Below are positions 1 through 64,000 of a stretch of DNA of 64,000 bases, in pieces. Location: the NCBI RefSeq assembly GCF_020439865.1, contig NZ_JAGRPF010000033.1, positions 29,615-93,614 of the forward strand, read 5' to 3'. This DNA is from Prosthecobacter sp. Lineage in GTDB: Bacteria; Verrucomicrobiota; Verrucomicrobiia; Verrucomicrobiales; Verrucomicrobiaceae. A program made the position numbers and the translations under genes. The notes beneath the pieces were generated by a model. It had not been told where the DNA came from, ran no database searches, and saw nothing but the letters and a program-made list of their open reading frames with translations. The stretch's first letter is position 1, and each line of letters opens with the position of its first letter.

Positions 1-1271
1 CGCAGGCGCGGCAGCAGTGTTTCCGCACCGCCAATGGAATCGAGCACGCGCACGGCGGAGATGTTGAGCGAGTTGCCGAGCGCGTAGCGATACGTCATTG
101 GCCCGTAGCTGCGCAGCGAGTAGTTTTCAGGCCGGTAGGTGCCGCTGGCGGTGGTGAACTCGATCGGAAGATCGGCGACGATGCTCGCGGGCGTTGCACC
201 GCGCTCGAAGGCGATCTCATACGTGAACGGCTTCATCGCCGAGCCCGGTGAATGCGGCGCCCATGCGCCATTGAGCTGACCGCCGTCGCTGGCAAAGAAA
301 TCACGCGAGCCTGCGAGCGCGAGCACCGCGCCGGTGGCGTTGTCGATCACGACGACCGCGCCGTGACTCACATGACGGCCTTTGAGCGCATCGAGTCGCT
401 GCGCGATAATCGTTTCGACCTGCTGTTGCAACGTCGCATCGAGCGTCGTGCGGATCGTGGCGGCATTGGAATCTCCACGAAGCATTTCCACCGCATGTGG
501 AGCTTCAAATCCACCGCTGAAACGTTGCAGCACGATGTGTTGATCCAACGCGACGCGATGCTGTTCGTCACTGAGCCAGCCAAACACGTGCATTTGATCG
601 AGAATGCGCCGCTGCCGAGGCAGAACGGACTCCAGATTGCGAAACGGATTCAAACGCGCCGGCGATTGCGGCAGCGCGGCCAGCAGTGCGCATTCGGCAG
701 GCGTGAGATCGCCAAGCGGCTTGTGAAAGTAACCGGACGCGGCCGTCGCGGCTCCGGTCATGAGATTGCCAAAGGAGATGCGGTTCGCATAAGCCGCGAA
801 GACTTCCTCGCGACTCCATGACATCGCGAGATGACGCGCCTGCAGTGCTTCAACGAGCTTGATCCATAGCGTGCGCTTGCCGGTGCGCGGCGTGGTGTTC
901 TTGATGAGCTGCTGGTGAATCGTCGAGGCGCCGGAGACGACGTGTCCGCTGCGTGTGTTGTCACGCGCAGCGCGAGCGATGGCGAGCAGGTCGATGCCGC
1001 TGTGCGAGAAGAAGCGTTTGTCCTCCGCGGCGAGCAGTGCGTGCACCAGCGGCTGCGGAATCTCCGCAAACGTCACCGGCGGAGCCGAGCGGTTGCCGTT
1101 TTCATCGAGCAGATGCCGCAGCGGCGTGCCGTCGCGGGCGAGGTAGCGCGTGGAGGGCGTCGCGGGCTTCAACAACGCCTCCGGCAGCGGCACCAGCCAC
1201 GGAACACCCCACCAGCCGACCGCCGCAAGAGCGAACAGAGTCACGGAGAGGGCTTTCCAGCGTCGGCGCAT
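1..1271 (-). CDS. pbpC: Penicillin-binding protein 1C, 3' end outside the window
   Basis: Bifunctional peptidoglycan glycosyltransferase/transpeptidase of the inner membrane; 423 codons are present and the C-terminus runs off the left edge. The start at 1271 gives a short basic head (MRRRW) and one membrane helix. The GT51 domain is visible by its motifs EDKRFFSHSG and GASTIHQQLIKN, followed by the family pattern around YFHKPLGDLTPAECALLA. The transpeptidase domain begins after about residue 290, with the nucleophile motif in PGSAMKPF (SxxK) and NSLN (SxN); the KTG box would lie beyond the edge. Lack of a long UB2H-like region and the overall order fit class 1C rather than 1A or 1B. The 81 bases to the divergent pheA hold the promoters of both genes. 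Family call is secure, subclass fairly so. Confidence 0.88.
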   Translation of the reverse strand, partial: MRRRWKALSVTLFALAAVGWWGVPWLVPLPEALLKPATPSTRYLARDGTPLRHLLDENGNRSAPPVTFAEIPQPLVHALLAAEDKRFFSHSGIDLLAIARAARDNTRSGHVVSGASTIHQQLIKNTTPRTGKRTLWIKLVEALQARHLAMSWSREEVFAAYANRISFGNLMTGAATAASGYFHKPLGDLTPAECALLAALPQSPARLNPFRNLESVLPRQRRILDQMHVFGWLSDEQHRVALDQHIVLQRFSGGFEAPHAVEMLRGDSNAATIRTTLDATLQQQVETIIAQRLDALKGRHVSHGAVVVIDNATGAVLALAGSRDFFASDGGQLNGAWAPHSPGSAMKPFTYEIAFERGATPASIVADLPIEFTTASGTYRPENYSLRSYGPMTYRYALGNSLNISAVRVLDSIGGAETLLPRL

Positions 1272-1352
1272 GCGGAAAGGAACGCGAGGGCGTCGTGAAA
1301 TCCAGCGCGGTGTTCTTGACCGTGGGCGTCAGCAGCGGAGCATGCACGGCCC

Positions 1353-2186
1353 ATGAATCCGCCGACCACCATCGCCTGCCTCGGGCCTGAGGGGAGTTTC
1401 TCGCATCTGATCACGCAGATGCGCTTTCCCGGCGTGGCGGTCAGCCTGCGGGACAATGTGGGCGATGTGTTTGACTTCCTCGCGGCGAATCCCGACGCGC
1501 AGGGCATCGTGCCGATCGAGAATTCGTCCGGCGGCTTCATCATCGACACCGTGGATCGTCTCGTGGATGCACGGTGCGCGACGCACATCGTCGAGGAATT
1601 GACGCTGGATGTGAAACTGGCGCTGCTGGGCCGGGAAGGGGAGAAAATCGTTTCCATCCACTCGCACGCTATGCCGTTTTACCACGGCGATGAATGGCTG
1701 AAGACGCATTATCCCGACGTGAAGCGCGTCGTGGAACCGAGCACGGCCAAAGCGGCGGAAAAAGCCGCGATGACACCCGGTGCGGCGGCGATTGGTCCGC
1801 GCCAAAACGCAGAGCGGCATGCGTTGCAGATCCTGCATTTCCCCATCGCCGGCGAGGTGCCGAACATCACGCAGTTTTATCTCATCGGTCATGCGGCGAA
1901 CACGCCGTCGCTCGAACACAACCGCACGGCGCTCATTGTCGAGCTGCCGGACCGTCCGGGCAGCCTGTGCCGCTTCCTGACGCCGTTGAGCGAGAACGAG
2001 ATCAACATGAAGCGCCTCGAATCGCGCCCGATCCGAGGCCAGCCGAACAAGTATCGCTTCTACATCGAGATTGAAGGCTCCGAGGCCGATCCGCGCGTGC
2101 AGAAGGCGCTCGATCAAACCCGCGCCGACGGCGCGACGATCCGCAGTGTCGGCTCGTATTCGGCGGAGCGGAGATTTGAATCCTGA
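1353..2186 (+). CDS. pheA: Prephenate dehydratase with ACT domain
   Basis: Converts prephenate to phenylpyruvate in phenylalanine synthesis; 277 residues, monofunctional (no chorismate mutase part). The N-terminal glycine motif is GPEGSFS (11-17), the second catalytic-domain motif is PIENSSGG (54-61). A C-terminal ACT domain (about 188-270) carries ESRP (223-226), the phenylalanine-binding motif, so feedback inhibition is expected. Two conserved sites differ from the usual enzyme: the STEG-like stretch after IEN is SSGG, and the catalytic TRF motif is TQF at 173-175 (Thr and Phe kept, Arg replaced). The enzyme may therefore be a divergent lineage form. It is separated by 8 bases from the next gene, so cotranscription is likely. 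Confidence 0.9.
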   Translation: MNPPTTIACLGPEGSFSHLITQMRFPGVAVSLRDNVGDVFDFLAANPDAQGIVPIENSSGGFIIDTVDRLVDARCATHIVEELTLDVKLALLGREGEKIVSIHSHAMPFYHGDEWLKTHYPDVKRVVEPSTAKAAEKAAMTPGAAAIGPRQNAERHALQILHFPIAGEVPNITQFYLIGHAANTPSLEHNRTALIVELPDRPGSLCRFLTPLSENEINMKRLESRPIRGQPNKYRFYIEIEGSEADPRVQKALDQTRADGATIRSVGSYSAERRFES

Positions 2187-2194
2187 ACCAACCT

Positions 2195-3199
2195 ATGAAG
2201 AACATCATCACCTGCCTGCTGGCCTTGTCGGTCAGCCTCAATGCCGTCGAAACGATCTCGAAGCGTGCGAGCGAGATTGATCCGCGGGCGAAGGAGCATC
2301 CGGAGATCGATTTTGTATTCACGGACAAGAAGGGGAAGCCGCAGGACATGCAGAACGCGAGCGTGGACCTGCGCGTGAAGGCGCAAGGCAAGCTGGTGAT
2401 CTGGTTGATGGGCCACAACGCGGCGTTGTTCGAGCGGCTGAACAGCTACGGCCTGCACGCGATCCAGGTGCATTACGCGAACAAGTGGTTCGGCATCATT
2501 CCGGCGGCGCGACGCGATGATGGCAGGACTTTGGGCGACATCCGCCTCGAAGCGGCGACGGGCGAGGATCACAGCGACCTCGTGAGCATTCCCCAGCCGG
2601 ACGGGATGATGGAGCGCGCGTTTCAGTTCGTGAAATGGCTCGCGAAGGAGCATCCGGAAGGCAAGTGGAAGCAGTTTTTGAGCAAGGACGGCAAAGGACT
2701 GGACTGGGACAAGGTGATCGTGTCCGGTGCGTCGCATGGCGCGACGACCTCGGCGCGCTTTGCGAAGCATCAGAAGGTGGATCGCGTGGTGTGCTTCTGC
2801 GGGCCGCGTGACAACTACGAGAGCTGGCAATCGCTGCCCTCGGCGACGCCGGGGAACCGCATCTTCGGCTTCAGCCACGTGCTCGATGGCGGCTGGACAG
2901 GCGATCATTACTGCCGCTCGTGGGAGATGATGGGCCTGAACGATTTCGGACCGATCGTGAACGTGGACAAGAGCGCTCCGCCGTATGAAAACACGCGTCG
3001 GCTGATCACGGATGCCGATGTGAAGGGCGACGACAAACGTGCGCACGGCTCCGTGACGCCGGGCGGTTCCGCGGTGAAGGACAAGGACGGCAAATTCATC
3101 CACGAGGCCGTGTGGAAGTATCTTTTCAATCATCCCGTCGATCAAACCGGCACGCCGACAGCGCCTGATCCGGATTGTGTGAAGGATCAGAAGAAATAA
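2195..3199 (+). CDS. Secreted alpha/beta-hydrolase-like protein (BPSS1187-type)
   Basis: A 334-residue protein with a cleavable signal peptide (first ~17 residues, MKNIITCLLALSVSLNA). The central part has a nucleophile-elbow motif GASHG near residue 180 preceded by a hydrophobic strand (VIVSG), and later acidic and histidine residues that could complete a triad (GWTGDH, and AHGS near the end). This is the arrangement of alpha/beta hydrolases, and the overall sequence resembles the BPSS1187 family seen in Verrucomicrobiota and Planctomycetota. The substrate is unknown. It follows pheA by 8 bases and precedes a secreted DUF1080 protein by 43 bases, which suggests a role in the periplasm or outside the cell rather than in phenylalanine synthesis. 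Confidence 0.7.
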   Translation: MKNIITCLLALSVSLNAVETISKRASEIDPRAKEHPEIDFVFTDKKGKPQDMQNASVDLRVKAQGKLVIWLMGHNAALFERLNSYGLHAIQVHYANKWFGIIPAARRDDGRTLGDIRLEAATGEDHSDLVSIPQPDGMMERAFQFVKWLAKEHPEGKWKQFLSKDGKGLDWDKVIVSGASHGATTSARFAKHQKVDRVVCFCGPRDNYESWQSLPSATPGNRIFGFSHVLDGGWTGDHYCRSWEMMGLNDFGPIVNVDKSAPPYENTRRLITDADVKGDDKRAHGSVTPGGSAVKDKDGKFIHEAVWKYLFNHPVDQTGTPTAPDPDCVKDQKK

Positions 3200-3242
3200 C
3201 CCCGTTTCACCCCGCCCCAATCTACCTCCAACCCGCCTGCTT

Positions 3243-4214
3243 ATGTTCCTCTCGATTCGCTCCCTCTCCGTCGCCGCCGTGTTCAGCCTCGGCGCTGTTT
3301 TGAATGCTGCTGACAATCCCTTCATCGGCCGCTGGGCGCTGACGATTCCAGGCGGCGGCGCAGGCTGGCTCGGCGTTGAGGAGAAAGATGGCGCCCTGAG
3401 CTCCAGCGTCCTGTGGGGCGGCGGCAGCGTGGTGCCGACGACGAGCACGAAGGTCGATGGCGACACTTTGATCGTGATTCGCGAGCAGAAGAACAAGGAA
3501 GGCAAGGTCACGACGGAAACGATCACGGCGAAAGTCGAAGGTGACGCCTTGAAACTGACAACCGCGAAGAAGAATCCCGCTGGCAAGGCCATGGGCGAGC
3601 CCGCCGAGTTCACCGGCAAGCGCATTCCCGATGTGCCCCCGGCACCGGATCTCTCGAAGGTGAAGTATGGCGAGCCGATCCAGCTTCTGAACGGCAAGGA
3701 TCTGACCGGCTGGAGCTTGATCAAATCCACCGACAACGGCTGGAGCGTGGTGGACGGCGTGCTGCAAAACCGCGTGTCGAAAGAGAAGGGCAAGCATTTC
3801 GGCAATCTGCGCACCGACGCGGAGTTCGAGGACTTCAACTTGAAGACCGAAGTGCGCACCCAAGAAGGCAGCAACAGCGGCATCTATCTGCGCGGCGTAT
3901 ACGAGGTGCAGATCATGGAGAGCTTTGGCAAACCGCTCGATTCGCATCACATGGGCGCGCTTTACAGCCGCATCACGCCGAGCGTGAACGCCGAGAAGCC
4001 GATCGGCGAGTGGCAGACGCTCGACATCACCTTGGTGGACCGCCACCTGACCGTGATCCTGAACGGCAAGACGATCATCGACAACCAGCCTGTGCTCGGC
4101 TGCACCGGCGGTGCGCTGACCAGCGACGAGTTCAAGCCCGGTCCGATCTTCCTGCAAGGCGACCACACCAACGTGGACTACCGCAACATGGTGCTGCGTC
4201 CGGTGGTGAAGTGA
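3243..4214 (+). CDS. Secreted DUF1080 (3-keto-disaccharide hydrolase-type) protein
   Basis: A 323-residue exported protein. A signal peptide ends near residue 21 (LNAADNPF). Residues about 22-120 form a small beta-rich domain of unknown function. Residues about 140-323 are a DUF1080 domain: it opens with IQLLNGKDLTGW, has the core SNSGIYLRGVYEVQIMES, then GEWQTLDITLVDRHLTVILNG and ends in a strand with PIFLQGDH. DUF1080 proteins have a concanavalin-like jelly roll, and some act on 3-keto-glycosides; whether this one is an enzyme or a glycan-binding protein cannot be told here. It ends 23 bases before a strong hairpin terminator. Two other related jelly-roll proteins lie at 19660 and 60526. 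Confidence 0.85.
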   Translation: MFLSIRSLSVAAVFSLGAVLNAADNPFIGRWALTIPGGGAGWLGVEEKDGALSSSVLWGGGSVVPTTSTKVDGDTLIVIREQKNKEGKVTTETITAKVEGDALKLTTAKKNPAGKAMGEPAEFTGKRIPDVPPAPDLSKVKYGEPIQLLNGKDLTGWSLIKSTDNGWSVVDGVLQNRVSKEKGKHFGNLRTDAEFEDFNLKTEVRTQEGSNSGIYLRGVYEVQIMESFGKPLDSHHMGALYSRITPSVNAEKPIGEWQTLDITLVDRHLTVILNGKTIIDNQPVLGCTGGALTSDEFKPGPIFLQGDHTNVDYRNMVLRPVVK

Positions 4215-4236
4215 AGCGCGGCTGGGTGTTTGTTTG

Positions 4237-4268
4237 AGCGGGGCCAAATCCGGCCCCGCTTTTGTTTT
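4237..4268. terminator. Bidirectional intrinsic terminator
   Basis: A perfect 9-bp stem (AGCGGGGCC with GGCCCCGCT) and 6-base loop at 4237-4260 is followed by TTTGTTTT on the + strand. It stands between the converging DUF1080 gene and the FHA-LuxR gene, whose stop codon lies within the T-rich tail. Confidence 0.85.
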
Positions 4269-5148
4269 ACGCGCCGAGGCGTTCTTGAACGGTCTTGATG
4301 GCCTTCAGCCGGTTGTCCACGCCGAGCTTTTTGAAAATGTGTTCGTTGTGTCGGTTCGCGGTGTGCAGCGTGACATCGAGGATCTGGGCGATCTCGGCAT
4401 TGCTCTTGCCCTCGCAGATCCAGTGCATTACCTCGGCCTCCCGTTCGGTCAGCCCGAGCATCCTCAGGCGATCCATGGAGACCTTGGCGGATTCCTCCCG
4501 CACCAGCAGGAAATAGCGGTCGTCCTTGCAGCGGGCCAGGGAGATGACGATGCGGCGGTTTTCGTGCTGTATCTCCAGGGCGGGAAAACTCTTTTCGGTC
4601 CTGTCAGCGAGCCGTTCCAGCCACTGGCGCACCGATGGGGGAAGGATGTAGTAAACGGCGCCGGGAGCACGCTCCAGCGCCTTGCCAAAGAACCAGTGGG
4701 CTGCCTTGTCACCTTCAAGAATCTCCCCTTTTTCCGAGGCGATGAGAAGTTCGCAAACCACAGCCTGGGGGGATGAATCATCCGGGGCGTGCACCGCGAA
4801 CTGCGTGGTTTTGCCCACGATCGAACTGTGGTGGGGAGGGGACTGGTCGGAATTGTAGAAAGTCAGGCGCTGGTTGGCGATGCGGATCTCATCCCCGTCC
4901 CGCAGGCGACGGGCGCTGGTGAGACGCAGCCCGTTGACATTGACTCCATTACGGCTGCCCAGGTCGTTGATCCACCAGTCGTTGTTCAGCCTCATGAGCA
5001 CGGCGTGGCGGCGGGAGGCCTGGACATTGTTGATCGGAATGTCGTTGTCCGAGCGCCGTCCGATGAAGCAAGGGCCTGCCAGCAGGTGCACACCTCCACT
5101 CCATTTCAGACAGGCTGGTTGATCCGTCAGACCGCAGTTCACTGGCAT
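4267..5148 (-). CDS. FHA-domain LuxR-type transcriptional regulator
   Basis: A one-protein combination of a phosphothreonine-binding FHA domain and a LuxR-family helix-turn-helix. With the start at 5148 it has 293 residues; the frame is open up to 5406 (extra 86 residues without recognisable features), and no ribosome site decides between them. The FHA domain spans roughly residues 15-95 with the motifs FIGRRSDNDI, SRRHAVL and NDLGSRNGVNVNG. The C-terminus is a typical GerE/LuxR domain: LGLTEREAEVMHWICEGKSN, then EIAQILDVTLHTANRHNEHI. A central ~100 residues (ERAPGAVYYILPPSVRQWLE) are not recognised. No receiver domain is present, so the input is expected to be a phosphothreonine protein, perhaps from Ser/Thr kinases such as those at 47-56 kb; that link is inference. 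Confidence 0.82.
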   Translation of the reverse strand: MPVNCGLTDQPACLKWSGGVHLLAGPCFIGRRSDNDIPINNVQASRRHAVLMRLNNDWWINDLGSRNGVNVNGLRLTSARRLRDGDEIRIANQRLTFYNSDQSPPHHSSIVGKTTQFAVHAPDDSSPQAVVCELLIASEKGEILEGDKAAHWFFGKALERAPGAVYYILPPSVRQWLERLADRTEKSFPALEIQHENRRIVISLARCKDDRYFLLVREESAKVSMDRLRMLGLTEREAEVMHWICEGKSNAEIAQILDVTLHTANRHNEHIFKKLGVDNRLKAIKTVQERLGA

Positions 5149-5577
5149 GGAGGCAATTTTGAGCAGGAGCGACGGATATGCAACGGGGCCGAAAAAAAGT
5201 TGGCCGTATTGGCAGGTCTGCCAATAGCGCGTTTTTCCATTTGGGTCCAGCGTCAGGGTCTCACCCTTCATTTGTGTCATGAAAACCGACGTATTGGACC
5301 CCTTCCAGGCACTGCCCGCGAGAGCGTGCGTTGCCTCAGGATGTGAATCCGCCAGACTTCCCAGTTCCCCTGCGGACGTTCCGAACGCCAGGCGTCCGTT
5401 TTGCATGCTTTGTGTTCATTGCCCCAAGTGCTTGGAGAGCCCTCATACGGTCACCTGCGAACTTTGCGCAGGGTGCCAGGCATGCTCGCTTCATGGACGG
5501 GGAGGGCAATAGGGGGAGTTTTTTGTCAGGACGCTGTGGCGGGGTTCGTTTAATCTACCGAACAACCAAACACCGCT
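5149..5577. other. Gene-poor stretch between divergent genes
   Basis: About 430 bases without a confident gene. It contains a possible N-terminal extension of the FHA-LuxR frame (minus strand, to 5406) and, on the + strand at 5405-5512, a 35-codon frame unusually rich in cysteine pairs. Promoters for the two divergent genes should lie here, but I could not identify convincing -35/-10 pairs. Confidence 0.5.
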
Positions 5578-6018
5578 ATGAACACGATCCCTGAACCTCA
5601 ACGAGGACAGGTGGCCTCGTTTCAGCAAGTTGCCACCGCCCACAACGCCGAAGCGCGTTTCGTCACCCGCAATCTTCACCGCGTCTGGCAGTTCCGCCGG
5701 ATGCAGGCCACGTTTCTGAGGCCTTTCAGGAGAGCCATCCGTCCGCTGCTTGTCTGGCTGAGACAGGAGCACGTCTTCGTCAAAAGCGGCCAGCAAGGCG
5801 CCCCGCCCGTCGGCCTGAAACTCCGGCATTTTGGCTGGGAGACCATCGCGCTGTCCTCCGTCCTCGCCCCGCTTGCCTTCATCATGCTGCTGCCGTTGCT
5901 GATCCTCATTTTCCCGGTGGCCGTGCTGATTGGCCTGGCCGGTGTGGTGGCATCGTCACTGCAGACGGACGCCGAAGACCTGGAGCACCACTCCTTGACG
6001 TGGCACGCGATCCATTGA
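5578..6018 (+). CDS. Small membrane protein of unknown function
   Basis: A 146-residue protein I do not recognise. The first ~85 residues are basic and polar with many arginines (RFVTRNLHRVWQFRRM, LRPFRRAIRPLLVWLRQEH), suggesting a cytoplasmic, membrane-hugging segment. Residues about 90-130 are strongly hydrophobic (IALSSVLAPLAFIMLLPLLI and on to VLIGLAGVVASSL), long enough for one long or two short membrane helices. A short acidic tail follows. Convergent with the TVP38-type gene downstream (18 bases apart). The frame has good GC3 bias and no competing frame, so it is likely real. Confidence 0.6.
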   Translation: MNTIPEPQRGQVASFQQVATAHNAEARFVTRNLHRVWQFRRMQATFLRPFRRAIRPLLVWLRQEHVFVKSGQQGAPPVGLKLRHFGWETIALSSVLAPLAFIMLLPLLILIFPVAVLIGLAGVVASSLQTDAEDLEHHSLTWHAIH

Positions 6019-6036
6019 GCGGCTTTCCAGGCGGCT

Positions 6037-6777
6037 TCAGCCGTTCCGATGCTTTTTCATCACGCGATAGACCAGCCAGGCGGCGATGTTGATCACCGCC
6101 ATCGCGGCCAGCAACTGCGTGAAGGTGGTCGCGAGGCTGCCTTTACCCAGACCGCTGCCCACGAGGCTGAACGCCACATTGAGCGGCAGGTAGCCCAGCG
6201 CGGTGCCCAGTAGGAAGCGGGTGTGCTTCACAGGCGTCATGCCCAGCAGTACGTTCAATACCAGACCGGGCACCATCAACTGGCGCACCCAGAACACCCG
6301 CAGGACGGAGGGCTTCTTCAGCAGTTTCTTTAGCCACGGCCATTTCTCCGCCCGCGATTCCGCCGCACGGCGGAAGCCGTGACGTGACAATACGAAGGCG
6401 CCATACGACCCAAGCGTGGACGCCACCAGCGAGAGCACCAAGCCCTCGCCAAAGCCAAAAACCAGTCCTGCGGCGGCGCACAGAGGAAGACGAGGCACAC
6501 CGAGCATCACGCTGCCGGCGCAGGCCGCCATGAAGATCGCATGCGCGCCCCAGCCAAAATCATGCACCAGCGTTTTCCAGGTCTGCACGTTTGTGATCCA
6601 GGCCCTGAGCGGCGTGAAGTGCGCCAGTGCCATGAAGGCGGCCACCACCAGCACGGCCAGCAGCACCTGACGAGTCTCCTTGCCCAGGGCGCGCGAAGTC
6701 TCCTGCTCCACCTCGACGGCGGTCGAGGCATCAAGTTCTTCGGGCTCTGGCGCGAAATCGTCGGCGGGCTCCATCAT
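6037..6777 (-). CDS. TVP38/TMEM64 (SNARE-associated/DedA-superfamily) membrane protein
   Basis: A 246-residue integral membrane protein. The start at 6777 overlaps the stop of the upstream PQQ gene as ATGA, indicating translational coupling; an in-frame ATG at 6789 is also possible. After an acidic cytoplasmic head there are about six hydrophobic segments. The family core is visible in GVPRLPLCAAAGLVFGFGEG followed by a helix with GSYGAFVLSRHG, then a reentrant-like section (FWVRQLMVPGLVLNVLLGMT) and KHTRFLLGTALGYLPLNVAF. Members of this superfamily have been linked to lipid scrambling or undecaprenyl phosphate transport; the substrate here is not known. Its tie to an exported propeller gene suggests envelope maintenance. 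Confidence 0.82.
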   Translation of the reverse strand: MMEPADDFAPEPEELDASTAVEVEQETSRALGKETRQVLLAVLVVAAFMALAHFTPLRAWITNVQTWKTLVHDFGWGAHAIFMAACAGSVMLGVPRLPLCAAAGLVFGFGEGLVLSLVASTLGSYGAFVLSRHGFRRAAESRAEKWPWLKKLLKKPSVLRVFWVRQLMVPGLVLNVLLGMTPVKHTRFLLGTALGYLPLNVAFSLVGSGLGKGSLATTFTQLLAAMAVINIAAWLVYRVMKKHRNG

Positions 6778-7946
6778 TGCAGCTTCCACAGTTTCGCGTC
6801 GCTGCGCACATAAACGGCGCCGCCTGAAATCGCGGGTGTCGAGAGCACTGTCTCTTTGAGCTCGATCTCCTGAACGACTTTACCTTCGGGAGCTTCAGGA
6901 TCGATCGCCTGGAAAATACCACGTTCGTTCACGACGTAGATGCGTTTGCCGGCGGCCACGGGCGATCCGCTGAACGGCCCCTTCATGCGCAGCTTCCAAA
7001 GCTCATCCCCATTCTTGAGGCTCGCCTTGATCAGCACGCCCGCGCCATTCACGACGTAGATGTAATCGCCCAGCACCAGCGGACTCGCCGTGCCCGGGTT
7101 CAGCTTCTCATTGCGCCAGAGCTGCGTCACGGAACCCTTCTCGGGCGCGAGTGCCGTGATGCCGTGGGATACCGCATACAGAGCGTCACCCGTCACCACA
7201 CTCGAAGGGATTGTGCTCGCTCCGTCCTCGTAGTTCCACATCGTCTTCCCGGTTGCAGGCTCCACGCCGAGGATGCCCTTGCTTGACTGCAAAGCCACCG
7301 CGCCCTTCCAAAGCGTCGCGCTGGACCAGTTCGCCGCCTTCGGGCGTTCCAGCTTCCACTTATTGCATCCCGTGGCCACGTCGAGACCGGCTGCGAAGGA
7401 CTCGCTGTCGTTCTCGCTCTGCACCACCAGGGTTCCATCGATCACCACCGGTGACTGCGACATGCCGAGGCTGTTGCTTGCGTTCGGATAATCAAAGGTC
7501 AGGCCGCGGAGCCACAGCAGATTGCCGTCGAGATCGAAAGCGAACAGGTCGTTGGAAGAAAACAACGCGAAGACGCGGTCACCATCACTGCACGGCGTGT
7601 TGGCGGCCACGCAGGTCTTGTTGTGCGACATCGTGCGACCCGTCGCACGCATCGCACGCTCCCAGCGCTTCGAACCATCCGAAGCGTTGAAGCAAAACAC
7701 GTGCAGCGTCTCCTGGCCTGGTCCGCTGGAGCAGGTCACGAAGACTTTGTCACCGACGATGATCGGCGCCGAAAGCCCGCGACCTGGCAGATCTGCCGTC
7801 CACGCGATTTTGAGATCGTCCGCGGGTGCTTTTGCGTCAGTGGAAACCGCTGTGGCATTGGGGCCGCGGAATTGCAGCCAGTCTGCCTGCGCCATGCCAG
7901 CGCTGATCACGAGAAAGAGGCCAATCGAGAGAGTCTTCATAATCAA
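6774..7946 (-). CDS. Exported PQQ-like beta-propeller protein
   Basis: A 390-residue protein with a signal peptide (MIMKTLSIGLFLVISAGMAQ then ADW). The mature part has successive blades of the PQQ/BamB type: LQFRGPNATAVS, KIAWTADLPGRGLSAPIIVG, LHVFCFNASDGSKRWER, ALYAVSHGITALAP, NGDELWKLRMKGPFSGSPVA and others. The opening WLQFRGPN motif is shared with the propeller at 9145 and is very common in Planctomycetota and Verrucomicrobiota. Cofactor residues for a true quinoprotein dehydrogenase are not evident, so a structural or binding role is more likely than catalysis. It is coupled to the TVP38-type gene by ATGA and follows a secreted protein gene by 15 bases. Confidence 0.82.
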   Translation of the reverse strand: MIMKTLSIGLFLVISAGMAQADWLQFRGPNATAVSTDAKAPADDLKIAWTADLPGRGLSAPIIVGDKVFVTCSSGPGQETLHVFCFNASDGSKRWERAMRATGRTMSHNKTCVAANTPCSDGDRVFALFSSNDLFAFDLDGNLLWLRGLTFDYPNASNSLGMSQSPVVIDGTLVVQSENDSESFAAGLDVATGCNKWKLERPKAANWSSATLWKGAVALQSSKGILGVEPATGKTMWNYEDGASTIPSSVVTGDALYAVSHGITALAPEKGSVTQLWRNEKLNPGTASPLVLGDYIYVVNGAGVLIKASLKNGDELWKLRMKGPFSGSPVAAGKRIYVVNERGIFQAIDPEAPEGKVVQEIELKETVLSTPAISGGAVYVRSDAKLWKLQ

Positions 7947-7961
7947 TTCAGGTCGTTAAAA

Positions 7962-9071
7962 TCACTTCGCCGCAAGGATCGCCGTTCCTGTCGCATCGCA
8001 CACGCGAAGCTGGAACTCCCACTCCACGGTCCACTGCTCCGTTTGCTCGTTCTGGCAGCACTTCACAAGGATCGTGTTCTTTCCCTTCTTGAGCTGACAC
8101 GGCAGCTTGTACTGATCGAGCTTCGCGCCGCGGTGATACTCGTCGCGGGCAAACAGCAGCTCGCCATTCAGCCACACCTTCCAGCCGTTCTTGCACCCGA
8201 TACGGATCTCTGCCTGGCGATCTTCTTCGCTGAAGAAATCCGTCGCCGCATAGCCCACGACGCTCTTCTCCATGCCGAAGGGCTTGTTGAAGTCGATCTT
8301 GCCGTACTCATCCGCGCTCGTGAAATCGACCCACTCCACCTTCTTGCTCTTTCCTTCGTAAATGGCGTCAAAATGCAACTCCTTCTCCGGCGGATAAACT
8401 TTGTCGAAACCGCCGCGATCCGCGTTGCTGAACGGCGCGATCAGCTTCCAACTCATGAGAAAACCGAAGTGCTTAGGCAGATCCACCTTCTGGCCCAGAT
8501 CGCGGAGCTTTTTCGTCAGCGTCTTGATCTGATCCTCATCGCGCGCCGCGACCAGCCCTTTGCCAAAGGCCACCATGGCCGCGTCCTTGTCCTTCTTGTC
8601 GAGCGCTGCGTCCCCGGCCGCAATCAGCTTGGCCACCGGATGCCGCCGCAGGTCCGAGCTCGGGTCCTCCAGCAAAGTCGGGGTCAATTCCTCCGCCAGC
8701 TTCTCATCCGCACGATGGATGAGATCAAATGCCACCACGCGAGGTCCCGAGCTATTCTTCGTGTCCTTCAAAAACGCCACCAGCGCCTCGACCGGCATCG
8801 TTTTGGCCTTCAGCGCTTCGTCGGCGATCACCCCCACCGCCGCCCGCAGCCAGTTTTCAGCCAGCGGATTCGCGCCGTTCATGCCTTTGAGCACCTCCGG
8901 CAGGTTCGAGGCATCCGCCTTCACGATCTCCTGCCACGCCTTGGCCGCGGTCTCATTGCCCTCGCCTTCTTTTTGGACACTTCGCAGCGCCTCGATGGGT
9001 TTCGACAATTCCCCCGCGGCATACAGCGGCAGGACGGCAACGGCGAACAGACAGACAAAAGTCGATTTCAT
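7962..9071 (-). CDS. Secreted protein with helical N-domain and C-terminal jelly-roll-like domain
   Basis: 369 residues, with a signal peptide (MKSTFVCLFAVAVLPLYAAG). Residues about 20-190 are helical and alanine/leucine/lysine-rich, resembling a HEAT- or TPR-like solenoid (AAKAWQEIVKADASNLPEVL). Residues about 210-369 look like a beta-sandwich of the type found in carbohydrate-binding modules: WVDFTSADEYGKIDF, DRQAEIRIGCKNGWKVWLNG, ARDEYHRGAKLDQYKLPC and KGKNTILVKCCQNEQTEQW. I recognise the type from planctomycetal/verrucomicrobial secretomes but no named family. It sits between two PQQ-propeller genes on the same strand and they probably form one operon. Confidence 0.65.
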   Translation of the reverse strand: MKSTFVCLFAVAVLPLYAAGELSKPIEALRSVQKEGEGNETAAKAWQEIVKADASNLPEVLKGMNGANPLAENWLRAAVGVIADEALKAKTMPVEALVAFLKDTKNSSGPRVVAFDLIHRADEKLAEELTPTLLEDPSSDLRRHPVAKLIAAGDAALDKKDKDAAMVAFGKGLVAARDEDQIKTLTKKLRDLGQKVDLPKHFGFLMSWKLIAPFSNADRGGFDKVYPPEKELHFDAIYEGKSKKVEWVDFTSADEYGKIDFNKPFGMEKSVVGYAATDFFSEEDRQAEIRIGCKNGWKVWLNGELLFARDEYHRGAKLDQYKLPCQLKKGKNTILVKCCQNEQTEQWTVEWEFQLRVCDATGTAILAAK

Positions 9072-9144
9072 AGGGTGAACAGCATGCTTTCACAAAGAAC
9101 GCACCGCGCCAAGCGGCACTTTTGCGATGCGGAGCAAAGTCGCA

Positions 9145-10425
9145 TCAACGAGCAGCGAGGTCGTAACAGAAAATCTGGTCCTGCGCACGGATCAGAAGCT
9201 TCTTTTCGTGAATGCTCGGATGAGGCCAGCTTGGGCCTTTGACCGCGGGCAACTTGAAGGTTCCCTGCAACTTGTACCCCGTGGGAGTGGCTTCGATGAG
9301 ACCCATCGTGCCATCCTGCCAGCGGAAGTACAACTCGTTCTCCGCACTGATCACCGCCGCGCTCTCACGACCGGGACGTTCGCTTTGTTCCCACACGATC
9401 TTGCCTGTTTTCCATTCCAGGCAAACGGGGATGCCGTTGTTGTGACCGCTGCCGGCATAGATGTAGTCGCCGAGGCGCACCATGCCGCCGTGGTGATTTT
9501 GAAAAGTTCCCGCCTTGAGGAAATACTGCTCCTCCGCCACGACGCCATCGCCGTCTTTCCTGAGCTGAAGCAGGGCTGCGCCGGTGCCGTAGCCGGATGA
9601 CGTGAACACGTAGTCGTCCCAAACGAGCGGCGTGGGGATGTTGGCGGTGCCATTGGCCACGGAATTGTAGGTCCACAGCGTTTTGCCATCGCTGGCACGC
9701 ACGCTGACGAGGCCGCGGCCGACGAGTGTGATGTACTGCTTCACGCCTCCTCCGTTCGAGATCACCACGCCGGTGTATCCCGCGCCGTCCTTGCCACGCG
9801 TCCCCACATCGGCGGGCAGGGAAGATTTCCATTTCACTGCGCCGGTTTTTTTGTCCATCGCGGCCACGATGCTGTCATTGCCACCCGGCACACCAATCAC
9901 GAGGTCGCCATCGACAAGCGGTGATTCACTGAACCCCCAGCTGCTCATGATCAGGCCACCGAGATCGGCGGTGTAACTCTTTCTCCAGAGCAATTCGCCG
10001 CTCGCTGCGTCACAGCAGGCCAGGATACCGTCCTTGCTGACCGAATACAGCCGTTCGCCATCGAACGTCGGTGCGCCGTTCGGCTGGTCACGTTTATCGC
10101 TGACCACGGTGCTCCACAGTTCCTTCTGCGTGGAGAGGTCAAAGGCCGTAAGCGACACACCTTCTTTGCGATTCCCCACCACAAATACTCGCCCATTCCC
10201 CACGGTGACCGATCCCATGCCGCCGCCCGCGCCTTTGATCTCCCACAGAAGCTTGGGGCCCTCTGCGGGCCATGACTTCAGCAAACCCGTCTCGGTCGAG
10301 ATGCCGTCTCGGTTCGGCCCGCGAAACTGATGCCAGCCAAGCGACAGGCTGGCAGGGTCTGCTGAGAATGAAACGCTCGCTGAAAGCGAGCCGAACAGGG
10401 CGATGAGAAACCTCGAAGTGCGCAT
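9145..10425 (-). CDS. Exported PQQ-like beta-propeller protein
   Basis: 426 residues from the start at 10425, chosen because it gives a good signal peptide (MRTSRFLIALFGSLSASVSF then SADPA); the frame is open further up to 10566 but that part overlaps the promoter side of the divergent ABC-F gene. The propeller begins at WHQFRGPNRDGIS, paralogous to the gene at 6774. Blades include KLLWEIKGAGGGMGSVTVGN, SLTAFDLSTQKELWS, ILACCDAASGELLWRKSY, LVSVRASDGKTLWTYN and PVCLEWKTGKIVWEQ. Probable role: binding or scaffolding in periplasm; no enzymatic activity can be inferred. First gene of a probable four-gene operon running to 6037. Confidence 0.8.
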   Translation of the reverse strand: MRTSRFLIALFGSLSASVSFSADPASLSLGWHQFRGPNRDGISTETGLLKSWPAEGPKLLWEIKGAGGGMGSVTVGNGRVFVVGNRKEGVSLTAFDLSTQKELWSTVVSDKRDQPNGAPTFDGERLYSVSKDGILACCDAASGELLWRKSYTADLGGLIMSSWGFSESPLVDGDLVIGVPGGNDSIVAAMDKKTGAVKWKSSLPADVGTRGKDGAGYTGVVISNGGGVKQYITLVGRGLVSVRASDGKTLWTYNSVANGTANIPTPLVWDDYVFTSSGYGTGAALLQLRKDGDGVVAEEQYFLKAGTFQNHHGGMVRLGDYIYAGSGHNNGIPVCLEWKTGKIVWEQSERPGRESAAVISAENELYFRWQDGTMGLIEATPTGYKLQGTFKLPAVKGPSWPHPSIHEKKLLIRAQDQIFCYDLAAR

Positions 10426-10540
10426 ACGGAGAAGCCAAACGCCAGACACCGCCAGCTTTATCGCAATCTCCCGGCGACGGTGGATCGCCTGCACGCTCGA
10501 CATGACGCGAATCGAGGGCACTATGCGCGCCCCTTTCCGC

Positions 10541-12387
10541 ATGCTCTCCGTTTCCAATGTCAGCAAAACCTACGCCGGCCGAACCTTGTTCAGCCAGGTG
10601 TCGTTTCACATCAATCGCGGGGAGAAGATCGGCCTCATCGGCCCCAACGGCGCGGGCAAATCGACGCTTTTCTCGCTGCTGCTGCAGGATTCCACGCCTG
10701 ACGACGGTCGTGTGATGATGGAGCGCGGCATCACCTTCGGCTTTCTGCCGCAGGAGAGCGCGCCGATCGATGACGTAACAGTGTTGGAACTAGCGACGGG
10801 CCACGTGGACGAGCATCATCGCTGGGAGGTGGAGCCGAAGGCCAAGCGCATTCTCAGCGGCCTCGCCTTTCGTGAATCGGACTTCGAACGCAACGCCCGC
10901 ACGCTCAGCGGCGGCTGGGTGATGCGTGCGCACCTCGCCCGCCTGTTGGTGCAGGAGCCGGAAATGCTGCTGCTCGACGAGCCGACGAACCATCTCGACC
11001 TCGAATCGCTCATCTGGTTCCAGAATTACCTCCAGGGCTATCCGGGCGCGATCCTGATGATCTCGCATGACCGCGAATTCCTAAATGCGCTGTGCGACAG
11101 CATCCTCGAAATCGCGCACAGCAAGATCAACCGCTACACCGGCAACTACGACGACTACCTCCGCGAAAAAGCCGCGCGCATGGAGCAGATGCAGGGCGCC
11201 TACGACAACCAGCAGCGCGAGCTCGCCAAGATGCAGGCCTGGGTGGACAAGTTCAAAGCGAAGGCCAACTTCGCCTCCCGTGCGCAGGACAAGGCGAAGA
11301 TGATCGACCGCATCGAGAAGATCGAAGCGCCCGTCGCCGACGCCAAAACGGTGAAGTTCCGTTTCCCGCAGCCGCCTCGCAGCGGCCAGCGCGTCATCCG
11401 GATGACAGGCGTCGACTTTGCCTACGGTCAGACGCCCGTTTACACCGGCCTCGACCTCGAGATCGAGCGCGGCCAGCGCACTGTGCTCGTCGGCCCGAAC
11501 GGAGCGGGCAAATCAACGCTGCTCAAACTTCTCGCCGGTGCGCTCACGCAGCAGGCGGGGAATCGCGAACTCGGTCACAACGTCAAACTCGGCTACTTCG
11601 CCCAGTATCGCGGCGATGTGCTGAACATGCGCCACACCGTTTTGCAGTCCGCGATGGATCTGCCCAGCCGTCCCGGTGAAAACCTCTGCCGCACGCTGCT
11701 CGGATCGTTCCTGTTTCACGGCGACGATGTCTTCAAGCCCGTCGGAGTGCTCAGCGGTGGTGAAAAGTCACGACTCGTGCTCGTGCGCCTGCTTCTCGAT
11801 CCGCCGAACTTCCTGCTCATGGACGAGCCGACGACGCACCTCGACATGGGCAGCATCGACGCGCTCATCAACGCGCTCGACCAATACGAAGGCACGCTCG
11901 TCTTCATCAGCCACGACGTTCACTTCATCCGTCAGATGGCAAAGCACGTCCTGCATGTGAGCGCCGGTGTCATCACGCCCTACGCGGGCGATTACCAATA
12001 CTACCTCGACAAAACCAAGGCCGGCAGCGCCCGCGAAGCTCTCACAGCCACGCTTCACAACGCGCAACCCGTCGCCTACAACGCTCCCGCCGTCCGCGAG
12101 CCGCCCAAGTCGAAGGAACAAAAGCGCCTCGAAGCCGAAGCCCGCAACGCCCGCAGCAAAGCCAAAAAAGACGCCGAACAACGGCTCGCCAAAGTCGAGG
12201 CCGAACTCACCACGCTCGACAAACGCAAACACGAGATCGTCGAACTCCTCCAGGACGAAGCTACCTACGCCGACGCCGTGAAATTCCGCGACCTCAGCAC
12301 CGAATTGGAAGCCGTGGAACCGAAAATCGCGAAGCTGACGACCGAGTGGGAGAAAGCGGCGGAGGAAGTGGAGAAGCTAAACGCTGC

Positions 12388-12391
<4 letters not shown>
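10541..12391 (+). CDS. ABC-F family ATPase (YheS/Uup-like)
   Basis: A soluble protein with two ATP-binding cassettes and no membrane domain; ABC-F proteins act on ribosomes. 616 residues from 10541 (MLSVSNVSKTYAGRTLF); 10523 is an alternative. First cassette: GPNGAGKST, signature LSGGW, and DEPTNHLDLES. An arm/linker region follows with a lysine-rich coiled coil (MQAWVDKFKAKANFASRAQD), as in the interdomain linker of the family. Second cassette: GPNGAGKST, LSGGEKSR, DEPTTHLDMGS. A C-terminal coiled coil (~80 residues, charged, KSKEQKRLEAEARNARSKAK) resembles the extension of YheS and Uup. It ends tail to tail with the next gene, the two stops overlapping by 4 bases. The exact ABC-F subgroup is not certain. 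Confidence 0.9.
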
Positions 12392-13284
<893 letters not shown>

Positions 13285-13395
13285 GCGTTGAACCTACACA
13301 GAATGCGCGTTGGATTCCAAGCAGAGAATGAAACTGACGGCGTCCACGGGAACAATCCTGACAGATTCGCCGATGTTTGCGGTTATGGTTGGACG

Positions 13396-14538
13396 ATGAA
13401 GTGGATGATTCTTTTTGCCGCCATAGCGGCCGTGGCGCATGCCGATGTCGAAGCGTGGAAGCACGCGGAGAAGCACGCGGTCGCGCCGGATCAGAGCCGG
13501 CATTCCATTCATGCCTACTTCAACACGTGCCCGGAAAGTCCCGATGGGAAGTTCGTTCTCTACTACACCTCCACCACGCCGGAGGGTGAGAAGGGTGATT
13601 TGCGAATTCTGGAACGAGCGACGGGAAAGGAGACGATCGTGGCGGAGAACATCGTCGCCGAGGACGCGCATCGCGCCGCCTGCCAGCAATGGGCCGGGAA
13701 CGGCAAGTTCGTCGTTTATCACAATCTGCAGGATGGCCACTGGAGCGTGCGGGCGGTGGACATCGAGACGAAGAAGGAACGCGTGCTGGCGATGGATCGT
13801 CAGCTGGGATTCGGTTCGTCGAAAGGAAAGTGCGTGCCGGTGTATGGCTGCCACTGGAATCCCGGCCCGCATCGCGATCTCGAATTGATCGACGTAGCCA
13901 CGGGTGAAATCACCACGCCGGTGACCGCAGCCCAAACCGTTGCCGAATACGGCGACTGGATCGAGAAGAAGCTCGGCTCGCGTGATCTGACGATTTTCTT
14001 TCCAGTGGTCAGTCCGGATGAGTCGAAGGTGTTCTTCAAGCCGTGCATTCCGGGCGGCGGATCAAGCTATCGCGGCATGTCGGTCAGCAAGCGCGACGGC
14101 AAGATCGTCTATGATCTCGCGAACAAGAAGTTCATCCGCCTGATCGAGTCCTGGGGCCATCCGTCGTGGTCGCCGGACTCCTGCGGCATCTTTGAGAAGT
14201 CGAACGTCCTGCAGGACATGGCGACCGGCAAACTGATGCCGCGATATGCGCCGTCGTGCTTCTCGGATCATCCGAATCTGTCACCCGAAGGCAGCGTGTT
14301 CGTGACGGATGCGAATGTGACGAAGCGCCCGTTCGGCAGGGAGGGCTACTGGGCCATCGGCATCGGTTCGACGACGAAGGACGAATTCGTCGTCGTCGAT
14401 TTGTTCGACAATGCACACGGCGCGAAGACCTGGCGCAAAAACCACCCGCATCCCGCATTCAGCTCAGACGGCAAACGTGTTTACTACAACGTGAACAACG
14501 GTCCGTGGACACGATTGATGGTGGCCGAGATCAAGTGA
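13396..14538 (+). CDS. Secreted TolB/WD40-like beta-propeller protein
   Basis: 380 residues from the start at 13396, chosen for its signal peptide (MKWMILFAAIAAVAHA then DVEAW); the open frame upstream lies antisense to the isomerase gene and has no such features. The mature part has TolB-like blades: SPDGKFVLYYTS, QWAGNGKFVVYHNLQDGHWS, SPDESKVFFKP, GHPSWSPDSCGIFEKSN, LSPEGSVFVTDA and AFSSDGKRVYYNVNNGPW. Such PD40 repeats occur in oligogalacturonate-lyase-like and in pure binding propellers; catalytic histidines cannot be placed with confidence. Possibly acts with the divergent Tat-exported isomerase-like protein in handling a sugar. Confidence 0.7.
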   Translation: MKWMILFAAIAAVAHADVEAWKHAEKHAVAPDQSRHSIHAYFNTCPESPDGKFVLYYTSTTPEGEKGDLRILERATGKETIVAENIVAEDAHRAACQQWAGNGKFVVYHNLQDGHWSVRAVDIETKKERVLAMDRQLGFGSSKGKCVPVYGCHWNPGPHRDLELIDVATGEITTPVTAAQTVAEYGDWIEKKLGSRDLTIFFPVVSPDESKVFFKPCIPGGGSSYRGMSVSKRDGKIVYDLANKKFIRLIESWGHPSWSPDSCGIFEKSNVLQDMATGKLMPRYAPSCFSDHPNLSPEGSVFVTDANVTKRPFGREGYWAIGIGSTTKDEFVVVDLFDNAHGAKTWRKNHPHPAFSSDGKRVYYNVNNGPWTRLMVAEIK

Positions 14539-14560
14539 GCGTTGCATCGCTCATGCTGAC

Positions 14561-15319
14561 TCAAAGACGCACCGGCACGCCGTGATCGCCGAGGTACTTC
14601 TTCACGTCAGCGACTTTGTATTCGCCGAAGTGGAAAATGCTCGCAGCGAGGACCGCATCGGCTTTGCCATCGCGGAGGACATCGACCATGTGATCGATGT
14701 TTCCCGCGCCACCGCTGGCGATGACGGGAATGGTGACGGCTTCACTGACCGCACGCGTGAGAGCGATGTCGTAGCCGGCCTTAGTGCCGTCGGAGTCCAT
14801 GCTGGTGAGGAGGATCTCTCCCGCACCACGTTTGCAGACTTCTGCAGCCCATTCGACGGCGTCGAGCTCGGTGGCGTTGCGGCCTCCGTGCGTGTACACC
14901 GTCCAGGAGCCGCGGTCGTTGCGTTTCGCGTCAATGGCGACGACGAGGCACTGGCAGCCGAAGGCGTTGGCGGCTTCGTCGATGACGTCCGGCGTTTTCA
15001 CGGCGGCGGTGTTGATGCCGACCTTGTCAGCGCCGGCGAGTAGCATCTCACGCATGTCCGCCACGGTGCGGATGCCGCCACCGACGGTCAATGGCATGAA
15101 GCAGCTCGCGGCAGTACGCGCGACGACATCGACCATCGTCTTGCGCTCCTCATGACTCGCCGTGATGTCGAGGAAGACGAGTTCATCGGCTCCCTGCGCA
15201 TTGTAAACCTGCGCGCACTCCACCGGATCACCTGCGTCGCGAAGCTGCAGGAACTTCGTGCCTTTGACGACACGACCTTCCTTCACGTCGAGACAGGGGA
15301 TGATCCGTTTAGTGAGCAT
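14561..15319 (-). CDS. hisF: Imidazole glycerol phosphate synthase cyclase subunit HisF
   Basis: Closes the imidazole ring in histidine synthesis using ammonia from HisH, giving IGP and AICAR. 252 residues, the standard length. The (beta/alpha)8 barrel carries both catalytic aspartates at the expected positions: Asp11 in [16 protein letters not shown] and Asp130 in [10 protein letters not shown]. Phosphate-binding motifs are TVGGGIRT (78-85) and VIASGGAGN. Neither hisH nor hisA is in this window, so the his genes appear dispersed. It shares the strand with the transaldolase gene, from which it is separated by 97 bases containing an imperfect inverted repeat. Confidence 0.97.
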
Positions 15320-15332
15320 GTCGATGAGGATG

Positions 15333-15408
15333 GCCGAAAAAGAGAAAAGAAGGAAAAAATCAGAGGTGTCCCGACTGAGCTCTTTTCTTCTATTTTCTCC
15401 CTTTCGGC
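15333..15408. repeat. Imperfect inverted repeat, purine/pyrimidine biased
   Basis: Left arm starts GCCGAAAAAGAGAAAAG at 15333; the right arm, read backwards from 15408, is GCCGAAAGGGAGAAAATAG. Both arms are almost pure purine on one strand and pyrimidine on the other. It lies between the transaldolase stop and the hisF start and overlaps the first codons' upstream region of hisF (hisF ATG at 15319). It may act as attenuator or processing site; no T-tract of a classical terminator is seen on the minus strand. Confidence 0.5.
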
Positions 15409-15416
15409 TAAGAAAC

Positions 15417-16355
15417 TCAGCCGATCGCGGTCTTCACCATCGTTTCGAGCTTCACGATGTCCTTGGCGAAGTTGCGGATGCCTTCGGCGGTCTTGTCCAC
15501 GGCCATGGGGTCTTCGTTGAAGAGCCAGCGGAAGGTTTTTTCGTCGCTGCCGATGCGCTCGATTTTGAGGGACTTCGCGTTGGCGGCATTGAGCTTCGGT
15601 GCGATGGCGTCTTCGCTCGCGGCGAGTTCGCCGAGCAGGCCGGGGCTGATGGTGAGCAGGTCGCAGCCGCAGAGTTCGGTGATTTCACCCTTGTTGCGGA
15701 AGCTGGCGCCCATGACCTCGGTCTTGTAGTCGAAGTGCTTGTAGTAGTTGTAGATCTGCGTCACGGAGAGCACGCCGGGATCTTCGGTCGGGGCATAATC
15801 TTTGCCCGTGTTCTTCTTGAACCAGTCCATGATGCGACCGACGAAGGGCGAGATAAGCTTGATGCCACCTTCGGCACAGGCGACGGCTTGGGCGAGGCTG
15901 AAGAGGAGCGTCAGGTTGCAGTTGATGCCTTCCTTCTGGAGGACTTCGGCGGCTTTGATGCCTTCCCACGTGGAGGCGATCTTGATCAGGATGCGCTCGC
16001 GGCTGATGCCGGCTTTTTCGTACATCGCGATGATGTGGCGGGCCTTTTCGATGTTGCCCTGCGTGTCGAAGGAAAGACGGGCGTCCACTTCGGTCGAAAC
16101 GCGGCCGGGAACGATCTTGAGAATTTCGAGGCCGAAGGCGACCACCAGTTTGTCCATCACTGCGTCCACGCCGCCAGATTTGCCGTCCGTCACGGCCTGG
16201 TCGAAAATGGCCTTGTACTCGGGCTTCGAAGCCGCCTGGAGGATTAGGGAGGGGTTCGTCGTGGCGTCCTGCGGCTTGTAGGCCTTCATGGCTTCAAAAT
16301 CGCCGGTGTCGGCGACCACCACGGTGTGCTGCTTCAGTTGATCGAGCTGGGTCAT
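15417..16355 (-). CDS. tal: Transaldolase
   Basis: Transfers a dihydroxyacetone unit between sugar phosphates in the non-oxidative pentose phosphate pathway. 312 residues with start at 16355 ([20 protein letters not shown]), close to the 317 of E. coli TalB. Recognised by [11 protein letters not shown] near the N-terminus, the Schiff-base lysine in [37 protein letters not shown], and [17 protein letters not shown]. The late motif [20 protein letters not shown] is also family-typical. The frame is open upstream to 16460 but that part has no family similarity. All catalytic residues appear intact. Confidence 0.97.
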
Positions 16356-16493
16356 ATTCTTGGGTTTTTGGGGGACGCGAGAATACGGGCAAAGGGGGGA
16401 TGTGCAATGACGAATCCAGACAGACAAGATGCGCCCGTCCAAGTCGTGCAGACCACCCAAAATCCCTAGGGTGTCGCCGCTCTGTGATGCTTC

Positions 16494-17642
16494 TCAATCC
16501 AGCGCGAGGAAACGCACGCAGATGCTGCCGGGGACGTTCACCTTGGTGCCGGTGAAGGTGAGCTTGCCGCTGTCTTGATCGACTTTGAAGAGCGCCGCGG
16601 TGCCGCTGTTCTGATGGGCGGCGATGAGCCACTTGCCGGTCGGGTCGAGGCAGATGTTGCGCGGGATCTCGCCTTCGACGGGGACGTTTTGAATGAGGGT
16701 GAGCTTCCCGGTGGCGGGATCGCAGGCGAAGACGGCAATGGTGTCGTGCGTGCGATTGGAAACATAAACGACACGCCCATTCGGATGCGCGAGCGATTCG
16801 GCGGTGCTGAAGCCCTTCTTGTCGCGATCAGCCTCGGGTAGCGTCGAGACGGTTTCGATCTCGGTGAGCGCACCTTTTTCCGCGTCATACGCGAAGACGG
16901 TCTCGGTCATGGCCATTTCGTTGTTTACGAATACATATTTGCCGCTCGGATGAAACGCGAGGTGGCGCGGGCCACCACCGGCAGGCGTCTTGGCGAAGGG
17001 CGGATCATTCGGAGTCATCTTGCCCGTGGCGGGGTCGATCTTGTAGATGAGCACCTTGTCCAAACCGAGATCGCAGGCGAATGCGAAGCGGTTGTCCGGA
17101 CTGAAGTTCACCGAATGCGCATGCGGCCCGGACTGGCGACGTGGATCGACGCTCGAACCTTCGTGCTGATAAAAACTAGCTGCCTCAGACACAGAGCCGT
17201 CGTCCTTGATCGCATACGAAGCTACGCTGCCGCTGCCGTAGTTCGCGATGGCGGCCAGTTTGCCGGTTTTGTCCACATTCACATGGCACGGACCGTTGCC
17301 GACAGCGCTTGCTTGATTGATCGGGGCAAGCTTGCCCGATTTGAGATCGATGCTGAAGGAACTGATGCCGCCGCCTTTTTTGCCGTCGGCCACGGTGATG
17401 TCACCAATCGCATAGAGATACTTTTTCGACGGATGGATCGCGAGGAAGCCCGGATTGCCGGCTTCGGCCGCGAGTTCGGGCTGCGTCAGTTCGCCGGAAG
17501 AAGAGTTGAAGCGCGCGACGTAAATGCCCTTGCTGCCGTTCTTGGCGTTGGTGTTCGTTCCAAAATAGACGAGGAAATTCTCCCCGGCGATGGCCGTGGT
17601 GGTGAGGGCGGCAAAGACGAAGGCGAGGGAGGAGCGGTTCAT
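16494..17642 (-). CDS. Exported lactonase-family seven-bladed propeller (6-phosphogluconolactonase-type)
   Basis: 382 residues from 17642, which gives the signal peptide MNRSSLAFVFAALTTTAIAG. The repeated blades (GIYVARFNSSSGELTQPELA, NPGFLAIHPSKKYLYAIG, GPCHVNVDKTGKLAAIANYG, GPHAHSVNFSPDNRFAFACD, GGGPRHLAFHPSGKYVFVNN) are those of the YkgB/Pgl lactonase family. The histidine/arginine pair in SGPHAHS and GGGPRHLAF are conserved in it. The cytosolic enzyme hydrolyses 6-phosphogluconolactone; an exported version more likely acts on unphosphorylated aldonolactones or has another role. Followed at 138 bases by the pentose-phosphate gene tal on the same strand, an association that may be fortuitous. 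Confidence 0.85.
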   Translation of the reverse strand: MNRSSLAFVFAALTTTAIAGENFLVYFGTNTNAKNGSKGIYVARFNSSSGELTQPELAAEAGNPGFLAIHPSKKYLYAIGDITVADGKKGGGISSFSIDLKSGKLAPINQASAVGNGPCHVNVDKTGKLAAIANYGSGSVASYAIKDDGSVSEAASFYQHEGSSVDPRRQSGPHAHSVNFSPDNRFAFACDLGLDKVLIYKIDPATGKMTPNDPPFAKTPAGGGPRHLAFHPSGKYVFVNNEMAMTETVFAYDAEKGALTEIETVSTLPEADRDKKGFSTAESLAHPNGRVVYVSNRTHDTIAVFACDPATGKLTLIQNVPVEGEIPRNICLDPTGKWLIAAHQNSGTAALFKVDQDSGKLTFTGTKVNVPGSICVRFLALD

Positions 17643-17786
17643 GGTGGCGGCGATGCTGAGGGGTGATGCGGAATTGGTCAAGCATCCTACGTGGTGGGGA
17701 CCGCGAAATTACCGCTGCGTCGATTGTCTGCTTGCCCCTGGACCGTATGAAGACATCTTCGAAACGTCCCTAGCCCGAAAACTCCC

Positions 17787-17927
17787 ATGAAAAAGATCCT
17801 GCTCCTTCTTGCCTCGGCCTCATTGCTCGCCGGATGCTCCGGATTCAAGCCTGTGCAGTTTGAGCATGACAGCGACAAGGAGCAACTCGACTACCGTGAA
17901 GGCGACTGGATCCCGAAGAACACCTGA
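17787..17927 (+). CDS. Very small lipoprotein (46 residues)
   Basis: A short gene with a clear type II signal peptide: MKKILLLLASASLLAGC, with the lipobox LLAGC placing the lipidated cysteine at residue 17. The remaining 29 residues are polar and acidic (EHDSDKEQLDYREGDW) and have no recognised domain. It lies alone between the divergent lactonase gene and the PLP-enzyme gene, 72 bases before the latter. The lipobox in a well-formed context makes it a likely real gene, though its role is unknown. Confidence 0.65.
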   Translation: MKKILLLLASASLLAGCSGFKPVQFEHDSDKEQLDYREGDWIPKNT

Positions 17928-17999
17928 TCGTTCAGCGGCGGCTCAAAATCATCTGCACGGGCGCATTTGACCGCCCCGAGGTGCTCGCCACGATGCGGC

Positions 18000-19112
18000 A
18001 TGCATCCCGCCTGGTTCCACGTCGAAAACGAATCCGAGATCCCGTCTCCCGCGCTGTTGTTTTATCGCAGCCGCATCGAGCACAACCTGCAGCTCATGCT
18101 CAAGATCGCCGGCGACGCGAATCGCCTGCGTCCGCATGTGAAGACGCACAAGTGCGCCGAGCTGATCGAACGGCAGGTCGCGCTCAGCATCACGAAGTTC
18201 AAGGCGTCCACCATCGCCGAATCCGAGATGTGCGCCGCCGCCGGTGCCTCGGATGTGCTGCTCGCCATGCCGCCTGTGGGCATCAATGCGCAGCGTCTGG
18301 CCGAGCTCGCCGTCAAGTTTCCGCAGACCAGTTTCTCCACCATTGCCGATGCCGAGGAGACGATCCGCTTCCTCGCGTCTGCCGCGCAGCAGCACAACGT
18401 CACGCTCGGCGTCTTTCTCGAACTCGACTGCGGCATGAGCCGCACCGGCATCGTGCCCGGTGATGAAGCGGCGATCTTGGCGCATGTCATTCACGACACG
18501 CCGCTGCTGCAGTTCCGCGGCCTGCACGCCTACGACGGTCACATTCACGACGAGAGCCTCGACGTGCGTCGCGAACGCTGCGATGCCGCGTTCGAGCCCG
18601 TGCATCAGTTCCGCTGCCGCCTGCAGGGCGAGGGGCTCATCGTGAAGGAACTCGTCGCCGGTGGTTCGCCGACGTTTGGCATTCACGCCGGGTATCCCGA
18701 TCGCACGCTCAGCCCCGGCACCACGGTGTTGTGGGACTTTGGTTATGGCGACAAGTATCCCGTCGATCTGCCCTTCCAACCCGCTGCCGTTCTGCTCGCG
18801 CGTGTCATCAGCAAACCCGGTCACAACCGTCTCACAGTCGACCTCGGCCACAAGTCCGTTGCGCCGGAGAACCCGCATCCGCGTGTGCGCTTCGAAGAAC
18901 TTCCGGACGCTGTCGCCGTGATGCAGAGCGAGGAGCATCTTGTTCTCGAAACCGAGCGTGCTCACGAATTCTCCATCGGTCAGGCCCTCCACGGTATTCC
19001 GCGTCATGTTTGTCCGACCGTCTCCATGCACGGCGAAGCCTGCGTCATCGAAGCCGGCAAGTTCACCCAACGCTGGCCGATCACGGCGCGGAACCGGCGG
19101 ATCACAGTGTGA
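18000..19112 (+). CDS. D-threonine aldolase/D-serine dehydratase-type PLP enzyme (fold type III)
   Basis: 370 residues from 18000 (an upstream ATG at 17967 is possible). The alanine-racemase-like barrel begins with SPALLFYRSRIEHNLQLML and holds the PLP lysine in LRPHVKTHKCAELIE. Further family motifs: DVLLAMPPVG, FLELDCGMSRTGI, GLHAYDGHIHD, VAGGSPTF (phosphate binding), and a C-terminal beta domain with VDLGHKSVAPENP and GIPRHVCPTVSMHGEA. The last contains the His and Cys that bind a divalent metal in D-threonine aldolase and in D-serine dehydratase. The reaction is thus cleavage or dehydration of a D-beta-hydroxy amino acid; which one cannot be decided. Followed by the EVE gene at 22 bases. 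Confidence 0.85.
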   Translation: MHPAWFHVENESEIPSPALLFYRSRIEHNLQLMLKIAGDANRLRPHVKTHKCAELIERQVALSITKFKASTIAESEMCAAAGASDVLLAMPPVGINAQRLAELAVKFPQTSFSTIADAEETIRFLASAAQQHNVTLGVFLELDCGMSRTGIVPGDEAAILAHVIHDTPLLQFRGLHAYDGHIHDESLDVRRERCDAAFEPVHQFRCRLQGEGLIVKELVAGGSPTFGIHAGYPDRTLSPGTTVLWDFGYGDKYPVDLPFQPAAVLLARVISKPGHNRLTVDLGHKSVAPENPHPRVRFEELPDAVAVMQSEEHLVLETERAHEFSIGQALHGIPRHVCPTVSMHGEACVIEAGKFTQRWPITARNRRITV

Positions 19113-19134
19113 AGACGATTGAAGCAGCACTCTC

Positions 19135-19599
19135 ATGAACCACTGGCTCCTCAAATCCGAACCTGATGTCTTTTCCTTCGAGCACCTGAAGGCGCGTCCG
19201 AAAAAGACGGAGCCGTGGAACGGGGTGCGGAATTATCAGGTGCGGAACATGATGCGGGATCAGATGGCGGTGGGCGATCTGGGGTTGTTTTACCACTCGA
19301 GCTGCGCGGTGCCGGGCATCGCGGGCGTGGTGAAAATCGTGAAGGAGGCTTATCCGGATCCGACGCAGTTTGATCCGTCTTCCGAATACTTCGACAAGGG
19401 CAGCAAGCGTGAGGAGCCGCGCTGGCTGATGGTGGATGTGAAGTGGGAGGCCGACTTCAAAACCTTCGTGACACTCGACATGCTGCGCGCCGATCCGAAA
19501 CTGGCGGACCTGCTCATTCTGCGCCGCGGGAACCGCCTCTCGATCACGCCGGTGGAGGCGAAGCACTGGGATCGCATCTGCAAGCTGGGTGGGCTTTGA
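19135..19599 (+). CDS. EVE-domain protein
   Basis: 154 residues covering exactly one EVE domain (PUA-like fold that reads modified bases). Family landmarks: HWLLKSEPDVFSFEHL at the N-terminus, TEPWNGVRNYQVRNMMR, VGDLGLFYHSSCAVPGIAGV, and the C-terminal RGNRLSITPVEAKHWDRI. Similar stand-alone proteins are widespread in bacteria and close to eukaryotic THYN1; proposed ligands are 5-methylcytosine-type bases in DNA or RNA. No restriction or methylase gene is nearby. Starts 22 bases after the PLP-enzyme gene and is followed by a strong hairpin with a T run. Confidence 0.92.
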   Translation: MNHWLLKSEPDVFSFEHLKARPKKTEPWNGVRNYQVRNMMRDQMAVGDLGLFYHSSCAVPGIAGVVKIVKEAYPDPTQFDPSSEYFDKGSKREEPRWLMVDVKWEADFKTFVTLDMLRADPKLADLLILRRGNRLSITPVEAKHWDRICKLGGL

Positions 19600-19603
19600 T
19601 GTT

Positions 19604-19632
19604 AGGGACACGCTGCGTCGTGTCCCTTTTTG
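19604..19632 (+). terminator. Intrinsic terminator after the EVE gene
   Basis: Perfect 9-bp stem (AGGGACACG with CGTGTCCCT) and 6-base loop at 19604-19627, followed by TTTT. It is also one half of an inverted pair of related palindromes. Confidence 0.8.
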
Positions 19633-19656
19633 TCGGACGCGGCGCAGCGCGTCCCT
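19604..19656. repeat. Pair of related palindromes in inverted orientation (REPIN-like)
   Basis: Two hairpins separated by about 8 bases: the + strand copy reads AGGGACACGCTGCGTCGTGT and on, the second, read on the - strand, reads AGGGACGCGCTGCGCCGCGT and on. They share length, loop and sequence, and the differing bases compensate within each stem. Such mirrored pairs of REP palindromes are called REPINs; whether the element is repeated in the genome cannot be seen here. Confidence 0.55.
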
Positions 19657-19659
19657 GCC

Positions 19660-20247
19660 TTACTTCTCCACCACCACGTCCTTCACACTCACGGTGCCGA
19701 AGGCGAAGCCGACGCTGAGGTTGGTCTTGGCGCGGGCGAAGGAGGCGTGGTCGTAGGTTTTGGTGAAGTCGCCGACTTTCAGCGTGGCCTTGGAGCCGCG
19801 CAGTTCGACGCTGACGTTGGTCCATTCGCCGGGCTTGAGTTTGAGATCGGGCTCGGTGCCGGCGGCGATGGAGGTGTGATCGGCTTTGCCTTCGGGCGGG
19901 AAGGCGCGGATGGAAGCACCGGTTTTGCTGAAGACGATGCGGAAGATGTGGCCGTCGTCGCCATTGCTGGTGAAGACGACGCTCTTCGTGCTGGCATCGG
20001 GTTTGAAGGCGAAGCGGATGGCGGCGTCGGTGTAGGCGAGGTCGTAGAAGATGATGGGACCGTGATCCTTGAACTTCTTGTAGAGCTCGTCGTCCTGCGT
20101 GCAGGTGGCGATGTTGTCGGCGAATTTCCAGTCGCCGCGCGAGGCGCGACGCGTTTCGAGTTTGGGCGCGGAGAAGTCGTCTTTGAGCACCGGCGCATCA
20201 GCGGCGATGGCGGCGGTGGCGAGGAGGAGGAAGAGAGCGGTTTTCAT
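19660..20247 (-). CDS. Small secreted jelly-roll protein (LamG/DUF1080-like)
   Basis: 195 residues from 20247, giving a signal peptide MKTALFLLLATAAIAADAPV. The mature part is a single beta-sandwich: DDFSAPKLETRRASRGDWKF, then IIFYDLAYTDAAIRFAFKPD, GHIFRIVFSKTGASIRAFPP, PGEWTNVSVELRGSKATLKV and a final VSVKDVVVEK. The order of strands (body, substrate-facing strand, reagent strand, closing strand) matches DUF1080/LamG-type domains but lacks the usual NGKDLTGW opening. Function likely glycan binding or lyase-like; not resolved. It lies 28 bases downstream of a sulfatase gene and probably belongs to the same transcription unit. Confidence 0.7.
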   Translation of the reverse strand: MKTALFLLLATAAIAADAPVLKDDFSAPKLETRRASRGDWKFADNIATCTQDDELYKKFKDHGPIIFYDLAYTDAAIRFAFKPDASTKSVVFTSNGDDGHIFRIVFSKTGASIRAFPPEGKADHTSIAAGTEPDLKLKPGEWTNVSVELRGSKATLKVGDFTKTYDHASFARAKTNLSVGFAFGTVSVKDVVVEK

Positions 20248-20275
20248 GGTGAGAAGCGGGAGATGGAATTCGAAC

Positions 20276-21760
20276 TCAGGGCAGCATTTTGGCGACACCG
20301 TCGAAGCCGGGACGGACTTTGCCATCGGCGTCGATGAGCGGAAGCGGATGCTCCACGCGGCCGAGCGGACGGACGCCAGGCGCGGTGGGGCCGTCGAGGC
20401 CGAGATCGTCTTTCATCGCCTCGGCTAGCGCTTTCAGCTTGGCGACCTGATCGGCGTTCGCGGCGGCGACGTTCGTGGCTTCGCCGATGTCGGAGTCGAG
20501 ATTGTAGAGCTCGCCTTTGCCCAGCGAGAGTTTCCACGGACCGGAGCGCACTGCTTCGAGCTTGAAGCCGCGGTAGTAGTAGAAGGTGTCACGCGCCTTG
20601 AACGAACCGGCGTCGCCGAGGAGCAGGGGCGAGATGTCGATGCCGTCGATCTTGCGATCCGAGGGCGTTTTGCCGCCGCCGATCGTGGCGAAGGTGGGCA
20701 GCCAGTCCATGTGCGAGGTGATGGCGTCGGTCTGAGTTCCGGCGGCCACTTTGCCGGGCCACCATGCGATAGTGCAGACGCGGATGCCGCCTTCGAGCGT
20801 GCTGCCTTTGCTGCCACGCAGTGGGGCGTTGTTGGCGCCGTGGTTGATCGGGCCGCCGTTGTCGCTGGTGAAGATGACGAGCGTGTTCGAGTCGAGCTTG
20901 AGCTCGCGCACGGTGTCGAGGACCTGACCGACGGCCCAGTCCACCTCGCGCACCCAGTCGCCGAGCAGTCCCATGCCGGACTTGCCCATGTATTCCTTGC
21001 CCGGGTAAAGCGGGAAGTGGACGGCGTTGTGCGGCAGGTAGAGGAAGAACGGCTGCTTCTGATGCTCGCGGATGAACTTCACCGCACGCTCGGCGTAGAG
21101 CTTGGTGAAGGCGTGCTGGCCGTCGGCCTTGACGCGTTCGACGACGTTGCCGCCGTCGAGCATTGGCAGGGGCGGCTGCGTGTTGCCTTTGAGGCCGGTT
21201 TCAGGGTCGGCGTCGGCCTTGGCGTTTTTGCCGGCCTTGGCTTTGGCGTTTCCCTGCGGCACCGGCTGGCCGGGATTGCTCTTCGAGCCCTCGGAGGCGA
21301 GCCCCATGTCGTTGGAATAGGGAATGCCGAGGTAGCTGTCGAAACCCTGCGCGGTGGGCAGAAACTCCGGCTGGTCGCCGAGGTGCCATTTGCCGATCAT
21401 GCCCGTGGCGTAGCCGGCGTCTTTGAGGACTTCCGCCACGGTGATTTCAGCCGGGTTCAAACCGACCGCCGAGGCAGGAAAGAGCACGTGAGGGATCGGC
21501 AGCACGCGCTTGGGGTAACAACCGGTCATCATCGACGAACGCGACGGACTGCACACCGGCGCGGCGTAGTGGCTGGTGAGCTTCATGCCCTCTTTCGCCA
21601 TGCGGTCGAGATGCGGCGTGGCGTTCTTCGAGCCGAACGGACCGATGTCCGCGTAGCCGAGGTCGTCGATGTTGATGAGGATGATGTTCGGCGGAGCCGA
21701 AAATGACGAATGAGGAATGGCGAATGACGAAAAGAGGAGGAGGGCGAGGAGCGGTTTCAT
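20276..21760 (-). CDS. Secreted sulfatase, arylsulfatase A type
   Basis: 494 residues from 21760 (signal peptide MKPLLALLLFSSFAIPHSSF then SAPP). N-terminal metal site ILINIDDLGYADIG; the formylglycine motif is CSPSR with Cys70, so maturation needs a formylglycine-generating enzyme, which is not in the window. Further active-site residues: KWHLGD, the DNGG metal motif in VIFTSDNGGPINHG, and RGSKGSTLEGGIRV. This set is that of S1-family arylsulfatases which remove sulfate esters from carbohydrates or small aromatics. An unusual insert of about 40 residues rich in Lys, Ala and Gly (AKAKAGKNAKADADPETG) interrupts the domain before PLPMLDGG. Tandem with a second sulfatase, suggesting sulfated polysaccharide degradation. 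Confidence 0.93.
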   Translation of the reverse strand: MKPLLALLLFSSFAIPHSSFSAPPNIILINIDDLGYADIGPFGSKNATPHLDRMAKEGMKLTSHYAAPVCSPSRSSMMTGCYPKRVLPIPHVLFPASAVGLNPAEITVAEVLKDAGYATGMIGKWHLGDQPEFLPTAQGFDSYLGIPYSNDMGLASEGSKSNPGQPVPQGNAKAKAGKNAKADADPETGLKGNTQPPLPMLDGGNVVERVKADGQHAFTKLYAERAVKFIREHQKQPFFLYLPHNAVHFPLYPGKEYMGKSGMGLLGDWVREVDWAVGQVLDTVRELKLDSNTLVIFTSDNGGPINHGANNAPLRGSKGSTLEGGIRVCTIAWWPGKVAAGTQTDAITSHMDWLPTFATIGGGKTPSDRKIDGIDISPLLLGDAGSFKARDTFYYYRGFKLEAVRSGPWKLSLGKGELYNLDSDIGEATNVAAANADQVAKLKALAEAMKDDLGLDGPTAPGVRPLGRVEHPLPLIDADGKVRPGFDGVAKMLP

Positions 21761-21879
21761 GAAATCGATTTGAGGAGAAGGTGCGACAGCCGGGTTTTGG
21801 AGTTGTGAGCCGTCTCGCTGACGGAGCGATTGGATCGAGGACGAGTAGGATTTGATTTCGCCCTCTGCTCTACGCTGCC

Positions 21880-23412
21880 TCACGGATCCACCAGCAGCGG
21901 CATGTACATCGTGTTGCCGGCGGGGATTTCGGGGATCTTGCCGTCGGGCGGGAAGGTGGGCTGGATGGCGGCGTGGAGTTGTTCGGCGAGTTTGGCCTGG
22001 GCGTCGGCGTGCTCGGGTTTGTCGGCGAGATTGGTGATCTCCTTGGGATCGTTTTGATGGTCGTAGAGCTCTTTGCCGGCCTTGCCCTCATCCCACTCGG
22101 TGTAGCGCCAGCGTTCGGTGCGCAGGGAGTAGCCGAAGATGCGCGGAGCGGGCGCGGCATCGGCTTTTTTTCCTTTACCCTTTCCTTTGCCACCCCCGCC
22201 GCCGCCACGCACGACCTCGCTGAGCACCCAGCCGCGGCCTTTCGCCGTCGCGGGATCTTTGAGGATGGGCGCGAGGCTCTGGCCCTGGAGATTGGCGGGG
22301 GCTTTGACGCTGCAAAGCTCTGCGAGCGTCGGGTAGAGGTCGATCAGGCCGACGGGCGCGGTGGAAACGGCGCCTTTCGCTGCGCCGGGACCGGCGATGA
22401 TGAGCGGCACGCGGGCGCTCTCTTCGAAGATGCTCATCTTCTGCCACAGGCCGTGCTCGCCGAGGTGGTAGCCGTGGTCGCTGGTGAAGACGACGATGGT
22501 ATTGTCGGTCAGGCCGAGGCGGTCGAGGGCGTCGAGCACCTTGCCGGCCTGGGCGTCCATGAAGCTGATGCTGGAAAAGTAGGCCTGCACGGCCTGGCGG
22601 CGGAGGTCGTCGGTGAGCTTCTCGTGTTCCTTCTTGTGCGAGGCGAGGGCCGGCGCGGGAACGTCTTTGATGTCTTCCTCAACTCCTTGAACGACAGGCA
22701 TTTCGGCTTCGGGGTAGCCTTTGAACCACTTCTCCGGCGACACATACGGCGTATGCGGACGGAAGAAACCGAGGGCGAGGAAGAACGGGCGGTCCTTTTC
22801 CTTTGCGCAGCGTTCGAGCACCCATTCGGCATCGTGCGCCTGAAGGCCGTCGGTGTGCTGCTCGTCAGGCCGGGGGGAGGCATACCAGCTCAGCGTGCCG
22901 CCGAAAGAACCGGGGACGAGCGAGAAGATGTCAGGATGCTCGACAAGGCGGTCGCAGCCTGCCGGATTGAGTTCCATTTCCCACGAAGCGGGATCGTCAT
23001 GGCCGTTGGTGCCGATCGAATTCGGCACACCGTAGTGGTAGAGCTTGCCGATGCGGGCGGCGAAGTAGCCGTCGCGCCGGAAAGCCTGCGGCAGGCTGAC
23101 GTGATTCGGGATCGTCTGGCGGAAAAGCTGGGAGTTCGAGAGGATGCCGGTGCTGTTCGGGTAGAGGCCGGTGAGCATCGAGTTCCGGCTCGGACCGCAG
23201 AGCGGATACTGGCAGGCGGCGTTTTGAAAGCGGACACCCCGGGCGGCGAGCTTGTCGAGATTCGGCGTCTTGACGAGCGGATGGCCGTAGCAGCCGAGGG
23301 AGTTGTTCAAATCGTCCGCCATCATGAAGAGGATGTTCGGACGCATCGAGGCGGCGTTTAGCTGCGCAGCAACAATGACAATGGCGGCGGCGAAGAAGGT
23401 CGGGAGTCTCAT
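21880..23412 (-). CDS. Secreted sulfatase, iduronate-2-sulfatase type
   Basis: 510 residues from 23412 (MRLPTFFAAAIVIVAAQLNA as signal). Active site: ILFMMADDLNNSLGCYGHP, formylglycine motif CGPSRNSMLTGLYP, the family-specific RIGKLYHYGVPN, GFFRPHTPYVSPEKWF, and the DHG metal motif in VVFTSDHGYHLGEHG. These place it with iduronate-2-sulfatase-like S1 enzymes (S1_7). The C-terminal subdomain has a run of six glycines followed by alternating Gly/Lys (GGGGGGKGKGKGKK) at 22145-22210, a low-complexity insert in an otherwise regular enzyme. Separated by 119 bases from the downstream sulfatase. Its own promoter should be in the 23.4-24.1 kb intergenic region. Confidence 0.93.
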   Translation of the reverse strand: MRLPTFFAAAIVIVAAQLNAASMRPNILFMMADDLNNSLGCYGHPLVKTPNLDKLAARGVRFQNAACQYPLCGPSRNSMLTGLYPNSTGILSNSQLFRQTIPNHVSLPQAFRRDGYFAARIGKLYHYGVPNSIGTNGHDDPASWEMELNPAGCDRLVEHPDIFSLVPGSFGGTLSWYASPRPDEQHTDGLQAHDAEWVLERCAKEKDRPFFLALGFFRPHTPYVSPEKWFKGYPEAEMPVVQGVEEDIKDVPAPALASHKKEHEKLTDDLRRQAVQAYFSSISFMDAQAGKVLDALDRLGLTDNTIVVFTSDHGYHLGEHGLWQKMSIFEESARVPLIIAGPGAAKGAVSTAPVGLIDLYPTLAELCSVKAPANLQGQSLAPILKDPATAKGRGWVLSEVVRGGGGGGKGKGKGKKADAAPAPRIFGYSLRTERWRYTEWDEGKAGKELYDHQNDPKEITNLADKPEHADAQAKLAEQLHAAIQPTFPPDGKIPEIPAGNTMYMPLLVDP

Positions 23413-23699
23413 GCGGCCGGGGAAAACGCTGTGAGAGGGGGCATCTTGCCTGAAGCGAAGAGTAGAGCGGTGCTTTCGTGCCAACTGGCGACGGGTGCGG
23501 AGATCCGTGTGGTTCTTTACGTGACGCGAAGAAGCGTATCAGGTTTACTTGAAGTCAGCACGCTTACCGCAGCTCTGGAAGGGGGAACCTATAGCGCGGT
23601 TGCGGCGCTCTTTACCAGCGGTGAGCTGGACGCTTACAAGACCACAACTCCGGTCAACCATGATTTCGTCAGCATCTCAGCCCCACAGCGGTGGCAGGG

Positions 23700-23772
23700 G
23701 AGAATTTGAATTCTCAAGTGAGGCTCATTTTAGGCTGAATCGGGCAACGGCGGGGAATTTGGCCGATTCAGC
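23700..23772. repeat. Two adjacent inverted repeats
   Basis: GAGAATT TG AATTCTC at 23700-23715, and GCTGAATCGG (23734-23743) paired with CCGATTCAGC (23763-23772), a perfect 10-bp stem with a 19-base loop. Neither is followed by a T run, and no gene lies close enough for them to be terminators of the + strand; they may be part of a structured RNA or a remnant of a mobile element. Confidence 0.5.
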
Positions 23773-24007
23773 TGTGGCTTGAGAGTCAAACAGTTGAGGC
23801 TCAAGGAAGCGACTTGCCCCAATTGAACACGCAACCCATGAGTTTTGGTAAATTATGAGCCGCTCGGTTTGTGCGAGGGAGTTATTTTGGCAAAATTGAT
23901 CGGGTAATTCAGTGATTAACCTAATATAACACAGCGTTTAAACTACCATAAGACAAACCCAGAAACTTAGAATAAAGAAAAGACTAATTTCAAAATAAAG
24001 CTTTGAG

Positions 24008-24019
24008 TATCACGTGATA
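24008..24019. promoter_or_regulatory. Perfect palindrome TATCACGTGATA, possible operator
   Basis: Twelve-base perfect palindrome with a CACGTG core, within the AT-rich stretch 162 bases before the chosen start of the giant gene. The symmetry and location suit a dimeric regulator; the regulator is unknown. Confidence 0.35.
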
Positions 24020-24180
24020 GCCAATCGGCTGGTTTTCAACATAAGGATCGTTTTATACTTGAGGCTTACCTAGTGTGGTCCGCATATTGGCAGGCTAGCC
24101 GCGGCACATTATCTGATCGAGATGCGATGGATGCATCTGTCAGAGGTGTGCTCGGTACCGACCTGCCAACCAGTCCACAC

Positions 24181-27100
24181 ATGAAAAATCCTCACCGCAC
24201 TTTGTGTTTGTCCCCTCTCCATAGGATCGGGGTCTTTATGAAGATGGTTTGTTTTTTCGTAGCCGTATCCCAGCCTGCCCCTGGCGCCACGTTTTATTGG
24301 GATATGGACGCCAGCTCCGCCGGAAATAACGCGAATGGCACCAATCTCGGTGGCACGGGAACATGGGATATCTCAACGGCAAACTGGTGGGATGGTATCA
24401 ACGATGTGGCTTGGCCGAACTCGTTCTTTGATACCGCTATTTTCAATGGAACCGCAGGCACTGTCACCTTGAGCAGTGCCATCAATGTCGGCACACTTCG
24501 TTTTGACACGAGTAACTATGTCATCACCAGCGATACGCTGAACCTGGGTGGCGTGGGACGCATTGAGGTGAACGGCCTGGGGGGAACGATCGGAAGTACC
24601 GGAGCGAGGGCAACGATTGAGTCTGCTATCGCAGGCACGTCCGGTTTGAGCAAAGAAGGATCAGGCGTTCTTGTGCTGACCAACAACAGCAACACCTACA
24701 CGGGCGCCACCGTCGTGAAGAACGGCACGCTTTCCATTTCGAACATGGGGCAGCTCGGGGCCTCCACCAGTACCGTGGGGGTTTACGGGGTGAGCAGCCT
24801 GGGTTGGGCGGGGGGGACACTGCAGCTCCAAGGCGGAACGGCAGCCGGAACGGGACTCACATTCAATAGAAACCTGAGCCTCTCCGGTCGCGGCAGCAAC
24901 GGCTTCGGCACCTCGTTCCAGAGCATCGGCAACAACATCATCAACGGCAACATCGTGACCTCAAGCATCACGGAAACGCGTCTCGTCGCCACTGGGGGAA
25001 CGACGATCATCAACGGCAACCTCCAGCTCGGCTCGGCAGACATCGGCCAGATCATCTATGGCAATGGCAACGTGGTGATCAACGGATTGATCACAGGCGG
25101 CACCAGCGGCCAGATCCACCTGGTCAAGACTACGTCTGGCATTGCCTCGACTCTGACCCTGACCAACAGCAACAACACCTTCCTGGGCGCCACACGCGCG
25201 GACTCCGGCACCATCCGCATCAGCGATGGTGGTCAGCTCGGTCGGAGCACGAGCAACAACATTGCGCCGATCACGTTCAATGGCGGCACCTACGAAATCC
25301 GCACGGACACGCCGAATTCGTTCAGCGGGATCAACATCAGCTACTCCAGCAACAATGGCACGATCTTTGTGGACCGCGCCATTGGCAGCAGCAGCTCCCT
25401 CATCAACCAGACTGTCGCCTTCAACAACCTGCGCCAGGAAAACAACCGCACGTTCACCTTCACAGGCCGCAATGGCTACGGACTCTCCATCGCTTCGCTG
25501 ACCAACAACGCCAACGGAGCCAACAACGAAGCCTGGAACTACACTGGCAACGGCACCATGACCGTGAATGGCACGAGCATTTGGAGCGAGGCCAACACAG
25601 CAGGTGCGAGAACGCTGACCTTTACGGCCACGGGCGAGATGGTCATCAATCCGAACATCATTGCCAGCGGCAACTCCCATGTCGTCACCAAGAGTGGCAC
25701 CGGAACACTCACTTTGAATGGCACGGCCTCGACATACACGGGAGCCACCAACATCAGCGCGGGTACACTTGCGCTAGGGAATGTCGGGGCGGTGGCGACC
25801 ACCTCACAGATCAACATCGGCAATGCCACCACCACCTCGGGTGCGCTGACCTATCTGGGTGGAACAGCCACTTTGGACCGGAACATCCTCATCAACAGCA
25901 CCACGGCCAGTGCCTACATCAACGCTAACGGCACAGGGGCGCTCACCCTCACTGGAAACATCCTCACGACGGTGAATGGCGCGAAGACCTTGTTCTTGGG
26001 CGGCACCAACACGGATGACAACACCTTGGCTTCCGCTTTTGGCAACAGCACCAGCGCCCACAATTTGCAGAAGATTGGCGCAGGCACATGGTTGCTTACG
26101 GCTGCCAACACTTACACGGGCACCACCACCGTCTCCAACGGTACCTTGAAAGTGCAAGACACGTTTTCGGGCGCTTCACGGAATGTGATCAATGACGGCA
26201 GTGCCCTGACCTTCAATGTGGATACCTTCACGAATGCCGCAGGCGGCACTTTCGAGTACCTGGGGGATGGAGCCAACGCCAGCGCGGAAACCCTAGGAGC
26301 TCTAACCGCCACCGCCGGGGCAGGAACGATCAAGGTCACCGCTGGAGCCGGGGGAACCGCAGACCTGACATTTGCCTCGCTTACCACACCTGCTGCGGGC
26401 ACGGGCATCAACTTTGTGACGAATGCCGGAGGCACGGTGACCCTCACAGGAGCCACTGACACCAATGGCATCCTTAACGCGCATGTGTTTTTCAACGGGG
26501 CGGACTTTGCCTCCGGGTCAGCGGTGACGGCGGCGACATATACCACGGAAAGCGCTGGGGCCAGCCTCGCAGGCGGCAACTCCACGCCTTATTTGGTCGA
26601 CACCACGGACATCGCAGCACAAGCCACGGCGACGATCAACGCGGGCATCAAATTTGTCGACAATCGCAACTTCACGCTTGGCGCCAGCCAGACTCTGACG
26701 CTGCAGAACGGCGCCGCGACGGTTTCGGGCGGCATTTTGGTCACCGGTGGCAGCACTGTGACAATCAGCGGGGGCACCGGCATCACGTCGGGTGGTGCCG
26801 CCGATTTGGTTTTCCGCACCGACGCTGCGGGCGACACCCTTATCCTCAACACAGCAATCACGAACACCACCACAGGCGGCTGGACAAAGCTCGGCGCTGG
26901 CACCTTGGTGCTCGGCGCTGCCAACGCAGGAACCGCCGCAGGCCAAGTCCACATCAATGAAGGGACGGTGCAGTTGTCCGGTTCCGGTCGTCTTGGAGCG
27001 GACAGCATGGATGTCCGGCTGCGTCAGGGAGCGACACTCGACCTCAACGGAGTTAACTTGGGGACCGCTGCTTCCGGCACTGCCGCGATAGATGAACTCA

Positions 27101-30100
27101 ATGGCGCCGGCACTGTGAAGAACTCTGGTGTGGCTGCCTCACTGCGTGTCGGCAATGCGAACGCGAGCAGCTACTTCACCGGAAGCATCCAAGACAACAT
27201 TGCCCTGGTCAAAAATGGCAGCGGCACCTTCCGCCTCGCAGGAGCGCAGACTTACAGCGGGGGGGTGACCATCAATGCGGGCACGTTGACCGTGAACACA
27301 CTGGCGAACTTTGGTGACGCCAGCGGGTTGGGTGCTGGCATTACCGGTGACAACGCTGGAAGCCTTGTCTTCAACGGGGGCATACTGAACTACACCGGTG
27401 AAGACACGGTTATTTACCAAACAACCGGCACGCCCTCGGTCAGCATCGACCGTTTGTTCACGCTGGCGGGTGATGGCAGGATCAACAGCAACGGCAGCGC
27501 CGGCCAGAACGCATTGCAAACTCGCGCGGCCAATAATGCCGCGCTGATCTTCAACAACACGGCGGACATCGCCTTCAGCGGCAGCGGCGTTCGCCTGCTG
27601 ACGTTGGGCGGTGATTCTCTGGGCGACAACGAAATGAAAATCGGTCTGCGCGACAACGGCGCGAGCGCGCTTTCCATCACCAAAGCTGACGGTGGTCTGT
27701 GGATCCTGAGCAATGCGAACAACGACTACAGCGGAGCCACCACAATCAGTGCAGGGGTGCTGCGGATTGAGTCTTCGGCCTACTCCACCAATACAAATAC
27801 CGTCCTGGCTGGCGGCATTTTGGAATCCTCCGGCACGTTCACCCGCGCCATTGGCACTGGGGCGAATCAAATTCAGTGGACCGGCACATCGAACTCCGGT
27901 TTCGCCGCTTCTGTGGCATCTCTTGTGGTGAACCTTGGCGGGGGCACCCCCATCACCTGGGGATCCACCGCGAGCTTCAGCTCAACCGGCCAGCTGTTGT
28001 TGAACTCCACGACCGCGCTCGCCGACGTCAACTTTGCCAATGACATCGACCTCAACGCGGCGGTGCGCACGGTCAATGTGGCGGACAACACCAGCACCGG
28101 CACGGACTTTGCCATCCTTTCCGGCACTCTCAGCGGCACGGGATCATCCGGTCTGACCAAGACGGGCAACGGCTTGCTCTACATCACCGGCAACAACACC
28201 TACAATGGGAACACGACAGTGAGTTTGGGCCAGTTGGCGGTCACCTCCATCGACGGCACCAGTGGATCCAGCAACCTGGGTAATGCCAGCGGTTCCCTGA
28301 CGCTCGGCAACACCACAACAGCCACCACCTACCTCATGTATTATGGCACCGGGGAAACCGTCGCACGTTCCATCATTTGGAACAGCACAACCGGCACCAC
28401 CACCATCGACTCCAGCGGCAGTGGAGCGCTTGTGATCAACAATTTCTCCATCACCGGCAACGGCAGCAAGACGCTCAACCTCCGCGGCTTTAATACAGAT
28501 GCCAACACCATATCCTCCAACATCGGCAACGTGGGCGGCACCACGTCAGTGACCAAATCAGACAGTGGCACGTGGATCCTCAGCGGCAACAACACGTTTA
28601 CCGGAAATCTGACCGTCAACACGGGCTGGCTGGGACTTGCGGATGCAACGTCCGCAGGATCAGCGGGCACAGGAGCCCTCGTGTTGAGCAATGGGGGTAT
28701 TTTTGCCGCAGGCGGCACTGCCTTGTCCATTTCCCGGGAACTTCAACTGGCCGCCAATGCCAGTTCCTTGTTCACCGGTGATCAGTCCATCACTTTCACC
28801 GGCACCGTCAAAGGTAATGCAGGATCCGACAACCAAGTCTGGAACATTTACAACACGCTCAGTTCTGGAGCGACGTTGACCTTCAATTCCTTCACCAGCG
28901 TCGAAGACACGGCCACTGACACCCGGCCGTTGGTGATCCTTGGAACCGGTGCCACCGTGTTTGACGCCACCATTGCCAACCAGGCCACGGTTACGGACCC
29001 CAACGCGGATGGTACCAGCCTGACGCTCAGCACGTCCAACAACGGCAGTCTGACACTGAGCGGCGCCAGCCCGAACACCTATTCCCGTGGCACCACGCTC
29101 ACTCAGGGCACCTTGATTCTGGGCAAGGTGGGAGCACTGGGCAGCGGCACCTTCAATTTCAACGGTGGTGTGTTGCAGGCCACTGTCGATCTTTCTGGAG
29201 CTGACAAACTGACGAATGCAGTGACGCTGGCTTCTGCGCCCGGCGTGGTCTCCGGGAGTCAAAACATCGAGTTTGGCGGCGTGGTGACCAACAGCGGTGG
29301 TGATCGTGCCTTGGAAAACAATCTCTCGGGTGCGCAGCTTACGCTCTCCGGCGGCGTCAACCTTTCCAATGACGGCACTAACCGTACCTTCAGTGTGCAA
29401 GGCAGTGGTGACACGATCATCAACAGCGTCATCGTCAACGGCAGCACTTCCACTGCCAGCGCACTGCGCATGCGCGGTACGGGCACGCTGACACTGACCG
29501 CAGCCAACACCTATGACGGGGGCACAACGGTCACTAATGGCGTTCTCAAACTGTCGGATAACGGCACGCTGGACCAGAATTCCATCATCACGGTCTCTGG
29601 CAAAGGCACGCTGCGTCTCGACAACTCTGTCACCAACCTGGGCGATCGCGTGAGCGATACGCAGGACATCAACATCGACGGTGGTCTGCTGGACTTCATC
29701 AGCGACGGCAGCTCCTCGTCGGAATCATTTGGCCGTCTCGACATCAACGGCAATGGTTTGGCCACCATCAAGGTGAGCGGCGGAGGCTCCAGCACCCTGA
29801 CCTTCCTGTCGGTGAATTTTGCCAACACGGGCTCGACACTCGACGTCAGCGGCATCAGCAGCCTGGGCACCACCAACAAGGTGCTTTTCACCACGGCGCC
29901 CACGGGCACGGCCGTGGCCAACGGAATGCTGCCCAAGGTCGTTTTCGGGGCTGATTTTGCCGAATATGACGTGACCAACGGCATCCAGGCCTTCTCAGGC
30001 TACAATAACAGCAATGACCTGGTGGCCGCGGTGAACACGGACACGATGAATGTGACCAGCAGCGCCAACATCTCGGTCAGCCGCACGCTCAATGCCTTGA

Positions 30101-33100
30101 AGCTTGCCGGCGGCGTTACGGTGGGGTCCAGCATCGCCGGGTCACAGCTCACGTTGTCAGGCGGCGCCGTGCTGGTGGATGGCGGCGTGAACGTCCTGAA
30201 TGTGCCGCTGCTCAACCTCGGGGCCAACAACGGCTACTTCCAGGTAACCACCGGCACGACGTTGAACATCGACAGCACGATGACCGGGGCCGCTTACACG
30301 CAGCTTCAGGGCGGGACGGTCAATTTCAACACCACCCAGTTCTACGTCAGCACCACGAACATTCACGGTGGCACTCTCAAGCTGAATGGCGGCCTCAACA
30401 CCATCATGCCATTGAAGCAGTCGCTCTTCGTTAATCCTGGCGCCACACTGGACCTCAATGGCAACACCCAGTTTGTCGGCAACATCACGACCAGCAGTGA
30501 CCAGCCTGATGGCGGCGGCACCATCATGACCAGCACCGGCACCGGCACGATTGTCACGGACAACGGTGGGAGCTGGATGGGAACCATCACCGGCAGCATC
30601 AATCTGGGCCGCGTGGGCGGCAGCACGTTGACGATTGGCACCGCGCAATCCTACACCGGCTGGACCTTCCTGACCGCAAGCACCACGACGTTGCGCGACA
30701 ATGCCACCATCCTCAACACGTCCGGCATCGACATCAATCTCGCCACCCTGTTCCTGGGCAACAACGACAACCTGCAAATCCAGATCAACGACCGCGTCAA
30801 AGATGACGCCGCCATCAACCTGCGTGGTGGTACGATCAGTGTCACCGGCCGCGCGCACACGGATGCCACGGAGCGGATGGGTGCTGTTTCTGTATTGATG
30901 GGGGCCAACACCATCACCTCCACCGCAGGTGGCACAGGCTCTTACAATTCGTCCACGGTGACCTTTGCCAGCCTCACGCGCAGCGCAGGGGCTACTGTCA
31001 ACTTCACCGGCACCAGCCTCGGCCAGGCGGGCAACAATGGATTCATCAAGTTCGACACTCCTCTGGCAACGGTGAGTGATCTTTTGCTGGGGAACTGGGC
31101 CATCGCCAACACCACGGACTATGCGGCGTATGCGCATGGCATGGGTGTGGGGGCTGTTGGCACGCCTGGTTACACGCCTTATGCGACCCAGGAGATCAAT
31201 GATGTGATCGTGACTCCGGACGCGGGCATTTTTGCCTCTGGCGCGGTGACGAACATCGTCGCTCAGGCGGCTGGCTCCATTCAGCTGCCAAGCGGCACCA
31301 CCACCACCGGGTTGCTGCGCATTGCCGGTGGTTTCACCAACGACATCGTCTTCACCAGTGGCACGGATGTGTTGAATCTGGAGCTTGGCGGTATCCTGCG
31401 CAGCAACAACAACAACGCCACGACGATCGGCACGCTCGCAACGCGTGGTATCATCACCAGCGGCGTCAGCGAACTGGTGATTTACAACAACCAGAACACG
31501 CTCACGATCCATTCGGTCATCCAAGGCACCAACAGCCTGGTGAAGGCTGGCGGCGGCACGTTGACCCTCTCCGCCCAGAATTCCTACTCCGGTGGTACCG
31601 TGGTCAATCAGGGCACACTCCGGCTTGAAGGGGATGTTGGATTCACGGTCATCCCGGCGGGCGGCCTCACCATCACTGGTTCCACAGTGACGATGATCAA
31701 CAACCAGGGGCAGATCGACTCGTCCAACATCGTCACACTCAATGGCAGTTCCACATTGACCTTGGTGGGCAACAACACTCTCGACAGCATCGTCTTCAAC
31801 CACGTTGGCGGAACCACTGCGCCCACTGTTACTTCGGGAGGCGTGCTCACGCTGACGAATGCCAATGCCGTCACTGTCACCAGCAACAACGCCATTGGGC
31901 TTCCGGTCATCAATGGCACGCTGGACATCGGTGCCAGCGCCAAGATCTTCAGTGTGGATGCTCCGCAGATGAATGGAGTGGTTTATGACAACTCCATTAA
32001 CCCCTCCCTGAGCATCGGTGCTGTCGTCACCGGTGCCGGCGGTTCCATCACCAAGACCGGCACGGGGCTCCTCCTGCTTGGCGGGCAGAGTACTTTTACC
32101 GGCGGCATGACTGTCACGGGTGGTGGTATCGTGCTGGCGGCGAGCAGCACCTCCACCTTTGCCAACTCTCTTTTCTCCGGACCGCTGGGTCTCGGGGCGG
32201 TGAGCATGGCCGCAGGTACCAAGGTGGCGGTCAACGACAGCAGCCGCACGGTGGCAAACGCAATGAGCTTCGCCGGCAATCCCATCTTCAGCAATACCGG
32301 CAGCACCCTGGACACTCTGACCCTCAATGGTGCGCTCACCTTCTCCACTCTCAGCACTCCCGGTGGTTTGGTGGCCGAAATCGACACGCCTTACCTCAAT
32401 GTGGTGCTCGGGGGTGACATCCAGGGCATCGGCTCGGTGACGGCCGTCGGCAGCACCGGCGCCAACACCATCAGCAAAACTGGTCCGGGCAATCTCTCCG
32501 GCCTCAACCTCACGGGCCTCGGTTCAAGCGTGCCGATCAACCTCACCAACCTCACCAACACTTCGTTCACCCTGCTGCATGATGGTGATGGCACCAGCGG
32601 CTTCGAGACCATCAACTTGGGCACTGTGACCTGGGAGTCCGTCAATGGTGCGCTCAATTTGACCATCGGTCGCGCGGGTGCCGGTCTCTACTTCCCCACC
32701 GCTGCTTTCAAGACCATTGCGCTGACCAGCCTGAACTCGTCTGGGTTGCCCAGTGGAATCGTTCTGACCAACAACAACGGCTACGGGCTCGACATCCCGG
32801 ACAACATCGTCCTGGCTGTGGGCAACAGCTGGTCGGTGTCCACGACCAACACGTCCCTTCAAACGGTTGGGCTGACCCTTTCGGGTGAGATCAGCGGATC
32901 CACGGGCCTGACCAAGGCGGGCAACGGTGTCCTGAAACTCAGCAACGCCGCCAATTCGTTCACGGGCACAATCGACATCACGAACGGCACGGTGGAAGGC
33001 GCGTTGGATACAGTGTTTGGGAACCCGTCCAACATCATTCAAATCGGCTCCAACAGCCTGACCGAGGGTCTGCGCATTTCCGGCACCTTTGCCACCAGCC

Positions 33101-36100
33101 GCACCATCAACCTGAACAACACGAACAGCGGCATCGATGTGACGGGCAGCAATGTGTTCACCTTGAACAGCGCCTTCACCTTTGCCACGGCCACCAACAA
33201 CCTGCAGAAGAACGACCGAGGCACGTTGGTCCTCACACAGGCCCAGTCCGGATGGGACGGTGTGTTCACCGTCAAGCAGGGCGTGGTGCGCATCTCAAAC
33301 GCCGACGCCCTGGGCACCACCACCGGTAATACAACATTCGGCAACGTGGGGGCAGCACTGGAACTCACGGGCAGCATCACGCTGGCGGAACCTTTGCTGT
33401 TTGCTTCTGGTGATGACGTCATGTCCAACGGGGTCAACGGGGGCGGCGCTCTCCGTTCAGTCAGTGGTGACAACATTCTCACGGGCGACATCACCCTGAA
33501 CAACGCCTCCGGGACCAATGACCGCAGCCGCGGGGCTACGATCACGGTGGATTCGGGAGCAACATTGGACATTCAGGGCGTGATCACCGGCAACGTCGGC
33601 AACGGCCAGAATCGGGACTCGATCCTCGGTCTTGGTGGCGATGGCAATGGCACACTGAGCACCGCTTTGGCCCTCGGCGGCACGCTCGGCACCAATCGTT
33701 ACTTCCTCATCAACAAGTTCGGATCCGGCACTTGGACGATTACTGCCGCTAATGCGCATCCGGGCACGCGTGTCGTCATCAAGGAGGGCATGCTCACACT
33801 GAGTGGAAGTGGCTCCTTGGGGACTCCCACGGCGGGCCAGGAAACTACGCCGACCGTTTACCTGAATCCCACCGGTGTGCTGAAACTCGACAGCGGCACT
33901 GGCACGGCAGTGGACGACCGCCTCAGCGGACGCGCACTGAATGTCTCAGGGGCGGATGTCATCATCATCGGCAACGCTGCAGGCACCTCGGAAACTGTGG
34001 GGGCGTTCACCCTGCGCGAGGGTCTCTCGATCTTCACCTTGGATGCACATGCCTCCGGCCAGTTGAATTTTGCCACCGGCGCCATCACTCGCTCCACGGG
34101 AGCTTCCCTCCTCATCCGGGCCGACAATTTTGGCAGCGCAGCCGGGACGGGCGTCGCCACATTCACTGGGAGCAGTTACGCTTTCGTCGGCCAGCTTGGT
34201 GACACTGACACCACGAACAAGGCCATCATTCCATGGGCCCTGGGTGACTCGAATGTGGCAGGCGGCGGCACCGGATTTGTCACCGCGGACTCCACGGGCG
34301 GTGCCGCAAACACAGGCACCAACATCCTGCGCCTGCTCTCCCCCTCGGAGCAGACAACAGACTTCGCGACCGCGAATGCCAACGTGAATCTCTCCACAAC
34401 TGAACTGCTTGGTGCTCTGAACAATTACAACTCGCTTCGTCTGGCCAGCGGCGGCGGCGTGGATCTGAATTACGTGCCGTTGTCTTTGGCCAGCGGCGGT
34501 CTGCTGGCTCTGTCTGGCAACACCGGCATTGATGGCTTCAGCGGTGTCAGCTACCTGACGACCGTCGGCAACGCCGAGCTGGTGATTCACGCCGTCGGGG
34601 ATCTGGTCCTCAACGTGCCGATTGCCGGAACCACGGGCGCCCTGACGAAATCGGGGGCGGGCGCCCTCACGCTCACGGCTGGAAACACCGCCCATGGAAC
34701 GGTTTATGTCAACGACGGCACGCTCATGCTGGGCGGTGGGAATCAAACCATCCTCCCGGGACGCAGCCTGCAGGTCAACAATGGTGGCACGCTCGACTTG
34801 AATGGCACAGCGCAGCATTTCAACCTGCTGGAGTCTCGCCTGACCGCCGTTCTGGCCCAGTCGGACTTGTTCCCCGGCGACTCGGGCGGCATCGTGACGA
34901 ACTCCAGCGGCACGCAGGCCACCTTGGCGCTTGCCACGGGCAACGTGACCTTCACCGGTTCCATCCAGGGCAACGTTGCCGTGGTTCACAGCCAGGCCGC
35001 TGCCGCGTTCCAAGATTGGAACCTTTACAGCGAGCAGACTTATTCGGGCCCGTCGCTCTTCAATGGCGGCCGCACCCAGTTGCTGGTGGAAGGCAGGCTG
35101 ACCAACACCTCGTCCATTGAGATTGCCAACGCCACTTTCCTCATCGCCACCACCAACGGCAACACAGAAGGCCAAAACGTCTCGGACCGCGTCAAGGATA
35201 CGGCCCCGATCACGCTCCGCGGCGGCAACCTCCAGCTTCGCGGCCACGCAGCACTCTACACCACCGAGACGTTGGGCGCGGTCACGCTCGGCAGCGGTCA
35301 GAACGTCATCGATGCTGCGGAAGGCGGCACTCCTGTGGACCAGTCGGACTTCACCATCGCCAGCTTGACTCGGGCCGCCAACTCGCATGCCACACTGCGC
35401 TTCTACAACATTGACGGCACACCGAATGACGATGCGCGCCTGTTCATCACTGCCGCGCCGACATTGACGAACAACATCATCGGCGGCTGGGCGGTGTTTG
35501 AGCGTGAGTTCGCCAGCTACATTTCCGGCCACGGCGTCGGTGGTCTGAACACCCAGGGCTTCGCCGGGTATTCGCCCAATCTCATCAACGATGGCACGGG
35601 CACGGACAACATCCGCATCGCCCTGCCTGCGGCGGGATCCACCACGCTTCTGACGGCTGATCGCACCATCTACAGCCTCAATCTCCAGGGCGCCTCCAGC
35701 TCCACGGCCAACAGCAACCTGGACCTCGGCGGCAACACCCTCACGCTCGTCAGCGGCGGCTTGATCGCGTCGGGAGCCACCAACGACATTTTCATCAACA
35801 TCACCAACGGCAATCTCACAGCCGGAGCCCTCAATGTCGGCGGCGATCTTTATCTTCACACGTTTGGTTATGTGAACGGCAACACCGACGTGGTGAACCG
35901 AGACGTCAACATCAGCGCCAACCTGGTCAACAACGGGACCGGTGCGGTCACCGTGGTCTACAACGGTGATGATGGTCGTGGCACGGGTCTGGATGGCCTG
36001 CTGAATGCATCCTCCACCAATGTCACCGGCAACAACACCTACACGGGTGGCACCTTCGTCAATGCAGGCCGTGTCATTCTGAACAATGCCAGCGCCAACG

Positions 36101-39100
36101 GCACCACCATCACTGCCACGGGCACCGGTGATCTGACCATCCACGGCGGTCCCAGCACCAACGGCAACACCTACCAGGAGTTCCGCTCCTCCGTGGTCTA
36201 TGGTTCCTCTGACCAGATCGCCAACACTGCCACTGTGACCCTGATCGGCAGCGGCCGTTTGAATCTGAACAACTTCAGCCAGACCATCGCCGCGCTCGTC
36301 TTCAACAACATCGGCGGTCACAACCCCGAGGTTACCACCGGCACCGGCACCTTGACGGTGACAGGCAGCAGCATCACCGCCAGCGGCCAGAACGCCAGCA
36401 CCAGCGCCATCTCCACCATCAACGGCAAGCTGGCCCTGAGCGCCGCCACCACCACCTTCACCATCAATCCGGTCGAATGGAACGGGGCGATCCTCAACCC
36501 GATCCTTCCCAACCTTATCATCAATGCCTCCATTGAAGGCGCCGACATTGTCAAAAACGGAAACGGCGTTTTGCGGCTCACGGCATCGAACGCCTTCACT
36601 GGCAGTTTTGACCTTCAGGCAGGTGGTCTCGCTCTCGGCAGCAACAACGCTCTCTCCACTGGTTCACTGATCATCGGCAATGGCACGTTCCTGACCTCGA
36701 CCGCTGACAACCGCATTATCGCCAACTCGTATTCTGTCACCGGTGACTTCGCCCTTCGCGATGCCTTCAACCTCACCCTTTCCGGTGACGGAACGCTGGC
36801 TGCAGGAAATCATGACATCTCGGTCGATCTTGCTGCCAAGACACTCACGCTCAGCGGGGTCCTCGGCGGGGCCACGGCCAACATCAACAAGACGGGCGAC
36901 GGCATCCTCGTGCTGGGCAGCAGCAACAACACCTACGGTGGCACCACAACCGTGACGGACGGCATTCTGCGCTATGGTGTCGCCAACGCCATTCCCACCG
37001 GTTCCGCAGTTTCTGTGCTGCAAGGCGCCCTGCTCGACATCACCCTCGGTGGTTCGGCGGTGACTGTGGGTTCGCTTTCGAGTGACAGCGCTACTCTAGG
37101 TGGCGTTGTGTATCATGGAGACACCAGCGGCACGAACACGCTCACAGCGGGTGGTGACAACACGACCACGAGCTTCGGTGGTGTCATCGCCAATGCGACG
37201 GGCTCGACGTTGAACTTTGTGAAGGACGGCACCGGTACGCTCACCTTGGGAGGTGCCAACCAGTACAATGGCAGCACCACCGTTGCGGGCGGCCGCTTGA
37301 TTGCTCAGCCTGTGGGTGGCAACAGCCCGCTTGGCACCAGCCAGAGTCTCATCATGGGTGGAGCCTCCACGGCGGGGATTCTCCAGCTTGGCAACGGCAC
37401 CGGAGCCCTGAGCCACACCTTCACGTCTCTGAGCAGCCAGGGCACCGCCACGACCAATCAGATCGTCTCCGGCAACGCCACGATGGCCACGTTGATCCTT
37501 GATCTTGCCGCCAACAGTGTGTTTGCAGGCAACATCGGTGGCTCTGGCACCAACGAGGCCAACTTGAATCTCGTGAAGAGCGGAGCAGGAGACCTCACCA
37601 TTTCCGGCACAGGCACCAGCATGTACAACGGCACCACCACGGTCAACGGTGGCAAGCTCTTCATGGACACGCCAGGCGCCTTTGCTGCCACAACCACCAG
37701 CCTGACCTTGGCGGACGGCACGGAATTCTCCCTGCGTGGAACCACAAACGCTGCCAACCAGGTCTTTGGCTTCTCGGGTTCCGGCAATGTCATCACCGTC
37801 GGCAGCAGCACTGGAGCCACCCTTGGCTTCGGCATCGATGGGGTTTTCAATTCCCAACTCAGCCTGGCCACGGGTCAGACAATGACGGTCAATGGCACAC
37901 TGACGACAGCCGTGTATGTGAACAGCGCCCCAACCGACGGGCTCGACTACATCCTCATCAATGGAGCTGACGCCAGCTCACTCCACGCTGGCAGCGGAAC
38001 CTTCGATCTCAACCCTGTCATCTTCAACGGGGGCAGCTTTAGCTATGCGCTGCGCAATGAAACCTTGGGTGGCACGGTCGACCAGTGGATCCTGACTCCC
38101 ACGGCGGTTCCTGCCGCAGCAGACACATGGTGGAAAGGTGACCTCACCGGCATTGGCACGGGTGTGTGGTCGGCGACCACCACGTCGGGCACGGGATTCC
38201 CTTCCAACTGGGACACCGACCAGTCTTCGGGAATCGATGCGCTCGTCCCGCCTGATGCCGGCTCCATCGTCCACTTCAGCGCCACGGGGGCTGCAAATTT
38301 CACCACCACACTCGGTGCCAATGTCACGATTCAGGAGCTCATCTTCCACACCGGCAACTCAGCCACCTCCATCGGCAGTTCCAATGGCATCAACACCCTG
38401 ACTCTCGGCAACACTGTGGATGCCAGCGGCCTTACCATTCAGACCGGCGCCGCTGATGTCAGCATCAGCGCGATTGTGAATCTCGCGCAGAATCAGTCAT
38501 GGAACATTGAGGACAGTGCACGTCTCCTGACCCTCTCCGGTAGCCTGACAGGCACGGCCATCGCCCTGACGGTCAACGATTCTGTGACAAACGCGGGCAG
38601 CCTTGTCTTCACCGGCAGCGCTGCGAGCCTGACTGGCACGCTGAACATGAATGCGGGCACGCTCCTGTTTGACGGGACGGGAAGCTTGAACTCGGGTCTC
38701 GATGTGGTGCTTGGAACGGTCAGCACGGCGGCGACCCTCAAGGTCGGTGATGCAGGCGCGGCCTCGGGCGCGACGATCGGTGGCCTGAGCAATGGTTCCT
38801 TTGCGGGCAGCCGCGTGATTGGTGGCAATGCATCCCTTTCCACGCTGGCCATCGGCCCGAGTTCGGGCACAGCCACATTCTCAGGCGATTTGGGCGGTGT
38901 GGGCACCAATGAAAACCAGTTCAACTTGGAAAAGACTGGCGCTGGCACCCAGATCATCAGTGGCACCACCATCACCTATGCCGGTAACACCACAGTCCGG
39001 GAGGGAGTTCTCCAACTCGGCTCCACCGCTGTCTTTGCTCCCACGGGTTCACTCTCCGTCATTGCCAACGCCGGAGTGACTGCGGCCTTCGACTTCAATG

Positions 39101-42100
39101 GAAAGAGCTTCACCACGATCGGCACCCTGACGCTCGGCGGCGGTGCCAGCGGCCAGGCGCAGGTGCTCGACACCAATGGCACCAAAGGCACCCTGACGCT
39201 CGGCGGTGACATCACTTACGATGCTAGCAACAACCCTGGCAACGCCACCATCTCTGCCAATCTCAATACCACGGGCGCCAACCGCGTGGTCACCGTTGGA
39301 GATTCCACCAATTCCACCAACGAACTCACCATTTCCGGCACCATCACTTCGACTTCCAACAACAGCCTCACCTTGGCGGGTGCCGGCAATGGCACGATCA
39401 GCGGAAACATCAGCCTCAATCCCGCTGGCGGCGCCACGTCCAGCCGTGACTTTGTGTTTAACAGCACCGGCACTTGGGATGTGAACGCCAAGATCGAAGC
39501 CGGGGATGACCTGCTGCTCAACACGGGCACCATCAATGCCAATGTAGGAGAATCCTTGGACGCCACAGATGACATTGTCATCGACGGTACTGGAACCCAG
39601 GGAAGCATGGTGGTGAACATCTACAGCACCTCCCAGGTGCACACCGGGGACGACATCTTCATCCGCAATGGCGGCCAGATTAACATTTATGGCGCTGGTG
39701 GTATCGGAACCGGCACAGACCAGCTCCTGATCGGTGATTCTGCATCGAACAGCGCAGCGGCTGCAGGTTTGTTGAATTTCGCCGCCAACGTCAACATCAG
39801 CACCACCAGCGGCTTCCAGTTGGGAGCCACCGGAGGCCAGCTCGGCAACATCACCGGCACCGGCACCTTCACCAGCGCCGGAACCAAGGATTTGCGGAAC
39901 GGCAGCATCGGTGACGGTGTCACGCTCGCCGGCAACGGGGCCATTACCAAGCAAACCACCGGCACCGTCACCTTCTCTGGTGCACGTGCGGGCGCGTCCA
40001 CTGGTGCCACCAACATCTTTGAAGGCACGCTTATCCTTGACTACACCACGAACAACAACAGCAAGATCGGCGGTGTGCTCACCTTGGGGCAGTTGAACAA
40101 CGTCTCCAACGGAACTCTCCAACTCAACGGCAACGATGCTGGTGCCACATCGCAAAGTGTGACCAGCACCACCATCTCCACTGGCAACACCACGGTGGCC
40201 ATCAACAACGGCACCGGGCAGACCGCCACGCTGAACCTCGGCGCCATCACCCGCACGGTGGGAGGTGTGGTTTCCTTTGAGTACCTCAGCGCGAATGCCG
40301 GTGCCACTTCCACCAGCCCTGCCGGTACGCTGGGTTACGCCACGCTTTCCATCGCCGGCGGGTCTGACCGCTTTGCCGCCATCGACGGCTCTGGCAACAT
40401 CGTTCAGGCCACGCTCACCACGCAAAATGACGTGACGCTCTGGGCGACGGGACAGAACATCATCAATGACGCGGCTTTCGCCGGCGTGGTGGACTGCGCC
40501 AACATCGCCAGCCTCACATTCAACGGCATCAGCGCCAACAACACGCTCAGCCTGACATCCACCGGAGACCTTCTCATCAGCAGCGGCGGTATCATGGTGG
40601 ATCCGTCGGTCGGGGCGTTCAGCAGCACCATCAGCGGTGGTCGTCTCCTCGGCGCCACGAATTCGGGAATCGCGGGTGAAATCATCATCCAGCAGAACAA
40701 CACGGTCGGACTCCTCACCATCGCATCTAAGATCATCAAGAGTGCCGGAATCACCAAGTCCGGCTTTGGTACGGTCCTCTTGAGCGGTGCCAACTCTTTC
40801 CTCAACACCGGCAGCCAGCTGGTCATCAACGAAGGAACGGTGCGGATCAGCGGTGGCAATGCGTTGGCGGACAACATGTCAGTCTACATGCGCCAGGGCA
40901 CCACGTTCGATGTCAACAACAGCACCGAAGTGGTCGGACACCTGGTTACCGAGAGCAATGGCACCATTGCCCTGGGCACGAGCGGTAAGCTCACCTTCAA
41001 CCAGACGGGCAACATCAGCTACCGCGGGCTTTTCACCGGCGGAGCAACCAGCCAGCTCACTCTCAACGGACCGCTCTTCAATTTCAACATCACCGGCAGC
41101 ACCACCTCGGCGTTCACTGGCGCGGTTGTCGTCAATACAGGCCTCCTCCAGCTGAGCGGCTCGGCAGGCAGACTGAGCGGCGTGCTGTCCTTCACGATTA
41201 ACAAGGGAGGCACCATGCTGATCGACAACAACGACGACAGCGCTCCCAACGACCGCATTTCCGACAGTGCCGCATTCACTCTGCACTCTGCCGACGGTAC
41301 ACCCTCGGGTGAAGTCGCGCGCCCGCGGGGATTGTGGATTCGTTCTGACAACAGCAACGGCGAAGACGAAACCATTGGCGCCCTTACTTTCGCCAGCGGA
41401 GCCAGCTATGCCACGCTGGACGCCAACACAACCAATGCGGCCGCTGTGACACGTCTCATTTCCAGCGGCTGGACACGCAACGCCGGTGCCACCATCAACG
41501 TGCGCGGCCGCAACCTCGGTGCGACGGCCAATCAGCGCACTGGCTTCAAGATCGCGGATGCCAATGATTCGGCGTTCATGGCGGCCAATCTCATCGGTGG
41601 CTCCGGTGGCGCTGGAACCGACACCCGTTCGATTGTGCCTTGGGCCATGGGAGAGAACATGACCGTTGGGGGGGCCACGGACACCAACATGGGCAACACC
41701 CTGCTCACTTACGTCGACAATGTGGGTTTCGTGCCGCTAAGTTTCACCAACGAGTATAGCACCTTTGCTGCGAAAGATTCTAATGATGACAACATTCGCG
41801 AGAGCCTGACCGCCGATCTTACAGGCCTGGTTGGCCAGACCATCAACTCTCTGGTCATCCACAACAACAGCACCTCCGCATCCACCATCAATGTGACTGG
41901 CGCCGGAGCTGGCCATGCACTCATCAACTCCAGCGGCACGTTCCTCTTCACCCAGAACACCGCCGCCGCTGCCAGCACTGTCCACAGTGTCGTTCTCGGC
42001 GGCTTTGTCGACGGTATCCAGGTTGGCGCCACCAACGAATATGTGTTCTTCGTGGTCAATCCCTCCGCTGCGACCAACACCGCCACGCTCACTGCCACGG

Positions 42101-43896
42101 TCGCCTCACCGCTGAATACGACGGGTGCGTCCGTGACCAAATCGGGTCGCGGCACGCTGGAGTTCACCGCCGTGAACACCTACACCGGCGGCACCACGGT
42201 CAACGAAGGCACGCTCCTCATTCATGACAATGACAACATCGGTTCAGGCGGACTTTCCCTCGCAGGTGGCACGCTCAGTCTGGCCAGCGACTTCGCCGAC
42301 GACATCGGCGGCCGCAATCTTGTCGTCCAGATCGGCGGCGGCACCCTTGATGTGCAGGCATCCTCGGTCACGGCGACGAATCTGGTCACCAGCGGCTCGG
42401 GCACCCTCACCAAGACTGGCACCGGCACCCTGACGATTGCGGGCGGCACTGCCAACACCCAGACCGGTGACTTTGCCGTCACCCGCGGTTTGGTCGAACT
42501 GGGCAAAACCGCGGGCGTCAATGCCATCAGCGGTGCGAACCTGCTCATCGGTTTCAATGCTACAACGAACCAAACTTCGACGGTCCGTCTGCTTGCCAAC
42601 AACCAGATCGCCAACGCCACAAGCGTGAGCTTGCGTTCCGCCGCGACCGGCTCGGTGGCCACCTTCGACCTGAACGGCTTCTCGGATACAATCGGGTCCC
42701 TCACCATGGGTGCGACCACGGGGTCAGGCGTGTTGCTCACCACGGGTGCTGGTGGAGTCCTGACGGTGTCCGGTGACATCGTGTTGAACAGCGACCGCGC
42801 CCTGAATGACGCCAGCACCAATGCGCGCAACATCGTCATCACCGGCACTGGATCGATCGCCACAGCAGCTCCTGACTCAGGCACGCTGAACCTCGGCAGC
42901 GTCACACGGACCATTACAGTCCAGACCGTCGCCACAGGCAGCAACTTGGGCAACAACGACGCCACCATTGAAACTGCCATCACTGGAACCGGCAGCGCCG
43001 GCATCATCAAGGAAGGCTCACAGGCCCTCGTCTTGAGCGGCACCAACACCTACCTGGGCGCCACGACGATCAACGACGGTGAAATCAACCTCCGCGGCAG
43101 CTTGAGTTCCGGCGCGGTGACCGTCAGCGAGGTTGGAGGCACGCTGGCCAATGCTGCGGTCCTCTCCGGCTCCGGGGACGGAGTCACCACCGGCATCATC
43201 GGTGGAACGGTGACCATTGGTGAAGTTGACTGCGGCGTAGGCATCCTCGCCCCGGGCACGGTGGCCAGCACCACGACGCTGATCAGCAATTACGGAGCGA
43301 ACGCCAATGGCACACTGACCCTCACGGCCGGTGGTGTTGCCCTCACGGTTGCTGACGGGTCGCAGATCCAGCTTGGCATCACCAACGCCACCTACACCAG
43401 CCTGGGCCTCGTTGCTGCGTTGGGTGATGGTTCTGCCACAGACGCCTCCTCCTACATTGCGTCCAACCTCACCGAACTCGCCTCAAACTGGAATGTGGCG
43501 CCCACCTCGTCTTCGGACATGGATTACCTCAATCTCACAGGTTCGGGTTCCAACCTCAGCCTCGGCAGCCGTGTCTCAGCCACCTTTGGTGACGGCGTCG
43601 TCCGTGTCTCCGTCGTCGGTTCCCCCACCTTTGCCCAAGGCCAGGTCTTCAACCTGATCGACTGGCAGGCTGCCAGCATCATGGGAGGCACCTTCAGCAC
43701 GGGCACCAGCACCATTTATGGTGCAGCCTCCAATGTAATCGCGGGTGACCTCGATCTGCCTTCGCTGGGAGCCGGACTTGCCTGGGACGTCAGCGCCTTC
43801 ACCCAATATGGTGTCATTGTAGTGGTGCCCGAGCCGTCACGTGCGGTTCTCCTGCTGCTCGGCCTGCTGGGCTTCGCCATGCGCCGCCGCCGCTAA
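24181..43896 (+). CDS. Giant autotransporter-associated beta-strand-repeat protein with PEP-CTERM anchor
   Basis: About 6,571 residues. The start at 24181 gives an export signal (basic head, hydrophobic VFMKMVCFFVAV, cleavage near PAPGA); 24073 and 24238 are alternatives. The mature protein begins with a cap containing GTGTWDISTANWWDG. It is then almost wholly built of beta-helix-type repeats, at least 28 of which I could place by the pattern TKxGxGTLxLxxxNTYTGxTxVxxGTL (e.g. near 24651, 25690, 26070, 29480, 31540, 37219, 42136, 43008), the TIGR02601/PATR type. Larger modules recur at about 30361, 33864, 34735 and 41210, and a second cap at 38107. Composition is rich in Gly, Thr, Asn, Ala and Ser with very few Cys. 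The C-terminus is a PEP-CTERM signal: VPEPS at 43825, a hydrophobic helix and RRRR, predicting sorting by an exosortase (not in this window). No autotransporter beta-barrel is present. Expected to be a very long fibrous surface or matrix protein. Confidence 0.93.
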   Translation: MKNPHRTLCLSPLHRIGVFMKMVCFFVAVSQPAPGATFYWDMDASSAGNNANGTNLGGTGTWDISTANWWDGINDVAWPNSFFDTAIFNGTAGTVTLSSAINVGTLRFDTSNYVITSDTLNLGGVGRIEVNGLGGTIGSTGARATIESAIAGTSGLSKEGSGVLVLTNNSNTYTGATVVKNGTLSISNMGQLGASTSTVGVYGVSSLGWAGGTLQLQGGTAAGTGLTFNRNLSLSGRGSNGFGTSFQSIGNNIINGNIVTSSITETRLVATGGTTIINGNLQLGSADIGQIIYGNGNVVINGLITGGTSGQIHLVKTTSGIASTLTLTNSNNTFLGATRADSGTIRISDGGQLGRSTSNNIAPITFNGGTYEIRTDTPNSFSGINISYSSNNGTIFVDRAIGSSSSLINQTVAFNNLRQENNRTFTFTGRNGYGLSIASLTNNANGANNEAWNYTGNGTMTVNGTSIWSEANTAGARTLTFTATGEMVINPNIIASGNSHVVTKSGTGTLTLNGTASTYTGATNISAGTLALGNVGAVATTSQINIGNATTTSGALTYLGGTATLDRNILINSTTASAYINANGTGALTLTGNILTTVNGAKTLFLGGTNTDDNTLASAFGNSTSAHNLQKIGAGTWLLTAANTYTGTTTVSNGTLKVQDTFSGASRNVINDGSALTFNVDTFTNAAGGTFEYLGDGANASAETLGALTATAGAGTIKVTAGAGGTADLTFASLTTPAAGTGINFVTNAGGTVTLTGATDTNGILNAHVFFNGADFASGSAVTAATYTTESAGASLAGGNSTPYLVDTTDIAAQATATINAGIKFVDNRNFTLGASQTLTLQNGAATVSGGILVTGGSTVTISGGTGITSGGAADLVFRTDAAGDTLILNTAITNTTTGGWTKLGAGTLVLGAANAGTAAGQVHINEGTVQLSGSGRLGADSMDVRLRQGATLDLNGVNLGTAASGTAAIDELNGAGTVKNSGVAASLRVGNANASSYFTGSIQDNIALVKNGSGTFRLAGAQTYSGGVTINAGTLTVNTLANFGDASGLGAGITGDNAGSLVFNGGILNYTGEDTVIYQTTGTPSVSIDRLFTLAGDGRINSNGSAGQNALQTRAANNAALIFNNTADIAFSGSGVRLLTLGGDSLGDNEMKIGLRDNGASALSITKADGGLWILSNANNDYSGATTISAGVLRIESSAYSTNTNTVLAGGILESSGTFTRAIGTGANQIQWTGTSNSGFAASVASLVVNLGGGTPITWGSTASFSSTGQLLLNSTTALADVNFANDIDLNAAVRTVNVADNTSTGTDFAILSGTLSGTGSSGLTKTGNGLLYITGNNTYNGNTTVSLGQLAVTSIDGTSGSSNLGNASGSLTLGNTTTATTYLMYYGTGETVARSIIWNSTTGTTTIDSSGSGALVINNFSITGNGSKTLNLRGFNTDANTISSNIGNVGGTTSVTKSDSGTWILSGNNTFTGNLTVNTGWLGLADATSAGSAGTGALVLSNGGIFAAGGTALSISRELQLAANASSLFTGDQSITFTGTVKGNAGSDNQVWNIYNTLSSGATLTFNSFTSVEDTATDTRPLVILGTGATVFDATIANQATVTDPNADGTSLTLSTSNNGSLTLSGASPNTYSRGTTLTQGTLILGKVGALGSGTFNFNGGVLQATVDLSGADKLTNAVTLASAPGVVSGSQNIEFGGVVTNSGGDRALENNLSGAQLTLSGGVNLSNDGTNRTFSVQGSGDTIINSVIVNGSTSTASALRMRGTGTLTLTAANTYDGGTTVTNGVLKLSDNGTLDQNSIITVSGKGTLRLDNSVTNLGDRVSDTQDINIDGGLLDFISDGSSSSESFGRLDINGNGLATIKVSGGGSSTLTFLSVNFANTGSTLDVSGISSLGTTNKVLFTTAPTGTAVANGMLPKVVFGADFAEYDVTNGIQAFSGYNNSNDLVAAVNTDTMNVTSSANISVSRTLNALKLAGGVTVGSSIAGSQLTLSGGAVLVDGGVNVLNVPLLNLGANNGYFQVTTGTTLNIDSTMTGAAYTQLQGGTVNFNTTQFYVSTTNIHGGTLKLNGGLNTIMPLKQSLFVNPGATLDLNGNTQFVGNITTSSDQPDGGGTIMTSTGTGTIVTDNGGSWMGTITGSINLGRVGGSTLTIGTAQSYTGWTFLTASTTTLRDNATILNTSGIDINLATLFLGNNDNLQIQINDRVKDDAAINLRGGTISVTGRAHTDATERMGAVSVLMGANTITSTAGGTGSYNSSTVTFASLTRSAGATVNFTGTSLGQAGNNGFIKFDTPLATVSDLLLGNWAIANTTDYAAYAHGMGVGAVGTPGYTPYATQEINDVIVTPDAGIFASGAVTNIVAQAAGSIQLPSGTTTTGLLRIAGGFTNDIVFTSGTDVLNLELGGILRSNNNNATTIGTLATRGIITSGVSELVIYNNQNTLTIHSVIQGTNSLVKAGGGTLTLSAQNSYSGGTVVNQGTLRLEGDVGFTVIPAGGLTITGSTVTMINNQGQIDSSNIVTLNGSSTLTLVGNNTLDSIVFNHVGGTTAPTVTSGGVLTLTNANAVTVTSNNAIGLPVINGTLDIGASAKIFSVDAPQMNGVVYDNSINPSLSIGAVVTGAGGSITKTGTGLLLLGGQSTFTGGMTVTGGGIVLAASSTSTFANSLFSGPLGLGAVSMAAGTKVAVNDSSRTVANAMSFAGNPIFSNTGSTLDTLTLNGALTFSTLSTPGGLVAEIDTPYLNVVLGGDIQGIGSVTAVGSTGANTISKTGPGNLSGLNLTGLGSSVPINLTNLTNTSFTLLHDGDGTSGFETINLGTVTWESVNGALNLTIGRAGAGLYFPTAAFKTIALTSLNSSGLPSGIVLTNNNGYGLDIPDNIVLAVGNSWSVSTTNTSLQTVGLTLSGEISGSTGLTKAGNGVLKLSNAANSFTGTIDITNGTVEGALDTVFGNPSNIIQIGSNSLTEGLRISGTFATSRTINLNNTNSGIDVTGSNVFTLNSAFTFATATNNLQKNDRGTLVLTQAQSGWDGVFTVKQGVVRISNADALGTTTGNTTFGNVGAALELTGSITLAEPLLFASGDDVMSNGVNGGGALRSVSGDNILTGDITLNNASGTNDRSRGATITVDSGATLDIQGVITGNVGNGQNRDSILGLGGDGNGTLSTALALGGTLGTNRYFLINKFGSGTWTITAANAHPGTRVVIKEGMLTLSGSGSLGTPTAGQETTPTVYLNPTGVLKLDSGTGTAVDDRLSGRALNVSGADVIIIGNAAGTSETVGAFTLREGLSIFTLDAHASGQLNFATGAITRSTGASLLIRADNFGSAAGTGVATFTGSSYAFVGQLGDTDTTNKAIIPWALGDSNVAGGGTGFVTADSTGGAANTGTNILRLLSPSEQTTDFATANANVNLSTTELLGALNNYNSLRLASGGGVDLNYVPLSLASGGLLALSGNTGIDGFSGVSYLTTVGNAELVIHAVGDLVLNVPIAGTTGALTKSGAGALTLTAGNTAHGTVYVNDGTLMLGGGNQTILPGRSLQVNNGGTLDLNGTAQHFNLLESRLTAVLAQSDLFPGDSGGIVTNSSGTQATLALATGNVTFTGSIQGNVAVVHSQAAAAFQDWNLYSEQTYSGPSLFNGGRTQLLVEGRLTNTSSIEIANATFLIATTNGNTEGQNVSDRVKDTAPITLRGGNLQLRGHAALYTTETLGAVTLGSGQNVIDAAEGGTPVDQSDFTIASLTRAANSHATLRFYNIDGTPNDDARLFITAAPTLTNNIIGGWAVFEREFASYISGHGVGGLNTQGFAGYSPNLINDGTGTDNIRIALPAAGSTTLLTADRTIYSLNLQGASSSTANSNLDLGGNTLTLVSGGLIASGATNDIFINITNGNLTAGALNVGGDLYLHTFGYVNGNTDVVNRDVNISANLVNNGTGAVTVVYNGDDGRGTGLDGLLNASSTNVTGNNTYTGGTFVNAGRVILNNASANGTTITATGTGDLTIHGGPSTNGNTYQEFRSSVVYGSSDQIANTATVTLIGSGRLNLNNFSQTIAALVFNNIGGHNPEVTTGTGTLTVTGSSITASGQNASTSAISTINGKLALSAATTTFTINPVEWNGAILNPILPNLIINASIEGADIVKNGNGVLRLTASNAFTGSFDLQAGGLALGSNNALSTGSLIIGNGTFLTSTADNRIIANSYSVTGDFALRDAFNLTLSGDGTLAAGNHDISVDLAAKTLTLSGVLGGATANINKTGDGILVLGSSNNTYGGTTTVTDGILRYGVANAIPTGSAVSVLQGALLDITLGGSAVTVGSLSSDSATLGGVVYHGDTSGTNTLTAGGDNTTTSFGGVIANATGSTLNFVKDGTGTLTLGGANQYNGSTTVAGGRLIAQPVGGNSPLGTSQSLIMGGASTAGILQLGNGTGALSHTFTSLSSQGTATTNQIVSGNATMATLILDLAANSVFAGNIGGSGTNEANLNLVKSGAGDLTISGTGTSMYNGTTTVNGGKLFMDTPGAFAATTTSLTLADGTEFSLRGTTNAANQVFGFSGSGNVITVGSSTGATLGFGIDGVFNSQLSLATGQTMTVNGTLTTAVYVNSAPTDGLDYILINGADASSLHAGSGTFDLNPVIFNGGSFSYALRNETLGGTVDQWILTPTAVPAAADTWWKGDLTGIGTGVWSATTTSGTGFPSNWDTDQSSGIDALVPPDAGSIVHFSATGAANFTTTLGANVTIQELIFHTGNSATSIGSSNGINTLTLGNTVDASGLTIQTGAADVSISAIVNLAQNQSWNIEDSARLLTLSGSLTGTAIALTVNDSVTNAGSLVFTGSAASLTGTLNMNAGTLLFDGTGSLNSGLDVVLGTVSTAATLKVGDAGAASGATIGGLSNGSFAGSRVIGGNASLSTLAIGPSSGTATFSGDLGGVGTNENQFNLEKTGAGTQIISGTTITYAGNTTVREGVLQLGSTAVFAPTGSLSVIANAGVTAAFDFNGKSFTTIGTLTLGGGASGQAQVLDTNGTKGTLTLGGDITYDASNNPGNATISANLNTTGANRVVTVGDSTNSTNELTISGTITSTSNNSLTLAGAGNGTISGNISLNPAGGATSSRDFVFNSTGTWDVNAKIEAGDDLLLNTGTINANVGESLDATDDIVIDGTGTQGSMVVNIYSTSQVHTGDDIFIRNGGQINIYGAGGIGTGTDQLLIGDSASNSAAAAGLLNFAANVNISTTSGFQLGATGGQLGNITGTGTFTSAGTKDLRNGSIGDGVTLAGNGAITKQTTGTVTFSGARAGASTGATNIFEGTLILDYTTNNNSKIGGVLTLGQLNNVSNGTLQLNGNDAGATSQSVTSTTISTGNTTVAINNGTGQTATLNLGAITRTVGGVVSFEYLSANAGATSTSPAGTLGYATLSIAGGSDRFAAIDGSGNIVQATLTTQNDVTLWATGQNIINDAAFAGVVDCANIASLTFNGISANNTLSLTSTGDLLISSGGIMVDPSVGAFSSTISGGRLLGATNSGIAGEIIIQQNNTVGLLTIASKIIKSAGITKSGFGTVLLSGANSFLNTGSQLVINEGTVRISGGNALADNMSVYMRQGTTFDVNNSTEVVGHLVTESNGTIALGTSGKLTFNQTGNISYRGLFTGGATSQLTLNGPLFNFNITGSTTSAFTGAVVVNTGLLQLSGSAGRLSGVLSFTINKGGTMLIDNNDDSAPNDRISDSAAFTLHSADGTPSGEVARPRGLWIRSDNSNGEDETIGALTFASGASYATLDANTTNAAAVTRLISSGWTRNAGATINVRGRNLGATANQRTGFKIADANDSAFMAANLIGGSGGAGTDTRSIVPWAMGENMTVGGATDTNMGNTLLTYVDNVGFVPLSFTNEYSTFAAKDSNDDNIRESLTADLTGLVGQTINSLVIHNNSTSASTINVTGAGAGHALINSSGTFLFTQNTAAAASTVHSVVLGGFVDGIQVGATNEYVFFVVNPSAATNTATLTATVASPLNTTGASVTKSGRGTLEFTAVNTYTGGTTVNEGTLLIHDNDNIGSGGLSLAGGTLSLASDFADDIGGRNLVVQIGGGTLDVQASSVTATNLVTSGSGTLTKTGTGTLTIAGGTANTQTGDFAVTRGLVELGKTAGVNAISGANLLIGFNATTNQTSTVRLLANNQIANATSVSLRSAATGSVATFDLNGFSDTIGSLTMGATTGSGVLLTTGAGGVLTVSGDIVLNSDRALNDASTNARNIVITGTGSIATAAPDSGTLNLGSVTRTITVQTVATGSNLGNNDATIETAITGTGSAGIIKEGSQALVLSGTNTYLGATTINDGEINLRGSLSSGAVTVSEVGGTLANAAVLSGSGDGVTTGIIGGTVTIGEVDCGVGILAPGTVASTTTLISNYGANANGTLTLTAGGVALTVADGSQIQLGITNATYTSLGLVAALGDGSATDASSYIASNLTELASNWNVAPTSSSDMDYLNLTGSGSNLSLGSRVSATFGDGVVRVSVVGSPTFAQGQVFNLIDWQAASIMGGTFSTGTSTIYGAASNVIAGDLDLPSLGAGLAWDVSAFTQYGVIVVVPEPSRAVLLLLGLLGFAMRRRR
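43825..43893 (+). other. PEP-CTERM sorting signal of the giant protein
   Basis: VPEP motif, a ~16-residue hydrophobic helix (AVLLLLGLLGFAM) and a terminal RRRR, in the canonical order, ending exactly at the stop codon. It marks the protein for processing by an exosortase/EpsH system. Confidence 0.9.
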
Positions 43897-43917
43897 AAGC
43901 CCTCCGTCGAATCAAGC

Positions 43918-43942
43918 CGCTCCGCAGAAGCTCTGCGGAGCG
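43918..43942. terminator. Perfect hairpin between giant gene and hflC
   Basis: An 11-bp perfect stem (CGCTCCGCAGA with TCTGCGGAGCG) and 3-base loop AGC, 22 bases after the giant gene's stop and 11 before the converging hflC stop. No T run follows on either strand, so it could be a factor-assisted terminator or an mRNA 3'-end stabiliser. Confidence 0.6.
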
Positions 43943-43952
43943 ATGATGCGGA

Positions 43953-44999
43953 TTATCGCCCCACTTCCATCAGTGTTGGCAGCTTGTGCAGAGGGGTGAA
44001 CTCCACGGTGCCGCCCGGGCCTGCTTTGGGCTGCTGGCTGCTTGATTTCAGGTAACGAAACAGCTCGCTGTCGGTGGTGAAGATCATGGTGGTGTCATCG
44101 GTGATGACCTTTTTGTAAGCTTCCATGGTCTGCTTGAACTCGAAGAGCTCTGCGGCTTCGGGAGTCTGGTTGTAGGCCTTGGCGTAGATCTCGGTGGCCT
44201 TGGCGTCGGCACCGCCCTCGAGCTCCTGCACTTTGCGGTAGGCTTCGGATTCGATGGTGGCGAGGTCGCGCTCGCGTTCGCCGTTGATCTTGGCGGCTTC
44301 GCCGGCGCCCTCGGAGCGGTAGCGCTCGGCGATCTGCTGGCGCTCGGTGATCATGCGCTGGTAGATGGACTGGCTGACGGAGGCGTCGTAGTCGATGCGC
44401 TTGAGGCGGACGTCGAGGATCTTGATGCCTAGTTCCTTCACCTTCGGCGCCGCATTGGCGAAGATCTCCGCCTCGAGCTCGCTGCGCCCTTGGTTGATGG
44501 CGGGCAGGACACCGATGCGGGCCTCGGCGGTGGAGACTGCGGCGCCTTCGACCGGGGCAGGGCCGTCGCGGACGACTTTGCGGTCCTTGGTGGTGCGCAC
44601 GGCCTCGATGAAGTCATGACGTGCGATGACGATGCGTGTCTCGCTGCCGATGATACCGTTGAGGCGGGAGATGGCGCGGTTCTCGTCGGTGAGCTGGCGG
44701 AAGAAGACGAGGGGATCGACGATCTCCCAGCGGGCGAAGACATCGACCATGACGAAGACTTTGTTCTTCGTGGTCATGGGGGTGGACTCGCCGTCCCATT
44801 CGAGGACGCGCTTTTCGATGCGGTTGACGGTCTGGATGAACGGGGTCTTCCAGTGCAGGCCGGCGTCTTTCACCGGCTCGCCCACGGGCATGCCGAACTG
44901 GGTGATGATGGCCTGCTCCGTCTCGCTGACGGTGTAGAAGCCGGAGCTGAGGAGGATCGAGAGCACCAGCAGGGCGATGAGTGCAACGGTGGATTTCAT
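43953..44999 (-). CDS. hflC: Protease modulator HflC (SPFH/band 7)
   Basis: Inner-membrane partner of HflK; together they form a cage around FtsH protease in E. coli and regulate its substrate access. 348 residues: one N-terminal membrane anchor (STVALIALLVLSILLSSGFY), then the SPFH domain (VSETEQAIITQFGMPVGEPV, GLHWKTPFIQTVNRIEKRVL, FVMVDVFARWEIVDPLVFF), a long coiled coil with the flotillin-type Ala/Glu pattern (AERYRSEGAGEAAKINGERE) and a C-terminal EAAELFEFKQTMEAYKKVI. An insertion near residue 145 (RKVVRDGPAPVEGAAVSTAE) is longer than in E. coli. Starts by ATGA overlap with the hflK stop. FtsH is not in the window. Confidence 0.93.
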   Translation of the reverse strand: MKSTVALIALLVLSILLSSGFYTVSETEQAIITQFGMPVGEPVKDAGLHWKTPFIQTVNRIEKRVLEWDGESTPMTTKNKVFVMVDVFARWEIVDPLVFFRQLTDENRAISRLNGIIGSETRIVIARHDFIEAVRTTKDRKVVRDGPAPVEGAAVSTAEARIGVLPAINQGRSELEAEIFANAAPKVKELGIKILDVRLKRIDYDASVSQSIYQRMITERQQIAERYRSEGAGEAAKINGERERDLATIESEAYRKVQELEGGADAKATEIYAKAYNQTPEAAELFEFKQTMEAYKKVITDDTTMIFTTDSELFRYLKSSSQQPKAGPGGTVEFTPLHKLPTLMEVGR

Positions 45000-46003
45000 C
45001 GGGTGGCGGGGGCTTGGGATTGCTGCGGGGCGTGCTGACGCAGGTTCATGAGGGGAAGGAAGGACGAGGCCTTGTCATCGAGGATGATTTTGCCAGGCAC
45101 GGTGGGCAGGACCTCGCTCATGGTCTCGAGGTACATGCGCTTCTTGGTGACCTCGGGCGCCTTTTTGTACTCGGTGAGGAGGGCGTTGAAGCGGTTGGCG
45201 TCGCCCTCGGCTTCGTTGATGCGCTTGGCGGCGTAGCCTTCGGCGGCGCTGATTTTTTGCACCGCCTCGCCGCGGGCGCGGGGAACGACGCGGTTGTACT
45301 CGCCGCTGGCCTGGTTTATGGCGGACTCACGCTCCTGCTGGGCGCTGTTAACCTCGTTGAAGCTGGCTTTGACCAGGGCGGGCGGATTGACGTTGCCGAG
45401 CTGGATGAGGTCGATGCGCAGCCCCATCTTCAAATCCTCGACCAAGGTGCGCAGTCGATCGAGTGCGTGCTTTTCCATCTCCTGACGGCCGATGGTGAGG
45501 ACCTCGTCAACCGTGCGGTCACCCACAACCTCCCGCATGACGGCCTCGGAGAGGTCGCGCAGGGTGGCCAGGGGCTCGCGGAAGTTGAAGGTGTAGGCGA
45601 CAGGGTCTTCGACGTGGTATTGCACCTCCCACTCCACGAGAACGGCGTTGAGGTCGCCGGTGACCATGTTTTTCTCCTGCTGCTGTTCCTCGTAGTCGGT
45701 GTACTGGTAGAAATTCGTGGCGCCATGCGTGGCGGTGCCGAATTCGAGCTTCTGCTGGCGCTGCACCTCGACGACGGTGGCGCTGTCCACGCCCCAAGGG
45801 AGCTTGAAGTGCAGTCCGGGCGGTGCGGTTTTCAGATAGCCGCCAAAGCGCTGCACCACGGCCACGGAATTCGCGGGCACCTGATAGATGCCGGAGAACA
45901 GGCCGATGAGCAGAAAAACGCCGATGAAACCGAAGAGGATGAGCCGGGCGTTGATCCGAATTTGAATCGGGCCCGGCAGGGGAGGCGGACGAAGGGTAGC
46001 CAT
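44996..46003 (-). CDS. hflK: Protease modulator HflK (SPFH/band 7)
   Basis: 335 residues, first gene of the hflK-hflC pair, overlapping hflC by 4 bases. A proline-rich cytoplasmic head (TLRPPPLPGP) precedes the membrane anchor (LILFGFIGVFLLIGLFSGIY). The SPFH domain starts at VPANSVAVVQRFGGYLKTAP and includes GLHFKLPWGVDSATVVEVQR and TGDLNAVLVEWEVQYHVEDP, the last a strong HflK signature. The coiled-coil part (VPRARGEAVQKISAAEGYAA, KRINEAEGDANRFNALLTEY) and ending MYLETMSEVLP are also typical. Shorter glycine-rich head than in proteobacterial HflK. Confidence 0.93.
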   Translation of the reverse strand: MATLRPPPLPGPIQIRINARLILFGFIGVFLLIGLFSGIYQVPANSVAVVQRFGGYLKTAPPGLHFKLPWGVDSATVVEVQRQQKLEFGTATHGATNFYQYTDYEEQQQEKNMVTGDLNAVLVEWEVQYHVEDPVAYTFNFREPLATLRDLSEAVMREVVGDRTVDEVLTIGRQEMEKHALDRLRTLVEDLKMGLRIDLIQLGNVNPPALVKASFNEVNSAQQERESAINQASGEYNRVVPRARGEAVQKISAAEGYAAKRINEAEGDANRFNALLTEYKKAPEVTKKRMYLETMSEVLPTVPGKIILDDKASSFLPLMNLRQHAPQQSQAPATR

Positions 46004-46056
46004 GAGGGTGAGGCTACTGCATCACCAGCCTGCGGCAAGGCCGCATCCATATCGTT

Positions 46057-47025
46057 TCAGCTTCTCAAGAAATCCTCCACATACTGCCCCACGATCACCT
46101 TCAGCTCCGGCGGACGCGGAAGGCCGATCGCTTCCGCGCGCGAGCCATCCACCTGCTGCGGCCAGTTGTCGACGATGCCCTGAATGCGTGCGTCGAAGGC
46201 ATCGACAATCGGTCCCACCGTGATGCCACGTTCCGCAGCAACCTCGGCGATGATCTTCTCCGCGATTTGCGGAGTGACGCGATGTGCAGGCAGTACATAG
46301 GCGCGGTCTTTGCCCAGCTTTGACTCCTCCACCTCTGCCAGCGCGATGAACGACTCGATCACGGTGCGATAGCCGGTCATCGGATGCGGTTGATCGCGAC
46401 GGATCGGCAGGTTGCAAGCTTCACCGTTCAGCGGTTCGCGAAACATGCCGCTGGCCCAGCTTGATGCTGCGGCGTTCGGCTTGCCAGGGCGCACGATCAC
46501 GGTGGGAAGTCGCACACTGCGGCCGTCGAAGTGGCCTTTGCGCGTGTGATCGTTCACCATCATCTCGCACATCGCCTTCGTCATGCCGTAGGTCGTCTGC
46601 GGAAGCTGCTTCGTGAAGTCCGACATCATCTGCGACATGTCGAGCCCGCCGTAGCAGGCAACGCTGCTGGCAAACACGACGCGCGGCCTGCCTTCCGCCG
46701 CACGCGCGGCTTCAAACACATTGCGCCCGCCGTCGAGATTCACGCGCATCGCATCATCGAAGCGCTCCTCGCATTCGCCGCTCACCATCGAGGCCAGATG
46801 GAAGATCACATCGAACTTCGATCCTGTGGCCGCAAACACCGTCGCTCGATCACCGATGTCGCCCTTGATATGCTTCACACGTGAATCGGTGGGTTCACTG
46901 CGAAAAAAGGCGTCGAGCAGGATCATCTCGGAAACCGGCTTTCCGCAAAGCGTGCCGCGTTCGAGGATTTTCTGCGCGAGTTGGGAGCCAAGAAAGCCGC
47001 CGCCGCCGGTGATGATGATTTTCAT
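46057..47025 (-). CDS. denD: NAD-dependent epimerase/dehydratase, D-erythronate dehydrogenase-like
   Basis: 322 residues from 47025 (MKIIITGGGGFLGSQLAQKI). Extended SDR fold: NAD motif GGGGFLG, DIGDR, FHLASMVSGECEERFD, and the catalytic SSVACYGG plus YGMTK pair intact. The stretch VRLPTVIVRPGKPNAAASSW and ASGMFREPLNGE closely matches the DenD group, which oxidises D-erythronate to 2-oxo-tetronate in four-carbon acid sugar catabolism. The kinase and aldolase partners (DenK/OtnK, OtnC) are not in the window, so substrate is inferred from sequence alone. The open frame extends upstream to 47256 but the SDR start is unambiguous. Confidence 0.85.
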   Translation of the reverse strand: MKIIITGGGGFLGSQLAQKILERGTLCGKPVSEMILLDAFFRSEPTDSRVKHIKGDIGDRATVFAATGSKFDVIFHLASMVSGECEERFDDAMRVNLDGGRNVFEAARAAEGRPRVVFASSVACYGGLDMSQMMSDFTKQLPQTTYGMTKAMCEMMVNDHTRKGHFDGRSVRLPTVIVRPGKPNAAASSWASGMFREPLNGEACNLPIRRDQPHPMTGYRTVIESFIALAEVEESKLGKDRAYVLPAHRVTPQIAEKIIAEVAAERGITVGPIVDAFDARIQGIVDNWPQQVDGSRAEAIGLPRPPELKVIVGQYVEDFLRS

Positions 47026-47224
47026 GCTTGAATGGGAGTCCAGATTGAGGAGCGCCACGATAGGGGGACGCAGCTCCGCGGCAATGACGTTTGTATTAGC
47101 GGTCACGTTGCACCTCGTGCGAACGGCCGGACGATGCGAAGATGCGGGTCGCAACCCTGCCGGGAGCCAGTTGACCAAGATAGCGCTGCCGTGTCTGCTT
47201 TTGGATTCCGTTGCCCCCTCGACA

Positions 47225-50200
47225 TCACTCCCGCTCGCTGGCTTCAGCTTTGGCAATCTCGTCCCACGACGGCGCGCGAAACAGCCGTGCTCCGTCCCAT
47301 CCGTTGCCGAACTTGTAGGGAAACAAGAGGATGCCGTGATCGTCGGACGTGAACCGGGGTGTTGCGTAATAGAAGCCCGTCGGAGGTTCGAGCCGGGCGA
47401 CTTCCTTCCAGCTTCGGGTGCTCCACAGTTTCACAGGCTCGCTCCCGATGGTGTTGCTCAGCAACCGCGTGCCATCGAAGGAGTATTGCAGCTTCGTGAT
47501 CACGAGGTTGTGCCCACGCAGAGTGGTCACGAGGTGACCGGTGTCCACGTCATGGATCATGATCGCAGGCCTGTCCCTCTGGGCGACCGCCAGTTGCTTG
47601 CCGTCCGGAGACAACGCCATGCCCTGGATCCCCGCCACGCTTGGCACCGCGATGGCGGCCTCCTCGGTTTCGTTCGCGATGTCGCAGACGGTTACCGAAG
47701 TAAACCGCGACACCGCCATTCGCCTGCCGTCCTGCGAGAAACACGGGACGTGGTCCTGGACTGATTTGCGGATGGCCAGCGCGCAGGACGACAGCTTCCG
47801 ACGGCCGGTGACATCCCAGCGAATGACAGTTGCCTCCCCTGTCTTCTCGCCCGGCACCAACAGGACGAGGAGATGGGAAAGCTCGAGATGTTCACTTATC
47901 ACCCACTCGACGGTGCCGACGTCCATGGGGAAGCTCTCGACCTGATTGGAAACCAGGTTCCACACTTTGATTTCAACCGGCGCTTTCGACACTGCCACAA
48001 TCTGGTCGGGCGCCACCCAGAATGCCTTGACGTTGTTCGTGCCGAGCTCCGAGGGCACCGCAGGAACAGCACCGCCGGCGAGCGTGACAACGCCACCCAC
48101 GGTGGAAACAATCTTCTCGCCGCTTGGTGCGGCCTGCGGAGTCCCCTGCATGAGCGGACGCGCAACGACAAGGGCCGAGGCATCACGCTCCGCGAAGTTT
48201 GTCGCGGACCAGACTTCGATCCGCTTGTCCTTGCCGCTGCTGACGACTTTTGCGCCGTCGGGGGAAAAATCCACGGACCAGACCTCGTCCGTGTGACCTA
48301 GGTGCGTGCCGCGCTCTGTCCACGTCTCAACGTCCCAGATCTTCACCGTCTGATCGGCGCTGGCGGACGCCAGGGTCTTGCCGTCGGGTGAAAACGCCAA
48401 CCCCGCGACGAAGCCCGTGTGGCCGGACAGAACCCGCTCGGTTGTGCATTTCTCGACGTCCAGAATCTTGACTTGAGGATCGATGAACACGCATCCGCAG
48501 GCAACCCGCCGGCCGTCGGGTGAGAAAGCCAACGAAGAGATGCCCTGCCCACGGACGGCTGCCAGTTTGACATCTCCCTTCAACGTCCAAGTCTCGACGT
48601 TCATGAACAGAACCTGGCCTCCGAATCCAGCCACAGCCAGGGTCCTGCCATCCGGTGAGAACTGAACTGCTCCAAAGCTGGGGAGCAGCTTTGGTTCGGC
48701 GTCCAGCTTGATCGTCACGGGCTTTCTTTCCCCTGAGGCGATGTCCCAGACGAATGCCGTGTTCTTCTTCAAGATGTAGGCTGCCAGAGTGCCCCCATCC
48801 GGTGAAATAGCGATGGCTGTGGCGCGCTCCTCTCCGATGGCCACCTTCCGTGGCGGCGACTTTGAAGACAGATCCCAAATCCGGACGAAAAACCCGTCAT
48901 TGTCCATTTCCACGGCCCCAATCCATCGCCTATCCTGCGAGGCGCAAAGGAACCCGGAGTTGCTGCCCAGTGTGAAAGCGGATGGGTCACTCTGCTCCTG
49001 CAGCGTCTCGACGCGGCGGCTGTCGAGCATGATGCGCCTCACCGCCCCCCCGTGTTCGTAGCTCACGATGGATTTTCCACCTTCCACAAAGATCGCCTGG
49101 GTCACCCGGACCTTCTGCTCGCCGAGTTCAAACAGCGCCCCCGTCTTGCACCGCTCCGTAAGCCAGCGCCATTCCCAGCCACGAAGATCTTCCGCGCCAT
49201 CCTTGGGCAGTTGCGACTCAAGCAGTTGGCGGGCTTCGCGGAGATTGTTCGAACTCAGCGCCCGACGGCAGAGCAGCATGTCCGCCGCGTAGGCACGCCT
49301 TCTCTCATCGGCCCTCTCATTCTGCACCGTGATACGCTGCTGAGCTTCACGCTTCTCAGCCTCGTTGGCGCGCGCGGCTTCGGCTTGTGCCAGCTGCTGC
49401 TGCCTTTCAGCAGCGGCGCGAGCCCGCGTCGCCTGCACCGCCTGCCAGGTGCTGACCACGATTCCAGTCACCAGTGTGAGCGATACCACTGTGGCGGCTG
49501 AATAGGCAATCTTGTTCCGACGCCACGACTTTTGAAGGCGATACGCCGCGCTCGGCGGGCGGGCCGTCACGGGTTCGTTGGCCAGGTGACGTGTGATGTC
49601 CGCAGCAAGGCCGTTGGCCGTTTCGTAGCGGCGTCTGCGATCCTTCTCGAGGCACTTCATCACGATCCAGTCGAGATCACCGCGGCACTGATGCAGCAGA
49701 TGCGACTTGTCCGTTGATCGCCGCTTGGCTGTGGTGGTCAGCTCCTGATCATTGAGCGTTGCCAGCCGGTTGCTTGGGCGCGGTGGATCTTGTTCGCGGA
49801 TCGTTTTGCGCATCGCATCGATCCCGGACGCCATCAACTCCCGCGCATCGAACGGCGTGCGCCCCGCGAGCAGTTCGTAGAGCAGCACGCCGAGGCTGTA
49901 GATGTCGCTGCGCGTGTCCATGTCGAGTCCGCTCATCTCCGCCTGCTCCGGGCTCATGTAGGCGGGCGTTCCCACCAGTTGATGGAGCTGTGTGTAGATC
50001 GTCGCGTCGGTGAGGCTGCCCTCCGTCGCCTTCGCGATGCCGAAGTCGATCACCTTCGGCACCGGCACGCCGTCATACAGCGTGACGAGGATGTTCGACG
50101 GCTTGATGTCGCGATGAATGATGCCCTTCTGATGCGCGTGCTGCACTGCATGGCAGACTTTGGCGAACAGTTCCAGCCGCTCCCCGGTCGTGAGATTGTT

Positions 50201-50737
50201 TTGGTCGCAGTAATCCGTGATCGGGATGCCGCGCACGAGTTCCATCACGAAAAACGGGCGCCCAAACTGCGTCGTGCCCGCATCCAGCACCTTTGCGATG
50301 TTCGGGTGATCCATCACCGCCAGCGCCTGCCGTTCCTGCTCGAAGCGTGCGATGACCTCCTTCGTGTCCATGCCCAACTTGATGATCTTTAGCGCCACGC
50401 GGCGCTTCACCGGTTTCTCCTGATCCGCCACCCACACCGCGCCAAAACCGCCTTCGCCGATCTGCTCCCGCAGCTTGTAGGGACCGAGGATGTCGCCTTC
50501 CTGCTCGGAGGCCCGCCCCGCGAGCAACTTCCGTTCGGCCTCGGACATGGGAAGCGTTGCCTCGAGATCGACTGCCAAAGGGCTGGCGAGAAAACTGCCC
50601 GCGCCTTCATGCGAACGCAGCAATTTGTCGATGCGCGCGCGCAACTCCGCATCGCCTGCGCAGATCTCGTCGAGGTAGGCACCGCGCTGCTCCGGCGGCA
50701 GCCCGATGGCATTAGTGAAGATGTCTTCGTGCGTCAT
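47225..50737 (-). CDS. Transmembrane Ser/Thr protein kinase with C-terminal WD40 repeats
   Basis: 1,170 residues; start 50737 chosen by alignment with its paralogue (MTHEDIFTNA versus MTDESIFTHA). N-terminal ~80 residues are a conserved leader ending RSHEGAGSFL. Kinase domain about 85-390: P-loop GEGGFG at 95-100, Lys117 in VALKIIK, HRD 208-210 in IIHRDIKPSN, DFG 231-233, SPEQAEM; all catalytic residues intact. One membrane helix near residues 415-435 (AATVVSLTLVTGIVVSTW) then a coiled coil. The rest is WD40 propeller, best seen in LSGHTGFVAGLAFSPDGKTL and HTDEVWSVDFSPDGAKVV, predicted extracytoplasmic. Third gene of the ECF-kinase-kinase array; its upstream region carries the shared 33-nt element. 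Confidence 0.93.
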   Translation of the reverse strand: MTHEDIFTNAIGLPPEQRGAYLDEICAGDAELRARIDKLLRSHEGAGSFLASPLAVDLEATLPMSEAERKLLAGRASEQEGDILGPYKLREQIGEGGFGAVWVADQEKPVKRRVALKIIKLGMDTKEVIARFEQERQALAVMDHPNIAKVLDAGTTQFGRPFFVMELVRGIPITDYCDQNNLTTGERLELFAKVCHAVQHAHQKGIIHRDIKPSNILVTLYDGVPVPKVIDFGIAKATEGSLTDATIYTQLHQLVGTPAYMSPEQAEMSGLDMDTRSDIYSLGVLLYELLAGRTPFDARELMASGIDAMRKTIREQDPPRPSNRLATLNDQELTTTAKRRSTDKSHLLHQCRGDLDWIVMKCLEKDRRRRYETANGLAADITRHLANEPVTARPPSAAYRLQKSWRRNKIAYSAATVVSLTLVTGIVVSTWQAVQATRARAAAERQQQLAQAEAARANEAEKREAQQRITVQNERADERRRAYAADMLLCRRALSSNNLREARQLLESQLPKDGAEDLRGWEWRWLTERCKTGALFELGEQKVRVTQAIFVEGGKSIVSYEHGGAVRRIMLDSRRVETLQEQSDPSAFTLGSNSGFLCASQDRRWIGAVEMDNDGFFVRIWDLSSKSPPRKVAIGEERATAIAISPDGGTLAAYILKKNTAFVWDIASGERKPVTIKLDAEPKLLPSFGAVQFSPDGRTLAVAGFGGQVLFMNVETWTLKGDVKLAAVRGQGISSLAFSPDGRRVACGCVFIDPQVKILDVEKCTTERVLSGHTGFVAGLAFSPDGKTLASASADQTVKIWDVETWTERGTHLGHTDEVWSVDFSPDGAKVVSSGKDKRIEVWSATNFAERDASALVVARPLMQGTPQAAPSGEKIVSTVGGVVTLAGGAVPAVPSELGTNNVKAFWVAPDQIVAVSKAPVEIKVWNLVSNQVESFPMDVGTVEWVISEHLELSHLLVLLVPGEKTGEATVIRWDVTGRRKLSSCALAIRKSVQDHVPCFSQDGRRMAVSRFTSVTVCDIANETEEAAIAVPSVAGIQGMALSPDGKQLAVAQRDRPAIMIHDVDTGHLVTTLRGHNLVITKLQYSFDGTRLLSNTIGSEPVKLWSTRSWKEVARLEPPTGFYYATPRFTSDDHGILLFPYKFGNGWDGARLFRAPSWDEIAKAEASERE

Positions 50738-50770
50738 GGCAGATTGTCGCTTCAAGTGGTTCTATCCTAA

Positions 50771-50803
50771 AAGGCGAGATTCCGGAGCCCCATGACTCAT
50801 CGA
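50771..50803 (-). promoter_or_regulatory. 33-nt element upstream of the WD40 kinase, identical to one at 56044
   Basis: Reads TCGATGAGTCATGGGGCTCC followed by GGAATCTCGCCTT on the minus strand, 34 bases before the kinase start. It contains the palindrome ATGAGTCAT. A GGAAT sequence is followed at 16 bases by GAACC here and in the copy before the LRR kinase, a spacing that would fit a -35/-10 pair; promoter identity is inference. Confidence 0.5.
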
Positions 50804-50867
50804 ATTTCTTTTTTATCACAGATGGGGAATTCGAGGGCGACAGGAGAGATGCTCCAACTGCTTCAGG

Positions 50868-53800
50868 TCAATCTCGCACTGCCTGTTTCTTCGCGTCGTA
50901 TTCCTTCCAGAACTCCTCGGCGGTCTGGGCGGTGATCCATTTGGCGTCGGGGTCATCCTTGTAGCTGATGCGCTCGAGGTTGGGAAAGGTGCGGAGGAAC
51001 TCGATGTCCTTTGCGTTCGGTGGCAGTGTGAGCACCTTGAGCGTCTTGCACTCCTTGATTGGCGAAAGGTCGGTGATGTTTTCGCACTGGCCGAGCTTGA
51101 ATGAGGTCAAAGGCATGCCGCGGAGCGCCGACAGTTCGGAAACCTTCGTATACCCCATTAACAAGTTGTCGATCGACATGCCGCGGAGCGGTTCGATGCT
51201 TTCGACTCCAGTGCCGTTGATGCGCAGAAGTTTGAGCGGCATACCTCTGAGCGGACTCAGGTCTGTGACGCGGGTGTGGGCCAGAGTCAGTTGCTCGAGG
51301 GGCATCCCATGAAGCGGACTGAGGTCGGCGACTTTTGTTTCATCGAGGTACACTGCGGTGAGGGCCATCCCGCGCAGTGGCTTCAGATCCACGACGCCGG
51401 ATTTGGCGAGGCGCAGTTTGCTGATCGGAGCTCCCTTTAACATCGTGAGGTCCGAGATTTTGGCGCCGATAAGATTCAACTCCCATGTGCCGTCGGGCAG
51501 TTGCTTCACGCTCTGGATCGCGACCCCCGCTGCACGCAGCGGGGGTAGCCATTCTTGCGCGTCGTATTCCTTCCAAAACTCTGCGGTGGTTTGGGCGGGA
51601 TTGGCACCGTTAGAGTTGAAGCTGAGGCGCTCGAGCTTGGGAAAGCTGCGGAGGAATTCGATGTCCATCGCCTTCGGTGGGAGCGTGAGTTTGGTGAGTG
51701 TTTTGGAATCCGCGAGTGGAGACAGGTCAACGAGTTTATTGCAGGAATGAAGGAGCAGAGTGCTTAGAGCCATCCCTCGCAGGGCCGCGAGGTCGGTCAC
51801 TTTGGTGTTGCGCAAAGACAATCGCTCGATCGGCATCCCCTTGATGGGACGCAAGTCGGTGACGTTTGTGTTGGCGATATTGAGTTCCTTGAGCGCCATG
51901 CCGTGCAGGGATTCCAAATCGGCGACGGCGGTATCACCCAATTTCAGAACACTGATCGGCGCTCCTTTCAGGATATTGAGATCGCTGAACTTCGAGTTGC
52001 TGAGGTCCACCTCCCAGGTGCCGTCGGGCAGTTGCCGGGCGCTCTTCACGCAGCCGGTTGCACGCAGCGGGCGTAGCCAGGCTTGCGCGTCGTATTCCTT
52101 CCAGAAGTAGGCGGCCTTTTGATCAGGAAGGCCACTGACGCCTTTGTTAGTGAAGGAAAGCTCGGCCAGGGCGGGCAGGGCGCGGAGCGCGCCCACGTCG
52201 CTGGCCCCGGCGGGAAGCACGAGTTGCTTCAGCGTGGGGCACTTGAGCAGCGGACTGAGATCGGTGACGGCCGTATCGTTGAGTTGAACCCATTCCAGCG
52301 GCATTCCAGCGAGCACGGAAATGTCGGTGACCTTGGTCCTGCCCAGGCGGGCGATTCGCAGTTTGAGACCGCGCAGGCTGGCGAGGTCGGCCAGTTTGGT
52401 GTCGAAAGCCCGGAAATCCTCAAGATGGGCGCAGGCGGCCAGCGGTGAAAAGTCGGTCACCTGTGTTTGACCGATAAACAAGACCCGCAGGCTGCCACTC
52501 AGTGCCGGTGCCCGCAGCGGGCTGAGGTCGGTCACTTTCGTATTCATGAGGTTCAACTCCGCAAGGGCGAGTTCCTCCAGTGGGTGGAGGTCGGTGACGC
52601 TGGTCCCTTGGAGCCGCAATGCCCCAATGTTGGTCGCGCCTTTGAAAATGGAGCAGTCGCTGAAGTCTTTCGAAGTGATCGTAACTGCCCACATTCCCGC
52701 AGGCTTTCCGACCTGATTGCCGGTGGCCTTTTTGTTCTTTCCTTCGCCACTTGGTTTATGGGTCTGGCGGGATGCATCAGGTGCCTCATCGAGAATTCTC
52801 GACGCAGTGTATTTCACTCCCGCGTCGTTCAAAGCCCGCATCCACCACAAGCCGTCCCACTCCTCCCAGAACTCGTCAGTTGTGGTAACGGGAAGCCATG
52901 GGTCCTTCGCCATCATCTGAAACGCGAGACGTTCCAAGTTTGGCAGTTTGCGGAGCAGTTCGATGTTCCGGGCGCTCGTCGGCACGGTGAGGATTTTCAA
53001 GGTGGGAATCTCAGCGAGAGCGGCGACATCTGTAATCTGGTTGCACCCACTTAGTAGGAGCTTCTCAAGCGGCATCCCCGCAAGCGGGGAGAGGTCGCTG
53101 ACCTTCGTCGCATGGAGGATCAAACTCTTCAGCGGCATTCCTTTCAGCGGGCTGAGGTCGGCAACTTGGCTATCTCCAAGGTGGAGGTAATCCAGTGGCA
53201 GGCCGGCGATTGGCGACAGGTCCGTGACCGGGCATCCCAGAAGGAAGAGGCTGCTGATCGGCACGCCCTTGAGCATCGAAAGGTCCGAGAACGGCTGGTT
53301 TTGGATCGAGAGCGAGTAAGTCCCGGCGGAAAGTTTGGAAAAGCCAAACTTGAATCCGCTTTTCCGCAGTTTCGTCACCAAGCTCTTCTGGATGTCCCAA
53401 TCCTCCCAGAAATCGTCTTTCGACAGTGTGGTATTGATGATCCAGGAACCGGACCGGTATTCGGTCTGAATGTTTTTCAGCGTCGGATGCGTGCGGAGGG
53501 ACTCGATGGCAGCCAGATCTTCCTCCGGCAGACTGCGAAAACTCTGCGGCAGGATCAGCAGGTCGAGTGACTTCAACCCGGCGAGGACGGAATAGCCGCG
53601 TGCCTCGTCGCAATTGAAGAGCGCGAGTTGTTTCACGGGCGAGCCCTCAAGGAAGGAAAGATCGCGCAGGGGTGAGTTTTGAATGAAGCACTTTTCCAGG
53701 GGCGCTCCGGCCAGCGGTGAATAATCCGTGGCGGGTATCGAACTGGCGTCGAGCATCGTGAGCGGCATTCCGGCGAGAGGCGAGAGGTCGGAAACGCGGG

Positions 53801-56021
53801 TGTTCCGCAGGTCGAGTTTCGTCAGCTTCATTCCGCGCAGCGCGGTGAGGTCGATGACTTTCGTGTCCGCGAGGTCGAGCGTCTCCAGCGACAGTCCGCT
53901 CAACGCGGAGAGGTCCGTGATTTTCGTGCCGGTCAGGTAAAGAATCTTGAGATCGGTGAGGCTGGTGATCACGGCCAGGGCGTCATCGTCCAGCGAGGAG
54001 ATATCTCGCAGAATGAGGGTGCGCAGCGGGGCTCCCCTCAGGGGGTCGAGACTCTTGACCTTGCTGCACCCATCCAAACTAAGCCAGCCAACCGGCATAC
54101 CGCGCAGGGGCTCGAGATCGGAGACCCCGGATCGGGAGAGGTCCAGCGTTAGCCGGCCAACGTCAGCCATCGTGAGGCGCTCCTTGAGCGGCTTCTCGGG
54201 CGAAATGGGGAGGTCCTTGAGCTTCTCAAGCCAGAATTCGACGATGAATTTCTTCTCTTCGCCGAGCAGCCTGGCGACCGGCATGAGGTGTGAGGCCGGG
54301 CGCTGCTGCTGCTGCATGGCGAGCTGGAGCCTGGCGAGGCTTTCGCGTGTGAGATTGCCCTGCTCGCCGGGCGCGGCCGCGAGCAGTTCATCGCAGAGCT
54401 TGGCAGAGGCCTCGGCACGCGCGAGGTCCGGCTGCACGCGCAGGGCTTCGCGGTAAACAACGGCGGCTTCGGCGAGCTTGAACTGGCACTGGAGCAGGTC
54501 GGCCTTGGCTACAAGATACTCAGCGACGTTAGGCCGCAGCCTGATGGCGTAGTCGAGCTTGTCGATGGCGTCGTTGAACTGCTCTTTCGCCGCGAGAGAA
54601 CGCGCCTGCACAGCAAACGCCGGGGCCGTCGCGCGCAGTTCATCGAGCGCCATCGTGGCTCGCTCCTCGGCGGCCTTTGCCTGCGTCGCCGCATCTTGTG
54701 CGCGGTGTGCCTGCCACAGGCTGGCTGCGATGCCGACAACGAGCGAGGCTGCGATGGCCGCACCGGCGGCGAAGGCCACCTTGTTGCGCCGGATGAGCTT
54801 GCTGAGCAGGTAGCCCGCTGTGGGCGGACGCGCGATGACGACTTCATTGGCCAGATGCCGCTGGAGATCGAGCGCGAGACCATTGGCCGTGTCGTAACGG
54901 CGTGCGCGATCCTTTTCCAGGCACTTCATCACGATCCAGTCGATGTCGCCGCTCAACGTGCCGGGCAGCCGCGTGGGATCGGTGTGGCGGCGCTTCGCCA
55001 TGGTGGTCAGCTCGTTGCCATCGAGCGTCTTCAGCCGCGCCGAGGGCCGCACCGGATCGACCTCGCGGATGATGCGGCGGATCTCGCCGATGCCCGCCTT
55101 GGCCATGGTGGTCATGTCGATGGGCGTGCGACCGGTGAGCAGCTCGTAGAGCAGCACGCCGAGGCTGTAGATGTCGCTGCGCGTGTCCACATCGACGGAG
55201 GTCATCTCCGCCTGCTCCGGGCTCATGTAGAGCGGCGTGCCGATCATCTGCTCGAACTGCGTGAAGAGCGTGCCGTCGGAGAGCTTGCCCTGCGTGGCCT
55301 TCGCGACGCCAAAGTCGATGACCTTGGGCACCGCCTTGCCGTCATTGATGGTGACCAGGATGTTCGAGGGCTTGATGTCGCGGTGAATGATGCCCTTCTG
55401 GTGCGCGTGCTGCACGGCCTGGCAGACCAGGATGAACAGCTCCACGCGCTCATCGGTGGAGAGGTTCTTCTCGTCGCAGTAATCGGTGATCTTCATCCCG
55501 CGCACCAGCTCCATGACGAAGAACGGCCGGCCCTGCTCGGTGGCGCCGGCATCGAAGACGCGGGCGATGTTGGGGTGGTCCATCATCGCCAGCGCCTGGC
55601 GTTCCTGCTCGAAGCGCGCCACGACTTCCTTCGTGTCCATGCCCAGCTTGATGATCTTGAGCGCCACACGGCGGCGCACCGGATGCTCCTGATCGGCCAT
55701 CCACACCGTGCCGAAGCCGCCCTCGCCGATCGCCTGCAGCAGCTTGTAAGGCCCGATGCGGTCGCCGGACTTCTCCGATGAGGGCAGCCCGCGGGTGGAG
55801 GGCATCGTGCCGGGCGCGGCCTTGACCGTCACATCGAGATCGGCGGCGATGTCTTGAATGGCTGCGCCTGCGAGAAAACTGCCCGCGCCCTCGTGTGAGC
55901 GCAGCAGCTCGTCGATGCGCACGCGCTGTTCCGCATCGCCTGCGCAGGCCAAGTCGAGGTAGGCACCGCGCTGCTCCGGCGGCAGATCGATGGCGTGGGT
56001 GAAGATGGATTCGTCGGTCAT
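50868..56021 (-). CDS. Transmembrane Ser/Thr protein kinase with leucine-rich-repeat superrepeats
   Basis: 1,717 residues. Leader and kinase parts are paralogous to the neighbouring kinase: RSHEGAGSFL at 41-50, P-loop GEGGFG 99-104, Lys122, HRD 213-215, DFG 236-238, all intact. Membrane helix near 420-445 (AFAAGAAIAASLVVGIAASL), then a TPR-like helical region (FNDAIDKLDYAIRLRPNVAE). From about residue 640 to the end are bacterial LRRs of the form TKVTDLSPLxGMPLxxLxL, arranged in blocks. Each block closes with a non-LRR spacer containing FW(E/K)E(Y/W)D; five of these spacers occur (genomic about 53400, 52865, 52100, 51560 and 50890) and the last is cut short by the stop. Blocks with LPDGTWE and LKGAPIS follow most spacers. 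The 58 bases to the ECF gene indicate cotranscription or a dedicated promoter (33-nt element). Confidence 0.93.
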   Translation of the reverse strand: MTDESIFTHAIDLPPEQRGAYLDLACAGDAEQRVRIDELLRSHEGAGSFLAGAAIQDIAADLDVTVKAAPGTMPSTRGLPSSEKSGDRIGPYKLLQAIGEGGFGTVWMADQEHPVRRRVALKIIKLGMDTKEVVARFEQERQALAMMDHPNIARVFDAGATEQGRPFFVMELVRGMKITDYCDEKNLSTDERVELFILVCQAVQHAHQKGIIHRDIKPSNILVTINDGKAVPKVIDFGVAKATQGKLSDGTLFTQFEQMIGTPLYMSPEQAEMTSVDVDTRSDIYSLGVLLYELLTGRTPIDMTTMAKAGIGEIRRIIREVDPVRPSARLKTLDGNELTTMAKRRHTDPTRLPGTLSGDIDWIVMKCLEKDRARRYDTANGLALDLQRHLANEVVIARPPTAGYLLSKLIRRNKVAFAAGAAIAASLVVGIAASLWQAHRAQDAATQAKAAEERATMALDELRATAPAFAVQARSLAAKEQFNDAIDKLDYAIRLRPNVAEYLVAKADLLQCQFKLAEAAVVYREALRVQPDLARAEASAKLCDELLAAAPGEQGNLTRESLARLQLAMQQQQRPASHLMPVARLLGEEKKFIVEFWLEKLKDLPISPEKPLKERLTMADVGRLTLDLSRSGVSDLEPLRGMPVGWLSLDGCSKVKSLDPLRGAPLRTLILRDISSLDDDALAVITSLTDLKILYLTGTKITDLSALSGLSLETLDLADTKVIDLTALRGMKLTKLDLRNTRVSDLSPLAGMPLTMLDASSIPATDYSPLAGAPLEKCFIQNSPLRDLSFLEGSPVKQLALFNCDEARGYSVLAGLKSLDLLILPQSFRSLPEEDLAAIESLRTHPTLKNIQTEYRSGSWIINTTLSKDDFWEDWDIQKSLVTKLRKSGFKFGFSKLSAGTYSLSIQNQPFSDLSMLKGVPISSLFLLGCPVTDLSPIAGLPLDYLHLGDSQVADLSPLKGMPLKSLILHATKVSDLSPLAGMPLEKLLLSGCNQITDVAALAEIPTLKILTVPTSARNIELLRKLPNLERLAFQMMAKDPWLPVTTTDEFWEEWDGLWWMRALNDAGVKYTASRILDEAPDASRQTHKPSGEGKNKKATGNQVGKPAGMWAVTITSKDFSDCSIFKGATNIGALRLQGTSVTDLHPLEELALAELNLMNTKVTDLSPLRAPALSGSLRVLFIGQTQVTDFSPLAACAHLEDFRAFDTKLADLASLRGLKLRIARLGRTKVTDISVLAGMPLEWVQLNDTAVTDLSPLLKCPTLKQLVLPAGASDVGALRALPALAELSFTNKGVSGLPDQKAAYFWKEYDAQAWLRPLRATGCVKSARQLPDGTWEVDLSNSKFSDLNILKGAPISVLKLGDTAVADLESLHGMALKELNIANTNVTDLRPIKGMPIERLSLRNTKVTDLAALRGMALSTLLLHSCNKLVDLSPLADSKTLTKLTLPPKAMDIEFLRSFPKLERLSFNSNGANPAQTTAEFWKEYDAQEWLPPLRAAGVAIQSVKQLPDGTWELNLIGAKISDLTMLKGAPISKLRLAKSGVVDLKPLRGMALTAVYLDETKVADLSPLHGMPLEQLTLAHTRVTDLSPLRGMPLKLLRINGTGVESIEPLRGMSIDNLLMGYTKVSELSALRGMPLTSFKLGQCENITDLSPIKECKTLKVLTLPPNAKDIEFLRTFPNLERISYKDDPDAKWITAQTAEEFWKEYDAKKQAVRD

Positions 56022-56043
56022 GGGAGAATGGGTTCAGCTATCC

Positions 56044-56076
56044 AAGGCGAGATTCCGGAGCCCCATGACTCATCGA
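56044..56076 (-). promoter_or_regulatory. 33-nt element between ECF gene and LRR kinase
   Basis: Identical over 33 bases to 50771-50803. It begins 3 bases after the ECF stop codon and ends 22 bases before the kinase start. Similarity weakly continues into the last ECF codons, so the copy at 50771 may carry a relic of an ECF 3' end after tandem duplication. Confidence 0.5.
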
Positions 56077-56079
56077 GTT

Positions 56080-56634
56080 TCATTTTTCTTTTCGGACCCT
56101 CGCATGCAGCCAGGCGCGGGCGTAGGCCCAGTCGCGGTCGGCGGTGGCCTTCGAAATGCCGAGCACGTCCGCGGCCTCCTGGCTCTCCAGCCCCACGAAG
56201 TAGCGGAGCTGGACGAGCTGCGCTTTGCGCTCGTCCTGGGCGGCGAGTTCCTGCAAGGCCTCGTCGAGAGCGAGAAGTTCGTCCGACTTGTCCGGCGGTG
56301 CGGCGGGCACGTGGATGCTGTCGAGCTCGGTACGCTGCCAGCCGCCGCCATGACGCTCCGCCTTCTTCCGGCGCGCACGATCAATGAGGATGCGGCGCAT
56401 CGCCTCGGCCGCGGCGATGTAGAAGTGGCCGCGATTCTCCCAACGCGCATCCTGCTCCGTGCGCGCGAGGCGCATGTAGGCCTCATGCACGAGGGCGGTG
56501 GCATTGATCGTCTGCCCCGGCTGCTCGCCGGCCATCTTCTGCGCGGCGAGCTTGCGCAGCTCCTCATACATGGACGGCAGCATCTCCTCCGCCCGGCGCT
56601 TCGGGGTGGATTCCGGGGAGGCGGGATCACTCAT
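56080..56634 (-). CDS. ECF-type RNA polymerase sigma factor (TIGR02999/Sigma70_ECF-like)
   Basis: 184 residues from 56634 ([10 protein letters not shown]); in-frame ATGs at 56664 and 56712 are possible. Region 2: [35 protein letters not shown], and [20 protein letters not shown]. Region 4: [37 protein letters not shown] (helix-turn-helix). The form [12 protein letters not shown] and [22 protein letters not shown] identifies the group common in Planctomycetota and Verrucomicrobiota next to Ser/Thr kinases. At the place of the acidic DxED motif of region 2.2 it has NATA, with Thr42 and Thr46 at hand. No anti-sigma gene adjoins; two kinase genes follow on the same strand. Activation by phosphorylation is therefore plausible. 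Confidence 0.92.
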
Positions 56635-56740
56635 GGGCGCATCTTTGCAGGTTTGATTCCTCATGGGAAGCATCGAATCGGATGCGCCTGCGCATGCCGT
56701 TGATTCATGCATTCAACTCGGCATGCTGGGCTTCACACGC

Positions 56741-57613
56741 ATGAGCAAGCCACTCGCAGGACACAAGATCGGATTCGTCGGACTCGGCAACATGGGCCGC
56801 GCCAACGCACGTCATCTCCATGAGGCCGGAGCCGAGGTGGTCGTTTGGAATCGCAGCGACGCGTCCGCCGAGGCTGCGGTGAAGCTCGGCATGCGTCGCG
56901 CCGCTTCTTTGCCCGAACTCGCCCGCGAAATCGGCCCCGGAGTCATCTGCATCAACCTCACGATGACCGATGTCGTCGAAAAGGTCGTCTTTGGTCCCGG
57001 CGGCTTGATCGAAGGCCTGCACAAGGATGCGCTCATCATCGACTTCGGCACCACCGGCGTTCCCGAAACGAAAAAATGGGCCGAACGTGTGAACTGGGTC
57101 GATGCGCCGGTCTCCGGCGGCCAGGTCGGAGCGGAAGCTGCCACGCTCACCATCATGGCCGGCGGCACTGAGGCGAATTTTCAGCGTGCGCTGCCGATCT
57201 TCCAGGCGTGTGGCAAAAACATCACGCACATGGGCGCGAGCGGGGCAGGGCAGGTGACCAAGCTCGCGAATCAACTCATCGTCGCGCAGACGATTGACGC
57301 TGTCGCGCAGGCACTGCGCATGGCCGAGCTCTCCGGCGTCGATTCAGCGCTCGTGCGCAAGGCGCTGCTCGGCGGCTTCGCCGAGAGCCGCATCCTCGAC
57401 CTTCATGGCAATCGCATGGTGAAGCGCGACTTCGTCCCCGGCGGTCGCGCCGAACTGCAACTCAAGGACGTGCGTCTCATGTGCCAGCTCGCGGATTCCG
57501 TTGGCCTCGATTCACCCACGTTGAAGAACTCCCTCGCGCAGTGGGAGAAGTTTGTGCACGAGAAAGGCTTTGGTGATCTCGATCACAGCGGGTTGTTCCG
57601 CCTTTACGAATGA
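56741..57613 (+). CDS. Beta-hydroxyacid dehydrogenase (3-hydroxyisobutyrate dehydrogenase family)
   Basis: 290 residues from 56741 (MSKPLAGHKIGFVGLGNMGR); ATG at 56723 is possible. NAD(P)-binding GLGNMG, the substrate-loop motif DAPVSGGQVGAEAATLTIMA, and the catalytic lysine in GAGQVTKLANQLIV are intact. The C-terminal helical domain (LRMAELSGVDSALVRKALLG, LKDVRLMCQLADSVGLDSPT) is typical. Members oxidise 3-hydroxyisobutyrate, glyoxylate/succinic semialdehyde, tartronate semialdehyde or 2,4-dihydroxy acids; I cannot choose. Divergent from the ECF gene and converging, stop against stop (TGA|TCA), with an SDR oxidoreductase. Confidence 0.9.
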   Translation: MSKPLAGHKIGFVGLGNMGRANARHLHEAGAEVVVWNRSDASAEAAVKLGMRRAASLPELAREIGPGVICINLTMTDVVEKVVFGPGGLIEGLHKDALIIDFGTTGVPETKKWAERVNWVDAPVSGGQVGAEAATLTIMAGGTEANFQRALPIFQACGKNITHMGASGAGQVTKLANQLIVAQTIDAVAQALRMAELSGVDSALVRKALLGGFAESRILDLHGNRMVKRDFVPGGRAELQLKDVRLMCQLADSVGLDSPTLKNSLAQWEKFVHEKGFGDLDHSGLFRLYE

Positions 57614-58369
57614 TCACGCGTGCATCACCTGCCCGCCGTCGATGTTGATCGTCTGGCCGGTGATGTTCTTGGCGTGATCGGAGGCGAGAAACGTGGCCAT
57701 GGCGGCATACTCGTCCGGCATCTGCCAGCGACCAAGGTGAGAAACCTTTTTGATCTTCTCAGCGGCCCAGTCGTCGAAGCTCACGCGCTGATCCTCCGGC
57801 AGCTTTTGCTGACCGGCGGCCCAGATGGATTGATTGAGCTCCGTCTTCACCATGCCCGGCGCCAGCGCGTTTACACGGATGTTGTGCGGGCCGAGATCCT
57901 TCGCCGCGCATTGGGTGAAATTGATCAACGCCGCCTTTGACGCGCTGTAGGGCGGATCGGTCTGCGATCCAATCTGTCCGGCGACGGAGACGAGGAAGAG
58001 CATCGAGCCTGCACCGCGCTCGATCAGCTTCGGCGCGAAGGCATGCGCGACATTCACGGCACCGATGAGATTGACATCCAGCACGCGCGCCCAGTCGGAC
58101 GGTTCCAGATTCCAAAAGGGAAATCCGAACTTCCCCGAACCGATGCCGACGCAGAACACGACGTGATCCACGCGCTCAAATCCTGCCGCGAACGACTTTA
58201 CGGTCTCGTAGCTCGTCACATCGCCCGTCGTGATGAAGTCCGCGCTCTGCTCGCGGTCAAAGCCGCGCACGTGACAGCCTTCCGCGATGAATCCTTCCGC
58301 GATCGCACGACCGATGCCGCGTGCGGCTCCAATGATGGCGACGGACTGGCCTGAGAGATTCAGATTCAT
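57614..58369 (-). CDS. SDR-family oxidoreductase
   Basis: 251 residues, classical short-chain dehydrogenase: cofactor motif GAARGIGRAIAEG, Asp after the second strand (GFDREQ) suggesting NAD(H) preference, NNAG-equivalent VFCVGIGSG (unusual, the NAG motif is replaced), catalytic SVAGQIG with YSASKAA, then APGMVKTELNQS and the C-terminal NITGQTINIDGGQVMHA. All of the Ser-Tyr-Lys triad is present. The substrate is unknown. Stop codon directly abuts that of the converging dehydrogenase; downstream of the Nramp-type transporter by 20 bases on the same strand, so the two may be cotranscribed. Confidence 0.9.
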   Translation of the reverse strand: MNLNLSGQSVAIIGAARGIGRAIAEGFIAEGCHVRGFDREQSADFITTGDVTSYETVKSFAAGFERVDHVVFCVGIGSGKFGFPFWNLEPSDWARVLDVNLIGAVNVAHAFAPKLIERGAGSMLFLVSVAGQIGSQTDPPYSASKAALINFTQCAAKDLGPHNIRVNALAPGMVKTELNQSIWAAGQQKLPEDQRVSFDDWAAEKIKKVSHLGRWQMPDEYAAMATFLASDHAKNITGQTINIDGGQVMHA

Positions 58370-58389
58370 GGCACGCGATGCGATTCAGC

Positions 58390-59736
58390 TTATGAGCCCA
58401 GCGCCTTGGCGATCTCCTGCACGGCCTGATACAAGCCGATGGCGGCCATGGACAGCGCTGCAATCCACAGACATGCCGTCCAAAACACGCCGGGACGAAG
58501 TTCCGGATCGATCCGGCGATGACGGAAGTAGAGCGCGGCACCGGCAAGGAAGGGCAGCATGATGCCCTGGCTCACCGCACCCACGAGCACGAGCGTCACC
58601 GGCTTTTCCCACAACAAGTAAAGCCCCAGCGAGAGCGCGGGAAGCAGAACGACGCACACCTTCACCGCCCGGGCACGATGCTCCGGCGTGGGATAGCGCG
58701 TCACTTTGAACAAGGCCAATGCGTCCACCAACAGGCGTGCGTTCGATGCCGTGGCCACGAAGACCGTCGAGTAAAGCGCGAAGAAGGCACCGATGAGGAA
58801 GAGATAGAGGCTCCACTGGCCGAAGCTCTCCGCATACATGTGCGCGAGCGTGTCGATCATGCCCTTGTCGTTCACTTGCAGGCCCTTCGCATACAACACC
58901 GCGGCACCGAGCAGGTAAAACGCCAGCGTGGCCAGGGTGTAGATCGTGAAGGAAAACCACGCGTCAATCCGCATGACCTTCATCCATCCTCGGGCCCGGC
59001 CCAGCCAGCCAGGCGAGCCATCACGCGGGCCGACATTCAACGCGTAGCCCTTTTCCAGGCACCAATAGGGATAGTAGATCAGTTCCGAAGCCCCCACACC
59101 GATGATGCCGAAGGCGCCGAAGGCGGTCATCGTGTCCGCTGGAAGCTTGAATTGAAATCCCTCGACCAGATTCGCCCAGGTGATCGCATAGGGCGACCAC
59201 TGGAGCGAACCGACCGCGATGATCGTCGCGAACGTGAAGAGGGCGACCATCGCAGTGGACACGTTTTCCACCAGGCGGTAGCGCCCTATCGCCAGCAGCA
59301 AGGCGGCGGAGCCCGCGACCCCGAATGCGAGCCACTTTTTGTCGAGCATCAATCCGGCCGCCGAAAACACATCTGCGACGCCGCCAACAATGCCGGCCAC
59401 CTGAAAAACCAGCGTCACATACATGCCCAGCCAGAGCCACAGCAGCCAGCTTACGATGAAGCGCGGTCCAGGAATGCTGTTCATCGCCTCCAGCGTTGTC
59501 TGGCCGGTGGTCACCGCGTAGCGGCCCAGTTCCACCTGCACAAAGACCTTGATGCAGCAGCCCAGCACGATGAACCAGAGCAGCGTGAAACCCGCCTCGC
59601 CCGCCACCTTCGGTGTCGCGATCAACTCGCCCGAGCCGACGATGGACGCGGTGATGATCAGCCCGGGGCCGATGCTGCGAAGGATGGAGGTCCAGTGCGT
59701 AGGCGCGGACTGGGGGACGGGTTCAGGCGGATTCAT
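58390..59736 (-). CDS. Nramp-related membrane transporter lacking canonical metal motifs
   Basis: 448 residues from 59736 (MNPPEPVPQSAPTHWTS), with about eleven hydrophobic helices. The first, IGPGLIITASIVGSGELIAT, aligns with TM1 of Nramp transporters, but the DPGN metal site is GSGE. Later family-like parts: WFIVLGCCIKVFVQVELGRY, GRYRLVENVSTAMVALFTFA, and TM6 GVGASELIYYPYWCLEKGYA, where the MPHN-type motif is absent. LeuT-fold membership is fairly secure; transport of Mn2+ or Fe2+ is doubtful. Related Nramp-like proteins with GSGE are common in this group of bacteria. The open frame extends upstream to 59922 but without membrane segments. Confidence 0.85.
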   Translation of the reverse strand: MNPPEPVPQSAPTHWTSILRSIGPGLIITASIVGSGELIATPKVAGEAGFTLLWFIVLGCCIKVFVQVELGRYAVTTGQTTLEAMNSIPGPRFIVSWLLWLWLGMYVTLVFQVAGIVGGVADVFSAAGLMLDKKWLAFGVAGSAALLLAIGRYRLVENVSTAMVALFTFATIIAVGSLQWSPYAITWANLVEGFQFKLPADTMTAFGAFGIIGVGASELIYYPYWCLEKGYALNVGPRDGSPGWLGRARGWMKVMRIDAWFSFTIYTLATLAFYLLGAAVLYAKGLQVNDKGMIDTLAHMYAESFGQWSLYLFLIGAFFALYSTVFVATASNARLLVDALALFKVTRYPTPEHRARAVKVCVVLLPALSLGLYLLWEKPVTLVLVGAVSQGIMLPFLAGAALYFRHRRIDPELRPGVFWTACLWIAALSMAAIGLYQAVQEIAKALGS

Positions 59737-59959
59737 CAGAGGATCAGGAACGTCGACGGGAGCGGGCTCCTGGCGATTCGGTTGGGACTGCGATCGAAAA
59801 TCTCTCGCCGGGACAACGCCCGGCCCTTGGGCAAACCTAAAATCCAAGACTTGCAGGACGAACTGCCCCTGACCCGAGAATTTCGAAGCTCGAGATCGGA
59901 TAAAAAAGAAGTCCGCAGCCACGGGCGGCGGACTTCAAGCGCCACGCGGGCAGATATTC

Positions 59960-60307
59960 CTACTTGCCGGAGGTCACCGGACCCGAGGCGACTGCACGGG
60001 AGACAGAGGGGCGGGGCTGTCGGATCTCCTTCTCGCTGCGGCCGTAGCTGTTGCCGACAAAATCTGCATCATCGTCGTCCGCCCAGTACTCGGCATAGTT
60101 TTCGGTGGGCATGGGCCAGATGTTGTAACCGTTGCCGTAGCCACCGCCGTGACCGCCGAAGCTCTGAGATTCATACTTCGAGCTGAGATAGGTAGGCCCA
60201 TTGGCGGTGGCGCTGCCGTAGCTGTTCCAGCCACTGCCGCTGGTGCAGGAAACGAGAGACAAAGCGGCAAGGACCGGGAGGCAGATCAGGGAACGGGTGA
60301 GTTTCAT
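59960..60307 (-). CDS. Small lipoprotein
   Basis: 115 residues. Type II signal peptide MKLTRSLICLPVLAALSLVS with the lipobox LVSC, lipidated cysteine at 21. The mature part is low-complexity: Gly/Ser/Tyr-rich (SFGGHGGGYGNGYN), then an acidic patch (EYWADDDDADF) and a basic Ser/Pro tail. No domain recognised. It probably sits in the outer membrane. Lies alone between the Nramp-type gene and a divergent DUF1080 gene. Confidence 0.75.
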   Translation of the reverse strand: MKLTRSLICLPVLAALSLVSCTSGSGWNSYGSATANGPTYLSSKYESQSFGGHGGGYGNGYNIWPMPTENYAEYWADDDDADFVGNSYGRSEKEIRQPRPSVSRAVASGPVTSGK

Positions 60308-60525
60308 TGGGCTGGCGTTGATGATGTTCGGGGCGGAATTTTCTGAGAATTGGCCATCGGGCCGAAAAAAGCAATCCTATAAATCCATCCCGGCAATTCT
60401 GATGTCTTGTGGCGGCCTTTTGGGGTCGGGACCGGAGCAAAAGGGACGGCCGTGACCTGTAAATCCCCCTGCTTTAATAAGCTTGGAATCTTCATCATCA
60501 GGTTCACGTTACCTTCCGCCCAATC

Positions 60526-61164
60526 ATGAAACACCTCCTCGCCCTTCTCGCCTTCGCCTCCCTCTCCCTTGCTGCCGATCATCCCGACACCACCGGCTGG
60601 AAGGATCTCTTTGCTCCCGATCTTTCCAACACCATCGCTCCGGGCGGCTGGAGCTTCACAGACGGCGTTCTGGTCGCCAAAGACCATGACACTCTCTGGA
60701 CGAAGGACTCGTATGGCGACTTCATTCTCGATCTCGAATTCAAAGTCGAAAAGGAGTCCAACAGCGGCGTCTTCCTTCGTTCCGGCGACATTAAAAACGT
60801 CCTCTCTGCGCTCGAAATCCAGGTTCATGACAGCGCCGACGGCAGCAAGTACGGCATGGTCGGCGCCATCTATGACGCCTGTCCTCCCAGCAAGAGCATG
60901 GCGAAGCCCGTCGGCGAGTGGAACCACTACACCATCACCTGCAAAGGCCCTCTCGTGAAAGTCGTCTTCAATGGCGAGACCGTGATCGATGCCGATCTCG
61001 ACAAGTGGCCCGAAGTCGGCAAGAACCCGGACGGCACGCCGAACAAGTTCAAGAAGGCGCTCAAGGACTTCGCCCGCAGCGGCCCCATTGGTCTGCAGGG
61101 CCTGCATGGCAAGGCGCAGGCTCCGGTGTGCTACCGGAACCTGAAGATCAAAGTGCTCGAATAG
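60526..61164 (+). CDS. Secreted DUF1080 (3-keto-disaccharide hydrolase-type) protein
   Basis: 212 residues: signal peptide MKHLLALLAFASLSLA then ADHPDTTG, followed by one DUF1080 domain filling the rest. Opening GWKDLFAPDLSNTIAPGGWS, core SYGDFILDLEFKVEKESNSG, VFLRSGDIKNVLSALEIQVH, GEWNHYTITCKGPLVKVVFN and ending GPIGLQGLHGKAQAPVCYRN. More compact than the one at 3243 and without its extra N-domain. Function as for the family: jelly-roll glycan-active or glycan-binding protein. Followed after 108 bases by an epimerase-like gene on the same strand. Confidence 0.88.
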   Translation: MKHLLALLAFASLSLAADHPDTTGWKDLFAPDLSNTIAPGGWSFTDGVLVAKDHDTLWTKDSYGDFILDLEFKVEKESNSGVFLRSGDIKNVLSALEIQVHDSADGSKYGMVGAIYDACPPSKSMAKPVGEWNHYTITCKGPLVKVVFNGETVIDADLDKWPEVGKNPDGTPNKFKKALKDFARSGPIGLQGLHGKAQAPVCYRNLKIKVLE

Positions 61165-61272
61165 GAACGGTGTGCAAAACCGGGCTGGGGCTTTGACCTT
61201 CGGCCCGGCGTGGTCGGAGCGGTTCTGCATCAAAGGCTTTTCCAAAAGCAAAAACCGTCCATAGATGCGACC

Positions 61273-62295
61273 ATGCCGCCCGCCAGCCTCGAAGAACTCG
61301 AAGAGCGTCTCAGCCGTCCCACGCCGGCGGTGATCGACCTCATGCGGGCGATGCCCGGCGACATCATCGTCCTGGGTGCCGCGGGCAAGATGGGACCCTC
61401 GCTCACGCGCATGGCGAAACGCGCCAGCGACGAGGCGGGCACGAAACGGCGCATCATCGCGGTGTCGCGTTTCAGCACGGCGGGTTCGGCGGATGAATTT
61501 CAGAAGCACGGGATCGAAACGATCGCCGTCGATCTCCTGGCGGCGAACGCCGTGGCCTACCTGCCGCATGCACCGAATGTGATCTACATGGCGGGCATGA
61601 AATTTGGCTCCGCAGGCAACGAGCCGATGACCTGGGCCATGAACGCCTGGCTGCCCGGCCTCGTGTGCGAGCGCTATCATCGCAGCCGCATCGCCGCGTT
61701 CTCCACCGGCAATGTGTATGGCCTCGTCTCCGTCGAGCGTGGCGGCAGTCACGAAGAGGACGTGCTCAATCCCGTCGGCGAATACGCCATGAGCTGTCTC
61801 GGCCGCGAGCGCATCTTCCAGCATTTCAGCCAGATGCGCGGCACGCCCGTCTCGCTCATCCGCCTGAACTATGCCTGCGATCTGCGCTACGGCGTGCTCG
61901 TCGATGTCGCGCAGAAAGTGTGGAACGGCCAGCCGGTGGACGTGCGCATGGGCTGGTTCAACACCATCTGGCAGGGCGATGCGAACGCGCTCTCCCTCCT
62001 CAGCCTCGGCAAAGCCCAAAGCCCCGCGTGGATCGTCAATCTCACCGGCACCGCCACGCTCAGCGTGCGCGAAGTCGCCAAGCGCTTCGGCGAGATCTTC
62101 GGCAAGCCCGTGCAGATCGAAGGCAAGGAGGCGCCCGACGCGCTGCTGAGCAATCCCTACCGCAGCTTCGTCGAACTCGGCATCCCCTTCATTCGTGACG
62201 AAGAACTCATGGAATGGGTCGCCAGCTGGGTCTCACGCGGCGGCGAGTCGCTTGGCAAACCGACTCACTTTGAGTCGCGTGACGGGAGGTTTTGA
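61273..62295 (+). CDS. NAD(P)-binding epimerase/dehydratase-like protein without the SDR lysine
   Basis: 340 residues from 61273 (MPPASLEELEERLSRPTPAV). Rossmann start IIVLGAAGKMGPSLTRMAKR (GxxGxxG), VDLLA and IYMAGMKFGSAG. Where extended SDR enzymes have YxxxK, the sequence is EYAMSCLGRERIF, so Tyr is kept but Lys is replaced by Cys. Later LIRLNYACDLRYGVLVDVAQ and NLTGTATLSVREVAKRFGEI follow the usual epimerase layout. It may be a non-catalytic or otherwise adapted member. Some relatives are annotated simply as NAD-dependent epimerases. Frame and GC3 are good, so the gene is real. Confidence 0.8.
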   Translation: MPPASLEELEERLSRPTPAVIDLMRAMPGDIIVLGAAGKMGPSLTRMAKRASDEAGTKRRIIAVSRFSTAGSADEFQKHGIETIAVDLLAANAVAYLPHAPNVIYMAGMKFGSAGNEPMTWAMNAWLPGLVCERYHRSRIAAFSTGNVYGLVSVERGGSHEEDVLNPVGEYAMSCLGRERIFQHFSQMRGTPVSLIRLNYACDLRYGVLVDVAQKVWNGQPVDVRMGWFNTIWQGDANALSLLSLGKAQSPAWIVNLTGTATLSVREVAKRFGEIFGKPVQIEGKEAPDALLSNPYRSFVELGIPFIRDEELMEWVASWVSRGGESLGKPTHFESRDGRF

Positions 62296-62345
62296 TTTGG
62301 TATGATGCATGGAGTGCAAAAGCGAATCATCAGGCCCATGGAGAT

Positions 62346-64000
62346 TTAACCTGCACACGCCGCCTTGATCTCCTCCAATTCCGCCCAGCGCGTGAATCTG
62401 CCTTCAAGCTCAGTCTTCTTCGCCTCAAGCTTCGCGATGTAGTCATTCGTGCCTGCACCGAGTTTCACAAAGGTCTCGGGGTCGTTCAGTTCGGCTTCCA
62501 TCGCGGCGATCTCGCTTTCGAGGGTGGCGATGGCGGCTTCGACCTCGGCGAGTTCGCGCTGCTCGCGGTTCGTCATCTTGCGCGGCTTCGGAGCGCTGGC
62601 GGCTGCGGGCTTCTCTTTCTTCACCGGAGCGGTGACGAGGGCCAGTTCGGCGGCGGCCTGGGCGGCGCGTTTTTCCTGGTAGTAGCTGTAGTTCCCGGCG
62701 CATTCGTGGATGCGGCCCTGGCCTTCGAAGGCGATCAGGCGGTCGCACACGCGGTCGAGGAAATAGCGGTCGTGGCTGACGACGAGCACGGTGCCTTTGA
62801 ACGCGAGGATCGCCTCCTCAAGCACGCGCATCGTGGCGAGATCGAGGTCGTTCGTCGGTTCGTCGAGAATGAGGAAATTGCCGCCACGGCGGAGGATCTT
62901 GGCCAGCAGCACGCGGCTTTGCTCGCCGCCGCTGAGCTCCTTCACGCGCATCGTTGCGCGTTCGTCGGTGAAGAGAAAGCGGCGCAGATAGGTGCGTACA
63001 TGCAGCTTCTCCGGGCCGAACTGCACGAAGTCGCTGTTCGGTCCCGCCACCTCCTCCATCACGCTCTTTTCCGGATCGAGCAGCAGTCGCTGCTGATCGA
63101 CGTAGTTGAAGATCGTCCGCTTGCCGATCACGACCTTGCCTTCGTTCGGCTGCTGCTCGCCCATGAGCATGCGCAGCAGTGTCGTTTTGCCGAGGCCGTT
63201 GCGGCCGATGATGCCGGTGCAGGTGCCGGCCTCGAAGTTGAGATTGAGATGGCTGAACAACCAGCGGTCATCGACATGCGCGCCGATGTCGGTTGCTTCC
63301 ACGACGGTGTTGGCGAGCGGCGGTGCAGGCGGGATGATCAAATCCATCACCAGCTCCGCCTCGGGTGCGGCGATGGCGGAGACGCGCTCGAATTCATCCA
63401 GACGCGACCGCTGTTTCGTGCGTCGTGCGCTGACTCCGGCGCGGACGAATTCCAGTTCATGCCGCAGGAAGCTCTGACGGCGGCGCTCGGAGTTCGCTTC
63501 CACGCCTTCGCGGATGGCTTTGCTCTCCAAGAACGCGCTGTAGTTGCCGGGATGGCTGTAGATGCGGCTGTCGTCGATTTCAATGATGCGCGTGGCCACG
63601 CGGTCGAGGAAGTAGCGGTCGTGCGTGACGAAGAGCACCGCGCCGGTAAAATCGCGCAGGAATTTCTCCAGCCACTCGATGGATTCGGCGTCGAGATGGT
63701 TCGTCGGCTCGTCGAGCAGCAGCAGATCGGGCTGCGCCACAAGCGCGCGTGCCAAAGCTACGCGACGTTTTTCACCACCGGAGAGTCCTTTGACGAGACG
63801 ATCCGGCGCGGGAACGCCGAGTTCGTTCATCGCCGTCTGAATGCGGGTCTCGACTCCCCAGCCGTCGTGAAGCTGGATCTGATGCAGCAGTTCATCCTCC
63901 TGGCCGCTCGTGTAGTCGCCGGATTCGTAACGTGCGACCATGTCGAGCAGTTCCTTGGCTCCAGCGCGCACGTTGTCGATCACGCTGGCGTCTTCATCCA
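62346..64000 (-). CDS. ABC-F family ATPase, Uup-like, 5' end outside the window
   Basis: Frame open through the right edge (the residues before 63983 read DEDASVIDNVRAG, as in the middle of the first cassette of Uup). Present: first-cassette signature LSGGEKRR and DEPTNHLDAES, linker, the complete second cassette (GRNGLGKTT as Walker A, LSGGEQSR, DEPTNDLDLAT, SHDRYFLDR) and a C-terminal coiled coil of ~100 residues (KPRKMTNREQRELAEVEAAI, KLEAKKTELEGRFTRW). This tail is the DNA/RNA-binding Uup type. Lacks its N-terminus and first Walker A only because of the window edge. The second ABC-F of this window, distinct from that at 10541. Confidence 0.92.
   Translation of the reverse strand, partial: DEDASVIDNVRAGAKELLDMVARYESGDYTSGQEDELLHQIQLHDGWGVETRIQTAMNELGVPAPDRLVKGLSGGEKRRVALARALVAQPDLLLLDEPTNHLDAESIEWLEKFLRDFTGAVLFVTHDRYFLDRVATRIIEIDDSRIYSHPGNYSAFLESKAIREGVEANSERRRQSFLRHELEFVRAGVSARRTKQRSRLDEFERVSAIAAPEAELVMDLIIPPAPPLANTVVEATDIGAHVDDRWLFSHLNLNFEAGTCTGIIGRNGLGKTTLLRMLMGEQQPNEGKVVIGKRTIFNYVDQQRLLLDPEKSVMEEVAGPNSDFVQFGPEKLHVRTYLRRFLFTDERATMRVKELSGGEQSRVLLAKILRRGGNFLILDEPTNDLDLATMRVLEEAILAFKGTVLVVSHDRYFLDRVCDRLIAFEGQGRIHECAGNYSYYQEKRAAQAAAELALVTAPVKKEKPAAASAPKPRKMTNREQRELAEVEAAIATLESEIAAMEAELNDPETFVKLGAGTNDYIAKLEAKKTELEGRFTRWAELEEIKAACAG

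What the first reader, a model, noticed from the sequence alone, without database searches (positions are those of the whole stretch)
56080..56634. ECF sigma factor without the acidic region-2.2 motif, next to two Ser/Thr kinases
In ordinary ECF sigma factors a DxED-type acidic motif in region 2.2 binds the beta' subunit. Here the aligned residues are NATA (Asn44-Ala47, just before LVHEAYMRL), uncharged and with Thr42 and Thr46 nearby. In the described EcfP/PknT pair of Vibrio parahaemolyticus, phosphorylation of a threonine supplies that missing charge. The gene is first in a same-strand array with two membrane kinases and no anti-sigma factor, which fits sigma activation by phosphorylation. 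What is seen: motif and arrangement. What is inferred: phosphorylation.
Basis: partly seen in the sequence, partly recalled or inferred. Interest (0 to 1): 0.8.

Follow-up and report, generated by a model that had tools for sequence, protein, structure and literature searches.

The report
Sigma switch with kinase docking module
A bacterial gene-switch protein here lacks the charged patch that its relatives use to grip RNA polymerase and is encoded beside two predicted membrane kinases that would likely supply that charge by phosphorylating one threonine; these kinases start with a small unnamed domain that, in the genomes searched, turns up almost only where such switches occur, and it is predicted to hold the switch for the kinase.

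Summary
The gene lies on the minus strand (56634-56080), reads NATA where ordinary ECF sigma factors read DxED, and leads a same-strand row with two predicted transmembrane Ser/Thr kinases; no anti-sigma gene was recognised. Thr46 is motif position 3, the EcfP phosphosite by the published STTA motif, and is Thr in 260 of 260 sequences read. So this is a new member of the published phospho-activated (ECF43-type) kind.

What appears new lies in the kinases. Both begin with a three-helix module of about 55 residues (NTD) that no Pfam family covers. In 286 genomes of the class, NTD and this sigma family co-occur (64 both, 1 sigma only, 6 NTD only). The only PDB sequence matching the NTD profile at E<=1 is PknS, a kinase shown to phosphorylate an ECF43 sigma. 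The NTD sits on several kinase-domain lineages, and at one syntenic locus of the same genus the sigma (86%) and NTD (73%) are kept while kinase domain (39%) and sensor differ. Best reading: the NTD is a transferable sigma-docking module. It is not universal. Phosphorylation and docking are untested here.

The parts
56080..56634 (-). ECF43-type sigma factor, 184 aa, start ATG at 56634
   Evidence: TIGR02999 196.7 bits and PF07638 183.7 bits; only match over the cut-off in the assembly
56494..56505 (-). NATA (residues 44-47) in place of the acidic DxED motif of region 2.2
   Evidence: alignment with six ordinary ECF sigma factors of the same genome
56497..56499 (-). Thr46 codon, predicted phosphosite
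   Evidence: Thr in 260 of 260 sequences read; position of the EcfP phosphothreonine by the published motif STTA
50868..56021 (-). kinase A, 1717 aa, predicted transmembrane Ser/Thr kinase with leucine-rich repeats
   Evidence: Pkinase 1.6e-45 and LRR_4; one predicted TM at 415-433 and catalytic motifs
55851..56018 (-). NTD of kinase A: three-helix N-terminal module without a Pfam family
   Evidence: profile A2 E=7.3e-21 (this copy is itself a row of A2); AF2 model; no Pfam match
54888..55748 (-). protein kinase domain of kinase A (residues 92-378)
   Evidence: catalytic motifs
54723..54779 (-). predicted transmembrane helix of kinase A (residues 415-433)
   Evidence: hydropathy 2.25 over 19 residues
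47225..50737 (-). kinase B, 1170 aa, predicted transmembrane Ser/Thr kinase with WD40 propeller, start ATG at 50737
   Evidence: Pkinase 1.1e-44 and WD40
50564..50734 (-). NTD of kinase B
   Evidence: profile A2 E=1.5e-22 (itself a row of A2); 74% identical to the NTD of kinase A
49619..50479 (-). protein kinase domain of kinase B
49454..49510 (-). predicted transmembrane helix of kinase B (residues 410-428)
   Evidence: hydropathy 1.98

Best explanation
This is an ECF43-type sigma factor that lacks the acidic region-2.2 motif and is predicted to be inactive until one of two neighbouring, predicted membrane kinases phosphorylates Thr46, and the kinases likely capture it through a three-helix (as modelled) N-terminal docking module (NTD) that they share with the known ECF43 kinase PknS. 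Predicted steps: an outside signal is sensed by the leucine-rich-repeat part of kinase A or the WD40 propeller of kinase B, beyond the membrane (inferred); the cytoplasmic kinase domain becomes active (inferred); the NTD binds the sigma factor and presents region 2.2 (inferred); phospho-Thr46 makes up for the lost acidic residues of DxED so that the sigma factor can bind the beta' subunit (inferred from EcfP and EcfK); target genes are transcribed (targets unknown). Two kinases with one intact sigma factor would make an OR gate. Shown here: the sequence features, the arrangement, the conservation of Thr46, the co-occurrence of NTD and sigma factor, and one syntenic locus where the NTD is kept while the kinase domain behind it differs.
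For: Sigma side: TIGR02999/PF07638; DxED replaced by NATA; Thr46 in 260 of 260 sequences read; no sigma factor with Asp/Glu there among 16 pattern places in 286 genomes. Kinase side: the best PDB match of kinase A is 9EED, which is PknS, and the match starts ahead of the kinase domain. The NTD profile alone matches one of 177,635 PDB sequences at E<=1, PknS residues 11-55, E=5.9e-4. NTD occurs in 70 of 286 class genomes, the sigma family over cut-off in 65, both in 64, Fisher p=1.4e-55; by genus 42 both, 1 sigma only, 3 NTD only of 137. In named genomes, with a profile made from the window and 14 class loci, 70 of 73 sigma-adjacent kinases carry the NTD against 3 of 10 other kinases in the same loci. 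In the own genome 3 NTDs among 49 kinase matches over cut-off, none in the 30 other kinases read. NTD occurs on several kinase-domain lineages (9 label changes on a 158-kinase tree; 200 shuffles mean 35, minimum 30). Syntenic locus in the same genus: sigma 86%, NTD 73%, kinase domain 39% identity, long DNA homology ending at 55801, residue 73 of kinase A. In 73 pairs NTD distance follows sigma distance (r=0.334, p=0.0005) and not kinase-domain distance (r=0.007, p=0.46).
Against: No phosphorylation, binding or transcription data exist for this locus. EcfK with T51A still works when made from a multicopy vector, because linker site T106 also serves (PMC13147305), so Thr46 need not be the only switch. 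The NTD is not universal: of seven plasmid-borne sigma loci it is clear in 3, below threshold but visible by eye in 2 (Pseudoalteromonas, E about 0.3; second kinase of Eleftheria, E 0.3), only a marginal stretch far from the kinase domain in 1 Persicobacter record (E 0.038) and absent in the other (0.59); the first kinase of Eleftheria has none. Three of 73 adjacent kinases in named genomes missed the profile, two of which look like divergent copies by eye. Six class genomes have NTD without a sigma hit over cut-off and one (G203) the reverse; of two genomes with a sigma hit just under the cut-off, one has the NTD (G125) and one has not (G263). Of 150 listed NTD hits, 42 lie near no listed sigma gene (both lists truncated), and only 14 of 31 NTD loci read have one within 1.5 kb. 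The own genome has one NTD kinase with no sigma gene of this family in the 15 kb read. Within the main kinase clade (59 pairs) the three distances correlate about equally (0.37-0.50), so the separation of NTD from kinase domain rests on the 14 pairs outside it. Some tree nodes behind the 9 changes are weakly supported. The syntenic difference is one case and its direction is unknown; two DNA matches of 37 and 45 nt remain inside its kinase domain. No solved fold resembles the NTD model.
Confidence: 0.66

Rival explanations
1. The phospho-switch is right, but the NTD is only an inherited part of the kinases (dimerisation, stability or autoregulation) and does not touch the sigma factor.
For: 93 of 113 NTD kinases form one kinase-domain clade (support 0.957), and in that clade NTD, kinase and sigma distances correlate alike. 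No binding data exist.
Against: The NTD sits on several other kinase-domain lineages, also beside this sigma family; it is kept beside the sigma factor where kinase domain and sensor differ; in most mixed genera it is present or absent together with the sigma factor; the 30 other kinases read in the own genome lack it.
Confidence: 0.2
2. The NTD also works as an anti-sigma domain: the unphosphorylated sigma factor is held at the membrane on the kinase, and phosphorylation releases it.
For: A small helical domain in a membrane protein encoded next to an ECF gene is the usual layout of anti-sigma factors (established knowledge, recalled); NTD and sigma factor occur together.
Against: No structural or Pfam similarity to an anti-sigma family was seen; a sigma factor without DxED is expected to be inactive without being held.
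Confidence: 0.1
3. Thr46 is conserved for structure; the sigma factor binds RNA polymerase unphosphorylated through other contacts such as Glu51 and the acidic linker, and the kinases act elsewhere.
For: E51 and linker residues E103 and D105 are retained; EcfK T51A is functional when made from a multicopy vector (PMC13147305); Thr42 is nearly invariant too (258 of 260) although it is not the known phosphosite.
Against: EcfP is reported intrinsically inactive without phosphorylation (review PMC8999054, passages); no acidic residue is left in NATA; sigma and NTD kinase occur together.
Confidence: 0.15
4. Phosphorylation at another residue, Thr42, Thr102 or Ser106, rather than Thr46 is the main switch.
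For: EcfK needs either T51 or linker T106 (PMC13147305); T102 lies in the linker here, and Thr42 is nearly invariant.
Against: The EcfP/EcfK phosphosite is Thr46 by the published motifs; linker residues E103 and D105 are already acidic.
Confidence: 0.12

Closest known systems
EcfP/PknT of Vibrio parahaemolyticus (ECF43; Iyer et al. 2020, original paper not seen; known here from passages of reviews PMC8999054 and PMC8103513)
   Same: ECF sigma factor without DAED (STTA there, NATA here), Thr at motif position 3, adjacent Ser/Thr kinase
   Different: Two kinases here, with leucine-rich and WD40 outer parts; signal and regulon unknown; phosphorylation untested
EcfK/PknS of Xanthomonas citri (ECF43; PMC13147305, seen: abstract, structure section, discussion and passages)
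   Same: Kinase A aligns with PknS from residue 6 through the kinase domain, and the NTD profile matches PknS alone in the PDB; transmembrane layout the same
   Different: EcfK has QATE with a retained acid and needs T51 or T106; here no acid is left in the motif. The authors note the 83-residue segment of PknS as conserved among Xanthomonadaceae homologs and possibly functional, without a role; here it is found in other phyla and goes with the sigma family
Ordinary ECF sigma factors with DxED and an anti-sigma factor
   Same: sigma2/sigma4 layout, H50-E51 at the QE pair
   Different: No DxED and no recognised anti-sigma gene
Other kinase-linked ECF groups (ECF59, 61, 62, 217, 283; listed in PMC8999054, passages)
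   Same: Kinase gene nearby
   Different: PMC8999054 describes groups other than ECF43 as keeping DAED or a similar acidic motif; PMC8103513 instead gives a serine as the phosphosite of ECF59. Neither fits the Thr of NATA

Membership tests
ECF43-type phospho-activated sigma factors | Sequence membership in the TIGR02999/PF07638 sigma family | tested here: met
   196.7 bits against cut-off 126.15, and 183.7 against 21.1
ECF43-type phospho-activated sigma factors | Uncharged residues in place of DAED, with Thr at motif position 3 | tested here: met
   NATA; alignment with six ordinary ECFs of the genome; Thr46 in 260 of 260 sequences
ECF43-type phospho-activated sigma factors | Hanks-type transmembrane kinase encoded next to it, no anti-sigma factor | tested here: met
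   six neighbours scanned; transmembrane helices predicted by hydropathy only
ECF43-type phospho-activated sigma factors | Assignment to group ECF43 by the published ECF classification models | not testable with these tools
   No such models among the libraries; the classification paper is not held
ECF43-type phospho-activated sigma factors | Phosphorylation of the Thr by the cognate kinase and RNA polymerase binding only then | not testable with these tools
   Needs biochemistry
PknS-type ECF43 partner kinases | N-terminal helical segment before the kinase domain, related to that of PknS | tested here: met
   Profile match to 9EED residues 11-55, E=5.9e-4; alignment of kinase A from residue 6; three helices predicted
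PknS-type ECF43 partner kinases | Kinase domain with catalytic motifs, one TM helix, C-terminal outer domain | tested here: met
   repeats by Pfam; outside location inferred
Anti-sigma domains (for the NTD) | Sequence or fold similarity to a known anti-sigma domain | tested here: not met
   No Pfam match for the window NTDs; no anti-sigma family among the 25 of 37 families shown for 71 members; no PDB fold match at E<=0.001

The most novel reading that the evidence does not exclude
The NTD is a transferable sigma-docking domain: a plug of about 55 residues that wires any Ser/Thr kinase and any sensor to an ECF43-type sigma factor, so that bacteria swap kinase and sensor domains behind a constant plug and keep the output. 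It would then decide which of the dozens of kinases in a cell reach the sigma factor, and it would also mark kinases elsewhere in the genome, such as the one on contig C196, as further inputs to the same switch.
Probability: 0.5. Interest if true: 0.75.

Novelty: new member of a known kind. Interest (0 to 1): 0.55.

Why it matters
Sigma activation by Ser/Thr kinases is a recently recognised way of controlling transcription; the tested cases named in the papers seen here are proteobacterial (EcfP, EcfK and one from Hyphomonas). This locus carries it, with two sensors, into a genome (Verrucomicrobia, inferred) with about fifty kinases. The practical gain is the NTD: how one kinase among many finds its sigma factor becomes a direct test on a domain of about 55 residues, and a simple profile could predict kinase-sigma wiring from genomes.

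Tried and rejected
Natural phosphomimetics: if Thr46 only had to be negative, Asp/Glu variants might occur. A DNA pattern for [DE]-A-[LF]-V-H-E-A in 286 class genomes gave 16 places; in 15 the motif was readable in an open frame and none looked like a sigma factor (read by eye), and one (L206) showed no such frame. This covers only variants with the rest of the motif intact.

NTD as a known domain: Pfam at E<=10 for the two window copies, Pfam for all 71 members (37 families at E<=1, 25 shown, none matched by more than 3 members; best Crescentin 0.0028 and EAD8 0.0034, one member each), and Foldseek against the PDB (58 matches at E<=10, none at E<=0.001) gave nothing credible. A paper on effector-associated domains that mentions ECF genes (PMC8195603, passages) described nothing like it in those passages.

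Homologue search with the NTD of kinase B found only the window's own two kinases and one distant kinase; profiles and genome searches were needed.

Sigma model: AlphaFold2 gave mean pLDDT 71 and pTM 0.39, too weak to interpret beyond Thr46 lying at the start of helix 45-59.

Mapping EcfK linker site T106 onto this sigma factor: the EcfK sequence was not at hand; only an ungapped count was possible, so it is not used as evidence.

Own-genome ECF comparison: one search read the minus-strand loci on the wrong strand, so only the six plus-strand ones entered.

First kinase tree kept almost only NTD kinases because the coverage filter removed the controls; it was redone with a looser filter.

Test in a second phylum with whole genomes was not possible: 'of' takes only G handles. 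Named loci (many from Planctomycetota) and plasmid records were used instead.

Limits of the class counts: per genome at most 11 sigma, 21 NTD and 8 kinase candidates were scored, so numbers per genome are lower bounds and an absence could be a miss; in the own genome scoring all 101 NTD candidates gave the same 3.

Full report
What is there. The gene is on the minus strand at 56634-56080 and encodes 184 residues. It belongs to TIGR02999 / PF07638 well above the cut-offs. It reads Asn44-Ala45-Thr46-Ala47 where ordinary ECF sigma factors have DxED. Against six of them from the same genome, position 44 is D or E in five (one gap), position 46 is E in three (W, A, R in the others) and position 47 is D in all six. 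The assembly has one TIGR02999 match over the cut-off, plus two fragments on another contig. Downstream on the same strand, after 58 and 130 nt, come kinase A (1717 aa, leucine-rich repeats) and kinase B (1170 aa, WD40 propeller), each with a predicted transmembrane helix behind the kinase domain and intact catalytic motifs. The six neighbours scanned include no recognised anti-sigma gene.

The phosphosite. Reviews describe EcfP of V. parahaemolyticus as intrinsically inactive because DAED is replaced by STTA, with the second Thr phosphorylated by PknT (PMC8999054, passages; PMC8103513, passages). That Thr is motif position 3, that is Thr46 here. The EcfK/PknS paper gives the ECF43 consensus QTTA with the Thr in 88% of members (PMC13147305, passages). 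Here Thr46 is Thr in 260 of 260 sequences: 31 of 31 from the class loci, 84 of 84 from named genomes (one fragment dropped; part of these were found through a pattern that includes TALVH), 17 of 17 from the genus loci, which include the window's own gene, 8 of 8 from plasmids and 120 of 120 from the protein search (three kinase rows dropped). Redundancy was not removed, and the protein set is the listed best of 8000 candidates. No sigma factor with Asp or Glu there was found by pattern. Thr42 is Thr in 258 of the 260, but is not the published site. Linker residues E103 and D105 are acidic, as in the majority of relatives, so a linker switch like EcfK T106 looks less needed here (inference).

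The unexpected part: an N-terminal module of the kinases. The best PDB match of kinase A is 9EED, and its alignment starts at residue 6, ahead of the kinase domain. 9EED is PknS 1-364. Its authors note an 83-residue N-terminal segment conserved among Xanthomonadaceae homologs that 'may play a functional role', not visible in the crystal and predicted helical. Both window kinases share such a module (74% identical to each other). A profile of 71 copies (A2) has no Pfam counterpart, models as three helices with pLDDT about 95 over the first 40 residues, matches no solved fold, and finds exactly one of 177,635 PDB sequences at E<=1: PknS, residues 11-55, E=5.9e-4.

Its distribution follows the sigma factor. 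In 286 genomes of the class, 65 have the sigma family over cut-off and 70 have the NTD; 64 have both, 1 sigma only, 6 NTD only, 215 neither (Fisher p=1.4e-55; among the 256 kinase-bearing genomes, p=4e-52). Two genomes lie just under the sigma cut-off: G125 has the NTD, G263 has not. These p-values ignore kinship; counted by genus it is 42 both, 1 sigma only, 3 NTD only of 137. Of 11 genera that are mixed for sigma or NTD, 7 are concordant genome by genome, and 5 discordant genomes lie in the other 4. Of the 150 listed sigma hits (list truncated), 109 have a listed NTD on the same contig: 80 with the NTD 18-571 nt downstream on the same strand, 15 with it 3.2-5.5 kb upstream on the same strand, 14 otherwise. 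Of the 150 listed NTD hits (list truncated), 103 lie within 8 kb of a listed sigma gene on the same strand, 5 on the other strand, 42 near none listed. In named genomes (80 loci), a profile made from the window and 14 class loci finds the NTD in 70 of 73 sigma-adjacent kinases and in 3 of 10 others; 6 truncated rows were dropped; 71 of 80 loci have an adjacent kinase. In the own genome the NTD occurs 3 times among 49 kinase matches over cut-off: kinases A and B, and one kinase on contig C196. None of the 30 other kinases read has it; the remaining ones were covered only by the profile search. A kinase domain follows the NTD in the same frame in 29 of 31 loci read, and 14 of these 31 have the sigma gene within 1.5 kb.

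It is not simply kinase ancestry. On a tree of 158 kinase domains (113 with NTD, 39 without, 6 doubtful), 93 NTD kinases form one clade, but the others lie on several other lineages: 9 label changes, against a mean of 35 and a minimum of 30 in 200 shuffles; some of the nodes concerned are weakly supported. The clearest case is in the same genus. Genome G292 carries the sigma gene (86% identity) in the same chromosomal place. DNA homology runs through the divergent dehydrogenase gene, the sigma gene and the NTD of kinase A, stops at window position 55801 (residue 73 of kinase A) and resumes in the epimerase gene beyond kinase B. In between are only two matches of 37 and 45 nt in the kinase domain and the match of kinase B's own NTD to the NTD there. 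So the kinase domain and sensor of A and all of B stand against one 1591-residue reading frame that encodes a kinase. NTD identity is 73% over 70 residues, kinase-domain identity 39% over 261. Which state is older is unknown. Over 73 adjacent pairs, NTD distance follows sigma distance (r=0.334, Mantel p=0.0005) and is unrelated to kinase-domain distance (r=0.007, p=0.46); inside the main kinase clade (59 pairs) the three correlate about equally, so the effect comes from the 14 pairs outside it.

Exceptions. Among seven plasmid-borne relatives, the NTD is clear in Gemmatirosa (two records) and Paludisphaera, below threshold but visible by eye in Pseudoalteromonas and in the second kinase of Eleftheria, a marginal stretch far ahead of the kinase domain in one Persicobacter record (E 0.038), and absent in the other Persicobacter record and in the first Eleftheria kinase. 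Class genome G203 has the sigma factor without the NTD. So the NTD is the common solution, not the only one.

Explanation. The sigma factor likely waits inactive for want of charge; kinase A or B, on its signal, would phosphorylate Thr46; the NTD likely holds the sigma factor for the kinase. Phosphorylation rests on homology with EcfP and EcfK; docking rests on co-occurrence, modularity and the syntenic case. Both need experiments.

What is known and what is new. The phospho-activation is published; this locus is a new member. I found no account of the NTD as a cross-phylum module tied to this sigma family in searches for EcfP/PknT (7 papers), ECF43 with kinase, sigma factor and N-terminal (2,041 papers, 15 listed), ECF43 alone (6 papers), the family names (3 papers) and kinases with docking and ECF (99 papers, 12 listed); I saw these listings and passages of four papers. 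The original EcfP paper (Iyer et al. 2020) did not appear in them and was not looked up by id, and the ECF classification paper is not held, so they may say more.

Organism.

Noticed in passing
G000 contig C196:18939-19070 (L187, L232): A third NTD kinase (1141-residue reading frame) without a sigma gene of this family in the 15 kb read around it; it may feed the same sigma factor from elsewhere.
   Followed up: partly
G000 contig C158 about 16990-22760 (L233): Two fragments of another sigma gene of this family (profile parts 88-172 and 135-185) on either side of a 1378-residue minus-strand reading frame; no intact copy and no NTD found in the 19 kb read.
   Followed up: partly
L016-L045 (own genome): About half of the 30 other kinases read share a short motif before the kinase domain, roughly P-P-[TS]-x-E-E-L-x-x-L-L-P-x-Y-E-I, which may mark another partner class.
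   Followed up: no
window 24073-43896 (+): A 6607-codon open reading frame on the plus strand; not identified.
   Followed up: no
window 44996-46003 and 43953-44999 (-): Two adjacent Band_7 (SPFH) genes.
   Followed up: no
G292:C17 (L231) versus window 47037-55801: Whole kinase and sensor region differs between syntenic loci of one genus, flanks kept at 81-85% DNA identity.
   Followed up: yes
genus of the window (48 genomes): Only 17 of 48 genomes have any match to the sigma protein at E<=0.001, so the module is patchily distributed.
   Followed up: partly
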